From a virus: DNA of 64,000 nucleotides. Location: the IMG/VR virus record IMGVR_UViG_3300030202_003733, positions 109,201 through 173,200 of that record. The stretch is one strand, 5' to 3'. The notes under the pieces are model-generated. The model saw only the letters and a program-made list of their open reading frames with translations, made no database searches and had not been told where the DNA came from. This document shows, piece by piece, positions 1-64,000 of this stretch. Position 1 is the stretch's first letter. Each line of letters opens with the position of its first letter. The translations under genes were made by a program, and so were the position numbers.

Positions 1-2369
1 AGATACTCTCGAAATTCTGCTCTAACTTCAGCTATGCTAGTGTAAGTTTTGTCGGGGTCTAAGACAGGTTCATTGCTATCGTCTAAAGCAAGATTGTGTG
101 TTTGGAGCCACCTGATGGGTATCCGATATCTATAAATGTTTATAACCCCGCCATATGTATCGCCAGCCCCCACAGTTGGGTTAATCTCCAGATCTTTAGA
201 ATCTCCGATATTTGGGTAATCTAAAATTTCCAGATCGTCAAGAACAGTTAGGTATGCTATATTTGGCGGGGCTGCAAATGCGTTATCCGGCAGATCTCCG
301 ATCAGTACATCATAAAGAGAAACGAAGCTAAACCCCGACTCAAACAAAACCGGTCCCGGCCTTGGTTGAACAACGCGCTCGACGCACAGATCTCCTGCGC
401 CTGCACAGGACCACGTATTGAAAGGTGCGATTATTCCGCCTTCGTTGTCTCCCAAATTCATCATCCTTGGAAAATAACTCCCCCAACTAGAATCCTCATC
501 AGCGTTATATATATATGCACGTTCAGGCAACCCAATCTCATCTGTGTGTTTCCACCTGTTGAAACCACCAACACGCTCAGTAGAACCTTGATCCCACATA
601 AATGGGTCTCTAGAATTTGGGGATGGGCTATCTTCATCGATGCCATCTAATGGCGAAGCAAATGTGAATTCTACATGAGTTATGACTGGTGCGGCGTCTC
701 TATTTGTCGCCACAGACTCAACAGAAAATTGGTACTCCTGTCCTAACACATATTTTGCTTCATGCACTTCATAGTAATATTGTTTTCCAAACTTAACCTG
801 CGTATCAACATATGAGATATTATTATCAGGTACATCAAACAAAGAGTTGGCGATATATATTTGCTGTATCATTTCGCCATTTTCATCATTATCTTTTTTA
901 GTAATTCTGTAGCCTAATGTCTCAGTGTAAGCTAATTCGCCTTGCTGAAAGAGGGCGCTAAAGCCTCTAGCTTTTCCTTCCTCTATAAAATATATATCAT
1001 CTATAAAGTTATTATAGTTACCTTCGCGGAGATATCCTCCATCTAATTGGTTTTGTATGTACAACTCTTCGTCTTCGGGACAAACGGAGTAAAAGTTTTG
1101 TAAGGGGATCCCAGTAGCAGTAGGCTTATATATATGATATCCTTGTGTATCTTCGGAGGAGAAAAAATTTGGAACAGTAGCTCCTGACTCTGGATCGCTA
1201 TATAATTCCGGATCTTCCGCCCATAAAATAGAGTTTCTGTGACCAAAAGATATAGTTTCATTGCTGGCATCTGAGGCCCTGTAGACCTCAAATAATTCAT
1301 TGAAAGAAGTATAGTGAGCCTCAGGCGAAGAAAGATTATACAGCACTGGCCGGGTTGAGGCTTCGGATAAGACCCATGAAGAGAAAGCAAAAGTTAGATG
1401 CCTGGAGGCGAGAGACGCGGCATAGCTGCTACCGGCTGCAACCGTACCGTCCTCTCCTGCGTAGTCTTCGGGAAAATCTCGGTTGAAAGATACCCCACCA
1501 TAGAATGGGTGACGCCAAGAGTTCTGTGGGACCATCTCAAAATTATATGCCCACGAATCTTTATATGCTTTATTATCAAATACAAGTTTCTCATTTTTTT
1601 TATTAATTTTATTGATCTTATCTACAGATATATCCTCAAAAGAGTTGGCAAAATCATTGTAATATGTTTTTAACGTAACATCCAGGTCCGCACTGTCTTC
1701 CGGCAAATATTCTAAACCTTTAGAATCCACAAGATCAAAGAGGGTTGTGTGTTCAAATAAATCCGGGTAATCAACACGATCATCTATAATCGGCTTATCC
1801 GCATTTGTTACATAATATAAATAATTGAAATAAGCATTTGGCAATGACCGCTCATTTACGCTTAGACCTAAAGAGAAATCTTCATATTCTTCTTGGAAAT
1901 AATTATAAGAAGATAAACCTTTTATAGATTCGGGCTCGAAGCAAACAAAGGTTCCGTCGTAATAGCTTTCGCTTTCTTGAAAATAAGCCTTCATCTCTGC
2001 TTCAAAATCCTCTTGTGATGCATATTGAGTCGCGTCGGCAGTGACTAAAAACTTATGTGATTTTATGGGCCGTAGCGTCCCACCATCGTCCACATATGAA
2101 CCCTCATATTCTGTTGTATCCTCCATTCGCACAACAAATTCTCCCGAAGAAACATACCCATCTGACCCGGCATACCCGGCAGGCACGACAAGTGCGAACC
2201 TATCAGCGGTGCCATCAAAAGCAATAAAGTTGCCCAGGCTATCAGTTCTGTACAAAGCTGTTGATGAATCCCACAGGTAGCCCATAGATTTTCTAAAGTT
2301 AGAAAATGTTGAGACCCCCTCAGGGTTACTTATTGAGTGTTTATGAAAATAGTATTTTGCGTTTGACAT
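1..2369 (-). CDS. Large virion/baseplate-type structural protein, 3' end beyond window (partial)
   Basis: The frame opens at ATG 2369 (N-terminus MSNAKYYFHK) and stays open to base 1, giving at least 789 residues with no stop, so the C-terminus lies outside the window. An AAGG Shine-Dalgarno sequence precedes the ATG. I recognise no family. The visible part is rich in Asp, Glu, Tyr, Ser and Phe, has no membrane segment, and reads like the beta-rich extracellular proteins of phage baseplates and tail fibres. It follows the 1059-aa virion-type gene by 15 nt and is the last visible member of a run of giant genes downstream of gp25- and gp6-like genes, where T4-like phages keep baseplate wedge and fibre-attachment genes. 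The role in the virion is inferred from position only. Confidence 0.75.
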   Translation of the reverse strand, partial: MSNAKYYFHKHSISNPEGVSTFSNFRKSMGYLWDSSTALYRTDSLGNFIAFDGTADRFALVVPAGYAGSDGYVSSGEFVVRMEDTTEYEGSYVDDGGTLRPIKSHKFLVTADATQYASQEDFEAEMKAYFQESESYYDGTFVCFEPESIKGLSSYNYFQEEYEDFSLGLSVNERSLPNAYFNYLYYVTNADKPIIDDRVDYPDLFEHTTLFDLVDSKGLEYLPEDSADLDVTLKTYYNDFANSFEDISVDKINKINKKNEKLVFDNKAYKDSWAYNFEMVPQNSWRHPFYGGVSFNRDFPEDYAGEDGTVAAGSSYAASLASRHLTFAFSSWVLSEASTRPVLYNLSSPEAHYTSFNELFEVYRASDASNETISFGHRNSILWAEDPELYSDPESGATVPNFFSSEDTQGYHIYKPTATGIPLQNFYSVCPEDEELYIQNQLDGGYLREGNYNNFIDDIYFIEEGKARGFSALFQQGELAYTETLGYRITKKDNDENGEMIQQIYIANSLFDVPDNNISYVDTQVKFGKQYYYEVHEAKYVLGQEYQFSVESVATNRDAAPVITHVEFTFASPLDGIDEDSPSPNSRDPFMWDQGSTERVGGFNRWKHTDEIGLPERAYIYNADEDSSWGSYFPRMMNLGDNEGGIIAPFNTWSCAGAGDLCVERVVQPRPGPVLFESGFSFVSLYDVLIGDLPDNAFAAPPNIAYLTVLDDLEILDYPNIGDSKDLEINPTVGAGDTYGGVINIYRYRIPIRWLQTHNLALDDSNEPVLDPDKTYTSIAEVRAEFREY

Positions 2370-2384
2370 TTTTTACCTTAATAA

Positions 2385-5300
2385 TTAGTATCCACCACCA
2401 GAACTTCCGCCCCGAGAACCCCCGGATGTTGTTCTTCTTGGCCTCGTGCGCCCCATCTGCGTCTCAAGTCCATTTCTAGTCCTAGCCGACATCACAAGAT
2501 CGTATGGCGAAAAGGTAATTGTCATCCCCCTTGGGCCAGTATTGATAATCCCTGGGGTGTCCGAATACGAGTAGGCAGGCGTCACTGGGGATCCGGGAAC
2601 CCCCGCCACTTCTTGGTTGCGAATTAAATAAGTTGCTGTCGGTTCGGAGACAAATCTAGCAGTTGTCTGCACCTGTTGTTCCGTTGCCTGCGGTTGGGAA
2701 GAAGCGGGTGGGGCATCTGAGGGGAATGCATACGCGCCATCAAGCGCAAATTGATCTTCCAAATAGACTTCCTCTGCATCATAAAAATCCCTTTGTTCGA
2801 TCAAGACGACGTCTGGGTCTGGGCTGGACTCCTCGGCCTCGTCATATGTGATCTCTATACTACCGTAGCCTGCTGCTTGTAAATCGTCAGGCTCCTGTGC
2901 CTCTGAACTTTGACTGTCCGGCAGCACAAGCACTACCTCGTCAAATGCCCCTATTAATGCACTCTCTAAATTGCCTGTCTGTACTCCGCGATTATTTCCC
3001 ACCAACCTCACGAGAAAGGCTTCATCGGAACCATCGTCAGACAACACAGACCTATTGAATGCTTCCCAAGAATCATCCGCCACCCCACCGGGGCCGGAGC
3101 CTCTGTAATACTCGATCCCTATACTAAGATTTCTTAGATAGTCTTTGCCCCCGCTAATAGATAGTTGGGACGCCAAATCTCGTATAGCGCGTGCTTCAAC
3201 ATCTGTTATGGACCCGCCTTGCCCTTTATGAGAGTCTTGTAAGTCTAAACCTTCTTTGTGGAATTTATCACTTTTAGAAAAAATATCCTCCGAGTCCGTC
3301 TGATCGGAGGTCATCGTGTCTTGCTCTTCCTCATAGATGTCAATCGTCGCATCGAGCGGTATATCAATAAGTCCCGAATTAGCTTCTACAAAGGGATCTG
3401 GGGCCGTCAGCGAATTTGAGGCAACATCATATGCAATTCCTTCGCGAGCGCCAGCAGGCGGCAATGAGTGCGATCTGGAGCCTGCTTGGCCGTCTATAGC
3501 AGCTATCGCTGCGTTCGCTGTAATGGCCTGGTCCCCTAAGCCCTTAGAAGTCAGCAAGTTAACTTTGCCTATAGAATATCTAACCTCTGTTGGTGTGAGA
3601 CTACTAAATGTTCTTTTACCGCTCTGTCTAAATCTTTCTCGAAGAGAGTTTTTAGTCAGATACGTCAAGCCAGAACGTGAGCTTTTTGCAGCGCCCCCCC
3701 AATAATCATAACCTAAATTGTTTATAATAGATGAATTGAATACCTCATCAAATGTATATTTAATAATCATTGCACCCCTAGTCATAGAACCGTGCGCCTT
3801 TTTAAGATCTGCTCGGTCTTGAGACGAGGATTCTTTGCCTGGTTTGCTGGGGCCTACCGCCCTTGTCAGAATATCTTCCGCGTGTTGGATTAATTTTATA
3901 AATTCTCCAATTCCTTTAACTGTGCCAGTCGACGGTCTAACCATATAACTTAATTTTTTATAATACACACGAAACTTTTTGTTAGTTAATGTATTGAGTA
4001 TATTTAAGAACTCATAAACAGACCTGTTCCACACAGCAGATTTTATTGCAGAGATATCTTGTGAACCATTAAATTCTGTGGCGGTTGGTATACCTTGTTG
4101 TTTATTAATTGCGGTAACAAAGGAGGGCGAGAACCGGTTTGATTGATGTATGAATTTCCCAGGACCAGAGGCTCTCCTATAATATTGGGACATAACTTTT
4201 TTTATCTTTCTAAGTTTTCGTAGTTTTTTCAAGAGAAGCTTATGAGTCGGATCTTCCATCAATATTTCTACAGAATAACGATATTTCCCATCATCAGTTG
4301 TAGACATGGAATTGTCAAAAACCATAAAACTCCTATATCGACCACCGTTTCTTAATTTTATCTCCGATATAGAACCAACATATGAATCTTTATTGTTATC
4401 TTTTTTAGAATCAATTTCATTATATTGTTTTTCCAAGATCCCCGCCGCCGAGTCCGCAGAAAAACATATTAGTTCTTTTGAGTTATTTGAGCCTTTTGTT
4501 GGTGAATAATTTTCCTCAAAGACTCTCTCTCTAAATACCTTTATTGATTTAATGCGTGCTGACCTGAACCCCTGTGGCATGGATCTGGTGAGGCCCGCGA
4601 ATTTGTTGTTATCTTTAATGGCCGACAAATAATCAAAACTAAATATAAAGCGGCAGGCGTTATTTTTATCTCTACTAATGTAGGACTTTGAGAAATAAGT
4701 TCTTGGCGCAGAATCTTTTTGAGGTAATTTAATAGCTGTCTTAAGAGTGTCGTACAACGTGTAATCGTGTATCTTACTATTACCCACCCTAACTCGCCTG
4801 AGATTGTTTATGTCGGCTGTACCTGCACTGGTTGGGCCAGGACCAAAATTAATCGGACCCTGCCAAATTACGCCAGTCTGATCTACGAACGCCGCTCTAT
4901 TTTCTACTTTTCTTCCCCTGATTGTTAAAGGTTCCGCAGCAATTTTGCCCCGGTATCGTTGCAGTTTTCGGGGTGGTTTAGACAAATAGCCATCCTCTAG
5001 CATTGACTCTACGTCTAAGTAGCAAACTGCAAAGTAATACAGGTGATCATAATCCTCCACGTCAAAAGATGCTTCGTAAGGAATTTTATATATTATTCCA
5101 TTACCAGAACGATAGTTATAATAGTCAGTTATTTTGCCTCGCTTGGCGGCTGATAGAACAACCTCTTTAATACCTTGTATCCTGCTTAGCCTTTTTGAGT
5201 AAACATCGATTTCTCCTGCAATTAACTTTCTTGTAACCTCCGGTGAACTACATTGTATGACTCTGACTTTAAGATATTTTCTCTTTTCCTCGTCGTCAAA

Positions 5301-5564
5301 CCAGATTCCCTTATCGACATCCCGAATAGAAAGATTTAGTCTCGCAACAATGGGTTTATCAACAGCAAATGCTTTTGGTTGCACGTCTAGTTCATATACC
5401 AAAGATCCATATTTGTTCCTTGTCATATTTGCTTTAATAATATCTTTTTTCCCGTTAGTTCCCGATGAAAAGAGTGTGTTTATTTTATCTATAGTAACAT
5501 CCGGCACATAACTTTGAGTCCTACCAGAGCTTACGATAATTTTAGCCTGCTTTTTAGTAAACAT
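2385..5564 (-). CDS. Large virion-type structural protein (1059 aa), unknown family
   Basis: The ATG at 5564 shares one base with the upstream stop (TAATG) and is preceded by GAGGAGG, so the start is firm. No family is recognised. The N-terminal part (about 1-600) is basic and Lys/Arg-rich, with repeated beta-strand-like segments. The part from about residue 740 to 1000 is acidic, and the C-terminus is low-complexity, rich in Arg, Ser, Thr and Gly, ending GGY. Such a bipartite composition with a flexible tail is common in phage baseplate or fibre-linking proteins. It sits between the 391-aa conserved protein and the partial gene at the left edge, in the same transcription unit as the baseplate genes. 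Virion location is inferred from context. Confidence 0.7.
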   Translation of the reverse strand: MFTKKQAKIIVSSGRTQSYVPDVTIDKINTLFSSGTNGKKDIIKANMTRNKYGSLVYELDVQPKAFAVDKPIVARLNLSIRDVDKGIWFDDEEKRKYLKVRVIQCSSPEVTRKLIAGEIDVYSKRLSRIQGIKEVVLSAAKRGKITDYYNYRSGNGIIYKIPYEASFDVEDYDHLYYFAVCYLDVESMLEDGYLSKPPRKLQRYRGKIAAEPLTIRGRKVENRAAFVDQTGVIWQGPINFGPGPTSAGTADINNLRRVRVGNSKIHDYTLYDTLKTAIKLPQKDSAPRTYFSKSYISRDKNNACRFIFSFDYLSAIKDNNKFAGLTRSMPQGFRSARIKSIKVFRERVFEENYSPTKGSNNSKELICFSADSAAGILEKQYNEIDSKKDNNKDSYVGSISEIKLRNGGRYRSFMVFDNSMSTTDDGKYRYSVEILMEDPTHKLLLKKLRKLRKIKKVMSQYYRRASGPGKFIHQSNRFSPSFVTAINKQQGIPTATEFNGSQDISAIKSAVWNRSVYEFLNILNTLTNKKFRVYYKKLSYMVRPSTGTVKGIGEFIKLIQHAEDILTRAVGPSKPGKESSSQDRADLKKAHGSMTRGAMIIKYTFDEVFNSSIINNLGYDYWGGAAKSSRSGLTYLTKNSLRERFRQSGKRTFSSLTPTEVRYSIGKVNLLTSKGLGDQAITANAAIAAIDGQAGSRSHSLPPAGAREGIAYDVASNSLTAPDPFVEANSGLIDIPLDATIDIYEEEQDTMTSDQTDSEDIFSKSDKFHKEGLDLQDSHKGQGGSITDVEARAIRDLASQLSISGGKDYLRNLSIGIEYYRGSGPGGVADDSWEAFNRSVLSDDGSDEAFLVRLVGNNRGVQTGNLESALIGAFDEVVLVLPDSQSSEAQEPDDLQAAGYGSIEITYDEAEESSPDPDVVLIEQRDFYDAEEVYLEDQFALDGAYAFPSDAPPASSQPQATEQQVQTTARFVSEPTATYLIRNQEVAGVPGSPVTPAYSYSDTPGIINTGPRGMTITFSPYDLVMSARTRNGLETQMGRTRPRRTTSGGSRGGSSGGGY

Positions 5565-6739
5565 TATTCGCCCTCCTCATCGCAGTCATCATCTAGCTCT
5601 GGGCATGCCTCATAAGCCGACTCTGTCTCATATATATCCACGAGGGCTATTTCTGTTGTTGTGCCGCTTTCAATACCCGTATCAACATAGAAACCCTTGG
5701 ATTTCATAAATTCAAGTGATTTTATTAAAACGCTTTCATCTATTTCTTCATCCACGAGGATATCAAAATATGTGCTAGTCAAAAGATCAGAAGGGTAACT
5801 GCCCTTTGTCGCCCTAATCTTAGCATTTATCTGTTCATCTTCTAACAATAAGTTGTCTTCTACTACTTCTACTTTTTTATTAAAGTATATCTTTCTAAGT
5901 CGTTCCTCTATTCTGCTCCTGGCTGTGCCTGAGGTTTCGCCAACATTATGAGACACGTAATCACCAAGACTTAAGTCCTCTACTTCAAAAACTTCTATTT
6001 CAAATTTATCATTAATATATTTGCTTCCATCCTCTTCGATGCTGAGTAAAAGATAGTCTGGCCTGATATCCAAAGTCTTTCCGTCAGGAAACTGGACCGA
6101 CAACTCAAAATCACTTTTAAACTTTGGATCATCTATTAAAGATATAGTATATTCCACGCTGGAGCTAAGTTGAGGTATATTAGTCGTGGGCTGTGATGAT
6201 ACTGTAGTGGCGTCTGAAGAACCAGTTAGTTCACCATTTAAATAATAAATTTTCCAAGATGCATTGTTTTTGGTCAAATTATCAGTTTTTCCCAAAACAT
6301 CAGACATACAATAATACGGCACTTTCTGGGGTGTCGCCGAGAAGGTAGAATATTTTACGGTCTCGCCAAATTGTGTTGTTAGTTCAACTCCCGCCGGGCC
6401 TGCTGCCTCGGGGCCCGGTGCGAACATGCCTGTATCAAATTTAACTCCCTCAAAATCAGCGCCCTCATCAAATGCTAAAAGATAATAGTCAGTGGTATAT
6501 GTTTCAGAACTCTTAAATACTGCCTGTGTCCTGAGTTGTGGGGTGTCGTCTTGGATTCGTTTTTGTATATCTTTAGTAGCGGTTGCAGCGATCCCTGGTG
6601 CTTTTCTTGAATCATACAGTACGTTGTTGTCATGAAAGGAATAATACACAGGTTTTAGTTTGCCAAGAGACAGTAGATATTCTCCCCACGGGGTGAGTTG
6701 CAAATCTAAGACATCTTCTTTCTTATCCATAAATTTCAT
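5564..6739 (-). CDS. Phage structural-module protein (391 aa), unknown function
   Basis: The start is ATG 6739, directly after the stop of the 3244-aa gene, with AAGGTGG upstream. The N-terminus contains a Trp-Gly-Glu-Tyr segment (LTPWGEYLLSLGKLKP) that looks like a conserved assembly motif. The rest is acidic and beta-rich, and the C-terminus ends in a Cys-containing acidic tail (two Cys within PELDDDCDEEGE and just before). There is no membrane segment or enzymatic motif. Co-translation with the giant upstream gene and the 1059-aa downstream gene (both junctions overlap or abut) suggests these three products are made in fixed proportion and belong to one virion substructure. I do not recognise the family. 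Confidence 0.65.
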   Translation of the reverse strand: MKFMDKKEDVLDLQLTPWGEYLLSLGKLKPVYYSFHDNNVLYDSRKAPGIAATATKDIQKRIQDDTPQLRTQAVFKSSETYTTDYYLLAFDEGADFEGVKFDTGMFAPGPEAAGPAGVELTTQFGETVKYSTFSATPQKVPYYCMSDVLGKTDNLTKNNASWKIYYLNGELTGSSDATTVSSQPTTNIPQLSSSVEYTISLIDDPKFKSDFELSVQFPDGKTLDIRPDYLLLSIEEDGSKYINDKFEIEVFEVEDLSLGDYVSHNVGETSGTARSRIEERLRKIYFNKKVEVVEDNLLLEDEQINAKIRATKGSYPSDLLTSTYFDILVDEEIDESVLIKSLEFMKSKGFYVDTGIESGTTTEIALVDIYETESAYEACPELDDDCDEEGE

Positions 6740-9700
6740 TTAATCGCCCACCTTTCGTACAGCCTCGTTGTGTGCGTCCCCAAAGGACATCCCGGCTTCC
6801 ATAGAGTTTACCATTTCTAATATGTGTTCCGAAGAGTGGTGTTGGGAGTGGGCTCTAAGATCTGATTGCTGTTGTATGGTCAATCTAGACACGTCTATAT
6901 TGTTAACTGTTGGTACAGAATCAGATTCAATGCGACCGGTCGCAGAATTTCCGGTATCTAAAGTAATTTCTGTATCCAATTTAACAAACTCAACTAAAGA
7001 AAAGAAATCATATGGCCAGTTGTAGCTGTATTTTTCCTTTTGTGTCCTTCCAAGGGTAACCCCAAAATCATAAACATCACTCTTCCCCTTACTACTAATT
7101 ACCTGCTCATAGTAATTTGTCTCTGCTTTTTGCTTAACTTTAAAGACCATAAATTTCATATTGTTCATATTACTTGGCTTGAGCATCTCACCGACCATCA
7201 GAGGGTGTGTGATAGTAGATTCGGCTTGCTCAAAAGAGGCTCCAATATCGGGTGGTATATTTTGCCAGATGTATGATAAATCATCTTTAGATAGAGTCTG
7301 TGAAAACTCAAATACATACATGGCCACAGGTTTGACCGCGTTAGGGAAATTGATAAAGTCCATATATGGAGGGAATACATACTCATTCATAGCTGTAACT
7401 AGCTTCCCAACTGAAGACTCTGGCGTGGCATTTCTAATGGTATTTTTGGGAATATTAAAAAATTTCTTTCCAGCGCCTGTTTCCATAAATGGAACAACAA
7501 CCACTGCCTCTTTAACAACTTTGCTGTCTGAAAGTTCGCCCAGCCTAGTAGAGGTTTTCTCGAATGGTACAACATCCAATAGAGATTTAATTCGACCGCT
7601 ATCATATTTATTAGTCACTAAAGCTGGGGCATACGACAATCTGTTATGAATCCAGTTTCTTGGAATCTCTTCAATTTCAAGAAAGATGCCTTTGTCGGGT
7701 GCATCTGGCATAAGCCCAAACTGGTGCCACATACCTCTTGGTACCGACTCGGAGCCGTGCTGTGGAATAGTTAAAGTTCCTTTATTTATATCGGTTTGGA
7801 ATCTACCGTCTGACGCGGTTATGGGCCTGACGCTATTATCGGCAAAATTAAGCATTGGTGTTTCAAATTTTGGCTGTATTACCCACACACCCTTGTTGTC
7901 AGTCTCGGTATCAGACACAGATGTCACATTGCCAAATTCATCATATTCAATATTTTTTTCTGTAGCCCGACCAAAGATGTTCAGTGAAGCTGAGACTTGC
8001 ATCGCGTTCTTATTGATATTTTGTCTCGAATAAATACTACAAAGTTCTGTGGTTGGCCCTCCATTGGGGCCGGTCATTGTGTGTTCATCAAATCTAAACG
8101 GCACTTGGCTTGCACTAGTAAAAATTTCTCTTAATGTGTGTCTGTCCGACGATGCAGAGAATATTATATCGTACCAAGCTTCCCCATCATAGTATGGTGG
8201 AGTGAACCCAGGGTTTAAACCACCAAGAGAGTCCATCCGAAGTCTATTAAAATTACCATCCTTTCTGCCGGAGCCCGGTGGACCAAAAGCGCTCGGCCTA
8301 CTGTACATGGTAAATGTTTCTCGTATATTGTTGTTCAATACTTCACCAAGTGTAAGGTTCGGAACAGGGAATGGGCTAATAGTAGTGTTGTCCGCGCCAG
8401 TACCAGAAACATAAGTTCTTGGCTGGTTGTAGCTTCTTCTAAGCTTAATTCTTGCGGCGTAGTATTGCCCAGGAACAAACTGTTTAAATTCATTTTCCGG
8501 CTTGGACCTAAGAGTGGTAAACTTTCCGTCTGGAAGGAAGAAAGACGGAACTTCAGCAAAAAAATTGCTCGCCATCATACTATAAAGACTGTCCCCATCT
8601 CCTGTCCAAGAAGCTGTAACATTTAGGCGACAATCAGTATGTGGTTCCATATCGACCATAGTCATATTTTTAACGTGCCTTTCTGGATTGACGATGGCCT
8701 CAAACGGTATTCTCCTATCAAAACTTGCTGTACCCAGCCCAGTGCTGCCGGGGTCTGGCCCTCTAGGCGATCCGGAAACTATCATGTGATAGTCAAAACC
8801 TTTTGCTACTCCCGAGGTTTGTACATAATACGACCCAGTGAATATTGGGTAATCTACTGCAAGACCGGACTTTATAGAGTTATACATAATGCCAGGCGCA
8901 TATGCCCAATTCATAAATGGTCTCCATGCGGCTTTTGGATAAAGCGTAGCATCTTGTACAGTTTGACTTGAAGTTGCATTTATATATTTGCCATAGGACT
9001 TCGAAAATTGCGAGGCCAACTCTAGCGTTCTCTCCGCTGGGTAGAACCCGTTGTAGGGTAAGAATTTTTTAAGCGCTTTCATTTTTAGTGTTAATGAAGA
9101 GGGCTTAGCCAGCCGCCTATGATCGGTTTTCATTATTTCAAAATATTTCATGAAATCGCTAAAAGAGAAAATGGTGTAAAAATTATCAACACTACTATTA
9201 TTAGGAACATCCGAACTGTCAGGAATACCAAACATACTAAATGATGATGTGTTGTCTGCCAGGAAGTTGTTACTAGAAGATACAACATATTTTTCTATAT
9301 GTTCGCTTATTCTAAATTCAGGTACTAAACTATAATCTTTATTTAGAAGTCTTAAACTCTCTGCGTAGTCTTGGTAAGAGTCATACCAAGGATTTCTTGA
9401 AGCCGAAACAAAAACACCATCAACGACCTTGCCTGCGGTGCGACCAGCATCCCAAGCAGCGTTTCCGCCGGAAATCTGCATAACTCCCAGAGGGAAGTTG
9501 CCGGCGGGTATAGCAACAGAACGCGTCTCAGGTATGTTTATAACGCCACCCGCGTTACCGTATCCCACTACAGAGCCTGTTGCAGATAACATGTGTTTTC
9601 TGGCATACAACGCTGAAGCTGTCAGGTGTGTTTTGTCAGTATGGTGTACTTGAACATAGTTATTTTGTAGCTCGCCCGACTTCTTATCTGAAGCGCTATA

Positions 9701-12700
9701 GTTTATAGTTGCTACAACGAGACCAGTTTCAAAATCCTCGTTAGGATCAAGTGACCAGGCACTTTGTTCTATCCCGTCCATACCAAAAACCGTCTTTTTG
9801 TCAGCACCAAGGGTGGTCCTTTTCAGTCTATCGTCTCTCCAGAAATTGTTTGCAAAGTCAGTTCTTTCTCTAATTTTATTAGAATACACATTTTTTTCAG
9901 AGGGATAAACGGTTTCCGAGCACACTAGCTTAATAAAATTATCTCTGTTATATTTATCCTTCATAATATTATAAGTTAATTTCTTGTCAGAGACGGGTGT
10001 ATATCTACGTGACAATTCGTCGTTGCTGTACAAAGAAACCACATTTGCATATGAGCTTTTAACAGAGATGGGAACTGAGTTATGCATGATCACTTGCTGG
10101 ACCGGCTTATACTTGGATATAACAGGCGATTCTCTATAGTGTAGTATCTTGCCATACCTTGCCGGGGCCTGTACCTCATACGCGGAGCCAGTATCGGAAC
10201 CCCTTGTATGCCTTGTAATTGTATCTTCTTGTAAAACAGATACCGTATGGTTGGCAACCAATGCCCTGGCAACAGGGTGCTCCCCTGTCCTAATCTGCTT
10301 CCACATGGGGTATCCGTAAGGGCCGTTCCTTTGGAGCATTAAGCCATTAAAAATAGCCACTGTGGCTAGGGCCTCGCTTGTACGCATCCTCTGAACAAAA
10401 GCCTCTGCATTAACGGTCGCGCCTTGCCATAGCTTTCCACCTTCATCGCCATGATTAAGATAATAGCCAACATCGTGGTCAAGGACATAGCCAAGTTGAT
10501 TGTCTGACGCCGTTACAGGGTCCCTTATCCCTAAATTAAGTTTTACAAAAGCAGCAACGGGAGAGTGTTCTCCAAAAGCAATTCCAGTTGCTTCTTTTGG
10601 ATTGTAAACAAAGACCGCTTGGGGAGCCTGTCTCGTTGTTTTGAAATCGCTCGCGCTTGCAAAAGTAATAGCCGAGCTATAACCAGAAGAAGCAGAGTAC
10701 TCACCATCGGGGTGAGCATAACCAAGAATCTCTGCGGATTTAGACCCATGAAGATAGTCAGATCCCTTGTTTGCCAAAGCGCCCGTTATCCAAGCATACT
10801 GCAAGTCGCTCTGGGGAATAGGCATGCTCACAAAGCCATTACTAAACACCGTGCCCGTTGTATAGTTGGCAGGCTGAAAATCTTTTCTGGAGTTGCCGCC
10901 AGCATGGGTGTCTGTTTCTTTGTACACTATTTGCCTACGAGTGTTTCTATTGGTGTTATGGAAGCTCGCAACGGTCGTAGAACCAGATTTATATCCAAGA
11001 CTCTCAGCATGTTCTTTAAGGAACGTCCTGTTCAGAACCTTTCTTACGGACATATTTCTTGTGTTAAGGTCGTTGTAAGGCGAGTATTGTCCAGACTCAA
11101 AGTCCAAGCCAACACCACCAAGTGCATCTCCTGCGGTTTCGGGGCCTCCCGGAGCCGAGAACCTTTCCACAATAACATGCTCCGACTTATCTCGGGCAAC
11201 TTTTTCATAATCATTTACTCCGGAGACAAAAGTTGATACAAGAGCGCCTGTAGTAAAACCCTCAGATTTTATTAAAGTTCTATTGTTCAACGATCTGTCA
11301 GAGGACATGACCAGTTCATAATGTTTTGTAAAGTTGCCTATGCTGCTTACCAACGTACCAGAGACGTGGCGGGTGTGGTCATGTCTATGTTTAATATTTC
11401 TGATATTCACCGGTCTTTTTGCCACCTCTTCCCTCATAAACATAGCCTTTGGCCTTGTGGGGTTACCCCCATGCGCGGGGTGAAAAAAGCTAACGCCCTC
11501 AGTGGGAAGACGAAGATCCCAGGCTTCGGGGCGATCTGGGAATCCAAATGAATTTACGTTGGCATTGTAAGTAAGGTCATTGTCTGGGCGACCTGGGTTG
11601 AGGTTTTGGGTGAGAAATACGTGTCTGTGTTGGTGGCCCCCAACAAATCTTTCGGTGAATGGTCCCTGCATCCCGTGCTCACCAGAGTCGTACCCGTCAA
11701 CGTGCAGGTTATCAATTGATGTAGCCTCATCATTAAGAAGTTGGTGGTAGCCTGTTTGAATGGATTGATTGGACGCTGAGCCCAGCGCTGAGGGGGTGAA
11801 TGGAAGAATTTTAGATGCTTCTAGTAAATTTTCGTCGCGGACGCCACCACCTCCGGAATATTTCCTCACCTGTTTTATCTTATACTTCTGTTTTAAATTT
11901 GGATTTACTTCATCGTTTACATTCACGTTATACAATGAGGTTGAATCCTCAGTATATTTATCTGTGACAAATACTAGGCGTTGGTTGGGGGAGTGGTCAA
12001 AAGGCAAATTGGCCTTGAAAGCAAAGGGCTTCTTGCCCTCAGGGAAATTCACACCATTATGGATATAATTTTTTCTTGTATAATTGCCAGGATTTGTAGT
12101 GTTATAACCATGGGTATCTGACCTACCAGTTATTTTCAATGGAACACTGTTGTTTCTTTTTTGATTCTGTCTTGATATGTTCAGCAGGTTCTTCTTGACA
12201 GAAGTAACAATATTGCTGACCCCTGTGTTTAAGCTGGCGTTGTCTCTCTCGGCCCTGTTTTTCCACCAATAAGCGTTGTCTTTCTCACTTGCGCGGCGTC
12301 CACCAGTGAAACCAGCAATCGTAGTTTGGCTTATGTCGTCGGTAATAGTTGTATTGGCAGAGTCTCCTATATGAGCCTGCGTAAGGGTTATGGACTGCTC
12401 CCCGTCGTCCTCGTCTGGCACAGCAGAGACAGTAATTTTACCATTGTGCCCATTCGCGTGTTCTATTGCAGCCTTGAGTTGAACAAGAAAATCGTTTTGT
12501 GTTGAAACAGTGCCAGTTGTGTTGATGGCGACAGCAATTCCCCTTGCCAGTGCTGAGCCTGCTGTGCTCGCGCCTGTGTCTGTCCCAGCCTCTAAAACAG
12601 TTCCGGTTGCGACAGTCGTCGCGTTATCATCAACGATAACATAAGTTAACTCTTGGCCGTCAGCAGAAGTTATAACTATGCTTTCTTTTTCACTCATGCC

Positions 12701-15700
12701 ACAATTAGCGTCTCCATCTGCGACAGTAATAGTTGCAGTTGCAAAAGCCGGGCTAACAGTCGGAGCGTGTGCGTATCTCCAGTTCAGGGTGTTGGGGTCT
12801 GGATAAAAATAATTTACGCCTTTTATCCCAGCCTCGATCGTTCCTTTTTTAAGTTCAAGACCGGGGAACTTATTGTGATATTTACTTCTTTCTAGGGCAT
12901 GGCTTTCAATAACAGTCCTAACTTCTCCAGAAGAATTAGCAGATATTGGAACCAACTGATTAAGAAACTCTGACAAGGACGAGTCTAACCATTTATAATA
13001 TTTAACATACTTGTCAATGTCTGGGGCGTTAAACTGCTTTTCAAAGAAAAGCTGCCTTAGCTTGCCCATTTCTTTATAATCTTGCCTATATCTGTTGACC
13101 GGGTCTCCGATCAAATTATTAAAACCTACTATCGTGGAAAATAAATTAATCATCTCCTCGGAGATCGTTTGATACATGCTCTTTTCGATAGCAAAGAAAT
13201 TGTTTATTGGTCTGCTTGTTCTATCAAACTGTTCGTCATCAAACGTAAGAATATTAACTGTATCTGAACTATCTAGAACTTCAGGCAGTCTCTGTCTTGA
13301 AGCATAAACAAGCCTCTCATTAATGGACCCAGTATTATCTGTCTCGAAACTATAGCCCCTACCCCCAAAATAAGACTGTAAATTAAATTTAGTATTGGCC
13401 GCCACTATCGGATATCTGTCACCCTTTAGCCCATAGGATCCGGGGTGAGCGGTGCTATAAGCTTCGCTACTGCCAGAACTAAAGTCTCTAACTTGAAACT
13501 GTCCGTCAGTGTCCGAGCCTGTGACATCTGCAAAATTCCAATGAAGCAACAAGGTGTCCATTTCTGGAATATATGAACTACTGATGCCATCCGGGCTATT
13601 TATCAAATGATCCTGTTTCTCACGGAAAAACGCGGCATTTCTGTAAGGGTTTGGAGTCCCGTATGAAAGTGGATCTTTTGCGTGAGCTAAAATAGTATCA
13701 TTATCTATGTTATGTTGCCAAAGTCTAAAAGAAGTTGCCTCAACATCAGAAAATTGTGCGACTGCGCCAGTAAAATTTTCACGGCGGGCACCGACATAAT
13801 ATCGTCTATTAACAGAGATGTATCTCGCAGCCGTTGAGGTCGTAGAACTAGTGGTTAGAAGAAACTCATTTTGAACAGCGCCCAGTTTAGTGTTGACACC
13901 ATAGAATTCAAATTCCATATAATTGTCCCCAGTCTTAAAAACGTTGGAGCCTGTGGTGAGCCCAATTTGAGAGGACTTCTGTTTCGGGTTCAGACGCCTA
14001 ACCGCAAAATTCCATTTAGTATCATCATATACATCCTTAAACAAGCTTGTCGTAAGATGGACCGTTACCGAGCCCGCCTGGAGGCTGCTCGTCAGCAAGA
14101 AGTAGGCATCTTTAGAGCCAACTTCAGGGCGGATTGCAAACAATTGCAAACCCCACTCGGATCCATTGCCTATTCCCAACCACTTGAACGCAGCGGGATT
14201 CTTCGCGCTCTGCACACCGTGGGAACCATAGATTGAAGATGTGATAAACGGAGTTATAAAATAATTTTTAGAATTTACTGGGGGTTTCTTGGGGAAAATT
14301 ACTTCAATTTCTTCAGTGAAATCAAAGTGCTCTCCCAGATTCGTCGCGCTGCCAGAGACATTCGTAACGGCGTGGCCGTATTCTGATTCCCCCGTCGCAA
14401 CGGTGTCAGAGGAGGACTGTTGAACAACAACCCCAGCGAATCTGTTGGGATGGTTGAAGCTGACATAATTTTTTCTAACAGCAGTATCTTTCCGGTTATC
14501 TTCCAATTTATAAGTAACATTATCGCCATACATGTTAATTTTGATTAGCTCATCATCGACGCCATAACATCTAATAAGATTTCTAAAAGATTTTTCTGTT
14601 CCCTTTGATTTATAAATGTAAGTCAGATTATTGTAGATATTTTGATAAATTAGATTTTTTATATCACTTAACTCTTCTTCATAGATCCTTTCTCCGTCTT
14701 TTGATTTGATTCTAGAGACTATATCAGAGTCAACAAAAATTTCCGGTGTCATCATACCCGCATTCTCTAAAAGTTTATTAGAAAACGGATAAGGTTTTAA
14801 ACTTGAGCTTGTATAGCGTGTATCTTTTATATCAGGTATTTCTCGAACTTGTAAATGAAGCTGGTCGAAGTAGCTGGCTATTATCTGGGTGAGATTTAGT
14901 ATCTCACCCTTCTTTTCTTGATGGCTATCTTCATCGATTATCCAAGATGGAAGCGTATAATAAATTGATGAGTTGTTTATATAGTCATGAGCACTGCCGG
15001 ACGATTGAAGTTCTGCGTACAGATTGGCAACATCAGCGTGTTCTTTGTATATTATTGGGTCTCTAAATTCTTTAAAGGCCGCGCTCGCAGATACAATAGC
15101 GGAACCAGTATTTCTAGAATTGGGTGCTCCTCCACCATAACCGGAGCCACTAACCCACGCACCATTTGAGATTCGACCCGAATAGTCTAGCACAGATGCG
15201 TCAACAGAGCTAGTGCCAGTTATACCCTCATTAAATTTATAGTAAACGCCCAACTCTGCGTTAGCTATGTCCTCGTTGGTTCCACCCCCTACTTGTGTGA
15301 ACCAATTCGTTCCTATGTCTTTGCTAGTCCTCTTGGTTTTCCAATATCTAAACTCGTCCAGAGATGCTGACAATTTGCCGTAACCATTAAAATCAGCAGA
15401 GGCAGTTGTGTCGGTGACAGTATAGGGGGCAGTTTGTATTGCTCCAAGGTATGCCTTCATCGAACCGGTTATCTCGCCCCACTGGTCGACTGACGAGGAT
15501 GTGGCCGTTTCTTTTAAAACACCATTAACATAAAATTTTGCCTCAAACGTGTTGTCTGTCTGCTGGAGAAAAGAGAACGCGTAATGGGTCCAACCAGAGG
15601 TCGCTATAGATGCTGTCGTTACGGAGGAGCTATAACCAAAGGACAAATCCCACACATTCGCGTTTGAGTTGGCCCCAGAGGCTATTTGGATTCTAAATGG

Positions 15701-16474
15701 ATCAGCGTTGTGTCCGGTCGTGCCATTATTCGCAGTGCCCGACAGGAATATGTTTAACCGACCAAACTGCTCACTACCAGAGGGTTTACCATTCCAAAGA
15801 TCAAACACGGACTCTTTATAAGAATTAGTTACATCCCATCCTTCCTTATTCATCCAGAACTCTACAGTGACACCCTTAGAAACATCAAATTTTAAGTTAG
15901 ACTCTCTGGTGCCTTTTCTGTCCCCTGCAAGGACACCTTCGGTCTCGTATATGTCTGTGTCGTATATGTTAGAAGACGAAAATGCAGAGTGTATTGTTTT
16001 GCCCACCATGCCGTTAGAAGCGGTATGTGGACCTCCCTTCACAACTATATATTCATAATCAGCGGCGGCGGGAGCACCCCATTGTTCATCGTTTGCTAGC
16101 GTATTAGCTAAGGAGCCCCATGTGTCATCACTAAATTTTATGTAACCAGTGGTTCTAGGGTAGCGCTCATTGAACACATATAGGTCTAAGTAAGAGGAGC
16201 TATTTAAAAATTGGGTTTTTTCAAGGTTTGACCCGTCATATGGATATGTTTTATATATTCTCTCCACGGCATCGGTGTAATACTTTTCGGCAGAACCATA
16301 AAAAGCAAAATTCGAAGCAGAGGAGAAATCAACATTTGGTATAAAACGAGATTTTTCTTCAAGCTTTGCCTCAATATTTTTACGAGACTCTGCCTCCAGA
16401 CCTAGTGTTTGAAGGTCTGTGGACTCTAAAACTTTAAACGAACCCGCTTTGTCAAATAAGTTCTTTGTACTCAT
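6740..16474 (-). CDS. Giant virion protein (3244 aa) with LamG/concanavalin-like domain
   Basis: This is the longest gene in the window. ATG 16474 overlaps the upstream stop and follows AGGG. Residues about 200-420 look like a laminin-G/concanavalin-like jelly roll: a VTVEFWMNK strand, a later W-T-H-Y-A-F strand, and an SLDEFRYWK-type closing strand typical of LamG_3. A second separable beta-rich domain around residues 1320-1440 (starting ATITVADGD) resembles small domains found in other environmental phage proteins. The remaining parts are Asn/Ser/Tyr-rich and beta-like, with no membrane segment. LamG domains bind carbohydrate or act as structural spacers in phage fibres and baseplates. Its place two genes after the gp6-like gene suggests a baseplate-peripheral or host-contacting component, perhaps occupying the niche of T4 gp7/gp10. 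That equivalence is inference. Confidence 0.8.
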   Translation of the reverse strand: MSTKNLFDKAGSFKVLESTDLQTLGLEAESRKNIEAKLEEKSRFIPNVDFSSASNFAFYGSAEKYYTDAVERIYKTYPYDGSNLEKTQFLNSSSYLDLYVFNERYPRTTGYIKFSDDTWGSLANTLANDEQWGAPAAADYEYIVVKGGPHTASNGMVGKTIHSAFSSSNIYDTDIYETEGVLAGDRKGTRESNLKFDVSKGVTVEFWMNKEGWDVTNSYKESVFDLWNGKPSGSEQFGRLNIFLSGTANNGTTGHNADPFRIQIASGANSNANVWDLSFGYSSSVTTASIATSGWTHYAFSFLQQTDNTFEAKFYVNGVLKETATSSSVDQWGEITGSMKAYLGAIQTAPYTVTDTTASADFNGYGKLSASLDEFRYWKTKRTSKDIGTNWFTQVGGGTNEDIANAELGVYYKFNEGITGTSSVDASVLDYSGRISNGAWVSGSGYGGGAPNSRNTGSAIVSASAAFKEFRDPIIYKEHADVANLYAELQSSGSAHDYINNSSIYYTLPSWIIDEDSHQEKKGEILNLTQIIASYFDQLHLQVREIPDIKDTRYTSSSLKPYPFSNKLLENAGMMTPEIFVDSDIVSRIKSKDGERIYEEELSDIKNLIYQNIYNNLTYIYKSKGTEKSFRNLIRCYGVDDELIKINMYGDNVTYKLEDNRKDTAVRKNYVSFNHPNRFAGVVVQQSSSDTVATGESEYGHAVTNVSGSATNLGEHFDFTEEIEVIFPKKPPVNSKNYFITPFITSSIYGSHGVQSAKNPAAFKWLGIGNGSEWGLQLFAIRPEVGSKDAYFLLTSSLQAGSVTVHLTTSLFKDVYDDTKWNFAVRRLNPKQKSSQIGLTTGSNVFKTGDNYMEFEFYGVNTKLGAVQNEFLLTTSSTTSTAARYISVNRRYYVGARRENFTGAVAQFSDVEATSFRLWQHNIDNDTILAHAKDPLSYGTPNPYRNAAFFREKQDHLINSPDGISSSYIPEMDTLLLHWNFADVTGSDTDGQFQVRDFSSGSSEAYSTAHPGSYGLKGDRYPIVAANTKFNLQSYFGGRGYSFETDNTGSINERLVYASRQRLPEVLDSSDTVNILTFDDEQFDRTSRPINNFFAIEKSMYQTISEEMINLFSTIVGFNNLIGDPVNRYRQDYKEMGKLRQLFFEKQFNAPDIDKYVKYYKWLDSSLSEFLNQLVPISANSSGEVRTVIESHALERSKYHNKFPGLELKKGTIEAGIKGVNYFYPDPNTLNWRYAHAPTVSPAFATATITVADGDANCGMSEKESIVITSADGQELTYVIVDDNATTVATGTVLEAGTDTGASTAGSALARGIAVAINTTGTVSTQNDFLVQLKAAIEHANGHNGKITVSAVPDEDDGEQSITLTQAHIGDSANTTITDDISQTTIAGFTGGRRASEKDNAYWWKNRAERDNASLNTGVSNIVTSVKKNLLNISRQNQKRNNSVPLKITGRSDTHGYNTTNPGNYTRKNYIHNGVNFPEGKKPFAFKANLPFDHSPNQRLVFVTDKYTEDSTSLYNVNVNDEVNPNLKQKYKIKQVRKYSGGGGVRDENLLEASKILPFTPSALGSASNQSIQTGYHQLLNDEATSIDNLHVDGYDSGEHGMQGPFTERFVGGHQHRHVFLTQNLNPGRPDNDLTYNANVNSFGFPDRPEAWDLRLPTEGVSFFHPAHGGNPTRPKAMFMREEVAKRPVNIRNIKHRHDHTRHVSGTLVSSIGNFTKHYELVMSSDRSLNNRTLIKSEGFTTGALVSTFVSGVNDYEKVARDKSEHVIVERFSAPGGPETAGDALGGVGLDFESGQYSPYNDLNTRNMSVRKVLNRTFLKEHAESLGYKSGSTTVASFHNTNRNTRRQIVYKETDTHAGGNSRKDFQPANYTTGTVFSNGFVSMPIPQSDLQYAWITGALANKGSDYLHGSKSAEILGYAHPDGEYSASSGYSSAITFASASDFKTTRQAPQAVFVYNPKEATGIAFGEHSPVAAFVKLNLGIRDPVTASDNQLGYVLDHDVGYYLNHGDEGGKLWQGATVNAEAFVQRMRTSEALATVAIFNGLMLQRNGPYGYPMWKQIRTGEHPVARALVANHTVSVLQEDTITRHTRGSDTGSAYEVQAPARYGKILHYRESPVISKYKPVQQVIMHNSVPISVKSSYANVVSLYSNDELSRRYTPVSDKKLTYNIMKDKYNRDNFIKLVCSETVYPSEKNVYSNKIRERTDFANNFWRDDRLKRTTLGADKKTVFGMDGIEQSAWSLDPNEDFETGLVVATINYSASDKKSGELQNNYVQVHHTDKTHLTASALYARKHMLSATGSVVGYGNAGGVINIPETRSVAIPAGNFPLGVMQISGGNAAWDAGRTAGKVVDGVFVSASRNPWYDSYQDYAESLRLLNKDYSLVPEFRISEHIEKYVVSSSNNFLADNTSSFSMFGIPDSSDVPNNSSVDNFYTIFSFSDFMKYFEIMKTDHRRLAKPSSLTLKMKALKKFLPYNGFYPAERTLELASQFSKSYGKYINATSSQTVQDATLYPKAAWRPFMNWAYAPGIMYNSIKSGLAVDYPIFTGSYYVQTSGVAKGFDYHMIVSGSPRGPDPGSTGLGTASFDRRIPFEAIVNPERHVKNMTMVDMEPHTDCRLNVTASWTGDGDSLYSMMASNFFAEVPSFFLPDGKFTTLRSKPENEFKQFVPGQYYAARIKLRRSYNQPRTYVSGTGADNTTISPFPVPNLTLGEVLNNNIRETFTMYSRPSAFGPPGSGRKDGNFNRLRMDSLGGLNPGFTPPYYDGEAWYDIIFSASSDRHTLREIFTSASQVPFRFDEHTMTGPNGGPTTELCSIYSRQNINKNAMQVSASLNIFGRATEKNIEYDEFGNVTSVSDTETDNKGVWVIQPKFETPMLNFADNSVRPITASDGRFQTDINKGTLTIPQHGSESVPRGMWHQFGLMPDAPDKGIFLEIEEIPRNWIHNRLSYAPALVTNKYDSGRIKSLLDVVPFEKTSTRLGELSDSKVVKEAVVVVPFMETGAGKKFFNIPKNTIRNATPESSVGKLVTAMNEYVFPPYMDFINFPNAVKPVAMYVFEFSQTLSKDDLSYIWQNIPPDIGASFEQAESTITHPLMVGEMLKPSNMNNMKFMVFKVKQKAETNYYEQVISSKGKSDVYDFGVTLGRTQKEKYSYNWPYDFFSLVEFVKLDTEITLDTGNSATGRIESDSVPTVNNIDVSRLTIQQQSDLRAHSQHHSSEHILEMVNSMEAGMSFGDAHNEAVRKVGD

Positions 16475-18132
16475 TACTCAACCCTAAACTTAAATTTTTC
16501 CGGTTGCTCAACCCAGCTTCCCAGGCCCCCGTTGTAATATGAAAATTTTATACCGTATGCATAACCTGGCTCTAGCATATTCATGTCTATATCAAAATAA
16601 TTACCAGACACATCAAAAGACATAACGGTTTCATTGTCATCAGCATATACAGATTTGTTACCTCTGAGATCATTTCTTCTCCTGCTGCCTGTCCCGTGCG
16701 ATATGACCTCTAAGTCATCTATTATTCTATATACCAAGAACGACGCGCTATCCGGGGTAGTCATCTCAACATCAGTGCTCGCCTTAGTGTAAATAGTTGG
16801 ACTCCAGTCTTTTGTTCTTGTGAATGTTCTGAACCTTGCCCTCTCGTTTCGTGAATATGTTGGTTTTAAATTGGTCACAGAGGTTACATAATCCGTAGAT
16901 GGATTTATATTAAATGAATCAAATGTTTTTGGTTTAATTGAGCCGGTTCGAAAAATTGTCGCATTAACACCGCCGATGCCAGCGGTGCCCGCTTTTTCTA
17001 AAAGAGGATCTATGCCAACACGTAATGCACCCGCCGCAACCGAGGAAGTGTACCACACATCAAATAAATTTGTTAAAGTTGTGCCATTAGATGTCCCTGT
17101 CAAAGAAACAGAAGCAGTGTATATACCTGTGTCTATCCTCGACCCTGTGGCGACTGAAGTCAAGGCATTAGTTGTATTGCTGACGTCGCCGCCAACTGAC
17201 ATAAGAAGGGCCGCTCCCGACAATTCTGTGTTTTCAGCGTTACCAGAAAAAATACTAACAAATATTTGCTCTCCATTTGTTGCTATCGTCGGAATATCCC
17301 GTAACTGCCCCCTTACATAATTATATAAGAACAGGGTGTTTAGATTTTCCTCCAAAGGAACCATAGAAGAACTCAAATAAAAATTATTTCTATCGTCGCG
17401 GTAAGAAGAATTCCACCGCGCTTCGATCACTGGCCTTTTAAAGAAAAACTCGGAGTCTCTACCAAAAAACTTTTTGGTATAAAATGATCTAGCATCCGAC
17501 GAGTGACTAGACGAAAGCATTATCCCAAAACCATAGTTGGGCTTACCAGTGCTACCCGTTACATTTTGCATCCATTGTTCGACAAGCGAAGTGACATCAA
17601 CTTCAAGATCTTCATTACCAACCGGGAACGATGCTGTAAAAGACGAAGACACATCATCAGCGCCCCAGTAGTCCCCACCTTGGTTGAGCCATGGTACGCC
17701 GGACTGACCATTTGTTGAAGCACTGCAATTGATCCAGTTAGAGCCAGTCCCATCGTTTGTTTCGTCCGTGTAACCGTCCATATCGAGCCCATAACCCTCT
17801 TCCCAACCAGACTGTACAGGCCTTAACTCCAATACATAATCTCTAGGTAAAGTTCTGCCGTGCTCGGCGTTAAACATTTTTAGATAAAAACTAACACTTC
17901 CGCTCTCAGGCAATGAACCACTGACCCTGCTTGAGGATATTGGAGTCATCGGAAAATTTATTAGTATTCTTGATTCTTCAGTAGAAGTTGAGTCAGCCTG
18001 GGCGTATATGGAGAACACTTCCAAAATATCAGACAGCCCCATGTTGGCACCCGTAGCTCTAGTTATTAGATCACTCTTGAATGCATTCGTAATAGTGTTG
18101 TCAGCGCTCGCTGTAAACCTTGCAATACCCAT
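16474..18132 (-). CDS. Baseplate/tail-module protein with DNRLRE-like region (552 aa)
   Basis: ATG 18132 overlaps the last base of the gp6-like gene's stop and has AAGGGG about 10 nt upstream. Around residues 170-235 there is a segment (LEVDVTSLVEQW, then a GFGIMLSSS strand) typical of the DNRLRE/CBM-like beta-sandwich, in which a Val-Thr-x-Leu-Val-x-x-Trp helix precedes a conserved strand. That fold is often attached to cell-surface or carbohydrate-active proteins. The C-terminal third (from about residue 415) is another beta-rich segment. No enzymatic residues are visible. It lies between the gp6-like wedge protein and the 3244-aa protein, so a wedge or wedge-to-fibre connector is the likely role. 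Domain assignment is by eye. Confidence 0.65.
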   Translation of the reverse strand: MGIARFTASADNTITNAFKSDLITRATGANMGLSDILEVFSIYAQADSTSTEESRILINFPMTPISSSRVSGSLPESGSVSFYLKMFNAEHGRTLPRDYVLELRPVQSGWEEGYGLDMDGYTDETNDGTGSNWINCSASTNGQSGVPWLNQGGDYWGADDVSSSFTASFPVGNEDLEVDVTSLVEQWMQNVTGSTGKPNYGFGIMLSSSHSSDARSFYTKKFFGRDSEFFFKRPVIEARWNSSYRDDRNNFYLSSSMVPLEENLNTLFLYNYVRGQLRDIPTIATNGEQIFVSIFSGNAENTELSGAALLMSVGGDVSNTTNALTSVATGSRIDTGIYTASVSLTGTSNGTTLTNLFDVWYTSSVAAGALRVGIDPLLEKAGTAGIGGVNATIFRTGSIKPKTFDSFNINPSTDYVTSVTNLKPTYSRNERARFRTFTRTKDWSPTIYTKASTDVEMTTPDSASFLVYRIIDDLEVISHGTGSRRRNDLRGNKSVYADDNETVMSFDVSGNYFDIDMNMLEPGYAYGIKFSYYNGGLGSWVEQPEKFKFRVE

Positions 18133-19925
18133 TAACTTACGGCCCCTTTAATGTCGTTATCGGGGAATTTAATTTCTAACACGACGTTTTCTGGGACACT
18201 CACATACCTGCCGTCAGCGGACATAAGCGTGTCAATGTCCAGTGCTACACTAGCGTAACTACCCCCAGTTTTCTGCACGACTTTAACATTTTTGGTATCT
18301 ACAACTCCCCTAACCTTATTAAGTATGCTGTAGACTTCCGATACGTACATCGGCTCTCCTATATACAGTGGTTCGCGATAGCGCTCTCTCAATGCCAATA
18401 CACAATTGGACAAAACATCAAAACGGTTCTCTTGATCACCCACAACAACTTCAAACTCAATACCAATATTTGCTATTTTAGCATCTAAAATATCAATCGT
18501 GTCATTAATCATTTTATATTTAGAAAGCCAAGTTTTTAAATTCTCCTTGATGGTGGTATTGGCACCAGTCAATTTTTTAAATGAATTTTCAGCTATGACA
18601 TATAAATTTAAATTTCTTTTAAGTGAATCTGGGTCGCGAACAATCCTACACCGTTTTATAGAACCAAATTTTTCCGGCATGGCGTAGACTGCTGCCTCAT
18701 AGTCTTGCTGGGTTACTGCCCTGTTCTGCGTGGCAAAATGATCAATAGTTCTTCTTCTTAGTTCTTCGGCAGTCGGTAAAGAAATATCTCCCACAATTGG
18801 TTCGTCGTTAAAACACTCAAGAGAGGAACGCACTTCACTCATGCTAGCAGGAGCGAGGTTTGTTGTATCCTTAAACGATAAGACAGGACTTGACACTTGC
18901 GTAACGGACCCGGCTGCCGCATTGACATTCCCTGGGTCGTTGGATCTGTAAGTTATGGTAAGGGTTGTGTTCGCGGGGCTGATACCAAATTTGTCTGTTT
19001 GAAGTAACTTAGATGGATCAAACGACGTGTCGGTTATATAATCTCTACCGTGCATTTCAAAAATCACATTAGTCGGGTCTGCGACAGACGGTGACTGAAG
19101 TTCACTAGTGGAGCCATAGCCAAACTGCAAGTTAACAGAACCAAGCTCTCTCTCAATGACAAATCTTCTTGGGACGACAACTGGTTTTATTATAGACGGT
19201 ACCACAGTGCTGTCGGCACCCCTGTTGGCTACCTCTTGATATACAACGTTTTGTGATAAATAATCCACCTCAAAATACTCGTTACCGTCTGAGTCTATAA
19301 CCGATATAATATCAGCCACATTTGGGTCATCGATAAGAATCCTTCTGAATTTTTTAAATGACCCGACCGCAATCTCCTTAACTCTCATGCGCCCAGAGGC
19401 TATTTTACCATAACCCCTAATTGCATATGATGTGGGGACCCCTGTAGAATCGTCTACCCTGGCTACCACAACCTCGTTTGAGGGGTTATCAAAATTAACA
19501 TCTTCTTCTAAGATAAACCCGTTGCCTGAAGTGGAAGTAAGTCTAGAGCCTTTCTGTAGGATCGGTATATAATTTGTGTCTGGGCCAAGGCCCGTGGAAT
19601 TAGCCGGAACTATTACGTAAAAGGCTGCAAGGCCAAAGGAAGAAGGGCTAGATCTAAACTTGTAGCCCATCTGTCTGCTAAGTCTAACAATATTATCGTA
19701 TTCAGTTGCAGAATCTAAAAATGTCTCATTTATATTATAATCTAAATAAAATGACATTATGTCTCCGACATATGCCACCGTATCGAGCATTAAAGAACCA
19801 AAAGACGCATCATTAAAATCCCTAAACGTGTCCGGGTAATACCTTTTAGCGTATTCTACAAGCTCTTGTTTAATGGAATCAAAGTCCCTACTTGTATATT
19901 TTATCGGTCTCATCTTCTTAGACAT
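18132..19925 (-). CDS. Baseplate wedge protein, gp6/baseplate-J-like (597 aa)
   Basis: The protein begins with the pattern shared by T4 gp6-type wedge proteins: YTSRDFDSIKQELVEYA, then a Phe-Asn-Asp-Ala-Ser-Phe-Gly segment and MLDTVAYVGD at about residues 50-56, where a short helix precedes the core. A central beta domain (about 100-330) is followed by a C-terminal domain with QDYEAAVYAMPEKFGSIKR around residue 405, the typical baseplate-J attachment region. Length and order fit the family (T4 gp6 is about 660 aa). gp6 forms the inner iris of the baseplate in contractile-tailed phages. It lies 45 nt downstream of the gp25-like gene, the same neighbourhood as in T4-like phages. Confidence 0.88.
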   Translation of the reverse strand: MSKKMRPIKYTSRDFDSIKQELVEYAKRYYPDTFRDFNDASFGSLMLDTVAYVGDIMSFYLDYNINETFLDSATEYDNIVRLSRQMGYKFRSSPSSFGLAAFYVIVPANSTGLGPDTNYIPILQKGSRLTSTSGNGFILEEDVNFDNPSNEVVVARVDDSTGVPTSYAIRGYGKIASGRMRVKEIAVGSFKKFRRILIDDPNVADIISVIDSDGNEYFEVDYLSQNVVYQEVANRGADSTVVPSIIKPVVVPRRFVIERELGSVNLQFGYGSTSELQSPSVADPTNVIFEMHGRDYITDTSFDPSKLLQTDKFGISPANTTLTITYRSNDPGNVNAAAGSVTQVSSPVLSFKDTTNLAPASMSEVRSSLECFNDEPIVGDISLPTAEELRRRTIDHFATQNRAVTQQDYEAAVYAMPEKFGSIKRCRIVRDPDSLKRNLNLYVIAENSFKKLTGANTTIKENLKTWLSKYKMINDTIDILDAKIANIGIEFEVVVGDQENRFDVLSNCVLALRERYREPLYIGEPMYVSEVYSILNKVRGVVDTKNVKVVQKTGGSYASVALDIDTLMSADGRYVSVPENVVLEIKFPDNDIKGAVS

Positions 19926-19970
19926 ACAAACATAATCTCCGCTTCTTCAATAAATAGTATTATATATGAA

Positions 19971-20357
19971 TTAATTGCCGATAGGCAGTTCTAATATTTC
20001 TGTAGACATTAGAGGTTTAATAAAATAAACAATTCTAAGACGAATTGTATCTGACGGGTCAGCGTCAACGACATTTGGTGTTGAAAAGCTTATATCGCGA
20101 ATCTGAATATATGGTAGATACTTGCTGGTCTGTTCCTCTATGGTTGATTTTATAAGATCATACGTCTCTGGCGAATTGTTCTCAAACAAGAAACCTAGAA
20201 TACCGACACCAAAATTAACGTCCATGATGCGCTCACCAGGATTAGTTAAAATCAGCATTTTAAAATTTTGCGCTGCTACCTCTTTTAAGTTTTTAGTCAA
20301 AGCATACCCATCATTGGGATCTCTTACCAGAGGTAATTTTGGTGATAAACCTGCCAT
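19971..20357 (-). CDS. Baseplate wedge subunit, gp25-like (128 aa)
   Basis: The protein has the gp25/W0040 family pattern: early segment DPNDGYALTKNLKEV, then NFKMLILTNPGERIMDVNFG at about residues 32-51 and GILGFLFENN, followed by an amphipathic helix and a C-terminal beta hairpin. Full-length family members are 120-135 aa, so it is intact. AAGGAG precedes ATG 20357. gp25 is the sheath-initiating wedge protein that contacts gp6, and its gene here is directly upstream of the gp6-like gene. This is one of the clearest signs that the window encodes a contractile tail. The same family occurs in contractile injection systems, but the late sigma and other phage genes argue for a phage. Confidence 0.9.
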   Translation of the reverse strand: MAGLSPKLPLVRDPNDGYALTKNLKEVAAQNFKMLILTNPGERIMDVNFGVGILGFLFENNSPETYDLIKSTIEEQTSKYLPYIQIRDISFSTPNVVDADPSDTIRLRIVYFIKPLMSTEILELPIGN

Positions 20358-20361
20358 TATT

Positions 20362-23300
20362 CTACTCCTTACATGGTGGCGGCCTCAATGACCTCCACAT
20401 CCACCATTTAATTTTCATACCCTCATTGCTTTTTACCCTAGAATTTCTTGCAAAATCCTCCCCAGGGGAGTCAAGATCTTCGTCTACAAAGTCAAAGTTG
20501 CCAACATTAAGTGCTGTCTTAAATATCTGCTTGGAAGAATATTTACTCTCTTTAAATACATTAGTTCTTTCCCAATTCCTAAAGCCTTTTTTAAAACCAA
20601 TTTTTGTACCACCCTCTTTAAACCACCCATCGCCATATCTGTCACCGTATGAATAGTCACCATTATACTCAAGTTCACCAGCATCAACTAACTCCCTAGT
20701 TGGGCCGCCTCTGCCAATGGACGGCAAGAAAGCACGCAAACAAAAGACTGTAACAACAGACAGTATCCTCTCCAGTGGGAAACAATATTTAAATAGCATC
20801 TTGTACTCTGGCTCTTCTATAATTTGGCAGATCAAATCAGGGAGGTAATTTGTTTGATACGAATTTATTTCGTCTATAACTTCCTCAAATGTAAGAGACA
20901 TATCTATGGGTTTTTCTGTTGATACCAAAGGTGTCAGATACCTCGTGGTAACTGAGAAGGCCTTGTTTTCGTTGGCGTATGCCTCGTTAACTGAGACGCC
21001 TCCTATACCAGTCTCTGCTAGATCAGTAGCAGTTGGAATATATGAAATTCTTAGCCCCATACTTAAGTTTTGAAAAATAGCGGACGCTTCGTCATCCGAC
21101 AAACCAGAAATGTATGTTTCAAACTCATCTAGGTTTACAACTTTTTTTAATTTACTATCTCTGTCGGGGGAACCGGCAAAATCCTCGACAAGAATATATT
21201 TCTCCAAAACAAAAGGCCAGTCTTCAAAACTGTCTCCTTCTCTTAGATAAGGATTTGTTTCGTTCGTGTCCCTAGATACGTGGATTGGTCCGCCCGAAGG
21301 AACACTTTCATAAATCCAATTATCGTTTCCAAAAAATACATCAACCATGTTAGAAAGCGGAGGCGAAGTTTTTTCAATAAACATCTCAGACGCCCTCTCT
21401 AATTCATCAGAGACATACCTTCTCAAGAGTATTTTTGCATTGGCAATCACATCATCATCGTCAAGAAACTCGTATAAATTGTCTTTTTTGGCTTCTATTA
21501 AAGATCTTGGATCCGAACCACGGGTGGACACCGGGGGCTCCCATTCGTCCCTTACCTTGTTAAACAGAAATAATCTTGCTTCTTTTTCAAGTGGGGTCTC
21601 ATCTTGTATCTCACCGATATCTATTCTCTTTTGATATATTTGAACCGCCATCTCTAAAAAGGACAACATATACCTTCTGTTTCGAGGGAATGGGACGTTG
21701 TATTTTTTGCCCCTCCCAATATCAATCATAGACTCAACCATATCTTCTACGACATATGAAGAAAATACATCGGAATACATATCTCCAAATTTAGGCCTAA
21801 ACAGGGAGAATGTACTTAGACCTTTTAGCATGGCCTCCAACAAATAAACTCTAATAGTTGCATTTATACTCCCCTCAATTGCGGCGACCTGGGAGCCTCT
21901 TAGCATCCTGTCGAACGGCTCTTCAATAATTTTATATTTTGGAGAGTCAAGTTGGAATCTATCGTCATCTTTAACTTTTTTAAATAATTCGTCACATCTG
22001 TTTTTTATTTCTATAAAGTTGCCAAGTGAGCTTCCTGTGGTAGTCGGGTCGTCACAGGAGTGTATCTCAGGCACAAGTTCTTGTGAGAGTTTGAGCCACC
22101 CAGTATATTTTGGATCCTGTATATAGAATGGTGGGTTATCCGTTGTTCCCCCGTATTCATTTACAGCTTGGTCTAGTGTCAAACCTAAATCGTTATCTTG
22201 GTGGAAATAAACAATTTTTGGTAGAGCGTCGTCCTTGGGCATCCCTGTCTCAGTATCTATAGCACCTTTATATCCAAAGGTAAAAGCTTTTCTATTTGTA
22301 GATACTTTTTCTACTATCCGACTAAAAAATCCATCGTTAATAGTGTTAAAAACAGAAGACTCAAAATGTGGTCTAATGTCTTCAGAAAATCCCACACCCG
22401 CTGTTTCAGAGGCATCCTGCCACAACTCGGTTATGTATTGGCCCCAAACGTGAGATGGGTTTGAAACGTTATATAGGGATGTTATTAAATCGGAAGTTGG
22501 TTGATCAATAAAGTCTGCTGATCGATATGTTAATTCAGAACCGTAGACTCTATCATCGGTGATTCTTATACGACACCTGTTATCTAATACATCATCCCCA
22601 GCCCACCAATCATATTTAACTGTAAAGTCGTACAAGTCGCTGCTTTCTTCGTCCTCAGAGCGGTAATCATTATATTTCATAACCATAGCAAATGTATCAG
22701 CTTTATTAAATGATTTGTTGAGACATTGTTGTCCCCACTCTGGGTCCATCTCATCTTGTAGGTGTCCAGCTACCTTATCAGGGAATCCACCCACAGCAGG
22801 TGGCTGACCTACAATATCTGGTGCATCGTCGGCGTCGTCTGCTGGACCCCCTGCAATGCCATACGGATTGAGAAAATACGGGATAGTCCAAAAAGCCCTC
22901 TCATTGTTTCTAATAAGCTTCCACTCGTCTCTAGGGGGGTTGATCCTAGTCCCCCTGGAACCATAAATATTCAACAAACCGGGGCCAAGAAAGCGTTCGA
23001 AGTTTGTGTGTTGTGTCAAGCCTCTTCCACGAGAATCAGCTAACACCATGTTTATAAATCCATCAGGGCCAACAAGATCTTGTGTGAACTGAAAATCCAT
23101 TACGCCAAATAAACTTGTAAAAATCCTTGAAGCCATATCTGCTGCAATTGGATCTATGTACGGCAATAAGCCTTGTTGGTTGGGGTCTTCCGGGTCGTCT
23201 AGGATGTCCGGGAAGAACTCAGACAGATCACCCTGCCCCTGTAGGAAGTTGGCTAGTGCCTCTAGCTCCTCACCCAGCCTGTCTCTTAAACTACAAAGCT

Positions 23301-26300
23301 GATCCTGTATACATTCCTCAGACACTCCCTTCTCCCTTAATAGGGCTGCCCTGGTGTCGCTGAATGTTTGGAGGAGGCCCAGATCGTCACAAAGAGAATC
23401 GGCGATTGGCAATTCAAAAGCATCCACTGTGCAGAGGACATCTAAATTCATAAACGCACCCATTGCAGCGAAGAAGGACAATACAGATTCGTCGTCGGGG
23501 AAACACTCAGCAAGCGGTGCGGTCATGGGATCGGCAGAAATAGTTTCTCTTACAATCTTAAGGGCTGTTGGGGAAGCCTTGCCTTGGATAAGATCTAGCA
23601 ACTCACACTGTGTTATGACAGCCGATATATTATCTATCATGCGACCAACCATATCCGGTGTTGCCTCAATACAGCCAATAGTAGATATAATATCGGTCAT
23701 CGCTGCATTCGCCTCTTCCTCAGAAATATCTCCACCTTCACAAAGTGAAGAAACCAGAATATCCCTAAGATCAGCAGGATCTTGACTTCTATCCTTACAA
23801 ATCTCCTCAACAATTAACCTTAATATGGTTTGTAGGATGACTATAACAAGGCGAATCATAAGCTCCTCAAGGATCAACATAAGATTTTTCCACAACAATC
23901 GGCTCCAATCAGCCGTTTTAAGTTTAGGAAAATCAGGCATAGTGAGGGCTATTTTTAATTTACAGATGTCTGTTTTTAACTGTGGTAATTTAATGAAGTC
24001 TTTAAGCGGGGGTGAGAATAGTGGTGGTACCGGACAGAATTTATCAATTTTTTGTATTGCTGCAATGGCGATACCAACGCCTGGAAATGTTTCTAGTGTT
24101 TCTAGAAATGGCTCTATCAATATATCAGCCTGGGTATCAAGCAGGTTCACCACAGCTTCCTTAAGGTTTCCGAAGTCGCCTGGGTTGGGGTAGCCGGTAT
24201 CAACAGTGCCCACTCTTTCGGCTGTGCTTGGCGGAGCGCCCAAAGCTATGTTCTTGCCCTCTTTGCTACTATAACTTGTCGGGTATAACGGGGGCGGAGG
24301 CGGAATGTCGTCGACCGTTTTTTGTATTATTGCCTGTAAGAGTGGCATTGCTTGTGGGTAAAAGTCTTTTACCGCTCCTATTATTAAATCTTGTATTTCA
24401 GGAGGAAGCTCAGACAGCCATTCTATAAATGCATCTTCATCCATGCCCCTAAGTGCGGATTTTAAAACGATTGTTATAGCGTCCTCGTACCCAAGAGCGT
24501 TCAAGATACAATCTACCACAGACTTAATAAGCTCAACCCATCCACACCAACCCATCTGGTCTAGTAAATGAGTGTAGAGTTGTCTGAGATCGTCTAGTTG
24601 ACCTCTTACAAACATCTCTGGGAGTTCCTCGATAAATCTATCGCTAGCGAGATATTCCTTGAGAGACATATCAACAATCCTGCTGACTATTTTATCCTTC
24701 TCTGCATCTTCGAGTATTTTCCCATCTACCAAAAGACATGGATTTTTATTAAACTCGGCAGCTATGGCATCACGAAGAGAGTTCATCGCGTTCTTCATAA
24801 ACTTTTCGTTAGGCACAAAATCCACACTGGTCTGGCAGGAGCCCTCGGCTGAATCGATGCCGTCACCACCTTCCTCAGTGGGGGCTGTGGGGTCTGGCCC
24901 ATACACAACCTCGGGTAGCGCTGGGTAATAGTGTCTGGTGTAAAATTCTAACCAAGGCATGGGATTTCTTGCCATGACATCCCTGTTCATAATCGGAAGC
25001 TGCCATACAAACGCCATAGTTTGCTGCATTGTTATTGGCGGCCTTATTTTAAGACCGGGCAGGCCTTTGGTTAGTTCCTCCGGAAGGCATCCCTTTTCCC
25101 TAACTTTTATAAATTTTAATGATAGGTCGGGGTTAAATCTTATCTCTAGTTTATCGACGATTGAAATTGGATAACCGTTCTCTTTAACAAATAAGCGAAG
25201 CTCTTTTTCAAATGATTTAAGCCTTTTAACTTCTTTAATTAAATCAAAATTTGGTATATAAGCCCCCTGCTCATAGGCCCAAGCGGAGTATGTTTTTTCA
25301 TGGGCCAACATAGACTCAGAAACTTTTACTATCATGTCTGTAAATTGGCCCATATCAAACACAACAAACTTTTCTCCAGTGTCTAAATCAATTTCAGGAT
25401 TAGTTTGAACGGCTCTCATGACTGGGTTCTCAGGAATTCTATTAAACTCCTCCGCGTCCACTGTGACGAGTATCCTTGTGGCTATTAAGGGTTGTGGGGG
25501 CATGTAGTAGTCGTCCACACGAGCCGAGCCAACAAACACAAGCCCTTGTCTAGTCAGGCCCGTGCTGCCCTCCTGAAGCGAGGCCTCAGTACCAATTTCA
25601 GTTGCGCTTAACTCAGAATCATAAAACTCAACAAAATCTACCTTATCATAGAATTTTTTTATTTTTCCTACGCCCTCACCAATAAATGAATTTAAATATT
25701 CTTCCGAACAATCAGTTGTGGCACCGTCCCCTTTTGCTTCGACAACCGCACAATAAAGACATCTCCTTGGATCAAAAAATATGTCATTTACTTCTCTTGT
25801 TGTCCAATTCGGCAAAAACACAGACTCTTGTTCAACACAAGTATCTATAGTACTTTCAGTTGATGTAAATAATTGTTCCTCGTCACAATCAGCAGTATTT
25901 ATTCCTGCTGCAACCAGAGTGTCCCCAAGTATATCTTCTTCAGTTGGTTCTTCGAGGCCTTCTAGGACCTCATCTCCATACCAATATAATGAATCATTTG
26001 CAGTCGCCCTAGTTATATAATTACCTCTCGCCTCATACCACGCCACAACAGGTTCCTCGACATCGTATAAATTATCACGCAAAGTAAAAGACCATGTTGG
26101 ATCAAAGAAAGCTTCGTATACCCGCCTCTCTAAATCATCTAAATAGTCCTGGGCGATTTCAACAGCCTCTTGCCAGTACTCAGTTCTCTCCTCGCTTCCA
26201 GGAAGTTGTCCGGTTGCAACTTTAAGAAGGTAATTCGACTGGCCTTCTAGGAGCATGGTAACAACGCCTTGCTGCTCAGAAATCGCTATAAGTATATCTG

Positions 26301-26970
26301 TTCTTAATTGTTCAGGGCCACTTCTTTCACCGCCCAGACCGACCGGGAAAATACCAACCGGATATAGCCGCCCGCCTCGCTGCTTACGCGTTCCAGCGCC
26401 AGCGACCATTATCACTCCATCTTCTAGGGGCCAGGACTTTTCTGTTCTGTCGAGATACCCACCCCAAGATCTTGGAGGATCAGCGGCATCAAAAGCTTGT
26501 GTTGCTCGCGGATCGATACCATAAAATGGGCCACCATCCTGATATGACTCTTCGCTTCCCATCCCCCACTCTAAAAATCCATAAGTAAAAGCATTTATGC
26601 GTGTGGCGATGCTCGGGTCGCGATCTGGATCTAGAAACCCGCAACCAAAAGAATTAGGGTCGCTCAAGACTGCGTGATCGTAGGGTGCAAAATCTGTGAA
26701 AACATCACACGGATATAATTCTTCTATCGGGTCGTCGAGTACATCGTCGCCACCACTTCCGCCACCTCCACCACCTCCACCGGAAGGAGGGTCAACGAGA
26801 AGTTCGGGGACACACTCTCCCAACACGCAGACATAACCATCAGCACAATCGCTACTATCACTGCAAGGTGAGCCGCCGCCTGCTCCATCTACACCACCGA
26901 GGCCACCGTCACCGGTGTCTTCGCCTTCCTCGGTCGCGTCTTCTGCTGGGCCTGAGTCTATACCATTCAT
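20362..26970 (-). CDS. Giant baseplate-module protein (2202 aa) with N-terminal Cys motif
   Basis: ATG 26970 is preceded by AAGGAG at 10 nt, and a stop lies just upstream in frame, so the start is firm. Residues about 34-56 carry a compact disulfide-type motif with four Cys (C-x5-C-x5-C-x5-C spacing, including GYVCVLGECV), followed by a Gly/Ser linker. Similar motifs occur in secreted bacterial proteins. The remainder is acidic, rich in Asp-Pro-Glu, contains many further Cys, and has long predicted helices (about 870-1250), including a hydrophobic stretch near residue 1080 that could resemble a membrane segment but sits inside a soluble-looking context. No catalytic motif was found. It lies 5 nt upstream of the gp25-like gene and downstream of the baseplate-type genes at 26985-28601, so a central baseplate or hub role is likely. 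The family is not recognised. Confidence 0.75.
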   Translation of the reverse strand: MNGIDSGPAEDATEEGEDTGDGGLGGVDGAGGGSPCSDSSDCADGYVCVLGECVPELLVDPPSGGGGGGGGSGGDDVLDDPIEELYPCDVFTDFAPYDHAVLSDPNSFGCGFLDPDRDPSIATRINAFTYGFLEWGMGSEESYQDGGPFYGIDPRATQAFDAADPPRSWGGYLDRTEKSWPLEDGVIMVAGAGTRKQRGGRLYPVGIFPVGLGGERSGPEQLRTDILIAISEQQGVVTMLLEGQSNYLLKVATGQLPGSEERTEYWQEAVEIAQDYLDDLERRVYEAFFDPTWSFTLRDNLYDVEEPVVAWYEARGNYITRATANDSLYWYGDEVLEGLEEPTEEDILGDTLVAAGINTADCDEEQLFTSTESTIDTCVEQESVFLPNWTTREVNDIFFDPRRCLYCAVVEAKGDGATTDCSEEYLNSFIGEGVGKIKKFYDKVDFVEFYDSELSATEIGTEASLQEGSTGLTRQGLVFVGSARVDDYYMPPQPLIATRILVTVDAEEFNRIPENPVMRAVQTNPEIDLDTGEKFVVFDMGQFTDMIVKVSESMLAHEKTYSAWAYEQGAYIPNFDLIKEVKRLKSFEKELRLFVKENGYPISIVDKLEIRFNPDLSLKFIKVREKGCLPEELTKGLPGLKIRPPITMQQTMAFVWQLPIMNRDVMARNPMPWLEFYTRHYYPALPEVVYGPDPTAPTEEGGDGIDSAEGSCQTSVDFVPNEKFMKNAMNSLRDAIAAEFNKNPCLLVDGKILEDAEKDKIVSRIVDMSLKEYLASDRFIEELPEMFVRGQLDDLRQLYTHLLDQMGWCGWVELIKSVVDCILNALGYEDAITIVLKSALRGMDEDAFIEWLSELPPEIQDLIIGAVKDFYPQAMPLLQAIIQKTVDDIPPPPPLYPTSYSSKEGKNIALGAPPSTAERVGTVDTGYPNPGDFGNLKEAVVNLLDTQADILIEPFLETLETFPGVGIAIAAIQKIDKFCPVPPLFSPPLKDFIKLPQLKTDICKLKIALTMPDFPKLKTADWSRLLWKNLMLILEELMIRLVIVILQTILRLIVEEICKDRSQDPADLRDILVSSLCEGGDISEEEANAAMTDIISTIGCIEATPDMVGRMIDNISAVITQCELLDLIQGKASPTALKIVRETISADPMTAPLAECFPDDESVLSFFAAMGAFMNLDVLCTVDAFELPIADSLCDDLGLLQTFSDTRAALLREKGVSEECIQDQLCSLRDRLGEELEALANFLQGQGDLSEFFPDILDDPEDPNQQGLLPYIDPIAADMASRIFTSLFGVMDFQFTQDLVGPDGFINMVLADSRGRGLTQHTNFERFLGPGLLNIYGSRGTRINPPRDEWKLIRNNERAFWTIPYFLNPYGIAGGPADDADDAPDIVGQPPAVGGFPDKVAGHLQDEMDPEWGQQCLNKSFNKADTFAMVMKYNDYRSEDEESSDLYDFTVKYDWWAGDDVLDNRCRIRITDDRVYGSELTYRSADFIDQPTSDLITSLYNVSNPSHVWGQYITELWQDASETAGVGFSEDIRPHFESSVFNTINDGFFSRIVEKVSTNRKAFTFGYKGAIDTETGMPKDDALPKIVYFHQDNDLGLTLDQAVNEYGGTTDNPPFYIQDPKYTGWLKLSQELVPEIHSCDDPTTTGSSLGNFIEIKNRCDELFKKVKDDDRFQLDSPKYKIIEEPFDRMLRGSQVAAIEGSINATIRVYLLEAMLKGLSTFSLFRPKFGDMYSDVFSSYVVEDMVESMIDIGRGKKYNVPFPRNRRYMLSFLEMAVQIYQKRIDIGEIQDETPLEKEARLFLFNKVRDEWEPPVSTRGSDPRSLIEAKKDNLYEFLDDDDVIANAKILLRRYVSDELERASEMFIEKTSPPLSNMVDVFFGNDNWIYESVPSGGPIHVSRDTNETNPYLREGDSFEDWPFVLEKYILVEDFAGSPDRDSKLKKVVNLDEFETYISGLSDDEASAIFQNLSMGLRISYIPTATDLAETGIGGVSVNEAYANENKAFSVTTRYLTPLVSTEKPIDMSLTFEEVIDEINSYQTNYLPDLICQIIEEPEYKMLFKYCFPLERILSVVTVFCLRAFLPSIGRGGPTRELVDAGELEYNGDYSYGDRYGDGWFKEGGTKIGFKKGFRNWERTNVFKESKYSSKQIFKTALNVGNFDFVDEDLDSPGEDFARNSRVKSNEGMKIKWWMWRSLRPPPCKE

Positions 26971-26984
26971 CCGTCATTAACTCC

Positions 26985-27974
26985 TTAATTTGACCTATTG
27001 TGGCGCGAGCCAATCCACCGGCCACCGCTTGGTTTCATATATTTATTAACCACAGAAAGCTGGTTTGCTTTAAAGACATGAAGCTGTGTCTTAACTAGAG
27101 CTAAATCGTTTATTAATGTATTAAAACTTTTTATAATTAAGTTTGGATCTGGGGCTGTCGGGGACCCGAATCCTGGGGCTATGTGAGTGTGGAATCCTAT
27201 GTAGCTAAAGAGGTCCATGCTGTAAGTAACAAAGTTATCAATGATGCCTGCTAGCTGACCTATAAGACCGTCAGCGGGATCAGCAACCTCCACAAGACAA
27301 TCTGCAAGTTCAAAGGCCTTCGTGATCGGCTGAAGCCTCATCTGTGTCACAGGGGCTCCATCCACTAAATAATTATCAACATTGTCATCATTACCCGCTA
27401 TAAGATCAATACCATAAATAGTACTTATATCACCGCCTTGAGAGTTAGAATCACCAACAGGGGAAGTAGTTAATTTTATACCCTCTCTGCCAACAATTCT
27501 AATCGCATCTGCCTTCATGCCTATGGCTGACCTAGCCTTAGAGAGGCCAACAGTGCCCCTTGGCAAACCCAGATAACCATCTATGTCTGCCTTTTGACTT
27601 ATATAAATTCGCGCTGCGTCAGATATAAAGTTAGGGTTTGCAAAAGTGTCTGTGTCTGCACCAGCTCCCATCCTTCCGACCACCATATCGATCATGCCCG
27701 CTTGGGTGTGTCCATCTCCGCCATAGCCACTTGCCCTACTGCCAAACCTATCCCTACCGAAAACAATCCATTGATTGTTTTCATGACTTATAACCTTTTC
27801 GCACTCTGCTCTGTTCAAACGCGGAATTGGCTCAGTGAGCTTTGTACAATAATAGCCCTGTTTACCAATTGAAGCTTCAACCTCTTTAGCAGCCTTGTTC
27901 CACGCTCTGCTTAGCTTTTTATTAAGTTTTTTGTGGTCTCTAGACTCATTATTTTTACCTATTCCTAATGGCAT
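26985..27974 (-). CDS. Conserved phage baseplate-module protein (329 aa)
   Basis: ATG 27974 has AAAGGATAAG upstream. The N-terminus is basic, and a Cys-containing segment around residues 42-60 is followed by GRDRFGSRASGYGGDGHTQAG. The most distinctive part is around residues 150-175, where ADAIRIVGREGIKLTT gives a beta-strand pattern typical of phage hub or spike OB/beta-helix regions. The C-terminal third is helical with HTHIAPGFG near residue 270. No enzymatic signature is visible. It precedes the 2202-aa gene by 14 nt and follows the 204-aa OB-like gene by 12 nt, which points to the baseplate hub or spike. This is position-based inference. Confidence 0.65.
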   Translation of the reverse strand: MPLGIGKNNESRDHKKLNKKLSRAWNKAAKEVEASIGKQGYYCTKLTEPIPRLNRAECEKVISHENNQWIVFGRDRFGSRASGYGGDGHTQAGMIDMVVGRMGAGADTDTFANPNFISDAARIYISQKADIDGYLGLPRGTVGLSKARSAIGMKADAIRIVGREGIKLTTSPVGDSNSQGGDISTIYGIDLIAGNDDNVDNYLVDGAPVTQMRLQPITKAFELADCLVEVADPADGLIGQLAGIIDNFVTYSMDLFSYIGFHTHIAPGFGSPTAPDPNLIIKSFNTLINDLALVKTQLHVFKANQLSVVNKYMKPSGGRWIGSRHNRSN

Positions 27975-27986
27975 ATATCTTATCCT

Positions 27987-28601
27987 TTACCCGTTACTAC
28001 CAAGCGGTTGTGCGGTATTTTCAGATTTTGAAAATAAATCTTTCGCAGGCTCGCAGATACTTCTAGATGACCCTATGGCTTTTCGCAAAAATTTTAAATA
28101 TTTACCGAAAACCATATTTTTTTGATCTTCAAAATCAACCTCAATTTTATCGCCGGGATTGGGGAACACCATGTCGGGACTTTCAGCATAAAAGACAGGG
28201 TACATGGCATATATCATCCTGTCTTGAATACCCTTTTCAGTCTTAAGAGCCTCTGGGTCAGTGATGCAAGGGACGGGCAGGTCAGGGAATAAGCCGTGAG
28301 GTTTTGCTATGACCTTTATTATGGGTCTGGGGTCTGCTGCTCTACAGAACTTGCCCATCATTGGCACAGTCCCGGTTGGATCCACATAGGATAGTAGACA
28401 TGTGGCCTGATAGGGCCCCTCCTTTAAACCAGCCTTGAGGGCATCCGAGTATACTTTCTCGATAGCCATCTTGACGGTGTCTAAAGTTCCGGCTGAACCG
28501 GGGTCAAGTTTTAAACCAAACCTTTCAAAATTGATATTTTGAAAATTTTCTAAATCTACATCATTTAATATAGTAGTCAGGTCATCGCTTAAATCAGCCA
28601 T
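27987..28601 (-). CDS. Baseplate-module protein, possible OB-fold hub component (204 aa)
   Basis: The open frame extends to 28631, but CAGGAGGCGG lies just before the internal ATG at 28601, so translation should begin MADLSDDLTT. That start gives an 8-nt overlap with the stop of the preceding gene, a junction type used repeatedly in this window. Residues about 155-175 (NPGDKIEVDFEDQ) resemble the barrel strand of OB-type hub or spike domains, where PGD-x-V is common. The segment GTVPMMGKFCRAADPRP is also beta-rich. There is no catalytic motif and the family is not recognised. Its neighbours are the gp55-like sigma upstream (two genes away) and a baseplate-type gene downstream. Confidence 0.6.
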   Translation of the reverse strand: MADLSDDLTTILNDVDLENFQNINFERFGLKLDPGSAGTLDTVKMAIEKVYSDALKAGLKEGPYQATCLLSYVDPTGTVPMMGKFCRAADPRPIIKVIAKPHGLFPDLPVPCITDPEALKTEKGIQDRMIYAMYPVFYAESPDMVFPNPGDKIEVDFEDQKNMVFGKYLKFLRKAIGSSRSICEPAKDLFSKSENTAQPLGSNG

Positions 28602-28890
28602 CGTCTGCCGCCTCCTGTTGAATGAGGTCAAACAACTCTTCCCTGTCCTGCGACGACAGTATCTCCGACTCGTTTTGTTTTTTATGAATTATATTACTAA
28701 CTTTCACTAATTGTTCATTCGAGCGCTGCAATGTTTCGACATACTTAGAAGCTATGAGCCCCACTTCTTTGTGATGCTCCTCGCTTCTTGCTATATAAGA
28801 CATAACATCATCGAGAAGCTGTCTTGTAATGGAGCGGTCGCTTTCTATGTTGCTGATTGCTTTTTCTAAATAGTGATCTAATTTTTTCAT
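28594..28890 (-). CDS. Small helical phage protein (98 aa), unknown function
   Basis: CAAGGCGACAT lies directly before the ATG at 28890, so the start is taken there rather than at the longer frame's ATG 28908. This gives an ATGA overlap with the gp55-like gene. The protein is almost entirely helical and charged (LDHYLEKAISNIESDRS, then LRS-type heptads through SKYVETLQRSNEQLVKVSN), consistent with a small coiled coil. There are no Cys pairs, membrane segments or catalytic residues. Translational coupling to the late sigma upstream and to the baseplate-type gene downstream is the only functional hint. Confidence 0.65.
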   Translation of the reverse strand: MKKLDHYLEKAISNIESDRSITRQLLDDVMSYIARSEEHHKEVGLIASKYVETLQRSNEQLVKVSNIIHKKQNESEILSSQDREELFDLIQQEAADDG

Positions 28891-29582
28891 ATGTCGCCTT
28901 GATTCCATTTAAACCTAAAGGACCTGTACTTAAGCCTAATTTTATTTAAGTTATTTACAACTTGTTTTGTGTTTAAGCCAGTGGCCTCTCTAATATATAA
29001 GTAAATAGCTTTCTTGTTAAAAATTTCTATTTTATCACTTGCATCCATCAGGTCCTTGACGGCATTGAGAACCTTCAATTCATTAACCTTCATAGAACCT
29101 GTGTCCCAGCTTTCTATCTCATACCAGAGCGAAGACCAGAATTCATTTTTTTCTCTGTCCTCGTCATAAAGATTAAAAGTAGCTAGATATTTTATCTCCA
29201 AATCTTTTGGAACATCCTCTAGTTCTACTTCTCTCTTGGTCTTTTGATTATTCTTTTTGACCTTGTGGATAAACCAATTCTTAGTTATAACACTAAAATA
29301 TGAAAAAGCCTTCGACCCCTTTGAGGGATCAAATTTTTCAAGAATGGTAGTCAGCCATATCTTGCACTCCTCCCTGAGGGAATCAATATTTGGCAAGTTT
29401 GTAAATTTATACGTAAAAACAATTTTATCAACCAGTTCACTAAACGCCGGTTCTATATGTTCAACATACAACTGGGTCCTTTCTCTAGGGTCCATGGAGG
29501 AGTTGTACCTTATAATGGCACCTTCAGTTACAGAAGTAAAATAACTTTTCCCCTTTTTTCTACGCCGTCTCCGAGTCGCCAT
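28887..29582 (-). CDS. Late-gene RNA polymerase sigma factor, gp55-like (231 aa)
   Basis: Two ATGs lie 6 nt apart. GAGGAGG sits at the correct distance from the second, so the start is set at 29582 (MATRRRRRKKGK). After a very basic N-terminus, residues about 60-105 match the sigma region-2 pattern of T4 gp55-type factors: SLREECKIWLTTILEKFDPSKG followed by AFSYFSVITKNWFIHKVKK, where the Phe-Asp-x-x-Lys-Gly and Phe-Ser-Tyr-Phe elements are the hallmark. The C-terminal segment (EATGLNTKQVVNNLNKIR) looks like a helix-turn-helix, which is more than T4 gp55 itself carries. In T4, gp55 directs host core polymerase to TATAAATA late promoters with help from gp33 and the sliding clamp. It heads the baseplate genes here. 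Confidence 0.8.
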   Translation of the reverse strand: MATRRRRRKKGKSYFTSVTEGAIIRYNSSMDPRERTQLYVEHIEPAFSELVDKIVFTYKFTNLPNIDSLREECKIWLTTILEKFDPSKGSKAFSYFSVITKNWFIHKVKKNNQKTKREVELEDVPKDLEIKYLATFNLYDEDREKNEFWSSLWYEIESWDTGSMKVNELKVLNAVKDLMDASDKIEIFNKKAIYLYIREATGLNTKQVVNNLNKIRLKYRSFRFKWNQGDI

Positions 29583-29877
29583 CGTCATCCTCCTCTATTT
29601 CTTCTTCAACCTCGGTCAACAAGAGGATTGACTCATAATCATCAAATAATTCTGCTAGACCCCTTGCGTGTCTCAGTAGAGCCTTCAGTGTTTCGTCCCC
29701 ATAAAACATCTCCAGCCCATACACTTTATTTAAATGATTTCCAAACTTAAGCACTTCATCATATAAGTCATTTAGATTCTCAGAAATATATAATAAATTA
29801 GACAAAAGTTTTCTTGTATACCAGAACAAGAAAATATTTAGCGAAAAAGATACAGCCAATAAAAAGTATTCTACCAT
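29560..29877 (-). CDS. Small membrane-anchored acidic protein (105 aa)
   Basis: One N-terminal hydrophobic segment at residues 4-22 (EYFLLAVSFSLNIFLFW) is followed by a basic residue pair, a helical middle, and a strongly acidic tail (EVEEEIEEDDDGDSE). This suggests a single-pass protein with its C-terminal domain in the cytoplasm. The ATG at 29877 overlaps the upstream stop (TAATG) and has AAGGGG. Its last 23 nt overlap the start of the gp55-like gene, so the two are probably translated together. The family is not recognised. Similar small anchored proteins occur near late-regulation genes in T4-like phages, but that is a recollection of context and not evidence of function. Confidence 0.65.
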   Translation of the reverse strand: MVEYFLLAVSFSLNIFLFWYTRKLLSNLLYISENLNDLYDEVLKFGNHLNKVYGLEMFYGDETLKALLRHARGLAELFDDYESILLLTEVEEEIEEDDDGDSETA

Positions 29878-30143
29878 TAAATTTTATGCCCCTTCTTAAG
29901 CGTCTGCTTTTCTTTTTTGATCTCTCCCCTTGTGTCCTCTATAAATTCCTTTACAAGGTCCCCAGGGCTACCTCCACCCTGGGGGGCATCAGACTTAGTC
30001 GTAAATATAGCCGGCTCTCTAGCAAGCGAACCATAGGTGCTACAAGCCGAACATTTATCGTCGGCTCCCAGAATAGAAGTCATAGAGTGAACATAAGTTT
30101 GAGTCGCCATACATTCAAGGCACCTATAAATGTATCTAGGCAC
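29877..30143 (-). CDS. Zinc-ribbon protein, FmdB-like N-terminus (88 aa)
   Basis: The longest frame starts at TTG 30167, but the family N-terminus M-P-x-Y-x-Y-x-C-x-x-C fits a start at GTG 30143 (MPRYIYRCLEC), with AGGA 7 nt upstream and an 8-nt overlap with the upstream stop. Two Cys pairs, CLEC at about residues 8-11 and CSAC at about 31-34, form a single zinc ribbon as in FmdB-type proteins. The C-terminal half is charged and likely flexible or helical. Short zinc ribbons of this type are thought to bind nucleic acid or act as transcription accessory proteins. It lies between a possible gp33-like gene and the membrane protein upstream of the late sigma factor, which fits a regulatory role. 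Confidence 0.65.
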   Translation of the reverse strand: MPRYIYRCLECMATQTYVHSMTSILGADDKCSACSTYGSLAREPAIFTTKSDAPQGGGSPGDLVKEFIEDTRGEIKKEKQTLKKGHKI

Positions 30144-30381
30144 CGGAATTCCTATCTGCGTCTGCAATCATATCTGCTACCCATGAGTCGGCCTCATCTG
30201 TCTCAGGTTTATCATCAAACTTTATGATCGGAGGGTTTTTAATAATCAGACCCTGATCGGAGTTTTCTATAACAAAACTTTTTAAAACAGGTACAATGTC
30301 TGTTTGTTCCATGAGTGACCTTTGAAGGGCCATCATTACGGCTCCAAGAGCCTGGTCTGATAAGTGATACGTCGATTTCAT
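30136..30381 (-). CDS. Small conserved phage protein, possible late-transcription accessory (81 aa)
   Basis: AAAGGAG precedes ATG 30381. Residues 5-30 form one amphipathic helix (YHLSDQALGAVMMALQRSL), followed by EQTDIVPVLKSF and a beta segment ending NPPIIKF. The C-terminus is acidic with a Trp (ADSWVADMIADAD), resembling short clamp- or polymerase-binding tails. In T4-like phages the late sigma gp55 works with the small coactivator gp33. Position (three genes before the gp55-like gene) and size make this a candidate for that role, but no diagnostic gp33 motif is visible. It is the first phage-core gene after the sugar island, 12 nt from it, with no terminator between. Confidence 0.55.
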   Translation of the reverse strand: MKSTYHLSDQALGAVMMALQRSLMEQTDIVPVLKSFVIENSDQGLIIKNPPIIKFDDKPETDEADSWVADMIADADRNSGA

Positions 30382-30393
30382 TTTATTTCTCCT

Positions 30394-31365
30394 TTACCAT
30401 CTAAAACGAATTTTGCAATCATTAACAATTTTATCAATTTCTTGATCAAATATTTTTTTAGGCTTCCAGCCTAAATCTCTAAGTTTTTTATCATCTATTG
30501 AATACCTGACGTCTTGCCCTTTCCTGATGTAAGAGAAATCCAGAAGATCTAAGTATTCGCTATATTCTTCCTCGTGGTTGCCGTTGAAAAATGAATTTAT
30601 TATTTTTCTTGTTGTGTCTATATTTTTTTGTTCAAAGCCGCCCGCTACATTAAATATTTCGTTTACGACACCAGATTCAATTATTTTAATTACAGCTTGT
30701 GCTGTGTCTTCCACATGAAGCCAATTCCTATAAGGTTCGCCATGATCGTGTAACCTAATTTTTCTCCCCCTTTGAAGCTGTTTAACAACAAGAGGAATAA
30801 GTTTTTCTGGGTATTGGCCCACGCCGTAGTTATTTGTCGGTCGCAGGATTACATAGTCTAAGCCATAAGTTCTTGCCCAGGCATTTATCAACATGTCAGC
30901 AGAAGCTTTAGAGGCCGAGTAGGGGTTGCTAGGTAGCAGAGAAGCGCTTTCATCATGCGAGCCTTCCTCAATGTCCCCATAAACCTCATCGGTACTAAAA
31001 TGAAATAAGACCGGTTTCTTGGTAACATTTTTTGGTTTATGTTTTAAAATATCCAGTAGGTTTTTTACGCCGACGATATTACTCTTAATAAAGTCACTAC
31101 TGTCTATAATACTGTTACCAACATGTGTCTCCGCAGCAACGTTAATTATATAATCGCAATCAGGTATGTGTTTTATATCGGCTATATCTGCGTTTAGAAA
31201 AGTAAAATTGTAAGTATTGGGCATACGCTCCAGGAACGACATATAATTGCAAGCAGCGTATGTCTTACTGTCTATACCATAAACCTTCCACCCTTTTTTT
31301 AAACAAGCCTTGGTGACCTCAGAGCCGATAAAACCAAGACAACCAGTTACAACTACAAGCTTCAT
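30394..31365 (-). CDS. NDP-glucose 4,6-dehydratase, RmlB-like (323 aa)
   Basis: Extended short-chain dehydrogenase. The NAD-binding motif GCLGFIG is at residues 8-14, the family signature TDEVYGD at 125-131 supplies the Thr/Asp/Glu catalytic acids, and the Tyr-x3-Lys pair is Y149/K153. TDEVYGD is specific to dTDP/UDP/CDP-hexose 4,6-dehydratases, so the reaction is NDP-glucose to NDP-4-keto-6-deoxyglucose. The nucleotide is not certain. Length (323 aa) is slightly below RmlB (about 350). It overlaps the RfbH-like gene by ATGA, and the two enzymes would act consecutively: the 4-keto-6-deoxy product is the substrate of 3-dehydration. This is the last gene of the island before the late-transcription genes. 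Confidence 0.88.
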   Translation of the reverse strand: MKLVVVTGCLGFIGSEVTKACLKKGWKVYGIDSKTYAACNYMSFLERMPNTYNFTFLNADIADIKHIPDCDYIINVAAETHVGNSIIDSSDFIKSNIVGVKNLLDILKHKPKNVTKKPVLFHFSTDEVYGDIEEGSHDESASLLPSNPYSASKASADMLINAWARTYGLDYVILRPTNNYGVGQYPEKLIPLVVKQLQRGRKIRLHDHGEPYRNWLHVEDTAQAVIKIIESGVVNEIFNVAGGFEQKNIDTTRKIINSFFNGNHEEEYSEYLDLLDFSYIRKGQDVRYSIDDKKLRDLGWKPKKIFDQEIDKIVNDCKIRFRW

Positions 31366-32717
31366 TTTTTAAACTCCTCAAAAAAATTATCTACTGTTGT
31401 TTTGATGTAATTGATCTTTTCATCCGTAAGCCCCAAATATGTACCAAGAAACACTGAGCCCTTTGTGGCTAGGTCTGCATTGGGGAATTTAGATTTTAGA
31501 TCACTGTAATTAGAGGCAAAAGATTTATAAGCCGGATGATAGAGAGCATTACCTGTAAAATAGGCTCTTGTTTGGATCTTATTTGCCTCCATATAGTTAA
31601 CAAATTCTTGCCTACTAAATGGGGCCGTAGGCTTTACAATTAATAAAAACCCAAACCAACAGGGGTCTGATTTTTCGGTTGCCTCTGGCAGCAAGAAATA
31701 ATCATTATATTTTTTGAATATGTTATATATCTTTTCAAAATTATCTCTGCGAGCTTGTTCCATCCTGGGAAGTTTTTTAAGTTGGGTCAGGCCTAGCGCT
31801 GCTTGCATATCTATGGGCTTGAGATTGTATCCAACTTCATCAAACACATACCTATGGTCATAAGTTATCTCTTGACATCCCGGTAGCCAGTTCTTGAATC
31901 TGTCGCCACATGCAGTGCCTCCAGTTACGTCCCCTGGCTTTTTAACATTACAATAACAAGCGCGACCCCAATCTCTAAAACTAGCTAGGGACATTTTTAG
32001 TCTAGCCTTATCAGTTGCCACAAAACCACCTTCACCCATTGTCATATGGTGGGCAGGATAAAAAGAGCACGTTGACATGACTCCGAAGGAGCCTAGTTTT
32101 TTACCATCGTAAAACGAACCCAACGCATCACATGCATCTTCAAGAAATATCAGATCATATTTGTCTACAATAGCCATTAATCGATCCATATCCGGCGGAT
32201 TACCCAAAACATGAGCGAACATGATCGCCTTAATTTCTTTATTTTTATCGTTAGATAAGACTTCCTCAACCGCGTTTAGATCGATATTTAAGCTAGGCAT
32301 TTCGACATCCACAAATACCGGTACCAAGTTGTTTTGTATTATTGGGTTGATAGTTGTAGGGAAACACACAACGGGTGTAATAACCTTGTCGCCATCTTTT
32401 AGGCGGTATTTCTCCGGAGTTTTGTTTTCCGATTTTAAACATGAGACCATTAATAAGTTAGCAGAACTGCCAGAGTTAGTTAAAATTCCCTGCCTCTTAC
32501 CAAGGTATCTCGGAAATAAAAATTCAAATTCAGCCGCATTCTTACCAAACACAAGCCATTCACTTAGTAAGGACTCTATAGCTCTTTGATATTCTTCGGC
32601 ATCATAGCTTGGACCAGAGTATTTGACCCAGTCACCAGGAGACCATGTATCCCCAAGCCTTTTGTCATCGATATACTCGCCGACCAAGTCTAATATCTGT
32701 TTTAATTTACCTTCCAT
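31362..32717 (-). CDS. NDP-4-keto-6-deoxyhexose 3-dehydrase, RfbH/E1-like (451 aa)
   Basis: DegT/StrS-fold PLP enzyme in which the usual Schiff-base lysine is replaced by His: SFYPAHHMTMGEGG at residues 218-231 puts H223 where aminotransferases have Lys. That is the hallmark of CDP-4-keto-6-deoxyglucose 3-dehydrase (E1, RfbH/DdhC). The enzyme also has Cys at 196, 254, 256 and 270. The first three reproduce the C-x57-C-x1-C spacing of the E1 [2Fe-2S] site, with a longer loop before the fourth. Length 451 fits RfbH (about 440). E1 normally needs a reductase (E3), and none is adjacent. It makes the 3-deoxy step of 3,6-dideoxyhexoses. It overlaps the cytidylyltransferase gene by 11 nt. Confidence 0.85.
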   Translation of the reverse strand: MEGKLKQILDLVGEYIDDKRLGDTWSPGDWVKYSGPSYDAEEYQRAIESLLSEWLVFGKNAAEFEFLFPRYLGKRQGILTNSGSSANLLMVSCLKSENKTPEKYRLKDGDKVITPVVCFPTTINPIIQNNLVPVFVDVEMPSLNIDLNAVEEVLSNDKNKEIKAIMFAHVLGNPPDMDRLMAIVDKYDLIFLEDACDALGSFYDGKKLGSFGVMSTCSFYPAHHMTMGEGGFVATDKARLKMSLASFRDWGRACYCNVKKPGDVTGGTACGDRFKNWLPGCQEITYDHRYVFDEVGYNLKPIDMQAALGLTQLKKLPRMEQARRDNFEKIYNIFKKYNDYFLLPEATEKSDPCWFGFLLIVKPTAPFSRQEFVNYMEANKIQTRAYFTGNALYHPAYKSFASNYSDLKSKFPNADLATKGSVFLGTYLGLTDEKINYIKTTVDNFFEEFKK

Positions 32718-33108
32718 CTTGGGTTCCTTTTAATACACTAGTTGTAGAATATCCGACTAATCTTTTAAAATATAACTTATTATCAACTAAATGGCCACCA
32801 ATTATTTTTTTATTTTTCCAATCATCCCCAACAACCATCACCTGGGGTTTTGCTAGCTCTATCTGGGCTTCCAGCTCATTATCTGTACCAAAGCACACAA
32901 CCTCATCGATATATTTTATAGACTGCAAAAGAAATATTCTGTCTTCCAGTTTATTCACAGGCCTGGAGTCCCCTTTACTTTTAGATACTCTATCGTCCTC
33001 GTCTACTCCAACCACTAGATAGTCCCCTTGTGATTTCGCATATTTAAATAACTCAATATGACCCCTATGAAGAACGTCGAAGCAACCGTTTACCCATACT
33101 TTTTTCAT
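32707..33108 (-). CDS. Sugar-phosphate cytidylyl/adenylyltransferase, HldE-C/RfaE2-like (133 aa)
   Basis: The start is set at ATG 33108 (MKKVWVNGCFDVLHRGH), giving the ATGA overlap with the upstream kinase and a family-like N-terminus; the open frame extends upstream but into kinase sequence. The nucleotidyltransferase HxGH motif is H14-R-G-H17, preceded by NGCFD. The second motif region (SKSKGDSRPVN) is a variant of the usual STSxLVDR-type loop. Length is typical of stand-alone RfaE2/HldE C-terminal domains. It probably activates the sugar 1-phosphate made by the adjacent PfkB kinase to an NDP-sugar. Substrate could be heptose or another hexose phosphate. Confidence 0.8.
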   Translation of the reverse strand: MKKVWVNGCFDVLHRGHIELFKYAKSQGDYLVVGVDEDDRVSKSKGDSRPVNKLEDRIFLLQSIKYIDEVVCFGTDNELEAQIELAKPQVMVVGDDWKNKKIIGGHLVDNKLYFKRLVGYSTTSVLKGTQDGR

Positions 33109-33839
33109 AGAGTACTGACTCCTCTCTTTTGGACTACCACTGTAGCGCAATTGTTGGCATGTTCAATCGCTTGTTCTATATTACCTTTCTCTAAGAACTT
33201 TACAACCAAGCCAGAGATAAACGTATCACCAGCCCCAGAAGAGTCTTTCATTTCTACACTCTTAACCGGATAAGTCGTACCTTTAAATAAACACCCACCC
33301 TCGCCAAGAGTTATAATAAGTTTTTCCATCATTTCGTCGCTAACTGTATGCCTTGTTTTATTTAATTCATAAATATTTATTTTTATATACAAAGCATTCT
33401 TGCACCAATCTCCAAGTGTTTTCTTTGTATCCAAAAAGACGCATTTGTGTGAATCACATATTTTTTTAATTACCTCTTCGGATATAAAACCCTTGTTGTA
33501 GTCTGATATAATTACTGCGTCATAGTCGTTTATGTTTCTTAGTCCATAAGTGTCTATTTTGGTATACCCGTCGCCCTCAAAATCAACTCTAATAAACATT
33601 TGATTTCTCTTCTCGTCAACGTATCTAACTTTTTCAATCAACTCCCATTTAGAATTTGTTATGATATCACAATCTACAGACATTGAACTAATATTATTAT
33701 GCACATTCATTGCCATTCCACCATTTTCAGTTTTGTGCGTAGGATTAAACACTGGGACTGGTGCCTCCGGACACAGCCTGTGGCACGAACCATAGTGAAA
33801 AACGTCTTTGCAACTTTCCCCTATAACCAATACTCTCAT
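33105..33839 (-). CDS. PfkB-type sugar kinase, HldE-N-like, shortened (244 aa)
   Basis: Ribokinase/PfkB fold. The N-terminal pattern resembles heptose kinase HldE (PEAPVPVFNPTHKTENGG at residues 24-41), and the anion-hole/catalytic GAGD is at 202-205 (SSGAGDTFISG). HldE kinase domains and RfaE1 are about 310-330 aa. Here a segment after residue 57 is missing (the lid and strand region normally running through about 50 residues), which makes this a compact version. Catalysis should be retained, since nucleotide- and phosphate-binding residues are present. It is coupled to the cytidylyltransferase by an ATGA overlap and follows the ColD-like gene by 1 nt. D-glycero-beta-D-manno-heptose-7-P is a possible substrate, but the lid loss makes this uncertain. 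Confidence 0.75.
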   Translation of the reverse strand: MRVLVIGESCKDVFHYGSCHRLCPEAPVPVFNPTHKTENGGMAMNVHNNISSMSVDCDIITNSKWELIEKVRYVDEKRNQMFIRVDFEGDGYTKIDTYGLRNINDYDAVIISDYNKGFISEEVIKKICDSHKCVFLDTKKTLGDWCKNALYIKINIYELNKTRHTVSDEMMEKLIITLGEGGCLFKGTTYPVKSVEMKDSSGAGDTFISGLVVKFLEKGNIEQAIEHANNCATVVVQKRGVSTL

Positions 33840-33840
33840 T

Positions 33841-35001
33841 TTAACCCCTTATCAAATCGCATATAAAATCTATTTCGTGAGCCTCCAACTCAGGATAGTT
33901 TGGAACAAAAAAACCACAAGAATGTATTTTATTACTCATCTCGTCATCAAATCTTCCATATCTCTCCACCCAAAAAGGGTGTAATCCAAGGTTACCAGCA
34001 CTAAAAATTCTTGTTTCAACGCCATTTTCTACAAGACGAGATACAATTTCTTTTCTGTGTTCAATATTGTCAGCGATAGCGCCAAAAGATATGGAAACGG
34101 GGTTGTTGTCTCCCCAGTCCTGGAAACTCACCACGCCAGAAAGGTTTTCCGCGTATCTTTTATGGTTCCTATTCCTAAGAGCTTTAATCTCCTCTGCGCG
34201 GTCAATCTGCCTAAGTCCTAGAAAAGCCTGTAGATCCGTGGACCTCAGATTGAAACCAGGCACAAAAAATGTGAATGGCTTATGAAAATCATCAACATTG
34301 TTTTTTTCTATGAGATGATCATAAGATTCTTGATCCAAATCCTTGCCCCAACCGTGACTTCGCAGCATTAAAAGCATATCATATAATTCTTTATCGTTCG
34401 TGTTTACCATGCCACCCTCGATAGTTGACAACTGGTGACCGAAATAGAATGAAAATGATGACATATCTCCGATTGTACCAACCATAGAGCCATCAGAGTA
34501 CGAAGCGCCAAGAGCAGCACACGCATCCTCTAGTAGACAAAAGCCATACTTTTCTTTTAATTCAAGCATTCTTTTTTTATAATGAGGAACTCCAAGAACT
34601 TGAACAAAAATAACAGCGTCAGGTTTTTCTTTCTTGCAAACCTCTTCCAATTGATCTAAATCAATACCGTATGTTTTAGGATCCGCGCCGACCATGATTG
34701 GAGTTAACCCTAGTTGGATAGCTGGGGATATTGTGGTCACCCAGCCAACTGATGGGACGACAATTTTCTTGTTTTCTATCCTCCCCGACATCATAGCAGT
34801 GGCCACCATAAGCAAGTTAGCAGAGGAGCCAGAATTGTTAAAAACAGCGTGTTTTGTGCCAATAAATTCAGCCCATTTGTCCTCTACATCCCAGGTGAGA
34901 TTTCCCTTTGTGAGCCTGGGGTATGTCTTTAACCAGTCACAAAGCGCGTTAATATCTTCATCATTAATTGTTTCTTTAGCTAATGGATATTTAATATTCA
35001 T
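33841..35001 (-). CDS. PLP-dependent 3-dehydratase, ColD-like (386 aa)
   Basis: DegT/StrS-fold enzyme. SFYFGHQLSTIEGG at residues 184-197 places H189 where aminotransferases have the PLP lysine, as in GDP-4-keto-6-deoxymannose 3-dehydratase ColD. Length (386) matches ColD (388). Unlike the RfbH-like gene, it lacks the extra Cys cluster, so it should act without an external reductase. The EDACAALGASY segment is the usual PLP-ring Asp region. It would give 3,6-dideoxy-4-keto sugar, as in colitose synthesis. AAGGAGG precedes ATG 35001. It is 1 nt from the kinase gene and ATGA-coupled to the RmlC-like gene. A plain aminotransferase is unlikely because of the His. Confidence 0.82.
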   Translation of the reverse strand: MNIKYPLAKETINDEDINALCDWLKTYPRLTKGNLTWDVEDKWAEFIGTKHAVFNNSGSSANLLMVATAMMSGRIENKKIVVPSVGWVTTISPAIQLGLTPIMVGADPKTYGIDLDQLEEVCKKEKPDAVIFVQVLGVPHYKKRMLELKEKYGFCLLEDACAALGASYSDGSMVGTIGDMSSFSFYFGHQLSTIEGGMVNTNDKELYDMLLMLRSHGWGKDLDQESYDHLIEKNNVDDFHKPFTFFVPGFNLRSTDLQAFLGLRQIDRAEEIKALRNRNHKRYAENLSGVVSFQDWGDNNPVSISFGAIADNIEHRKEIVSRLVENGVETRIFSAGNLGLHPFWVERYGRFDDEMSNKIHSCGFFVPNYPELEAHEIDFICDLIRG

Positions 35002-35537
35002 AGTCTAACCTCCTTTAATTTAATTCCATGTTTATCTCTGTCCGACAATATTGGTGATTTTATAGCCCAATCCACGCCAAGATCGGGGTCATCCCACGCA
35101 ACTGTCACTTGATTTTCCGGGCCGTTATATTCCTTTGACCATTTATAGTAAAATACGCACTTATCTGATAGACATAAATGTGCATTCACACACCCGGCTG
35201 GGACTACTACGACCGTAGGCTCGTTGTCCGAAACCAGATAAGTTTGTACATTCCCATATGTCTCTGAGCCTTTTCTCGTGTCCGCGACTGCAAACTGAAA
35301 CTGCCCGCTCAAACACGAGACCAATTTTGCCGTGTAGGGATCGCCGTGGAACCCTCTAAGAACTCCGAATCTTGAGATAGTAATTTTATCGGCAACAAAC
35401 TTATGGTCGCAAAATTCATCTTCTCTTTCAGAATATAATGTCCATATTTCACCCCTAAAGTCTTGAAATGTATCTAAGGTTATCTTGCATAAACCATTTA
35501 TTTTGTCAGAGTGATCATATCTTTTAATAACATTCAT
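34998..35537 (-). CDS. NDP-4-keto-6-deoxyhexose 3,5-epimerase, RmlC-like (179 aa)
   Basis: Cupin-fold RmlC family protein of typical length (about 180 aa). The catalytic-base motif is in the segment FGVLRGFHGD (H64). The central strands (AKLVSCLSGQFQFAVADTRKGS) match the RmlC barrel, and the C-terminal tail DPDLGVDWAIKSPILSDRDK is the characteristic closing segment of the family. The reaction is epimerisation at C3 and/or C5 of a 4-keto-6-deoxy sugar, although family members vary. ATGA overlaps link it to both neighbours. With the RmlB-like gene it could supply a rhamnose-type or, after 3-dehydration, a C5-epimerised dideoxy sugar. Confidence 0.85.
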   Translation of the reverse strand: MNVIKRYDHSDKINGLCKITLDTFQDFRGEIWTLYSEREDEFCDHKFVADKITISRFGVLRGFHGDPYTAKLVSCLSGQFQFAVADTRKGSETYGNVQTYLVSDNEPTVVVVPAGCVNAHLCLSDKCVFYYKWSKEYNGPENQVTVAWDDPDLGVDWAIKSPILSDRDKHGIKLKEVRL

Positions 35538-36511
35538 CCTAGCTCCTTACAAAATTCAACAACCTTGCCGCATATATCATCAGAGGATAATCCATTATTA
35601 TCAATATGGTGGTCCCTATTGCCATTTTCAAAAATATATCTTTCCGGGAGTCCGATTCTAAGAACATCTTTCTTTAAACCAGCATCTGACAGGGCCTCTA
35701 GGACCGAAGAGCCGAATCCGCCAGATAATGTTTGTTCTTCTACTGTGACAATAACGTCATATTCTTTCACCGTATTGTGGAACAATTTAGTATTTATAGG
35801 CTTTATTCTCCACATATCCACAACAGATACCTCATAACCCCCAAAACTTAAAGCCTTCTGCGCCTCGCACACCCTGCCTAGCATATAACCACTAGACAGA
35901 ATACATATTTTAAGTTTATCAGGGTTTCTTGGCTCGGAAAGTCCGGGTTTGGCGATCCGAATACCAGTTTTTATAGCGTGGCTCCCAGAAAGCCAAGAGG
36001 GGTAGGCTGACTCCATAACCTCGGCGTGTTTCCTCTCAAGTCTTATGTACCTAAGTTTTGGTTCTTCGCACGTTAAATTAACCAGATCTTTGACCATGGT
36101 GTTGTTGCTAGGAGAATATATCTCTATACCGCACAAGGATTTCATATATGCCATGTCCTCGTTGGGACAATGTGCAGGGCCTGCTGGCGAGTATCCGAGG
36201 GCGACACCATTTCCCAAGATTGTAATAGGATTATCAGCCATAGCACAAGAATATCTAATTTGCTCAAAGCATCTGGCTACCCAGCAGGCCATGAAATATA
36301 CATAGGCCTTTTTACCATTAGCTGCCAGACCGGCTGCAAAGTTTATGGCGTTCTGTTCCGAAATGCCAGCGGCGAAAAATTGCTCCGGTAAATCGCTTCT
36401 CCAGCGGTCCAAGGATGGAGCACCCATATCAACTGATATTAGACAAATATCTTTATCCAATTTCGCTCGTTCAAAAAGGTTAGAAATAAATGTATCTCTT
36501 TGTGACATCAT
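35534..36511 (-). CDS. Transketolase C-terminal subunit (split transketolase, 325 aa)
   Basis: Pyr and C-terminal domains of the transketolase/DXS fold. EQNAINFAAGLAANGKKAYVYF at about residues 53-74 is the Pyr-domain thiamine-pyrimidine contact region, with the conserved Glu. The C-terminal domain includes VIVTVEEQTLSGGFGSSVLEAL. Size matches the C-terminal halves of bacterial split transketolases (about 310). It pairs with the downstream 253-aa N-terminal subunit; the order here has the N-terminal subunit upstream (36508-37269) with a 4-nt overlap, so the holoenzyme is encoded intact. Placement inside a deoxysugar cluster suggests two-carbon transfer to a keto sugar rather than central metabolism. 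Confidence 0.85.
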   Translation of the reverse strand: MMSQRDTFISNLFERAKLDKDICLISVDMGAPSLDRWRSDLPEQFFAAGISEQNAINFAAGLAANGKKAYVYFMACWVARCFEQIRYSCAMADNPITILGNGVALGYSPAGPAHCPNEDMAYMKSLCGIEIYSPSNNTMVKDLVNLTCEEPKLRYIRLERKHAEVMESAYPSWLSGSHAIKTGIRIAKPGLSEPRNPDKLKICILSSGYMLGRVCEAQKALSFGGYEVSVVDMWRIKPINTKLFHNTVKEYDVIVTVEEQTLSGGFGSSVLEALSDAGLKKDVLRIGLPERYIFENGNRDHHIDNNGLSSDDICGKVVEFCKELG

Positions 36512-37269
36512 GATAGCTCCTCCAATCCCTTTTTAAGCAGTTCTTCCTCTTTAGGGATTATAGTGTGATATTGCCACACACCTTCCATATAGCTTACTCC
36601 CTTACCTTTAATAGTGTCTGCTATGGTAACGGTGGGCTTGTCGCTAATTTTAAGGGTGTTGGCCAGATCATCAAAATCATGGCCGTTCACCACCCTGGTC
36701 TCAAAGCCAAAACTCTCAAACTTGTCTTTAAGGGGCTCTAGACCAAGCAATTCTTCAGTTTCTCCCAAGATTCCCATTTTATTTCTATCGATTATCAAGT
36801 GGATATTATTAATATTGTGATGAGCAATAAACATAAGACTTTCCCAAACAGATCCTTCGTATAACTCCGCGTCACCTAACAAAACATAAACGTTTTTATC
36901 GTTACCGTATGCTAAGCCCGCAGCATATCCTATTCCGTTTCCAAGTGAACCACCAACAAAACTACATCCGGGGATCGATTGGTCAGCGTGCAGCCTAAGA
37001 ATGCCCTCTGGGGTGCAATATTTTTCTAGTTCTTCCGCTTCGACAAAACCCAGATCAACCAATATCGGGTATACAGCAGGCGAGCCATGCCCCTTGCTAT
37101 AGATAACAACATCTTTGTTGGGGTCAAAATCAGTTTTTTTATCAAAATAAAGCGAAACTAATATATCCACACACGAAAGGCAGCTAGCTAGATGCCCTGC
37201 TCCCGACCTAGTTTTAAACTCAAAAACTCTTCTTCTCACTGATTTTGCTATTGTTTCTAGTTCGCTCAT
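36508..37269 (-). CDS. Transketolase N-terminal subunit (split transketolase, 253 aa)
   Basis: Thiamine-diphosphate PP domain. The GDG-type motif is GDAELYEGSVWESLMFIAHHNINN (Asp and Asn as Mg ligands) at about residues 135-158, and the substrate-side His residues are in SGAGHLASCLSCVDILV and SKGHGSPAVYPIL. Length is slightly below the usual 270-280. GGGGGA precedes ATG 37269, which shares its A with the rSAM gene stop (TAATG). It forms one enzyme with the C-terminal subunit immediately downstream. Together they are expected to transfer a two-carbon ketol unit. In this setting the acceptor may be an NDP-keto sugar. Confidence 0.85.
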   Translation of the reverse strand: MSELETIAKSVRRRVFEFKTRSGAGHLASCLSCVDILVSLYFDKKTDFDPNKDVVIYSKGHGSPAVYPILVDLGFVEAEELEKYCTPEGILRLHADQSIPGCSFVGGSLGNGIGYAAGLAYGNDKNVYVLLGDAELYEGSVWESLMFIAHHNINNIHLIIDRNKMGILGETEELLGLEPLKDKFESFGFETRVVNGHDFDDLANTLKISDKPTVTIADTIKGKGVSYMEGVWQYHTIIPKEEELLKKGLEELS

Positions 37270-38813
37270 TAATCCCCCAATATTTTTCTTTTTAATTTTA
37301 TTTTTGTCATTTCCAAAATATCTTCCCTTGCTTTTTTTCCGCTCTTATCTTCTATAAGTTGCAAGAATGGCTCGTATGTATGGTATTTTGTCCAAGCCTC
37401 ATCTCTAAACTTTAATATTTCTGCCGGCGATAAATCCTCCGTTGGAAGAGGCAATGTTTCGTATGAGTGAAAAGAGTAACCAACGTAATCATCGGGAAGG
37501 GCCAGCCCATCATCTAGAGCATCTCTATATAGCCTACTTCCAGGCAATGCCATAGCTGCATACATATTCCAACCTCTAGTACATAATTCCATGCTTAGGT
37601 CTAGTGTTTTCTGCATCGACTCGTGAGTGTCTCCCGGTAGGCCTACTAGGTAATTGGCCATTATGTCTATGTCGGCGTCGTGTACCATATCAATTATGTA
37701 ATTGATATCCACGTCCTTGAATTTGCCCTTAGAGGCCTCCAAACGAACCTTAAGGTCACCACTTTCTATACCAAGGCACAACCATTTAATGCCAGCTTCT
37801 CTTATCAACTTTAGATTCTCGGGTCTTTTCACTGTGTCTACTCTAGAGTAGGCCCACATATTTAGGAATTCCCCATAGCCCCTTTCTTTTATCATATTAC
37901 ACAATGGTACATAATACTTTCTATTTAATAAAAACATTTCATCGCTGATCCTTAGAGTCTTCACACCTAAGGCAACCAATTTATCTATTTCTTTAATAAT
38001 GAGTTCAGGGGACCAAAACCTCATCCCAGAGTAATTTGATGCAACACCAATTGGTTGATTGTCGTTTCTGTTTACCACGTTAATCATACAGAAGGAGCAT
38101 TTAAACATACAGCCAAGAGAGGTGTATATTGCCGCATATGGGGCTCTGTCCTCTTCAATATAATTTGCGTGCCACATAGGAGATCTGTAAAGATCCAGAG
38201 GCTGCTCTTTATATGGTAAAAGATCCCAAGCATACCCAGGTAGGTCTATATCCATCCTGTTCTGGGGCACGGGCCTCTCGGGAGGAGTCAAGAACGGAAC
38301 TCCGTTCTGCTTAAACCCTATACCTTTAATCTTTTCTAGATTCTCATGAGCAAAATTATCACAAGACAATAAACTCCACAGAGCATAGACTCCATCATTG
38401 GTTAGAATCATATCAATGCTATCTTCTTTTTCTAAGGTTTCATAAGGAAGGGCAGACATATGTGAGCCCACAAAACATATTGGGTTTCTCACTCCGTAAT
38501 TCTTTACAGCCTTGGACAACCGAACTGCTCCACTCATGTTCACAGTTCCGGCATTTACATTTTGTCCATAAACAACAAAGCACACAAGCCTGGGGTTCAG
38601 CTTGGCTATCCTTTCGGCACTTTCTTGGTCGCTTAAATTCTCAGCAGTGGTGTCCATAATAGCCACGTTGTAACCCACAGATCTGCACGACTGTGCCAAC
38701 AATAGACACCACGTTGGCGTTTCTATTGCTGAATATTTGTTTGAGAGGCCCTGATATATTTTACCACTGTTATTCGGCCTAACGAATAATACATCTAAGG
38801 TTTTGTTGTTCAA
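37269..38813 (-). CDS. Radical SAM protein with B12-binding-like N-terminal domain (514 aa)
   Basis: The start is TTG 38813: AAGGAG lies 7 nt before it, whereas the longer frame would begin inside the upstream gene. The N-terminal 150 residues resemble a B12-binding Rossmann domain (CFVVYGQNVNAGTVNMSG), without the DxHxxG His motif. The radical SAM cluster motif CMFKCSFC has Cys at 235, 239 and 242 (C-x3-C-x2-C). The TIM-barrel continues to about residue 420 with GIESGD and LVGLPGDT motifs typical of class-B-like methylases and related enzymes. Its reaction is unknown: C-methylation, epimerisation or dehydration of the sugar are candidates. It sits between an NDP-sugar epimerase and the transketolase pair. 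Confidence 0.85.
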   Translation of the reverse strand: MNNKTLDVLFVRPNNSGKIYQGLSNKYSAIETPTWCLLLAQSCRSVGYNVAIMDTTAENLSDQESAERIAKLNPRLVCFVVYGQNVNAGTVNMSGAVRLSKAVKNYGVRNPICFVGSHMSALPYETLEKEDSIDMILTNDGVYALWSLLSCDNFAHENLEKIKGIGFKQNGVPFLTPPERPVPQNRMDIDLPGYAWDLLPYKEQPLDLYRSPMWHANYIEEDRAPYAAIYTSLGCMFKCSFCMINVVNRNDNQPIGVASNYSGMRFWSPELIIKEIDKLVALGVKTLRISDEMFLLNRKYYVPLCNMIKERGYGEFLNMWAYSRVDTVKRPENLKLIREAGIKWLCLGIESGDLKVRLEASKGKFKDVDINYIIDMVHDADIDIMANYLVGLPGDTHESMQKTLDLSMELCTRGWNMYAAMALPGSRLYRDALDDGLALPDDYVGYSFHSYETLPLPTEDLSPAEILKFRDEAWTKYHTYEPFLQLIEDKSGKKAREDILEMTKIKLKRKILGD

Positions 38814-38824
38814 AATAAAACTCC

Positions 38825-39754
38825 TTAATAGTTCGCATACCAAGGCGATTCAATAATACTATACGCCTTTATAAGCTGCTCAATACCAACATCAAGATTG
38901 TATTGGCAGTCAAAACCTTTATCATAAAATTTTTGACTGCTCACAATATAATCTCTCTTATCGAGGTCCTGGGTAAACTCTGCGAAAATAACCTCTAGAG
39001 GAACATGTTGTTTAATTTTCTCTGATAACTGTAGTTTGTTCATATTAAGAGCGTCGTTCCCAACATTATAAGTTTCGTTTTTACAGTGCTCCCAATTATC
39101 GATTACAAACTTAAAGGCCCTGCACACGTCGTGCAGGTGAACATAATTTCTCATGTATTTGTGTTCGTATAAAACTAAGATCTTCTCCCTAAGTGCCTTC
39201 AAAACAAAATTATTAACCAATAAATCCGTTCTCATCCTAGAGGATGGCCCATAGACCGTAGCCAGTCTAAAGGTTACATGATTTTCAACATTTTGATATT
39301 CTTCCTCAGCAGCCACTTTGGTCACGCCGTAGAGGGATATTGGTTTGAGGGGAGATTCTTCGGTACAAAATTTGCCGCTCTCTCCTACACCATATCCTGA
39401 GTTGGTGCAGGGGTATATAACCTTTTGGTCACTGCGCTTGTTTTGGGCAATCCAGCGGTTAACCTCGTGGTTTACCTCGGTTGCTTCGCGTGGATTATCT
39501 CTACATAGCGGAAATCCGACTAGGGCAGCGAGTGGAATTATAATGTCCGCTTCTTCAACATATTTTTGTAGATGATTTATATTACGGACATCGCCTTTAA
39601 CAAAAAAGAAGTTTGGGTTAGTCGTATACCGCAACAGGGAATCGGGCCCAAACATAAGCTTATCATAAACGGTGACCTTGTGGCCATCATCAAGAAAATA
39701 TTGGGCGAGTTCGCTGCCGATGTACCCAGCGCCTCCAGTTATCAGTATGTTCAT
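38825..39754 (-). CDS. NAD-dependent NDP-sugar epimerase/dehydratase (309 aa)
   Basis: Extended SDR. GGAGYIG at residues 7-13 is the NAD-binding loop, Y-x3-K occurs as SLYGVTKVAAEEEY (about 141-154), and the Ser/Thr active-site segment is PCTNSGYG. YDKLMFGPDSL after the first strand carries the Asp that prefers NAD over NADP. Length is typical of GalE-like epimerases and reductases. GGGAGG precedes ATG 39754, which overlaps the DUF962 gene by ATGA. Specific substrate cannot be given. A 4-reductase or epimerase acting on the 4-keto product would complete a dideoxysugar pathway. Confidence 0.8.
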   Translation of the reverse strand: MNILITGGAGYIGSELAQYFLDDGHKVTVYDKLMFGPDSLLRYTTNPNFFFVKGDVRNINHLQKYVEEADIIIPLAALVGFPLCRDNPREATEVNHEVNRWIAQNKRSDQKVIYPCTNSGYGVGESGKFCTEESPLKPISLYGVTKVAAEEEYQNVENHVTFRLATVYGPSSRMRTDLLVNNFVLKALREKILVLYEHKYMRNYVHLHDVCRAFKFVIDNWEHCKNETYNVGNDALNMNKLQLSEKIKQHVPLEVIFAEFTQDLDKRDYIVSSQKFYDKGFDCQYNLDVGIEQLIKAYSIIESPWYANY

Positions 39755-40041
39755 ATGGAGATCCTCCCAAGCAGTATATCTTTAAACATTAACCAATCAC
39801 ATAATTTTGCCTTTAAAGGGGAAGAAAAAGCCGCAGGGGTGTTCTTCTCATAAAAGTAATGACCAGCCCATGCAAATGGGTAAATTATAAATGGTACAAT
39901 AGGTATAAACCACCAATACCATTTATATAGTATTGCAATCGTAAATATTATTGTAACCCATTGCCCCATAAAATGCAAGCGTCTACAATATTTATTTTGG
40001 TGCAAAGATAAATAATACCTATAATATTCTTTAATTGTCAT
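39751..40041 (-). CDS. DUF962/Mpo1-like membrane protein (96 aa)
   Basis: The longer frame starts upstream inside another gene; the family N-terminus MTIKEYYRYYLSLHQN fits ATG 40041, giving an 11-nt overlap. Two membrane segments lie at about 25-39 and 42-59. The metal-ligand pattern of the Mpo1/DUF962 family is intact: Y-x3-L-H (H14), R-L-H-F-M-G (H23) and A-G-H-Y-F-Y-E-K-N-x-P (H61, E65). Yeast Mpo1 is an iron-dependent 2-hydroxy-fatty-acid dioxygenase. Bacterial members are mostly uncharacterised and membrane-embedded. It is ATGA-coupled to the epimerase. A lipid-modifying role fits a surface-glycan cluster but is inference. Confidence 0.8.
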   Translation of the reverse strand: MTIKEYYRYYLSLHQNKYCRRLHFMGQWVTIIFTIAILYKWYWWFIPIVPFIIYPFAWAGHYFYEKNTPAAFSSPLKAKLCDWLMFKDILLGRISI

Positions 40042-40438
40042 CCCAGCTAATCTCCCAATCCTTAAACTCAGCCGCCAGACAATCAATTTTATAATCCTTG
40101 CGACCACCGACAACTTCTTGTATTTTATTTTTTGCCGTGTTGCGTATGCCATTGAGTCCATGGGTTAATTCAAGATTGTTACCATCTTTTATACCTTTTC
40201 TATAGTTTGATTCATTGTGCCATATATGCAAGTTCATTTGTGATAAAACAACGACTGACCTTATGAAGTTTGCATCTATACCTTCCGAGTCAGGAAGAAG
40301 CAAATTAATGTCATGGCATATTTCTTCTATCTCTTTGGCGTATTCCTCTTTGTGGTCTGGTATAAATACCTCTTTGAGTTGCGCGATGGTGAGTCTATCG
40401 ATAAGTTCAGACAAGGTTGGTAAATATTTCCTAAGCAT
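40031..40438 (-). CDS. Helical protein of unknown function in glycan island (135 aa)
   Basis: GGGAGG precedes ATG 40438. The protein is nearly all helical: LSELIDRLTIAQLKEVF at the N-terminus, EEICHDINLLLP, and a conserved-looking NLHIWHNESNYR at about residues 72-83, a Trp-His-x-Glu pattern seen in some DUF4254-like proteins. I cannot assign a function. It overlaps the GT10-like gene by 8 nt and the DUF962 gene by 11 nt, so it is coupled to both and probably belongs to the glycan pathway. Confidence 0.65.
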   Translation of the reverse strand: MLRKYLPTLSELIDRLTIAQLKEVFIPDHKEEYAKEIEEICHDINLLLPDSEGIDANFIRSVVVLSQMNLHIWHNESNYRKGIKDGNNLELTHGLNGIRNTAKNKIQEVVGGRKDYKIDCLAAEFKDWEISWDDN

Positions 40439-41345
40439 TATCTTGGCCTCCCTGTATAGACGCCATTATCGCGCCAATAACATTGTCATCCAATTGTGTA
40501 TGATTAACAGCTAAATGATAATTTTCTTCCACATATGGAAGCATTTGTTTATATTTTTCAAAAGACAGGCTTTTTAAAATATCATAAAGCTCTGTGGGCG
40601 AATTGAATCTAAGGACACCCTTCTCATTAAAGTAATCACCTAAATTTTCACATCCCCAAAATATAGGGACTGTACCACATCTAAAAGCATCAATAAGGGT
40701 TTCAGTAAAGTAATTATTATTTTTTGCATTCATTACGGTTATACTAAAGCAGTAATCTTTTAAACACAAATATTTATCTTTTTTATCGAACTCTTTAAAT
40801 GCACTTCCCCAAAAATCCACCTCAACCTTATCTTTAATTAAATTTGTTATTATGTGCCTAAGCTGGTGGCCTGGGGCCCAGTTTTTATTTGAAGCTATGT
40901 GGGACAGTAATTTGTTTTTCTGATATAGTTTGGCCTTCTCATCGGATATCCATGTGCTACCAGTTGATATTTTTACATACTTTGGCCCTCTAGCTAGCAG
41001 CCCTTCATCATGAGTTACAATAAGATCAAAATCATCCTCAAGTGATAAAATAAATTTGTACGCAAACGGGTGTATTTGTTTGCATTCATGCAGAAAAGCA
41101 ACTTTGTAATCACTCTCCACTTGTTTTACTAGTGGGGACATAATGTCTTTATCAGTAAAAACAGTTATTCTTTGCTTCTCATCTGGGAGAACTGCTGGGG
41201 ATATGGCGCAGTCCTGCGCCCCTCCGTAGTATTTCCAATTTACACTTGTAGGTGCAATAGCAGCACCAGTGAGACTCCAGTTATCTCCTATTTTATTTAA
41301 CGGCGTCATTAGACTGTCATAAAGAGCAACTTCAACCTTCTCCAT
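40431..41345 (-). CDS. Glycosyltransferase, GT10/fucosyltransferase-like (304 aa)
   Basis: The C-terminal half has the alpha-1,3-fucosyltransferase-type donor-site segment: an N-N-N-Y-F-T-E-T-L-I-D-A-F stretch followed by CGTVPIFWGCENL (about residues 210-236), equivalent to the family motif YVTEKLxDAxxxGTVPIYWG. The N-terminal half is a divergent acceptor domain. GT10 enzymes transfer L-fucose or similar 6-deoxy sugars from GDP donors, and a related 6-deoxy or dideoxy donor would suit this cluster. GGAGG precedes ATG 41345, and the gene overlaps the HAD phosphatase by 14 nt. Confidence 0.75.
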   Translation of the reverse strand: MEKVEVALYDSLMTPLNKIGDNWSLTGAAIAPTSVNWKYYGGAQDCAISPAVLPDEKQRITVFTDKDIMSPLVKQVESDYKVAFLHECKQIHPFAYKFILSLEDDFDLIVTHDEGLLARGPKYVKISTGSTWISDEKAKLYQKNKLLSHIASNKNWAPGHQLRHIITNLIKDKVEVDFWGSAFKEFDKKDKYLCLKDYCFSITVMNAKNNNYFTETLIDAFRCGTVPIFWGCENLGDYFNEKGVLRFNSPTELYDILKSLSFEKYKQMLPYVEENYHLAVNHTQLDDNVIGAIMASIQGGQDNA

Positions 41346-41637
41346 TAAAGAAATCCTCCGTATTTATCGCCTTATCACAAATAAATAAATCATAATGTGG
41401 TTTACCAACCTTTACCTCTGTATGTTTAACTCCCCACTCCACCAATTGGCTCTTGGTTAGCGGTAGATAATCTACCATTGATACAGAACCTCTAGCAGTC
41501 CAGTAAGTAACTGTGTGGCCTTGATCATACAATTTATTCATTTTTTCGATGTTTTCTTTTATCGGAATTGCATCAGCGTAATTTCTTTGCCCTTCATATT
41601 TGCAAATGGTTTCATCTATGTCAACATAATATATCAT
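41332..41637 (-). CDS. Small HAD-superfamily phosphatase (101 aa)
   Basis: HAD motif I is D6-I-D8-E-T (YYVDIDETICKY), motif II is the Thr in TYWTARGS, and a C-terminal Asp-Lys region (PHYDLFICDKA) provides motif IV-type Asp. There is no cap domain. Such capless HADs in capsule and LPS clusters dephosphorylate sugar phosphates. AAGGGGG precedes ATG 41637, with a 1-nt overlap with the cupin gene. It could act with the kinase/cytidylyltransferase or nonulosonate steps. Substrate is unknown. Confidence 0.8.
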   Translation of the reverse strand: MIYYVDIDETICKYEGQRNYADAIPIKENIEKMNKLYDQGHTVTYWTARGSVSMVDYLPLTKSQLVEWGVKHTEVKVGKPHYDLFICDKAINTEDFFNGEG

Positions 41638-42002
41638 TAGTCCCCCTTTAGGATTCTGTAGCTGTCGCTGTCAAAGTGCTGGGTAGAGAATTCGAATAGC
41701 TCCGTGTCCTCTAGGGCCTCCATTTGATGACGCAGGCCTCTAAAAACGTGGAAGTTGTCGCCCTTGGTCAAAACTCTCTCTGCGGCCCTGCTTAAATCGT
41801 CTCCAGTCGAGTATCTCACTAACATTTTACCCGACTGAATATAGAATACTTCATCTTTTAATTTGTGATAGTGCCAAGAACACTTCTTACCTTTTACGAA
41901 ATAAAGAAGTTTACCACAATACTCATCACAATTAACAATCCACTTCTCAAAACCCCAGCCTTTTGGCACAAAATTCATGGGTAGCTGAATATCACTTACC
42001 AT
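41637..42002 (-). CDS. Cupin-domain protein, possible sugar isomerase (121 aa)
   Basis: Single cupin barrel. The metal motif CSWHYHKLKDEVFYIQSGKML (about residues 40-60) gives the two His, a Lys-spaced Glu and the following Gly. The second cupin motif with GLRHQMEALEDTELFEF supplies the last His. It resembles the cupin of mannose-6-phosphate isomerase-like or dTDP-sugar isomerase-like proteins. AUG 42002 has only a weak Shine-Dalgarno (GGGGGT) and overlaps the SDR by 7 nt. It may isomerise or bind an intermediate of the nonulosonate or deoxysugar branch; the exact role is open. Confidence 0.75.
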   Translation of the reverse strand: MVSDIQLPMNFVPKGWGFEKWIVNCDEYCGKLLYFVKGKKCSWHYHKLKDEVFYIQSGKMLVRYSTGDDLSRAAERVLTKGDNFHVFRGLRHQMEALEDTELFEFSTQHFDSDSYRILKGD

Positions 42003-42814
42003 ATTGTTTTACCCCCATCAATTATAAGATTGGTGCCAGTCATATAACTACTCGCGTCAGAGCACAAGAAAGCAATCGCCCCCTTATATTCATCAATATC
42101 TGCCATCCTTCCCATGGGAATAATATTGGATAATTTTTCAACAAAGTCTTCAGGGTGGTTGTTGTATACTCCCGTAGGACTAAGACAATTAACTCTAATC
42201 CCCCTTTTTGCAAAATAAACAGCCAGATATTTAGTCATACCAATAATTGCCCACTTTGCGGCTGAGTATGTGACGGGTTTGACATTTTGCGCCTCCTCGG
42301 CAACACCATCTTTTCTATAGATCCTCTGATCCGGGGCGATAACACCGAGATCGGAAGAAATATTTAAAATTACGCCGCCGCCTGTAGCCAGCATTTTATT
42401 AGCCACCGCTTGAGAACAGAAAAAAGTTCCATTTATGGCGGCGTCAATACCCTCAAACCAATATTCTTTTGTCATTGTTTCAAATCTGCTAGTAGGTGAC
42501 AGGCCATCCTCTTTCTTCACCTTGGGGTCTTTTGCCGCATTATTAATTAATATGTCAATCTTGTCATAACAATCCAAAACTTTTTGGATTGATTCAGGAT
42601 CAGTAACATTCATGTGATGCCAAGTAGCAGAACCATCCCCATACTTTGAGTTTAGGTTATTCGCTTTTTCCAAAGCTCTATCAACATGGTGATCTGTTAT
42701 AATAACATTACCGCCAAATTCAATTATTGCCTCGGCATGCTTTGGGCCTAAAAGCCCGCCTGCGCCGGTTATGAGAGCTGTTTTGCCCTCTAGATTAAAA
42801 ATATCACGCCCCAT
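41996..42814 (-). CDS. Short-chain dehydrogenase/reductase (272 aa)
   Basis: The start is moved to ATG 42814 (MGRDIFNLEGK) because AGGAGA lies just upstream, and the longer frame would begin inside the preceding gene; this gives an 11-nt overlap. The NAD(P) motif TGAGGLLG is at about 14-21, the NNAAKDP loop around 96, ISSDLG contains the catalytic Ser, and Y-x3-K is YSAAK near 180. The C-terminus DGGKTIW is typical classical SDR. The role could be keto-sugar reduction. Neighbours (sugar isomerase, cupin, HAD) suggest the same pathway. Confidence 0.85.
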   Translation of the reverse strand: MGRDIFNLEGKTALITGAGGLLGPKHAEAIIEFGGNVIITDHHVDRALEKANNLNSKYGDGSATWHHMNVTDPESIQKVLDCYDKIDILINNAAKDPKVKKEDGLSPTSRFETMTKEYWFEGIDAAINGTFFCSQAVANKMLATGGGVILNISSDLGVIAPDQRIYRKDGVAEEAQNVKPVTYSAAKWAIIGMTKYLAVYFAKRGIRVNCLSPTGVYNNHPEDFVEKLSNIIPMGRMADIDEYKGAIAFLCSDASSYMTGTNLIIDGGKTIW

Positions 42815-43580
42815 TATACATCTCCTGTAAAATGTCTCTATGTCTAAGAACAGTGGGGACCTCCTCTCCGGATGGACCCCTAGCTGTTTGTAGAGTATAT
42901 AAGTTGTTATAACCAAGTTCTTTAAGTATGGCAAATATTAACTTAAAATTTGTTTCCCCTTTCCCTGGGGGGTATGACATACTGCCGCCATGTCGGATTC
43001 TATCTTTAAGATGAACATTGTTAATCTTATCAAAAATAAAATCAATATAATTCTCATGATTTACAAACATGCTTGTCATATTACCGGTATCGTAAGTTGC
43101 GTAAAACTTATCCGAGGCTTCAAGAACTTCCATAAGGGGTCGAGCAGCCATTTCTGCCTCAAAAGAAAATTTTAAACTAGGAAATCTGTTCGATATTGAT
43201 AATATATTTTTTTTGAAATACATTCTTAATTCGTCATCCACCAACGAACTTTGCTCTAATAATGGTATAGTAACAAAGTCGATGTCGTGTCTTACGGCAG
43301 CATCGCATATAGGAATAAGATTACTCTCCAAAAAAGGTAGAGTGAAAATTCTTTTATCAACAAGATTGTCAGCACATATTGAACTAATTGGTAAATCTTG
43401 CTTATTAAAATTTAAATTTAATATTGGATTTGTTGAAAAGGAGTTTTTTGTTACAATCCATTCAATATGATTAAAATTATGTTGCTGTAGTAAATCGAAT
43501 TCCCTTCTCCATTGCATAGGGGTGTCTTGGAACCCTTCCAGCGGCGGCGAGAATCTGCCTTGAATAATTCCTAGATCCAT
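42804..43580 (-). CDS. Sugar-phosphate isomerase/epimerase-like TIM-barrel protein (258 aa)
   Basis: Xylose-isomerase-like (AP_endonuc_2) TIM barrel. It starts LGIIQGRFSPP, has a middle segment LKFSFEAEMAARPL with a metal-site Glu, ATYDTGNMTSMF with an Asp ligand, and VHLKDR with the His/Asp ligands, closing with a C-terminal strand in FKLIFAILKELGYNN. The stop/ATG junction TAAATG with GAGGAG fixes the start at 43580. Family members isomerise or epimerise sugars and inositols using divalent metals. It lies between the VOC protein and the SDR. Confidence 0.8.
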   Translation of the reverse strand: MDLGIIQGRFSPPLEGFQDTPMQWRREFDLLQQHNFNHIEWIVTKNSFSTNPILNLNFNKQDLPISSICADNLVDKRIFTLPFLESNLIPICDAAVRHDIDFVTIPLLEQSSLVDDELRMYFKKNILSISNRFPSLKFSFEAEMAARPLMEVLEASDKFYATYDTGNMTSMFVNHENYIDFIFDKINNVHLKDRIRHGGSMSYPPGKGETNFKLIFAILKELGYNNLYTLQTARGPSGEEVPTVLRHRDILQEMYNGA

Positions 43581-44015
43581 TTATAACTCCTCAACAATTT
43601 CTAAAAACACTCCGCCAAGTGCCTTGGGGGTTCGTGTAAAAAACACCTTTACCTTCCCTCCGGGAGGTTCTAGGGGCAAATTTACATTAATACAACCACT
43701 ATTTTGAAGCTGTGTGAACAACTCCTCGGCGTCTGAGACCGTGAACGCTGCGTGGGAGCAACCAAAATCTGTCAGTTTCCAGAAAGATTCTTCAAAAACT
43801 TGAGGCAAATCATAAAACTTTAGCAACTCCAGTAAACCGCCCTTAGAGTCGGCCAATTTAACTGTCCGTACCTTAGCTCCCGGTACACCGAGCATAGTAC
43901 TAATATACGAGCCCTCCTCAAGCATATCCTTTGTTACAACCAAATTAAAATTTTTACTATAAAAATTTATGGATTGGTCGATATCATCTACAACTATACC
44001 AGTGTGTCTAATCAT
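43581..44015 (-). CDS. Glyoxalase/VOC-fold protein (144 aa)
   Basis: Vicinal-oxygen-chelate fold. The first beta-alpha-beta motif IRHTGIVVDDIDQSINFYSKNF carries the metal His (H4), Glu is in LLELLKF, and the second half has HAAFTVSDAEELFTQL and a terminal Glu (VFLEIVEEL). That is the arrangement of glyoxalase I, methylmalonyl-CoA epimerase and related metal enzymes. Substrate cannot be assigned, but it is coupled to the methyltransferase upstream by an 8-nt overlap (ATGATTAG) and abuts the isomerase downstream. A sugar or CoA epimerisation is possible. Confidence 0.8.
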   Translation of the reverse strand: MIRHTGIVVDDIDQSINFYSKNFNLVVTKDMLEEGSYISTMLGVPGAKVRTVKLADSKGGLLELLKFYDLPQVFEESFWKLTDFGCSHAAFTVSDAEELFTQLQNSGCINVNLPLEPPGGKVKVFFTRTPKALGGVFLEIVEEL

Positions 44016-44718
44016 TTTGTTTACTCACATATGCCAGCAACATAACTTCGTTCGAAAATCTAATAAATTTATTAATTGAGTTAGGTAACCAAGATCTCTT
44101 AAAAGGTCTAAACGGAATAGGAAAAATAGATATAATCTTTGGTATAATTTTTAGTATAGAATTCCTCCAGACAAAAGGCAATTGATAAAAATATTCTACT
44201 TTTACATCTTGAAATCCTGACATTTTCAGGGCCTCTTCTAACGAGTGTCTGGTGAAGGGTGTGACGTGCGTGTGGTCTATGTAAAACGGCCCCCAATAGC
44301 TATGCTCCCAACTTGGTGTCATTATTACAGCTTTACCTCCGGGCAATAAAACTCTGTGTGCCTCACTCATAAGATTCAAGGGGTTGTTCATATGTTCTAT
44401 GACAGATTTACTAAAAACAAAATTTATTGACCCATCCTTAAAAGGTAGTTTATCAATTTCCAAATCAGCCTTGTGTATTTCATAATCACTATCAGCAGGG
44501 CTAATATCTACGCCCATGGCTTCAAATCCTAAATTAGAAAAAACGTTTAAAAATTCACCATCGCCACAGCCAATATCTAAAATTTCTAAACCTAAACCCT
44601 TGGGTCCAAAAAAGTTTTTAGTTAAAAACACACCAAGTTTGCTTGGATAATCAGAGTCTCTTTTTCCGTAAGTGAACTCAAGGTATTTCTTATCTTTTAG
44701 AATATCTTTAGATGCCAT
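44008..44718 (-). CDS. SAM-dependent methyltransferase (236 aa)
   Basis: The start is set at ATG 44718 (MASKDILKDKKY), since the longer frame lies inside the aminotransferase gene; overlap is then 11 nt. Class I methyltransferase: motif I LEILDIGCGDGEF at about residues 34-46, acidic motif II after it, and the post-I motif IEHMNNPLNLMSEAHRVLLPGG typical of Methyltransf_11. The C-terminal region has a hydrophobic segment (IISIFPIPF), possibly membrane-associating. Likely it O- or N-methylates a sugar. It sits between the class III aminotransferase and the VOC protein. Confidence 0.85.
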   Translation of the reverse strand: MASKDILKDKKYLEFTYGKRDSDYPSKLGVFLTKNFFGPKGLGLEILDIGCGDGEFLNVFSNLGFEAMGVDISPADSDYEIHKADLEIDKLPFKDGSINFVFSKSVIEHMNNPLNLMSEAHRVLLPGGKAVIMTPSWEHSYWGPFYIDHTHVTPFTRHSLEEALKMSGFQDVKVEYFYQLPFVWRNSILKIIPKIISIFPIPFRPFKRSWLPNSINKFIRFSNEVMLLAYVSKQND

Positions 44719-45967
44719 CGTTCTCTTGCTCCAGACATGTTTTAACAACAAGTGCAGATTCAACAATCGCATCCTTTGAAATTGTAAGCGGGGGCCCAAA
44801 TTTGATTGAGTTTCTACCAGTATACACAGGTAGAACGCCGTTTTGAATACATCTCTTGGCTACATTTGTTGCTGTCTCTGTGTCATGAAAAATAACGCCC
44901 GCAACCATCCCACGACAATTTACATCAGCAACAAGTGGTGACTCTAGTAGTTCTTCAAAATAACTTTCAAATACAGGTATTTTGTCTTGTAAATCTTTTT
45001 GAAATTTGTCGCTTGTTAAAAAATTAATATTTGCCAATGAAGCGGCAGAACACAATGCATTTCCAGCATGTGTTCCCCCAACAACTGCTTTTTTATCAAC
45101 ATCTATAATCTCTTTGGTTCCCAGTAAGGCAGACATGGGTAATGAGGAAGATATCCCCTTGGCCAAACATATAAGGTCTGGCTTTATGTCGCTTGTGTAG
45201 GACATGTATCCGTATAGAGTACCCATCCTATAAAAACCAGCCTGTATTTCATCAAAACAAATCAATATACCGTGTTCTTTGGCAAAATCATAAAGGTCAC
45301 GAATATATTGGTCCGGGTACATTAAAGCTCCCCAACCTTGGTATGTTTCAAGAAAAAAAGCAGCTATATCTTTAGGGTCTGGCAGAGCCGTGGGGTCGAA
45401 AACACAGTTTTTAGTCGGAAAGTCTATAAATTTGATACTTTCATCCTTAAAACCACACCACTCAGTTGTGGTTTCATCACCACAAAGTAAATCAGACCCA
45501 AGTGTCCTGCCATGATAGCTACCCCTGAATGATATTGTATATTTTCTATCATTCTTCGCGGCCCAAAATTTAATTAATTTTATTGCTATGTCTGTTACTT
45601 CTGAACCAGAGTTTAACAAAACTGCCTTTTCAAAGTGATCAGGCGATATTTCCAACAATCTATCAATAAAATCTGCCTTAGCTTGGTTGTTATAAAGGAA
45701 GGAAAACCACATATCCTTGTTAAGTTGTTGTTGAATAGCACTTTTGATCTCTGGGTTTGCATGTCCAGCGTTAGCCACAAATATCCCCGCTGTCATATCG
45801 ATGTATTTATTACCGTAAGTGTCCCAGACACTAAAATCTTTAGCTCTTTCCCAATCTATAAGCTGCTGGCTCAGCGCTACTGACTCCCGGTCGCTTTTCT
45901 TTTTTGATAGCGTAGTTGGCGCAAACATCACCTTGCTAAGTATGTCTCTATTATTTGTCTTTATCAT
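44708..45967 (-). CDS. Class III PLP aminotransferase (419 aa)
   Basis: ATG 45967 shares a base with the upstream TGA (TGATG). A TTG one codon earlier is a less likely start. Class III fold: GAT-like serine loop LLNSGSEVTDIAIKLIKFW, SFRGSYHGRTLGSDLL, PLP Asp in CFDEIQAGFYRMG, and PLP Lys in LICLAKGISSSLP (about residue 263). It resembles glutamate-1-semialdehyde aminomutase or acetylornithine-type enzymes. In nonulosonate pathways amination is normally done by a DegT enzyme, so class III is unusual. GGTHAGNALCSA is the standard C-terminal loop. It may aminate the sugar or supply a different precursor. Confidence 0.85.
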   Translation of the reverse strand: MIKTNNRDILSKVMFAPTTLSKKKSDRESVALSQQLIDWERAKDFSVWDTYGNKYIDMTAGIFVANAGHANPEIKSAIQQQLNKDMWFSFLYNNQAKADFIDRLLEISPDHFEKAVLLNSGSEVTDIAIKLIKFWAAKNDRKYTISFRGSYHGRTLGSDLLCGDETTTEWCGFKDESIKFIDFPTKNCVFDPTALPDPKDIAAFFLETYQGWGALMYPDQYIRDLYDFAKEHGILICFDEIQAGFYRMGTLYGYMSYTSDIKPDLICLAKGISSSLPMSALLGTKEIIDVDKKAVVGGTHAGNALCSAASLANINFLTSDKFQKDLQDKIPVFESYFEELLESPLVADVNCRGMVAGVIFHDTETATNVAKRCIQNGVLPVYTGRNSIKFGPPLTISKDAIVESALVVKTCLEQENDGI

Positions 45968-46752
45968 CAAGTAATCCCCCTCGACATCCAGTCTGACATG
46001 TCGCTAGTTTTTAGTAAATACCTCAGAACATCAGGTGGAGACCCGCTTCTCATCATTGCTTGTATTGTATCTAATTGGTAACCGGTGTCTATTTCCAATG
46101 TATAATCAGTTACTAAAGGAAATACTTTACTACCAAATGCCTGTCCGTGAGCGGACAAAGTTTCTGGTTTTACTAAATCGATGTAGCCATTCGGCTGATA
46201 TGCTTTTGGGAAGACTTGTCGAGGAAGATTTGTGTAATTTTTATTCCCGTTAAAATCCTCAAAAAATCCCTTAAAGTATTTTTGTCCTAATTTTAAACAC
46301 TTGTACGGGGACTCTGGAAGCTCGTGTGCAGACCTAGCTGCCGTAGACTCGGCGTACTCAGCGCTGTTTTGATATAAATCTATGTAATCATCTATTTTTT
46401 TTGGATCTCTAATCGGTGTGGTGGGCCTAATAAAGGCTATACACTCTTCCTCCCCTCCCCCTTCATAGTAGCCCTGCTTTGTCAAAAAATGATTAATAAC
46501 ATCAAAATCGGTGGATGTGTCGGTTGCATATCTTGCGGGTCTCATAAATGGAACTTCAGCACCATATTTTATTGCTTCCCTTGCTATTTCATCACTATCC
46601 GTAGATACAACTATCCTATCTATTCTTTTTGACATTTTACAGGCAGCTATGGAATACGCTATTAGCGGAAACCCTACCACCTTTGCGATATTCTTTCTAG
46701 GGACGCCCTTGCTGCCGCCCCGTGCAGGAATAAGGGCTGTTATTCCGGCCAC
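45967..46752 (-). CDS. CMP-nonulosonate cytidylyltransferase, NeuA-like (261 aa)
   Basis: Start is GTG 46752, with AGGAATC before it, and a 13-nt overlap with the NeuB-like gene. The signature IPARGGSKGVPRKNI at about residues 7-21 is the CTP-binding motif of NeuA/KdsB-family enzymes. VVSTDSDEIAREAIKYG and FIRPTTPIRDPKKID (about 108-122) are the other conserved elements. Size (261) is slightly larger than NeuA (about 225) and in the legionaminate/pseudaminate range. It should transfer CMP to a nonulosonic acid made by the adjacent NeuB-like enzyme. Confidence 0.86.
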   Translation of the reverse strand: MAGITALIPARGGSKGVPRKNIAKVVGFPLIAYSIAACKMSKRIDRIVVSTDSDEIAREAIKYGAEVPFMRPARYATDTSTDFDVINHFLTKQGYYEGGGEEECIAFIRPTTPIRDPKKIDDYIDLYQNSAEYAESTAARSAHELPESPYKCLKLGQKYFKGFFEDFNGNKNYTNLPRQVFPKAYQPNGYIDLVKPETLSAHGQAFGSKVFPLVTDYTLEIDTGYQLDTIQAMMRSGSPPDVLRYLLKTSDMSDWMSRGIT

Positions 46753-47579
46753 TGATGATTCCTAAGTTTATCTCTGACCGGAACTTCCGACTCTTGCACA
46801 GTCTTTGTGGGGCTGCCAAGGGACAGTTCTACTGTCCTAATATCTTTAACCAGTCTCGTTAGATCATCTAATTCAATAGACGCAGGCTGGTCCGAGCCAT
46901 ACATGGTTTTATCAAGTGTAATGTGCCTCTCGATACAGGTAGCGCCCATGGCGGCTGCCGAGACGGATACAATACGGCCAGTCTCATGGCCACTATAACC
47001 AGCGGCACACTTAAATACATCCCTAAGCGTCCACATAGCCCTTAAGTTAGCGGCCTCATTCTTCATAGGATAAGTGCTATTACAATGCATTAATGTAAAT
47101 GGACAATCGTGATGATTAAATGTGTTTACAACACGCTCAATTTCTTCCATAGTGCTCATGCCTGTGGAAATAAATGTGTGCCTGCCTTCCCTAGCAATTT
47201 CCTCAACCAGTTCCTTATATGTTAGAAGCGCCGAAGCGATCTTGTTGTGTTTCAGATTGTACTGCTTTAAAAAGTCTTGACTTTTTAAATCCCAAGCAGA
47301 GGCAAACCAATCGATTCCCACCGCTTTACAATACCGATCAATTTCATCATATTCTTGCTTTCCAAATTCGAGCCCAAGTTTTTGCTCTCTATTGGTTGTC
47401 CCCCAGGGGCTTTCTCTCGGTCTGTCCAAATCAGCTTTCGTATAGACTTTTTCTACACACCTCTTTTGAAATTTAACAGCGTCACAGCCTGCTCTGACCG
47501 CACCATCAATCATCTTCTTAGCGATGTCTAAATCGCCATTATGGTTAATACCAATTTCTGCTATAATATAAACACTCAT
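46740..47579 (-). CDS. Nonulosonic acid synthase, NeuB-like, lacking C-terminal SAF domain (279 aa)
   Basis: TIM-barrel NeuB core: N-terminal IIAEIGINHNGDLDIAKKMI, CDAVKFQKRCVEKVYTK (PEP/metal contact), the S-T-G-M-S-T-M-E-E-I loop near residue 140 and AAGYSGHETGR (about 194-204). Family members are about 345 aa with a C-terminal antifreeze-like SAF domain that contributes an active-site Arg from the partner subunit. This one ends about 65 residues early, just after the barrel, so that domain is missing. It condenses PEP with a 6-carbon amino sugar to form sialic, legionaminic or pseudaminic-type acid. The substrate is not determinable. AGGAG precedes ATG 47579, and the promoter at 47595-47623 is upstream. 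Confidence 0.85.
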   Translation of the reverse strand: MSVYIIAEIGINHNGDLDIAKKMIDGAVRAGCDAVKFQKRCVEKVYTKADLDRPRESPWGTTNREQKLGLEFGKQEYDEIDRYCKAVGIDWFASAWDLKSQDFLKQYNLKHNKIASALLTYKELVEEIAREGRHTFISTGMSTMEEIERVVNTFNHHDCPFTLMHCNSTYPMKNEAANLRAMWTLRDVFKCAAGYSGHETGRIVSVSAAAMGATCIERHITLDKTMYGSDQPASIELDDLTRLVKDIRTVELSLGSPTKTVQESEVPVRDKLRNHQWPE

Positions 47580-47594
47580 AATAACTCCTAATGT

Positions 47595-47623
47595 ATACTA
47601 ACTCTTAACAACAATAATGTCAA
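47595..47623 (-). promoter_or_regulatory. Candidate sigma70-type promoter upstream of neuB-like gene
   Basis: On the minus strand TTGACA (47623-47618) is followed by 17 nt and TAGTAT (47600-47595), a consensus -35 box with a fair -10. Transcription would start around 47588 and reach ATG 47579 after about 10 nt. The TGA of the -35 box is the stop codon of the upstream DUF115 gene. This could split the glycan island into two units. It is a sequence match only. Confidence 0.4.
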
Positions 47624-48549
47624 GGCAATTCTCCTTTTACAAAAACATCGTGCCAAGAGCTTCTGTCTAAATTGATAATTTCAATATCAAGCTTCTCGGC
47701 ACTCTCCTTTATAATTTTCATATCGTCTAATATAAAATCCCTAAAAACGTGCTTCCAGTGGCCAACGTTTGGAAAATTTATTGGTAAATTAGCGTCTGTA
47801 TTTGCATAACCAACACTATAATCAAGGTCCATTCCGGTAATATATATTGGGTTACAACCCATATGTATTGCTAACATAATAGCAAACATACCCACTGTTT
47901 GACCTGGGCCTGCGTGTTTGTTGTGCCCTGATATCTCCTGTAGGTGTTCTTGAAGGGTTTTATTTATAAAATGATCACAACAATCACCGTGTGACCTCCA
48001 AGCGGGAGCTATGTGGCCATGCACTTGGGCAACCACGGGGTGTACTCCGTGTGTATTTGGTCGGCTCCACATTTGTGGATTGTTACCATAATCTCTATAG
48101 TCTAAATTTTTGTGGTTATCATAATGATGTTTAAAATTTTTAAGTATCTGTGAGCACTTGTGTTTCTTAAAATGTTTTGTATCGTAAGGCAAATAATCAC
48201 ATTTTAAATGTTTTTCTATAAAATCAAATTTCGTCAAGTCCGCTGTTGCGTTGTACAGCAGGGGAACATTGTATTTATTAAATACGTTCTTTGGATACCC
48301 ACGAGAGTTCCATATATGATTTTCTGTAATTGAATTTTTAATTGTAAATTCGCCGTTAGAAACAACCCAGTAATCAGGTTTTTCAGTAAAAAAACTGTAC
48401 CACTCGTTCACAGAAAATCTTAATAACTTTTCTTCTCTTTGTAGTTTTTCTATACGGTCCTTAGAAAAATTTAAACTAGGGCCATGACAAGCCACGACAC
48501 ATGGTTTGTCCTTATGAGAATTACGAATTGTATCAAGTTCTATTTTCAT
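47620..48549 (-). CDS. DUF115-family protein, possible nonulosonate glycosyltransferase (309 aa)
   Basis: Two features mark DUF115/Maf-like proteins: the N-terminal Rossmann segment DKPCVVACHGPSLNFSKDR (about residues 14-32) and the region IMLAIHMGCNPIYITGMDLDYS (about 226-247) near the C-terminal end of the domain. Maf proteins transfer pseudaminic or legionaminic acid to flagellin, and other DUF115 proteins sit in LPS clusters. Direct neighbourhood with the NeuB- and NeuA-like genes makes this a candidate nonulosonate transferase. No clear Shine-Dalgarno precedes ATG 48549, so translation may depend on the overlapping upstream gene (ATGA). Confidence 0.72.
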   Translation of the reverse strand: MKIELDTIRNSHKDKPCVVACHGPSLNFSKDRIEKLQREEKLLRFSVNEWYSFFTEKPDYWVVSNGEFTIKNSITENHIWNSRGYPKNVFNKYNVPLLYNATADLTKFDFIEKHLKCDYLPYDTKHFKKHKCSQILKNFKHHYDNHKNLDYRDYGNNPQMWSRPNTHGVHPVVAQVHGHIAPAWRSHGDCCDHFINKTLQEHLQEISGHNKHAGPGQTVGMFAIMLAIHMGCNPIYITGMDLDYSVGYANTDANLPINFPNVGHWKHVFRDFILDDMKIIKESAEKLDIEIINLDRSSWHDVFVKGELP

Positions 48550-49049
48550 ACTTTTAAAATTAAATCCACATACTTAGCTGAAATTTTTTCGCCGGGAACA
48601 GAGAAGCTTCGAACTAAACCAGAGTAGCCCACGTATCCTAATATGGCTTTAGCAGCGTCCTGGACAGATATGAGTTCCATAACTCCGCTAGGTTTGACCG
48701 AGCCTTCAGAGAGGCCTTTTATGACTGATTTGTGTGATATAAAAGTGGGAAGTCTTACGACTATGGACTTTAAAGAATTGGCCAGTAAATATGACTCTGC
48801 TGTGTGCTTATAATATGTATAATATGTTTCTTTTGTGGAACTAGTTGAAACAAATATAATTTTTTTATTTTTATGTTTCTCAACAAACTTCACAAATCTA
48901 TCGTACTCTTTTTTCTGTGAGCTTTCCGCTTTATTTGATACATTCCAAGTATGATAAATATAAACTTCGTCATCACAGGCAATAGAGTCTAAAATTAAAG
49001 CCAGAGAATTCCCTAGCTGACCCCTGCCCCCTACAAGCGTGACACTCAC
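48546..49049 (-). CDS. Short NAD-dependent epimerase/reductase-like protein (167 aa)
   Basis: Start is GTG 49049 with GGAAGAG upstream and a GTGA overlap with the GT2 gene. The N-terminus VTLVGGRGQLGNSLA is a Rossmann NAD(P) loop, IIFVSTSSTKE carries the Ser/Thr segment, and YTYYKHTAESY gives a Tyr-x3-Lys pair. At 167 aa it is about half the length of NDP-sugar epimerases, so the substrate domain is much reduced. It could be a dedicated reductase for a small intermediate or a degenerated epimerase. It is coupled on both sides. Confidence 0.7.
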   Translation of the reverse strand: MSVTLVGGRGQLGNSLALILDSIACDDEVYIYHTWNVSNKAESSQKKEYDRFVKFVEKHKNKKIIFVSTSSTKETYYTYYKHTAESYLLANSLKSIVVRLPTFISHKSVIKGLSEGSVKPSGVMELISVQDAAKAILGYVGYSGLVRSFSVPGEKISAKYVDLILKV

Positions 49050-49798
49050 AACTCTTCCAGCGGGCTACATCTTTTCATCCCCCTAATTCTTTGTTCCGTT
49101 GCGAGTTGTGTTGCGTGATCTACCTTATCAACATTTAATGGGTTGTCGCGATTATATACATAAAGAACTTTATTTATAAAATGACTTTTATGTCCCGCAA
49201 GTTCAAATAAGGGGTAAGTCCAAGCTAGGTCCCACGCGTACATAAAATGATGTTCTCTGTCGCCGGACTCTACAAAACACTCGTCACTAAGGCTATCCCA
49301 AAGTCCATATTTAAAAGTCTGTAAATGCGAAGTTGTCCATGGTGCTTCTCTAATACAGTTATTATCGATTACATAATCTGGAACTTTTTTAGAAAATTTG
49401 CCAACGATACCAGACGGGTATTCTACATAACTGCCGTAAGTCATCCAACAAGAGTGTTTGATATATTCTTCATTCAATATTTTAAGTGAATCTTTTGTGG
49501 CAAGCCAATCATCACCATGTAGCACAACGACAACATCCTCTTTACTGGGTGCAGTTGTTGAGAGTGCGCTGCGTATGTTCTCAAATGGGTATTTTTTTTC
49601 AGTGTTTTCTATTAAAAGAAATCTATCGTCGCCGTCAATTGTTTTTTTTATAATCTCCACCGATTCATCAGTAGATAAATCGTCAATAAGAATACACTGG
49701 AAATTTTTATAGCTCTGATGTTTAACACTCAATAACGTTTTTCTGATCCATTTATCGACATTATAGAAAGGTATGACCACTTTAAAATGATTAGACAC
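49046..49798 (-). CDS. Glycosyltransferase family 2 (250 aa)
   Basis: GT-A fold: N-terminal KVVIPFYNVDKWIRKTLLSV is the GT2 start, ILIDDLSTDESVEII binds the nucleotide, and VVVVLHGDDWLATKDSL contains the Asp-Asp metal-binding pair. GTG 49798 with GGAGG is the start, giving an 8-nt overlap with the upstream GT4-type gene. It is an inverting GT2, but donor and acceptor are not predictable. It carries a TATAAATA-like octamer at 49171-49178 that I do not regard as a promoter. Confidence 0.85.
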   Translation of the reverse strand: MSNHFKVVIPFYNVDKWIRKTLLSVKHQSYKNFQCILIDDLSTDESVEIIKKTIDGDDRFLLIENTEKKYPFENIRSALSTTAPSKEDVVVVLHGDDWLATKDSLKILNEEYIKHSCWMTYGSYVEYPSGIVGKFSKKVPDYVIDNNCIREAPWTTSHLQTFKYGLWDSLSDECFVESGDREHHFMYAWDLAWTYPLFELAGHKSHFINKVLYVYNRDNPLNVDKVDHATQLATEQRIRGMKRCSPLEEL

Positions 49799-50624
49799 CT
49801 AGTGCCTCCAACACCATAATTGGTATTTCGTCTCTTTTGTTTTCCATCAAATCTATCAAAGCCTCGCCCTTGTTGACAAACCAAGATTCGCCTGCGGCTC
49901 CTACTAAACTATTTGTTACTACTTTCATATTCATCATCCTTGCCTCCACAACTATCCTTGAGAGAGTCTCGGGCGTTTTAGGAAAGAAAACTAGTGTTTC
50001 ATTAGCACCAAGCTTTTCTAAAAATTGGTCATGTTCACAGGGCATTATTAATTCGTATTCTATTTTTTTTTCCGTACAATACTGCTTAGAGTGTTCTGTA
50101 CCTTTGTGCAATATATTAGAATACATAATGGAACTGCGACCAGATTTAGTGTTTTTAGACAAAAGACGTAATGTATCTAAAGTTTCTTTCGCCCACAAGT
50201 TGCCGCCAACACTAATAATATTGTTCATTTTTAAATTTTTCTTAACTATATTGGCATGAAAATCCGATTGGCAAAAAACAGCTTTTGCTGTTTTATAAAA
50301 CTCATAATTAATAATCGCTTTGTTCGGAGCCTTAAAATCTTTATAAGCAGCAGGGTTTCTATTGCGTAAATATTTGTGATCATGTTCATAAATAATATAT
50401 TTTTTTCTTTGAATCGCACTTTTGTTTTGTTCAGATAAATTTATAAAGTTAGAAACTATAATAGCATCACTGCTTAAAATATTGTATTCGCTAACCAAGT
50501 GGCTGTTCACACATAAAACTTCATGTCCTTTACTACGCAGTAAATCAATTAGAACTGAGTTGTTCAGTTCTCCGCCACCGTTAACTTGGTCTGCAAAGAA
50601 ATCTGCTATGAAATGAATTTTCAC
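49791..50624 (-). CDS. Glycosyltransferase, GT4-like (277 aa)
   Basis: GT-B-type protein. The N-terminal domain has the family opening IHFIADFFADQVNGGGELNNSVL, with a Gly-Gly loop for the acceptor side. In the C-terminal half ETLVFFPKTPETLSRIVVEARMMN is the E-x7-E-like donor segment. Length (277) is short for GT4 (usually 350-400). Start is GTG 50624, overlapping the upstream gene by GTGA. Donor sugar unknown. It is probably one of a series acting sequentially on the same glycan. Confidence 0.75.
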   Translation of the reverse strand: MKIHFIADFFADQVNGGGELNNSVLIDLLRSKGHEVLCVNSHLVSEYNILSSDAIIVSNFINLSEQNKSAIQRKKYIIYEHDHKYLRNRNPAAYKDFKAPNKAIINYEFYKTAKAVFCQSDFHANIVKKNLKMNNIISVGGNLWAKETLDTLRLLSKNTKSGRSSIMYSNILHKGTEHSKQYCTEKKIEYELIMPCEHDQFLEKLGANETLVFFPKTPETLSRIVVEARMMNMKVVTNSLVGAAGESWFVNKGEALIDLMENKRDEIPIMVLEALGV

Positions 50625-51886
50625 TCAAATACCTGCTCAGAGTTTTCTAGCTCGGAGAGCCAACTTTCCATTTCAATAAAATCAGGGCCACACATTGAGT
50701 TTGCAAATAATTCATATTGCTTCTCCGGAGCGAATTCGACACAAACGTGTTTATAGAGTTTTTTAGCCATAGACTTATATTTTTTATAGTTATTTCTAAC
50801 CTCACGCAGTCTCATTTTATAACTACCCCCGTCAGGATAGCACCACTGAGATCCTTCGACCAGAACATTCTCCCAAATCACCTCTTTTTGGATTGGGGCT
50901 ATATTATATTTAACCTTAGAAAACATGGCCTTTTTCTTCCTGCCCTTGTCTGGGGCGTATAGGAAATCCACTTGCCCACCCCAGTCTGTTGTTATAATCG
51001 GAAGTTCGTTGTAGGCAGCCTCAAAAATTGGAAGCCCAAAACCTTCGCCGTGTGTTAAAGAGATTAGTGCCTTTATTTTGGGGTGTCTATAAAGGCCAGT
51101 CATTTCTTCGTTGGTCATATCACCATGTAATAAATAAATCTTGCACTTTCTATCCCCATCTTTATACTCGTTTAGAATATTTGCAAGCCTACCTGTTGTG
51201 TAATTTTTATCCATGAGACAATTTTTCATAGAAAAAGTCTTTATTACAAGACCAACTTCTTGATCATAGTTTTCCTCAATGAACCACCTAATGGTATTCT
51301 CTAGATTTTTTCTCGGACCCCATTGAGCAACTACAAGATAATTAAAGTCGTACTCAAAATCAATATCAAGATCGGCGGGCTCATATGTCCGCGTTGGGTA
51401 GTTTACAACATCTATCGGTGTTTCCAACTTAAGTTCCACAGGCATGTTTGTGTTAGGGTTTGTACCTGTGTATGACGAATTTTCAAATCCCCACTTTGTA
51501 TGGTTTGATATTGCTATAATTCGGTCCATCATATTGCACTTTTCTAGCCATAAAGGCGAAACCCTTGTAGTTTCCACTCCTGCTGTATAGCCAATATTTA
51601 TCGGAGCCATTTGTTCCCATTCTTGTGGAATAGTTATCTGTAAGGAAATATCAAATTGACCGCCTTGTGATGCATAGATCCCTGTCGCCTTAATCCTCTC
51701 GTCTATCCACCTTCTTTCCTCAGTGTCATCACTAATCCAATTGCTACGACCCCACCCAACAGGGATTATATACACATCAAACCTGGAGTCTTCGAAGTGA
51801 CGAAGAGAACGTAGAGCAAATCTAGCTTGGACTCCATAACCGGTTTGTGAAAGGACCGGACCCCTGACTAATACCTTTTTTTTCAT
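50621..51886 (-). CDS. Glycosyltransferase, GT4-like (421 aa)
   Basis: The start is ATG 51886 with GGAG 5 nt upstream and an ATGA overlap; the longer frame starts at a TTG inside the previous gene. The N-terminus LSQTGYGVQARFALRSLR is the GT4 glycine-rich loop. Residues about 200-240 (LVVAQWGPRKNLENTIRWF) are the Rossmann start of the donor domain. LISLTHGEGFGLPIFEAAYNELPIITTDWGG (about 290-320) is the E-x7-E donor motif. Similar enzymes build LPS cores and capsules. Confidence 0.85.
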   Translation of the reverse strand: MKKKVLVRGPVLSQTGYGVQARFALRSLRHFEDSRFDVYIIPVGWGRSNWISDDTEERRWIDERIKATGIYASQGGQFDISLQITIPQEWEQMAPINIGYTAGVETTRVSPLWLEKCNMMDRIIAISNHTKWGFENSSYTGTNPNTNMPVELKLETPIDVVNYPTRTYEPADLDIDFEYDFNYLVVAQWGPRKNLENTIRWFIEENYDQEVGLVIKTFSMKNCLMDKNYTTGRLANILNEYKDGDRKCKIYLLHGDMTNEEMTGLYRHPKIKALISLTHGEGFGLPIFEAAYNELPIITTDWGGQVDFLYAPDKGRKKKAMFSKVKYNIAPIQKEVIWENVLVEGSQWCYPDGGSYKMRLREVRNNYKKYKSMAKKLYKHVCVEFAPEKQYELFANSMCGPDFIEMESWLSELENSEQVFE

Positions 51887-53130
51887 TTCATCTCCAAACA
51901 GTCCCAAGCACTGTAATGTTTTCGGTTTGCCCAGGAACCATATTTTTCATGTACATTCAACATTAGATCCGTCCACCTCTTTTCGAAATCATCAAAACTA
52001 TAATTTGCTTTTATGTGTTCTTTGCCCAGTTTAGAAAGCTTATTTCTCTCTTTCTTGCTCATTTTGTACATTTTATGAAGAGCGTCCAAGAAATCTTTTT
52101 TACCAACTCGATCCTCGTTTATATACGGAACCTGTTGTGAGCCTATAACCACCTTCGAAGCTGGCTCTATCCCAATTCCAAACCACTTTTCGCCGTCAGT
52201 GACCTGCTCTTGTAAGCCACCAGTCATATTAACAATGATTGGGGTACCACAACTAAGAGACTCTAGTGTGGCCAAACCAAAGCCCTCAGCGTCAGAAATA
52301 TTAATAGTACATTCAGCCGCATTATAAAGTCTACCCAAGTGTTCGGGCGCTAATTTTTGCGACGAGATCAATATGCTTTTCGAATTTAACACATTAATTA
52401 ATTGTGGTAAATCTTGCCCATGCTGGTCTCTAGGGTCTGTGTGCATAATGAGTTTTACTTTGTCTTCACCAACCTCTTTGGCAAATTCATCAAACCACCA
52501 AAGTACCGTTCCAGATAATTTTCTTCTTGCGTTGCGGTTGTTCCAGAAAAATATAAATTCATCCCCCATATTATGTTCTTTTTTAAATTCATCAATCTCT
52601 TTTTTAGGGATTTGATGAAAGAAATCTTCATTAACGGCATGAGGGATGTGATGAAGATCTACCTCCGGGGCCACTTCTTTGACAATATTATTTGTGACCT
52701 TTGATATGGATACAATCACATCGTTGGATAGATAAAATTGCCTGTTAAAGTGCGGTGCTGGGTAATTATCCCATACATGGTAGTATACCATTGGGACATT
52801 TTTTCTAATCTCATTATCCATTTCCCATAACCAAGGGAAAAATCTAGGATCCGTCATAAACCATAAAATGTCTGGTTTTTCGTTCCAGATAACAGAGCGA
52901 ACGATTTCTTGATTTCCATAACCATCAACTGGGAAGATAACAAAATCTTGCCCATACGGGTCAACATGAACAGGTTGATAATTATCGTGTTTAACCGCGC
53001 CTCCTAAACACCGAAAGGAAAATTTTCCTGTTTTTAGTAGCGCCTCTATCATATATTTAGTTTGTGTCCCCACACCGGAAGGCGATAGGGGGTGGTCCGC
53101 AATGACTAAGACCTTTATTTTTTTATCCAT
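51883..53130 (-). CDS. Glycosyltransferase, GT4-like (415 aa)
   Basis: GT-B fold: N-terminal VLVIADHPLSPSGVGTQTKYMIEAL is the acceptor-domain glycine loop. The donor site is NISDAEGFGLATLESLSCGTPIIVNMTGG (about residues 275-305), with the Glu pair 7-8 residues apart. Length is full for the family. TGAGGAAACA precedes ATG 53130. It is the first gene of the island in transcription order and lies 7 nt from the Cas4-like nuclease, so it probably shares its message with the PhoH-region genes. Confidence 0.86.
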   Translation of the reverse strand: MDKKIKVLVIADHPLSPSGVGTQTKYMIEALLKTGKFSFRCLGGAVKHDNYQPVHVDPYGQDFVIFPVDGYGNQEIVRSVIWNEKPDILWFMTDPRFFPWLWEMDNEIRKNVPMVYYHVWDNYPAPHFNRQFYLSNDVIVSISKVTNNIVKEVAPEVDLHHIPHAVNEDFFHQIPKKEIDEFKKEHNMGDEFIFFWNNRNARRKLSGTVLWWFDEFAKEVGEDKVKLIMHTDPRDQHGQDLPQLINVLNSKSILISSQKLAPEHLGRLYNAAECTINISDAEGFGLATLESLSCGTPIIVNMTGGLQEQVTDGEKWFGIGIEPASKVVIGSQQVPYINEDRVGKKDFLDALHKMYKMSKKERNKLSKLGKEHIKANYSFDDFEKRWTDLMLNVHEKYGSWANRKHYSAWDCLEMK

Positions 53131-53137
53131 TGTTTCC

Positions 53138-53920
53138 TCATGTACAATGCTCTGTATTTTTGAACGGACAATACAGGCAAGACAGTCTATTTTTTATAGA
53201 CACTCCATTTTGTATATTATACAACGCTTGATCTAAAAAGTCAAGTGAATTTTTTGTTTTTCTTTCTCCGCTAGTTACCCTGAACAACTCGATTCTATCT
53301 TTTTTAGCTGTTCTCTTTATCAAACCAAAGTGTGTTGATACACACCTAGTGTCTATACCGAGGTGTTTGGCATAAAAATATTTATAATATACCAACTGCC
53401 TAGTGAGGAGCGTATTATTTTTCTTACGAGCATTCCACCCCCAAGTGCAAGTTTTCCAATCTATGACGTGGTAATGGCCTTTTCCATCTTTAAGGATAAG
53501 ATCAATATATCCTTTAAAGTTGTAGTCCTCAATTTCTGTTTCTAGGATTGGGTGCATTAATGCAAATTCCGTGTCAACCAACGACCAACCATCTTTGTCT
53601 TTGAAATAAGCATCTAGCGCAGGAATCACCGATTCAAAAACTCCATTTACTTGTTGCCTCATTTCTTCCGCTAAGGAACTATCCAAATCAATCGAGTTAT
53701 CTTTTAATTCTTCATTAAATCTTAAGTGAAAATACGCATACGGATCCGCTGTGACCTGCTCGTTATTCTGTAGAATATTCTCTGCCGTATCGTGAACAGC
53801 AGTGCCAAATGCAGAATACTCATTACCAGTTCTGGAGTCTAGCTTATCAAGGTAAATAAGCTTATGCCTCCACGGGCATTCGGCCCAGTTTTTTAATTCT
53901 GAAAAAGAAATATGTGGCAA
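53138..53920 (-). CDS. PD-(D/E)XK nuclease, Cas4/RecB-like with Fe-S Cys (260 aa)
   Basis: Start is TTG 53920 behind GGGGGG. The N-terminal HISFSELKNWAECPWRHKL is the typical opening of Cas4/RecB-type nucleases, with C15. H43 occurs in FGTAVHDTAE, and the catalytic core is a YIDLI Asp plus VIDWKT (Asp-x-Lys). The C-terminus has C-x2-C-x7-C in LSCLYCPFKNTEHCT. With C15 these give the four Cys of a [4Fe-4S] Cas4-type cluster. No Cas1, Cas2 or CRISPR array is present, so this is a phage DNA-processing or recombination nuclease. Family assignment is strong; substrate polarity is not known. Confidence 0.85.
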   Translation of the reverse strand: MPHISFSELKNWAECPWRHKLIYLDKLDSRTGNEYSAFGTAVHDTAENILQNNEQVTADPYAYFHLRFNEELKDNSIDLDSSLAEEMRQQVNGVFESVIPALDAYFKDKDGWSLVDTEFALMHPILETEIEDYNFKGYIDLILKDGKGHYHVIDWKTCTWGWNARKKNNTLLTRQLVYYKYFYAKHLGIDTRCVSTHFGLIKRTAKKDRIELFRVTSGERKTKNSLDFLDQALYNIQNGVSIKNRLSCLYCPFKNTEHCT

Positions 53921-53931
53921 AAACCCCCCAA

Positions 53932-54228
53932 TTATTTTTTGTTGGTTTTGGCACTTTTCCGTGGTGCCTTCTGTGGTGTAACTCGTTTTTGCTGCGTTGG
54001 CAAATTAAAAATCCACCGACCGCGTATTCTGTTTGCCTTTCTGTCAGAAACAATATCAGGACGCTCTACACACTCACCTACTTTAACATCTCTCTTCTTT
54101 AATTCATTCAAAATATCACTAGTATCACAAATGGTTACCTTTTCGCCCTTGTGACGGACAGCCAGTTCTACGTCTAAAATTATTTTTTCTTCATCGTGCT
54201 CTATATCAAATCTTTTATAATTAATCAT
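53932..54228 (-). CDS. Small basic-tailed phage protein (98 aa)
   Basis: GAGGAAATAG precedes ATG 54228, overlapping the upstream zincin by 8 nt. The N-terminal half is a mixed alpha/beta segment (FDIEHDEEKIILDVELAV, KKRDVKVGECVERPD), and the last 20 residues are Lys/Arg/Thr-rich (QKRVTPQKAPRKSAKTNKK), suggesting nucleic-acid contact. There is one Cys. No family recognised; it is coupled to the Cas4-like nuclease downstream (11-nt gap). Confidence 0.6.
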   Translation of the reverse strand: MINYKRFDIEHDEEKIILDVELAVRHKGEKVTICDTSDILNELKKRDVKVGECVERPDIVSDRKANRIRGRWIFNLPTQQKRVTPQKAPRKSAKTNKK

Positions 54229-54907
54229 TTTGCGCTATTTCCTCTATTTTAGTGAATACAATAGGGCAGAATTTTTTAAGTATCGCTTTCTGTTCTAAGA
54301 AATAGTTCTCAAAACCTTCTGCCCAATATTCTCTAATTGATGTAATCCCATAGGGTGTCATAAATAAACCCATGGACAAATTAACTAGTCTCGGGTATCC
54401 AATATCTTCGTATAAGAAATTATCAAATTCCTTAGAGTACTCTGGATTTGCAAATAAATGCCTGTCACATTGAATCCCATGACTAGTGAGTATATTGTAT
54501 AAGGCTTCGCGCTTGGACAAGAATTCCCTTTCTAAGTTGCCGTCAGCATATATTTCATAGCCATACTTTCCCTCCAACGTATGAGCTATTTCATGAATTA
54601 TATCGTCCACTGCGTCTTCGACATCGTCTTGATCACTCGTAATGTATATTACACCGTCTTTGGTCAGAGCATTTATTTGTCTTTCTTCAAATTCCGGTAT
54701 ATGTCCGATTGAGACATAGTCAAACTCAGACATTAAATAATAGGGGATTAGGGAACTAACAGTGTCCAATATGGTGTAAATATCAACATTTTGAGCTTTC
54801 TCATCTGCAACATAAACCTCTATTCCGGAGACTTTTATAAAACTCCCCTTAGAAATATTTTTTGAACCAAGAGATTCATTTAAATAATTTATAAGTTGGT
54901 CACTCAT
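54221..54907 (-). CDS. Predicted zinc metallopeptidase, zincin-like (228 aa)
   Basis: Residues about 109-113 carry HExxH in VDDIIHEIAHTLEGKYGYE, preceded by an Asp-rich segment (TSDQDDVEDAVDD). The region after it (LEREFLSKREALYNIL) has Glu residues that could serve as the third ligand. The N-terminus SDQLINYLNESLGS is helical, and the C-terminus is hydrophobic and helical. There is no signal peptide. It could be a virion-associated or intracellular protease. AGGA is close to ATG 54907. Zincin assignment rests on the HExxH motif alone. Confidence 0.6.
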   Translation of the reverse strand: MSDQLINYLNESLGSKNISKGSFIKVSGIEVYVADEKAQNVDIYTILDTVSSLIPYYLMSEFDYVSIGHIPEFEERQINALTKDGVIYITSDQDDVEDAVDDIIHEIAHTLEGKYGYEIYADGNLEREFLSKREALYNILTSHGIQCDRHLFANPEYSKEFDNFLYEDIGYPRLVNLSMGLFMTPYGITSIREYWAEGFENYFLEQKAILKKFCPIVFTKIEEIAQND

Positions 54908-55172
54908 CTTCCTGATTCTTCATTTTCTGGAAGGCCTTTTCGCCTTCCTCTACATCTACAAGAGCCTGATGATATCCTCGAACCCAATTTTCCTCGGCCA
55001 CTGCCATAACGAGTTCCGGGAAGTCTTTAGCGACCGCCTCAATTACCATTTCAACGGTAACATTATTATCTTTTGGCTCAAGCATATCCCCAGCATGATT
55101 TATAAGAAAGTTTTTTAAATCATTATCTTTCTCTACACTCTGCTCCAATACAGGGCTTTTTCCTAAATCCAT
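54900..55172 (-). CDS. Small helical acidic protein (90 aa), unknown
   Basis: GAGGTGAAAT precedes ATG 55172. The protein is acidic and helical, with a Trp-containing central segment (AEENWVRGYHQALVDVEEGEKAF). There is no membrane segment, Cys pair or known motif. It overlaps the zincin by 8 nt and follows the PhoH gene by 8 nt. I cannot assign a function; a small partner of the adjacent genes is possible. Confidence 0.6.
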   Translation of the reverse strand: MDLGKSPVLEQSVEKDNDLKNFLINHAGDMLEPKDNNVTVEMVIEAVAKDFPELVMAVAEENWVRGYHQALVDVEEGEKAFQKMKNQEDE

Positions 55173-55180
55173 ATTTCACC

Positions 55181-56536
55181 TCATAAAATTTTAGCTGCGA
55201 GACTCGCAACTTGTGATCTTTCACCCTTCTTAAGGGTGACATGGCCTGAAAGGCCATGGTTTTTCATTTTCTCAACAGCGTGTGTTAAGCCAGAAGACAT
55301 CTCATTAACATAAATATTATCTATCTGCTCAATATCTCCGGTGAGCACAATTTTTGTCCCTTCACCAACACGAGTAAGAATTGTTTTTACTTCGTGGGGA
55401 GTAAGATTTTGAGCCTCATCTACAACAATATATGCATTTGCTATTGATCTTCCTCTTATATACGTCAATGCTTCAATCTCAATTAACCCGCGTTCCATAT
55501 AATCATCTAGTGTAACTTGATCATCGCCGGTTAGAAATTTTAGGTTATCTTGCACCGGAGCTAGCCAAGGTGCCATTTTCTCTTGCATGGTGCCCGGCAA
55601 GAATCCTATATCCCTGCCCATTGGCATCACGGGTCTAGACACAACAAGACGTTTATAAGGGCTGCCAAACCCTTTATTGTTTTTAATTTTTTCCTTAATA
55701 TTCCTGTTTAGTAACACCTGCTCCAGGCCAGCAGCTATAGCAATTAAAGTTTTGCCCGAGCCTGCTTTTCCAATAAGAGACACAACCTGAACATCCGGGT
55801 CCATAAGGAGATCCAACGCAAACATCTGCTCCTTATTCCTTGCCTTAACACCCCATACACCATCTTTTTGTTCGTTTACTTTGGTTAAGCTAGAATTATA
55901 ACCTTCAAATCTTGACAGTGCTGTTTTCTTATCGTTGGAACTGGACACGAGCATAACAAATTGGTTCGGGCAGAGGCCTGGGTGGTCCTCCTTATCTAGG
56001 GTGACTGGCCCGTCATTATAAAATAGGTCTATCGTCTGATCATCGACCAGACAGGTAGCCAACCCAGAATATAAATCAGATTCCTTTTTAATCGCCTGGT
56101 TCTCGGTGTAGTCTTCACTTGAAACACCTATAGAATCACATATGACCCTCATATTAATATCGCGGCTGACTAAGATCGTTTTCCTATTACTGGAGGCTAG
56201 CTCCTCGCTCAGGGCTGTAGATATTATCATATGATCCGCTACACTCGGGTCTAGATCCCCAGGTAATTTGTTCGCAGAGTGCTTTGCTATACTTAAAACA
56301 CCCTTACCTTTGGCAATACGAACACCATTTTGTAAAGCCCCTTTTGAACGAAGATCATCTAGCTCCCGAATAATTTTTCTGGCATTTGCGCCGGCGCTAT
56401 CCTGTCTCTTCTTATGTTTGTCTATTTCTTCTAGAACTTTAAGTGGCAATATTATATCATTGTTGCCGTAATTAAAGATGCAATTTGCATCCGTTAAACA
56501 TACGCTTGTGTCTAGAATGTAGTTTTTCTTGGCCAT
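55181..56536 (-). CDS. PIN-PhoH ATPase, PhoH2-like (451 aa)
   Basis: Two-domain protein. An N-terminal PIN domain (about 5-145) has Asp at LDTSVCLTD and SRDINMR (D126), giving the RNase acidic site. The C-terminal PhoH ATPase has Walker A GKAGSGKT at 256-263 and Walker B YIVVDEAQN near residue 370. PhoH2 proteins unwind and cleave RNA; phage PhoH genes are common but their role is unsettled. AAGGAAT precedes ATG 56536. The terminator at 56552-56591 lies directly upstream, so transcription through it may be regulated. Confidence 0.88.
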   Translation of the reverse strand: MAKKNYILDTSVCLTDANCIFNYGNNDIILPLKVLEEIDKHKKRQDSAGANARKIIRELDDLRSKGALQNGVRIAKGKGVLSIAKHSANKLPGDLDPSVADHMIISTALSEELASSNRKTILVSRDINMRVICDSIGVSSEDYTENQAIKKESDLYSGLATCLVDDQTIDLFYNDGPVTLDKEDHPGLCPNQFVMLVSSSNDKKTALSRFEGYNSSLTKVNEQKDGVWGVKARNKEQMFALDLLMDPDVQVVSLIGKAGSGKTLIAIAAGLEQVLLNRNIKEKIKNNKGFGSPYKRLVVSRPVMPMGRDIGFLPGTMQEKMAPWLAPVQDNLKFLTGDDQVTLDDYMERGLIEIEALTYIRGRSIANAYIVVDEAQNLTPHEVKTILTRVGEGTKIVLTGDIEQIDNIYVNEMSSGLTHAVEKMKNHGLSGHVTLKKGERSQVASLAAKIL

Positions 56537-56551
56537 TAAAACTTATTCCTT

Positions 56552-56591
56552 AAAAAAAGTGAGGCACCTGTGTTTAAAGACCTTGTGCCTC
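56552..56591 (-). terminator. Rho-independent terminator between promoter and phoH
   Basis: On the minus strand GAGGCAC (56591-56585) pairs with GTGCCTC (56567-56561) across a 17-nt loop, followed after AC by seven T (56558-56552). The 7-bp stem is of moderate strength. It stands only about 60 nt downstream of the promoter at 56645-56673, so it either ends a short RNA or acts as an attenuator of phoH. Confidence 0.7.
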
Positions 56592-56638
56592 CCTGCGGTC
56601 GGGGGGGTTCTTTATAAAAAGTTATTTCTTTGCCAAGA
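56552..56638 (-). ncRNA. Candidate small RNA or attenuator leader
   Basis: A promoter at 56645-56673 and a terminator at 56552-56591 on the same strand delimit a possible transcript of about 87 nt with no open reading frame. Its sequence holds a C7 run pairing potential with GGG in the terminator flank. Read-through would continue into phoH. It could be a regulatory RNA or an attenuator leader. No homolog family is recognised. Confidence 0.4.
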
Positions 56639-56678
56639 GTCTTATATATACCACGCTTGTGTATATTTGTCAAGACTC
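56637..56678 (-). repeat. Inverted repeat around promoter
   Basis: GAGTCTT at 56637-56643 and AAGACTC at 56672-56678 are 7-nt inverted arms around the promoter, and inside them ATATACAC/GTGGTATAT form a second partly matching pair. The -35 and -10 boxes lie within. This layout resembles an operator for a dimeric repressor or a cruciform. No regulator gene is obvious next to it. Confidence 0.5.
56645..56673 (-). promoter_or_regulatory. Candidate sigma70-type promoter upstream of phoH region
   Basis: Minus-strand TTGACA (56673-56668), 17-nt spacer, TATATA (56650-56645). The -35 is a full consensus match and the spacing is ideal. It lies 20 nt downstream of the stop of the 62-aa membrane-protein gene and upstream of the terminator. 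It is probably an early or middle promoter recognised by host sigma70-type polymerase. Not tested. Confidence 0.5.
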
Positions 56679-56692
56679 TACCGACAAAAATA

Positions 56693-56881
56693 TTATTTTT
56701 TTCCATCAATCCTCTCTTCATAGCAATCCAATAGATCAAGAACTTCGGCTACATCAAGCAACTCGGTTTCTGTGATTAATGCAAAAAGAGTTAAGACAAA
56801 TGCGGATGTGGCTGCACCGAACGCCACTCCAGATAAAAATACAGATTGTTTTCTAATAAAAATGATTAATTTTTTAATCAT
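56693..56881 (-). CDS. Small single-pass membrane protein (62 aa)
   Basis: A short basic N-terminus (MIKKLIIFIRKQ) is followed by one membrane segment at about residues 14-36 (FLSGVAFGAATSAFVLTLFALI) and an acidic tail (AEVLDLLDCYEERIDGKK). ATG 56881 has GAGTGTGAT upstream. No family is recognised; phage small membrane proteins of this size can be lysis-related or inner-membrane effectors. It follows the HNH gene by 32 nt and is the last gene before the promoter. Confidence 0.6.
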   Translation of the reverse strand: MIKKLIIFIRKQSVFLSGVAFGAATSAFVLTLFALITETELLDVAEVLDLLDCYEERIDGKK

Positions 56882-56913
56882 ATCACACTCACTAATATTA
56901 ATTAGTTCTCCTA

Positions 56914-57282
56914 TTAAGAATCGTTATATTCTTTCAACAAAAGGTGTGTGTAGTGTTTTTGGTCGCGGGCAGTTTTTATTCGATGGCAGTTGGCACACCT
57001 GACCTCACATTTGGCCGCTTCTTCTAGAATACTATCCCAGCTATATTCCTTTCTGAGCAAGGAACTGACATTATATTTTTTATTATTTAAATGGTCAAAA
57101 TCAAGCACTCTCGGGTCTGATTCTCCACAATCAACACACGGGTGACTTTTATAAAATTCCATCATCTTTCTTTTTATTTGTTCACGCCTAGCTTTCCTCG
57201 CTGGCTCGTTATAACTGCTGGTTGACAAAGAATCCCCCTGGTTCTGGTCACCGTAACACATTGAGCAGAAAAAAACAACCAA
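56914..57282 (-). CDS. HNH endonuclease-like protein (122 aa)
   Basis: HNH domain: a zinc-ribbon pair CVDC at residues 49-52, DFDH at 61-64 giving the first HNH His, and CEVRCANCHR at 92-101 with the second Cys pair and final His. It has an extra N-terminal Cys pair (CSMC, 6-9). The start TTG 57282 follows the FNR stop directly without a good Shine-Dalgarno, so an internal ATG at residue 8 is possible. Small HNH proteins are often free-standing homing or DNA-packaging nucleases. It is the last gene before a 62-aa membrane protein. Confidence 0.8.
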   Translation of the reverse strand: MVVFFCSMCYGDQNQGDSLSTSSYNEPARKARREQIKRKMMEFYKSHPCVDCGESDPRVLDFDHLNNKKYNVSSLLRKEYSWDSILEEAAKCEVRCANCHRIKTARDQKHYTHLLLKEYNDS

Positions 57283-58068
57283 CTAACCAACAAACGCTCT
57301 TTCATAAGCATATTCTTTGAGTTGTCTTCCAGAACTGTGACTCATATTGTATTCGGCTAATATATCACCAATATCCTTAACCACGGGTAATGAACCACAT
57401 ATCATCACCCGGTCGGAATCAGGGTTTAAGAGTGGTATGTTTAAATCATTAAATAATTTTTTATTTTTAATCAATTCTGTTATTCGACCGTATTTTACTT
57501 TCTCGGATAAATCCTTTTCTTGTGTTGTAGTTTGATAGCACACCAGTTTAGTTAACGCATGTTCGCCACATAAAGGATCTCGATGTATTAACTTCATTAG
57601 ATCTGTTCCATAGGCTAAGTCCTCCAATTGTCGACATGTGTGTGTCAATACTATTTGGTCAAACCCTTCGTATGTGTCTGGGTCTCTCAAAATGCTAGCA
57701 AAAGGAGCTATTCCGGTGCCTGTAGAAAACAAGAACAAACGTTTTCCAGGAAGAATATCCCAAGGTGTGAGATTGCCCACTGCTTTAGCGCCCAACAATA
57801 TATTATCATTTACTTTTATATGCTGTAATTTTGACGTTAGGGGGCCGTCTGGTATTTTAATGGAGTAGAACTCCAACTCTTCGTCAAAAGGGCCGCTAGC
57901 TATGGAGTAGGCCCTCATAAGAGGTTCATTATTTACCTCAAGCCCAAGCATGATAAACTGACCTGGTTTGAATCGAAGTGTCTCGGGGCGTGTGATCTTA
58001 AATGAAAAAAGACTATCTGTGTAGTGTCTCACACCAGTTACTTTTTCTACACTCGATGGCTTTGCCAT
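57283..58068 (-). CDS. Ferredoxin-NADP reductase, FpR-type (261 aa)
   Basis: FAD-binding domain with the flavin contact R52-A-Y-S55 (MRAYSIASG), and an NADP domain with the GTGT-A-P-F loop STGTGIAPF at 115-123. The C-terminus YERAFVG matches the bacterial FpR/NFR-type tail. Length (261) is typical. CGGAG lies before ATG 58068, about 23 nt after the tmRNA end. It catalyses NADPH-ferredoxin/flavodoxin electron transfer. In a phage it could feed electrons to ribonucleotide reductase, Fe-S or radical SAM enzymes, or, more speculatively, to the RfbH-like dehydrase, which needs an external reductase. Confidence 0.85.
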   Translation of the reverse strand: MAKPSSVEKVTGVRHYTDSLFSFKITRPETLRFKPGQFIMLGLEVNNEPLMRAYSIASGPFDEELEFYSIKIPDGPLTSKLQHIKVNDNILLGAKAVGNLTPWDILPGKRLFLFSTGTGIAPFASILRDPDTYEGFDQIVLTHTCRQLEDLAYGTDLMKLIHRDPLCGEHALTKLVCYQTTTQEKDLSEKVKYGRITELIKNKKLFNDLNIPLLNPDSDRVMICGSLPVVKDIGDILAEYNMSHSSGRQLKEYAYERAFVG

Positions 58069-58090
58069 ATAAACTCCGTTTATTAAAAAA

Positions 58091-58441
58091 TGGAGACGGC
58101 GGGAGTTGAACCCGCGTCCGGAACAATTTTCAATTCAAGTCATTCACAGGCTTGTCTGATTAACCCAACCAGAGGGGCTGCTACAAAAAACCCGCTTCCT
58201 ATGTAGCCTCAGAAGTCCACCCACTGTAAGTGGGGTAACCATTGTGATTTTTTTATTTTCGCAGGAATCAACCTGTTATCTTAGGTTGGGTATCAAGGTC
58301 CTAAGAAACCCCGCGATTATGCCGCTAAGGCAAGTTCGAAGTGATTATTGTTATTGGCAATTATCAAATGGTTTGATTTTAAAGTCTCACGACTGCCTGC
58401 ACTATCCTCTTCTATTCCCCCGTCGAATCCTGAACGTCCCC
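58091..58441 (-). ncRNA. ssrA: Transfer-messenger RNA (tmRNA, one-piece)
   Basis: Minus-strand 351-nt RNA. The 5' end GGGGACG pairs with CGTCTCC at the 3' end to form the 7-bp acceptor stem with discriminator A. GGACGCGGGTTCAACTCCCG gives the T arm and GATTCGACGGG the 5' domain. The tag reading frame starts with resume codon GCC at 58358 and encodes ANNNNHFELALAA, ending at TAA 58317, so the ALAA degradation signal for ClpXP-type proteases is present. The CCA tail is not encoded and must be added by host enzyme. Its 5' end is 4 nt after the Flp gene stop, so it is probably cut from a longer transcript. tmRNA rescues stalled ribosomes. It is intact, and unusual on a phage. Confidence 0.95.
58317..58358 (-). 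other. tmRNA tag-peptide reading frame
   Basis: GCC at 58356-58358 is the resume codon, followed by AAT AAC AAT AAT CAC TTC GAA CTT GCC TTA GCG GCA and TAA at 58317-58319. The peptide is ANNNNHFELALAA. The run of four Asn and the HFE segment differ from the common ANDENYALAA form, but the terminal ALAA is retained. Confidence 0.9.
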
Positions 58442-58445
58442 GTAA

Positions 58446-58601
58446 CTAAGCCATGCTCAATGTTGTAACAACCACACCAAAAGCATCAGCAATTTTAAAA
58501 TATACACCACCCCACGCAGTCATAATAAGACCAAACATAACACTGGAAATCATGCCGTACTCGATGGCTGTAGCACCTTCTTCATTATTGATAAAATTCA
58601 T
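58446..58601 (-). CDS. Flp/Fap-type pilin (51 aa)
   Basis: AAGGGAGGG lies 8 nt before ATG 58601, so the precursor begins MNFINNEEGATAIEYG; an upstream ATG in the same frame is not preceded by such a site. The pattern G-A-T-A-I-E-Y-G followed by a hydrophobic segment (SSVMFGLIMTAWGGVYF) is the Flp pilin signature, with prepilin peptidase cutting after Gly. The mature protein would be about 42 aa and lies in the membrane until assembled. Flp pili mediate tight adherence in proteobacteria and actinobacteria. A phage copy is unusual, and it sits in the same transcript as tmRNA. Confidence 0.85.
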   Translation of the reverse strand: MNFINNEEGATAIEYGMISSVMFGLIMTAWGGVYFKIADAFGVVVTTLSMA

Positions 58602-58659
58602 ATCTAAACCCTCCCTTAGGTTAGTCATCTAAGTAGCCTGTGGTATATTCAAAAGCAAT

Positions 58660-58866
58660 TTATTTATTGAAGTATTTTCTTATGTTTTTAAACCAAAATA
58701 AATCAAATATAAAATATAAAATAGTTGATATAATATTAAGAATAATAACCAATTCTATTGATTTTAGATATTGACCAATATACCAATATGTTATAAAAAA
58801 ACTAATTGGAATAGCTATAGTAAATCTCCAAATTAGTGATTTTATTAAAGCTTCTTTTCTTGTCAT
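58660..58866 (-). CDS. DUF2061 membrane protein (68 aa)
   Basis: Two membrane segments (about residues 12-29 and 39-57) with the family pattern: R-x-x-L-I-K-S-L-I-W-R-F-T-I at the start and FWFKNIRKYFNK at the end. DUF2061 proteins are small inner-membrane proteins of unknown function, often encoded near sulphate or nutrient genes in bacteria. GGGGGGAGG abuts ATG 58864-58866 directly, closer than a normal Shine-Dalgarno, and the promoter at 58882-58910 lies just upstream. It begins the Flp/tmRNA/FNR unit. Confidence 0.75.
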   Translation of the reverse strand: MTRKEALIKSLIWRFTIAIPISFFITYWYIGQYLKSIELVIILNIISTILYFIFDLFWFKNIRKYFNK

Positions 58867-58881
58867 CCTCCCCCCTTCAAG

Positions 58882-58910
58882 AAAATAGCTCTATATGTCA
58901 AGTCTGTCAA
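58882..58910 (-). promoter_or_regulatory. Candidate sigma70-type promoter for DUF2061-Flp-tmRNA-FNR unit
   Basis: Minus-strand TTGACA (58910-58905), 17-nt spacer, TATTTT (58887-58882). The -35 is consensus and the -10 moderate. TGA of the -35 overlaps the stop codon of the upstream HTH gene (58907-58909). Transcription would start about 9 nt before ATG 58866, so the message has an extremely short leader. Predicted by sequence only. Confidence 0.45.
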
Positions 58911-59257
58911 GGCTGTTTTTTTGTAAAAAATGATTCAATGTCATATTTTTTCATCAATTTTCCGAAATCAACAGGCTTAAGTCCCAAAAATCTCATAGCT
59001 TCACCCTTTGTTTTAGTGGCAGACACAGCGTATTTTAGCACTGACTCTTTTATGATATGGTTTAAGCTGTGCCAAATGGGCAAACCATACAACCTGTTAC
59101 CAACAGATCGTGATGATATCTCTAATTTTAAAGCTATTATCTCTTCCAACGATAGGTTACTCAGCATCATTTCTAATCTATCGTCAGATTTGTTCTCTTT
59201 TCTGAGGGTTTTAGAAACATTATAATGTTTGGTGGTTGACCTTCTGTTATTATTCAC
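58907..59257 (-). CDS. Fis-type HTH DNA-binding protein (116 aa)
   Basis: GTG 59257 is coupled (GTGA) to the upstream gene. The C-terminal part has the Fis/HTH_8 pattern: a helix (IKESVLKYAVSATKTKGEAMRFLGL) with Lys-Gly-Glu-Ala turn, then KPVDFGKLMKKYDI as the recognition helix. The N-terminus is basic. It probably binds phage DNA as a regulator or nucleoid-type protein. It overlaps the 519-aa gene by 4 nt and precedes the promoter for the Flp/tmRNA unit. Confidence 0.7.
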   Translation of the reverse strand: MNNNRRSTTKHYNVSKTLRKENKSDDRLEMMLSNLSLEEIIALKLEISSRSVGNRLYGLPIWHSLNHIIKESVLKYAVSATKTKGEAMRFLGLKPVDFGKLMKKYDIESFFTKKQP

Positions 59258-60813
59258 TTCTTGCTCTTTCCTCTGTTGCTAGTATAAGGCTCGGCTAGAT
59301 CTCCCCGCCTTCTTAGATTCAGAGGTCCAGGAACACCCAGAGAAAGCTGGGGGACTGCTGTGCCCAAGTGATCATGCTGCCTCCCAGTAGTTGCTGGGGA
59401 GTAGTTTTTAATCACATAATCATCTCCCACAAGGTCGTCAGACAATTTCTGTGGAAACAGATCCTTGGATCCTCCAACGTCACTAACCATAATCATACTA
59501 ACAGAAGATCCATCATCCACTTTAGCACCATAATTATTAACAATAAAGTTTATAGCGTCTCCAGCTTTTAACCTTAGAATTAAACATATGCAATTTGACT
59601 GCGTATCTTGAGCGGAATCCTTCCAGTGTTGATGTGTAAAATGTGTAGAACCATTTATGGTAATTTTTAAATCACTCAATGAATTAGCAGCACCGGTCCC
59701 AGCCGCCGTACTGCCCAAAACAAGAGTCACCAGGTAATCTCCAGCGCTGTCAACCGTTAATGAACCGTCAGCAGCGGTATGGGTTACACCTGTAGCTGTG
59801 ACTCGATCTGTCAAATTAAGACTGCTATAGTTATCCTCATCAAAGATAGCTTTATCCCCAGAATCTGTCGCCAATACAGTACTATCGGTCTGCACAGATC
59901 CACAGAAAAAAGCCCTTGGGTCTACACCGTTATTTGATATATCAATAAAAGAAAAAGACGTTCCTGCCTCAAGCTCAAACTCCCGAGCAGTGGAGGAGGA
60001 TTGGTCGCGCTGAACAGTGGCGTACTCATCATCTTCGACTTCGGCTATCAATGAATATGTGCTGCATACCGGAGTTCTCGCCACAGTGGAACCAGCGGTT
60101 AAGTCATCGATAGATGAGCCATCAATTGTTAATTTATGCTGGAGATCAAATATCGTGGCCTCATCTCCTTCATGAATCATTGTTGAAAAATATAAAAACT
60201 TCCTTGTAGCGGAAGGACTGAACCGCCCGTTTGTATTGTCATAAACAACGCCATTTACTTTTGAGGCAACCACGCCACCTTCGTTGCTTCCGCCAGATGT
60301 GTGAAATAAAGCATAATTATCAAGAGTGTCTTGAACATCAGCTTTTGTAGTATAAATTGCGCTAGAATAATGGCCTTTTGTCTTTAAAGCGGTAAAATAA
60401 CACCCTAACGCCGTAAAACTAGTAGCGTCGGAGCCCTCATGTGTACATGTGATAATATCGCCAGCCTCTATTGTTGCTATGATATGTATGATACACTGCT
60501 CAGGTTCAAAGTCGTCTAGCAATAAGAGTGGCTCGTGTTCAACGATATTTGTGCCATTTTGTTTTATACGCAATGCGGCGGTTTTATCATCAGCACCTAC
60601 ACCACAGTTTGCAGCAAAAACAAGAAAGTAGTCGCCCTCACCGTGGAAGGTTATTTCTCCAGTGCTACTATCATAGGATATATCAGGACTCCCAACTTGA
60701 TCAAAATCATAAGAACTATGATTATCCTGATCAAAAATATTTTTTTCACCGGTTCCAGCCGTGGAGGCCGATTTTGTGAAAACAGAAAAATATGAGTGAT
60801 AGTCTAAAGCCAT
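59254..60813 (-). CDS. Virion-type protein with repeated C1q-like jelly-roll domains (519 aa)
   Basis: AGGAGGCGG precedes ATG 60813. Two clear repeats cover about residues 20-145 and 305-445: each starts IFD-(Q/E)-DN-(H/Y)-SS, has a (S/E)-GDY turn, an L-(R/K)-I-x-x-NG-(T/S) strand and a C-I-x-x-I-x-x-L-x-AGD-x-I strand, the arrangement of C1q/TNF-like beta domains in phage head and tail decorations. A third, more divergent copy lies between (about 150-300). The C-terminus is Arg/Gly/Lys-rich. It probably decorates the virion or contacts the host. Low sequence identity means paralogous rather than recently duplicated copies. Confidence 0.7.
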   Translation of the reverse strand: MALDYHSYFSVFTKSASTAGTGEKNIFDQDNHSSYDFDQVGSPDISYDSSTGEITFHGEGDYFLVFAANCGVGADDKTAALRIKQNGTNIVEHEPLLLLDDFEPEQCIIHIIATIEAGDIITCTHEGSDATSFTALGCYFTALKTKGHYSSAIYTTKADVQDTLDNYALFHTSGGSNEGGVVASKVNGVVYDNTNGRFSPSATRKFLYFSTMIHEGDEATIFDLQHKLTIDGSSIDDLTAGSTVARTPVCSTYSLIAEVEDDEYATVQRDQSSSTAREFELEAGTSFSFIDISNNGVDPRAFFCGSVQTDSTVLATDSGDKAIFDEDNYSSLNLTDRVTATGVTHTAADGSLTVDSAGDYLVTLVLGSTAAGTGAANSLSDLKITINGSTHFTHQHWKDSAQDTQSNCICLILRLKAGDAINFIVNNYGAKVDDGSSVSMIMVSDVGGSKDLFPQKLSDDLVGDDYVIKNYSPATTGRQHDHLGTAVPQLSLGVPGPLNLRRRGDLAEPYTSNRGKSKK

Positions 60814-60822
60814 TGCCGCCTC

Positions 60823-61626
60823 CTATATTTCTGGGAGTTCCTCGACTCCCGGCACATTGTCCAACTCCGCTTTTTCGCCAGGTGTGGAATATTCGGCAGG
60901 AGTCTCTGGTTCTTCCTCGGGGGCCGGTGATAGCTCTTCTTCAAAACGATCAAAATATAACTTAAAGTTTAGTAAAAGAAAATCTTTAAATACTTGTCTC
61001 TCTGATTGATTATCCATGGCTGCAACTTTACTGTCTGCATCAAGTTTAGAGTATTCATTTTCAATTTGATTTTTAATTTGTTGAAAAGTTGTATAAGCAG
61101 CATTACGACCGGTTTTATCTAATTCACTATCATCCAATCCAAGAGCAAATTCTTCCTCTGGTGGTAGCTCATCGTCTTCAGCAGGTTCGTCATCGTCGTA
61201 TATATCAATAAATCCTGGGGTGTCCTCGTCCCCAATATTTAAATCGATATCTTCACTTAAACCTTTTTTATCCGAAAGGACAGAATCAGGATCTGCGTCG
61301 AGGGTTCTTATTAAATTTTCTATTGCATTTAATATATGCTTTCTAAAAGACACTCTTTGGTCTTGTGATGTCGTTAATTCTTTATAATCCTCTTCCACAC
61401 TAGGAACAATTTTTTTTAATAGGTCTTTAAGAAAATTTACAGCCGTTATATCATAAGGTGCGGTTGGGCTACCGCCAATCGCTATAGCTTCATTGATGCG
61501 TCCCCTGATATATCTTCGCAGGATGTTTTCGTTAATTTTTCGCTCACGAATAGATTTTAAGATGCTGTGCTGGACAGCTTTTCTAAATCTTATTTCTTCT
61601 AATAATTCAAACCTATTTATCGGCAT
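60823..61626 (-). CDS. Acidic helical phage protein (267 aa), possible scaffold/core
   Basis: The start is ATG 61626 with GAGGAAA upstream; the longer frame overlaps the coiled-coil gene. The N-terminus (RFELLEEIRFRKAVQHSILKS) is helical and basic. The centre is very acidic (DDDEPAEDDELPPEEEF), followed by a helical segment (YTTFQQIKNQIENEY) and a Pro/Glu-rich tail. Such composition is seen in prohead core or scaffolding proteins, but no motif shows this. Function not assigned. Confidence 0.6.
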   Translation of the reverse strand: MPINRFELLEEIRFRKAVQHSILKSIRERKINENILRRYIRGRINEAIAIGGSPTAPYDITAVNFLKDLLKKIVPSVEEDYKELTTSQDQRVSFRKHILNAIENLIRTLDADPDSVLSDKKGLSEDIDLNIGDEDTPGFIDIYDDDEPAEDDELPPEEEFALGLDDSELDKTGRNAAYTTFQQIKNQIENEYSKLDADSKVAAMDNQSERQVFKDFLLLNFKLYFDRFEEELSPAPEEEPETPAEYSTPGEKAELDNVPGVEELPEI

Positions 61627-61936
61627 TTTTATTTTTCCTCTTTTTAGCTGGTCGTGCCGGTGATATTGCCACGGCCCCACCTGCCATGGTGGACATCTCT
61701 TCAAGAACGTTTAGCTTTTCCTCTAAAACAGTCACTCTTTCTTGGAGCTTTCTATGTTTTTTCCTAATTTCTCTCAAGTGTGACTTAGCAACCTCGACCA
61801 TGTTTTTGTCTCTCTGAGACCCAGGCCGGAGTTTACTCAGAGCCTCTCCCAAGGATTGAATATACGCCATTGTGGAGGGTGTTTTTTTCTCCTCCCCCAA
61901 AAGAAACTGCCTAGTCATTTTGTTTAAATCAATCAT
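61613..61936 (-). CDS. Coiled-coil phage protein (107 aa)
   Basis: The central helix (VEVAKSHLREIRKKHRKLQERVTVLEEKLNVLEEM) gives heptad repeats of a coiled coil, followed by a basic tail (PARPAKKRKNKNADK). ATG 61936 lies 6 nt after the upstream stop and has only a weak site in GGGTAA. No family is recognised; oligomeric scaffold or linker roles are possible. Confidence 0.65.
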   Translation of the reverse strand: MIDLNKMTRQFLLGEEKKTPSTMAYIQSLGEALSKLRPGSQRDKNMVEVAKSHLREIRKKHRKLQERVTVLEEKLNVLEEMSTMAGGAVAISPARPAKKRKNKNADK

Positions 61937-61942
61937 ATTTAT

Positions 61943-62686
61943 TTACCCGTTGTTAACAATTGTTTCTATATAAGCTTTAAGTTCGGACATGGTTTTGTCT
62001 TTTTCCTCTTCGCTTCCTAAATTCACAACCGTCCCGCCATCATCAGCAGGCTGTGCTGCTTCTGGGGCGTACTCCGACGCTGCTTGTTCTAAACTCTCAA
62101 CATCATCACCCTTGGTGGGCTCCTTGCCAGACGTGAACAGACCTAACGCTCCCATCATATAGGGGACTGCCTCTGTAAAACGAGAATCCTTACTAGCTAA
62201 TTGTTTAACTGTGGAATCTATAAGTGGTTTTTTTGCTTGGAGAGTGGCTCTTAATTTATTAGCTTCTTTGCCACCTTTTGCTACATATCCCGTTAATCTA
62301 GCTACTTGAGCAGCATATTTACCCGCTTTTGGGATTAAATCACCAATAAATGGCGCAACGGCACCCGCCAAGGAAGCGGCACTAAGAAGCGCAAACAAAT
62401 AAGCAAAAGTTGCCTCGTAGCCATCCCCCTCCGCTCTGAGCCTTTCGGCCTCTTGAACATACCAAATAGCATTGGCAATATCTGCCGCCTCCCCTAATTC
62501 AGGGACAATCCCAACCACGTCAAGAGCAATATGGCCAAGCTCTGAGCCGACACCCTCTTCAATATCCTCTTCAAAACAATGATCTTCGTCGATATCTCTG
62601 CTTGTCCCGCAATGAGCTTCAGAGAGGGCAAACTTCTCCATGAGAAGCCTATTAATTTCCTTGTTTTTCCATTCATGAATTTTCAT
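61943..62686 (-). CDS. Packaged or virion protein with shared terminal tag and toxin-like helix (247 aa)
   Basis: GAGGAAAT precedes ATG 62686. Residues 5-19 (EWKNKEINRLLMEKF) are nearly the same as the C-terminal segment of the upstream protease/LysM protein, so this is a shared tag. The middle (ALDVVGIVPELGEAADIANAIWY, then LFALLSAASLAGAVAPFIGDLIP) is a hydrophobic helical hairpin resembling pre-toxin or membrane-inserting regions of polymorphic toxins. The acidic C-terminus ends TIVNNG. It may be an internal head protein or an injected effector; neither is proven. Confidence 0.6.
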   Translation of the reverse strand: MKIHEWKNKEINRLLMEKFALSEAHCGTSRDIDEDHCFEEDIEEGVGSELGHIALDVVGIVPELGEAADIANAIWYVQEAERLRAEGDGYEATFAYLFALLSAASLAGAVAPFIGDLIPKAGKYAAQVARLTGYVAKGGKEANKLRATLQAKKPLIDSTVKQLASKDSRFTEAVPYMMGALGLFTSGKEPTKGDDVESLEQAASEYAPEAAQPADDGGTVVNLGSEEEKDKTMSELKAYIETIVNNG

Positions 62687-62726
62687 TGCAATATTTCCTC
62701 GTATAGCGTGTATTATTAAATAGAAT

Positions 62727-64000
62727 TTAGTTTTCTTTATTGCCTATATTAAATTTTTCCATCAAAAGACGTTTAACCTCTTGATTCTTCCATTCTTTTA
62801 TGGAAGATGTGGTCTTTCTGATAATATATCTTATGCGATTGCCATTTATAAGACCGGGATTATTTCTACCCTTGGCACTTATTTTATTTTTTGCAAATGT
62901 ATCTGATAAATTGCCCCCACAAACTTCATTATTACCAATGTATATGTCACAATGGTATTTTCCGTAATTAGATGGAATATAACAAACAATATCGTTTGGC
63001 TCATAACTATAATTTAGCTCTTCTGGGGTGAATAACTGGTACCCGTTGGCCCCACTTCTTCTATTTTTTCTAGCACGAATCATATAATCTGTATGACTAG
63101 CACTCCTGGGGAAATCATTGTCGGATCGGAAACACCAAGATATGGCCACTGCGCTCCATGGTGTTCGAGAACTAAAACTATTTGCATTCTCTGGCGTTAC
63201 TTGATTCCACCCACACCACCTCCACATAGCCGCTAAACGCTCAGCTAATTCTGGGTCATCCTCCTTCCTACCTCCCCAAATGGCCAACTCCGCCACCGCG
63301 TCCCGTGAAGGATTCCCCGTACTAGTGAGTATATTAGAGTCCAAAGACAGCTCAGAGCCTAGATCCTCGACACTTTCGGGCCCACGGAACGCCATGTCAC
63401 CAGATACTGGCTGCCATGTGCCATCAAATTTCTTATAGAAACGACTTTTGGAGTATATCCTGTTTTTTTCTGACTCGGACATTTTTTCCCATTGTTCTAC
63501 AGGAGGTATACTTAGATTGAGACCTACGTCGATCATATCAGGCTTATTTCCAATTTTACTTTTATTATTCTTATAGATTAGCGGCCACTTGTGGACATTT
63601 CCATAAAATTTACCGGATATACTTGATAAAGTGTCCCCAGATTCGACTTCATACTGTTGATTTTCTATTTCCTTGATAATAGACTCGGAGGTGACATACA
63701 TTTGATAATTATCTTTATATCTTTTCTTATAATCATCCTCCCAATCCCGAAAACACATATTTCCTAATAAATAAGCCTCTTTCTCCATCTTTCTTAAGTG
63801 CGGATCCTTTTGAGCATACTGATCGCCGCCTAAACCACCGCTAAAATCAAATTGACCTTTGCAGTTCTGCATGTGATGTACTAATTCATGAGATAATGAC
63901 CTCAAAACATCTTTAGGGTGTCGATTATCCACATAAACAACTATAATTTCTGTTTGTGGGTCGTAATGAGCCGTTTTTCCAAGTAATTTATACGCATTTT
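62727..64000 (-). CDS. Partial metalloprotease/LysM/DUF2272-like muralytic protein
   Basis: The frame is open to the right edge, at least 424 residues, so the N-terminus is missing; a GTG at 63932 is not the start. Near it HELVHHM gives HExxH of a zincin. About 100 residues later a LysM domain (YEVESGDTLSSISGKFYG) binds peptidoglycan. A DUF2272/NlpC-P60-like region follows, with Cys in PWSAVAISWC and His in YHCDIYIG. The C-terminal IKEWKNQEVKRLLMEKF repeats the N-terminal tag of the next gene. It is likely a virion-associated cell-wall enzyme that enters the host or the capsid. Confidence 0.75.
   Translation of the reverse strand, partial: NAYKLLGKTAHYDPQTEIIVVYVDNRHPKDVLRSLSHELVHHMQNCKGQFDFSGGLGGDQYAQKDPHLRKMEKEAYLLGNMCFRDWEDDYKKRYKDNYQMYVTSESIIKEIENQQYEVESGDTLSSISGKFYGNVHKWPLIYKNNKSKIGNKPDMIDVGLNLSIPPVEQWEKMSESEKNRIYSKSRFYKKFDGTWQPVSGDMAFRGPESVEDLGSELSLDSNILTSTGNPSRDAVAELAIWGGRKEDDPELAERLAAMWRWCGWNQVTPENANSFSSRTPWSAVAISWCFRSDNDFPRSASHTDYMIRARKNRRSGANGYQLFTPEELNYSYEPNDIVCYIPSNYGKYHCDIYIGNNEVCGGNLSDTFAKNKISAKGRNNPGLINGNRIRYIIRKTTSSIKEWKNQEVKRLLMEKFNIGNKEN

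Follow-up and report, generated by a model that had tools for sequence, protein, structure and literature searches.

The 64-kb window analysed here (bases 109201-173200 of the 183,023-bp IMG/VR virus record G000) carries a complete one-piece tmRNA gene, which is best explained as a member of a tmRNA lineage that resides in T4-like phages and not as a recent host capture. ARAGORN, applied to the 64-kb window, found one tmRNA on the minus strand at 58091-58441, with the tag ANNNNHFELALAA. Infernal with Rfam 15 matched RF00023 over the full model (1-374) with 104.1 bits and an E-value of 1.3e-39, the sole above-threshold match across the window. A sequence-only reading had described a complete phage-encoded tmRNA and had proposed this covariance comparison as a check; both programs bear the description out, and the score lies far above the gathering threshold of 47 bits. 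The parts of the gene are as follows.

58091..58441, minus strand: complete one-piece tmRNA gene of 351 nt, 5' end at 58441 (ARAGORN, RF00023, covariation with 13 relatives)
58435..58441, minus strand: 5' strand of the acceptor stem, GGGGACG, pairing with 58092-58098 (sequence)
58092..58098, minus strand: 3' strand of the acceptor stem, CGUCUCC, with the discriminator A at 58091 (sequence)
58099..58115, minus strand: T arm, GCGGGUUCAACUCCCGC (RF00023 match, 14-member alignment)
58317..58358, minus strand: tag reading frame, ANNNNHFELALAA followed by TAA (ARAGORN; same peptide in the divergent phage G002)

All seven acceptor-stem pairs are formed, including G3-U70, and a UUCGAC D-loop region is readable; the matching acceptor arms, T arm, tag frame and stop named in the earlier reading are all present. 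Its remark that CCA is not encoded also stands, as the discriminator A is followed on its 3' side by UUU. The tmRNAs of G002 and of the viral contig L419 likewise do not encode CCA, and the same is seen in some bacteria. An encoded CCA is common in bacterial tmRNA and is not required. RNAalifold predicted 55 pairs from 14 aligned phage tmRNAs, 27 of which show at least one pairing-preserving two-sided change. G3-U70 is kept in 14 of the 14 while compensatory changes occur at adjacent acceptor pairs, which indicates that the alanine identity element is preserved. Every required sequence feature examined identifies the RNA as a tmRNA. A terminator scan found none.

The molecule shares with the bacterial one-piece tmRNA (ssrA, RF00023) the G3-U70 acceptor stem, the T arm, the D-loop region, a tag frame that starts with Ala and ends with LAA, and a presumed pseudoknot-type folding that fits the full-length model. 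It differs in belonging to a viral lineage with tags of mostly 12-15 residues bearing an [FYI][ED] pair and in the lack of a phage SmpB. Unlike many bacterial tmRNAs, those of the window's branch do not encode CCA.

The genome around the gene is that of a phage. The record encodes a T4-type terminase, closest among cultured phages to that of Flavobacterium phage immuto (44.5%), a tail sheath, the prohead protease S77, five tRNAs and, at record positions 48175-51600, a DNA polymerase III alpha subunit of the bacterial, C-family type that includes a PHP domain, whereas the T4 polymerase belongs to the B family. These genes place the tmRNA in a large T4-like phage. A second IMG/VR contig (G001) is 99.97% identical over 10.8 kb around the tmRNA, spanning both borders. 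The tmRNA of the divergent phage G002 is 73.6% identical, has the identical 13-residue tag and lies just downstream of a Flp pilin gene (9-nt gap). An assembly chimera, or host DNA inside a viral contig, is excluded as far as sequence allows by the identity over both borders and by a gene order that recurs in divergent phages, the pilin-tmRNA order in G002 and the locus in many more contigs; we regard its probability as negligible. DNA searches of the phage collection with the window region and with the tmRNA of a viral relative returned no phage relative, except for a 37-base SsrA match.

Several other parts of the record deserve mention in their own right. A run of 10 N at record positions 47191-47200 is an assembly gap. 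At 22414-25851 an ArdC-like anti-restriction protein with a metallopeptidase domain adjoins a DUF2201/VWA protein and an AAA_5 ATPase. The N-terminal leader MKLLxENWRxFxNE recurs in eight ORFs (208, 2114, 2428, 2875, 6094, 6833, 35095 on the minus strand, and 178946), and similar leaders occur in the related contigs L418 and L420. The leader looks like a capsid-targeting sequence of the T4 type, and the proteins that bear it may be packed into the head. An extended series of nucleotide-sugar-, aminotransferase- and glycosyltransferase-like genes, with sialic-acid-synthase-like and cytidylyltransferase-like genes among them, occupies window positions 30394-50624, as read by eye from the translations.

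The neighbours of the tmRNA, from upstream to downstream, are listed below.

60823..61704, minus strand: conserved upstream neighbour (locus comparison)
58907..59257, minus strand: 116-aa protein, HTH-like at its C-terminal end; no other upstream neighbour is as constant (31 contigs)
58660..58866, minus strand: 68-aa membrane-protein-like ORF, whose L419 counterpart is also just upstream of the tmRNA
58446..58601, minus strand: gene for a Flp/Fap pilin, separated from the tmRNA by 4 nt on its upstream side (PF04964, 32.4 bits; cut-off 32.2)
57283..58068, minus strand: ferredoxin-NADP-reductase-like gene, a variable downstream neighbour (PF00970, PF00175)
56914..57282, minus strand: HNH-like small protein, named by sequence reading alone, whose L419 counterpart is also downstream of the tmRNA
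55181..56536, minus strand: PIN-PhoH protein, the conserved downstream landmark (PF02562, PF13638)

In viral contigs the locus runs on one strand in a recurrent order: a protein like that of 60823-61704, the 116-aa protein, variable small genes, the tmRNA, variable genes and PIN-PhoH. The 116-aa protein, for which family searches gave no known family, is found in 31 contigs at most 2 kb upstream of the tmRNA. PhoH follows downstream in 15, and some of the contigs counted are near-copies. Among the viral loci searched, a pilin upstream of the tmRNA occurs only in this phage and G002, and the ferredoxin-NADP reductase is confined to this phage and the near-identical contig. Pilin and reductase vary between loci; the tmRNA is the fixed element. 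The earlier reading was right about the phage gene order and the 4-nt spacing, but the pilin is a variable neighbour and the conserved unit is the tmRNA locus. In L419, the frame of the upstream membrane-protein-like gene (1309-1533) enters the tmRNA (1501-1851) by about 30 nt on the same strand.

The pilin is a puzzle of its own. Both this phage and G002 have genes for a Flp pilin (PF04964) and for a TadE-like protein (PF07811); Flp adjoins the tmRNA, and the TadE-like gene adjoins tRNAs (Flp and TadE-like genes: window 58446-58601, G000 26782-27225, L227 438-854 and 1783-1941). Nothing in 50,697 phage records matched the pilin, and a Tad pilus subunit made by a phage calls for an explanation. 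In both phages a late-promoter-like motif, AATAAATA, precedes the pilin gene; its enrichment in the window is weak (14 against 8.3 expected), and no claim is made for it as a promoter.

The tag itself provides evidence of selection. Between the window and G002, the 42 positions of the tag DNA show 7 differences, every one of them synonymous. When seven changes were drawn at random 200,000 times, the peptide was never preserved (P<5e-6). Synonymous-only differences show that the tag peptide is under selection. The pattern ANNN..LAA, which fixes the ends of the tag and leaves the [FYI][ED] pair free, found 98 stretches in 2.9 million viral contigs and 113 in 84,980 prokaryote species genomes. 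Tags of viral one-piece tmRNAs from many viral contigs were among the matches (for example ANNNNNFESVRLAA, ANNNNHFESVRLAA and ANNNANFELALAA). The bacterial matches bear other tags, with two exceptions that both lie in phage-like DNA.

The earlier reading had called the tag unusual, and the comparison agrees: the [FYI][ED] pair is present in 51 of 52 viral tags and in 3 of the 103 bacterial tags sampled, related sequences in these counts being non-independent, so that a Fisher P value overstates the contrast. Four of the viral tmRNAs, reached via terminase relatives and not via the tag pattern, have the tags ANNNNHFEQRLAA, ANDNVAFDYALAA, ANNNNYELALAA and ANDDVEIFEDFALAA, each with the pair. Every one of the 52 viral tags ends in LAA, an ending that the pattern imposed on all members except the four found through terminase relatives. 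Most tags of the viral lineage are 12-15 residues long. Virus tags can be distinguished by eye from most bacterial tags. A full-text search for FESVRLAA among open-licence papers found no paper.

A tree built with bacterial tmRNAs of Gammaproteobacteria and Bacteroidota, added irrespective of their tags, united 49 of 50 viral one-piece tmRNAs and no cellular one in a single clade (support 99/97); this viral count includes two phage-like finds in bacterial assemblies, nearly all viral members were selected by the tag pattern, the alignment was not structure-aware and the bootstrap is rough. The window tmRNA falls inside the clade, which has no close bacterial kin in the sample and includes a further member from the uncultured phage LR756508.1. 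The two finds in bacterial assemblies were considered as bacterial clade members and rejected, since both were traced to phage-like DNA. One (L043; CP070664.1, G011 1266379-1266755) is the second tmRNA of a WOR-3 assembly, adjoins an N-gap and has beside it a gene nearly identical to one in the viral contig L177. The other (L085; DQKQ01000192.1) sits on a 4.7-kb contig with phage-like neighbours in a Flavobacteriales/Bacteroidota bin. Both are phage tmRNAs of this lineage, probably mis-scaffolded or mis-binned. Contigs selected by terminase, which are fragments, contain a full tmRNA in 4 of 22 cases and in 4 of the 8 longer than 65 kb; the gene is thus not universal.

These data bear on whether the gene might be functionless cargo, a host tmRNA recently acquired by recombination and now drifting. 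Mobile elements with ssrA as their integration site do carry some tmRNAs along (PMC9004378), and the adjoining pilin and reductase look host-derived. Synonymous-only tag changes, compensatory pairs, a conserved locus and the absence, in the sample, of bacterial tmRNAs closely related to the viral clade speak against it, and we judge such an origin highly improbable.

Trans-translation is the process in which a tmRNA charged with alanine binds SmpB, rescues stalled ribosomes and appends a ClpXP degron. SmpB is expected in the same genome in bacteria and not in phages. No SmpB was found in the record or in 46 tmRNA-bearing viral records, many of them fragments, which implies that the host must supply it. 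As suggested at the outset, the phage tmRNA would plausibly support ribosome rescue. The RNA is a genuine tmRNA that the phage owns and selection maintains; it probably serves a ribosome rescue that works with host SmpB and has ClpXP dispose of the tagged fragments. The tmRNA would be transcribed together with the upstream phage genes, host RNase P would trim its 5' end and a host enzyme would add CCA. Alanyl-tRNA synthetase would then charge it via G3-U70, and the charged molecule would bind host SmpB and enter ribosomes stalled on truncated mRNA, presumably during infection. ANNNNHFELALAA would be added to the stalled products, the LAA end may pass the tagged fragments to ClpXP for degradation, and the freed ribosomes could resume phage protein synthesis. 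Trans-translation can decide phage growth, as seen from lambda imm P22: on E. coli that lacks ssrA or smpB its plating drops about 10,000-fold, mainly because ribosome recycling is lost (PMC2862035).

One survey counted tmRNAs in 402 of 18,146 phage genomes (PMC9004378). Complete genes are carried by mycobacteriophages Bxz1, Catera and Wildcat and by Bacillus phage G (PMC4131195), and in this respect the window tmRNA is like them. The marine methylophage Melnitz also has a tmRNA in a T4-like phage, with a small gene beside it that is a regulator there and HTH-like here; however, the Melnitz tmRNA is two-piece, permuted and of alphaproteobacterial type, under a glutamine riboswitch (PMC9004378), whereas that of the window is in one piece and belongs to a distinct viral lineage.

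Mycobacteriophage DS6A likewise has an RNA related to tmRNA (PMC4131195, PMC11915505). It consists of the tRNA-like domain (TLD) only, and such a molecule inhibits tmRNA; the window RNA has a complete, conserved tag frame. The window RNA was considered as a DS6A-type TLD-only inhibitor and rejected, the tag domain being complete by ARAGORN and RF00023. A broader proposal would have the phage RNA titrate host SmpB and so block host trans-translation, as proposed for DS6A. This would suit an RNA that must use the host's SmpB, none having been found in the phage, and a DS6A-like RNA has been shown to inhibit tmRNA (PMC4131195; PMC11915505). An inhibitor has no need of a conserved peptide, and here a complete tag frame under selection is combined with an LAA end and an intact structure, which makes a decoy very improbable indeed. 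As a separate observation, LR756508.1 (484 kb) contains at 414804-414915 (L234 1501-1612) an RNA of 112 nt that aligns to the two ends of the tmRNA model with 58.2 bits and has no tag domain. It resembles the DS6A TLD-only RNA; LR756508.1 also has a full-length tmRNA match.

The degradation step raises the question of ClpP, which the phage encodes at record positions 41180-41791. Inspection by eye finds Ser and His in place and Asn at the expected catalytic Asp. ClpP was first taken as a strong candidate for a specific tmRNA partner, being present in 9 of 11 tmRNA-bearing contigs longer than 100 kb. The terminase-selected control weakened this case: ClpP is present in 5 of 5 such contigs longer than 100 kb, two of them without a detected tmRNA. 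It is thus a general gene of the phage group and weak evidence for a joint system.

The earlier reading's further idea, that the tag steers degradation, stays conjectural: a C-terminal LAA is the ordinary ClpX degron. One may nevertheless ask whether the [FYI][ED] class shifts adaptor or protease handling of stalled products to the benefit of the phage. The near-confinement of the class to viral tags, the four pattern-free finds and the phage ClpP would fit such reprogramming. The LAA signal is ordinary, ClpP is present in relatives without a detected tmRNA too, this ClpP has Asn at the expected catalytic Asp, and the shared segment may be plain inheritance; on balance we consider the idea unlikely. 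Also unlikely is the fuller proposal that T4-like environmental phages kept a one-locus tmRNA lineage and evolved a virus-specific tag, A-N-[ND]-[ND]-..-[FYI]-[ED]-..-LAA, that alters the recognition of stalled products, for example by escape from a host adaptor or by feeding phage ClpP. Ribosome rescue with host SmpB and ordinary disposal by ClpXP remains the preferred reading.

Phage tmRNAs themselves are known; the viral branch, its tag class and its fixed genomic position look undescribed so far. The notable point is the whole viral tmRNA lineage with a common tag class, rather than a single gene. The tag motif can serve as a marker of phage tmRNAs mis-binned in bacterial genomes, as in the two assemblies found here. 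In general, phage tmRNAs move from scattered curiosities to an apparently old, syntenic and structurally conserved part of one phage group, which raises a testable question: do phages require a ribosome rescue, or a degradation tag, of their own?
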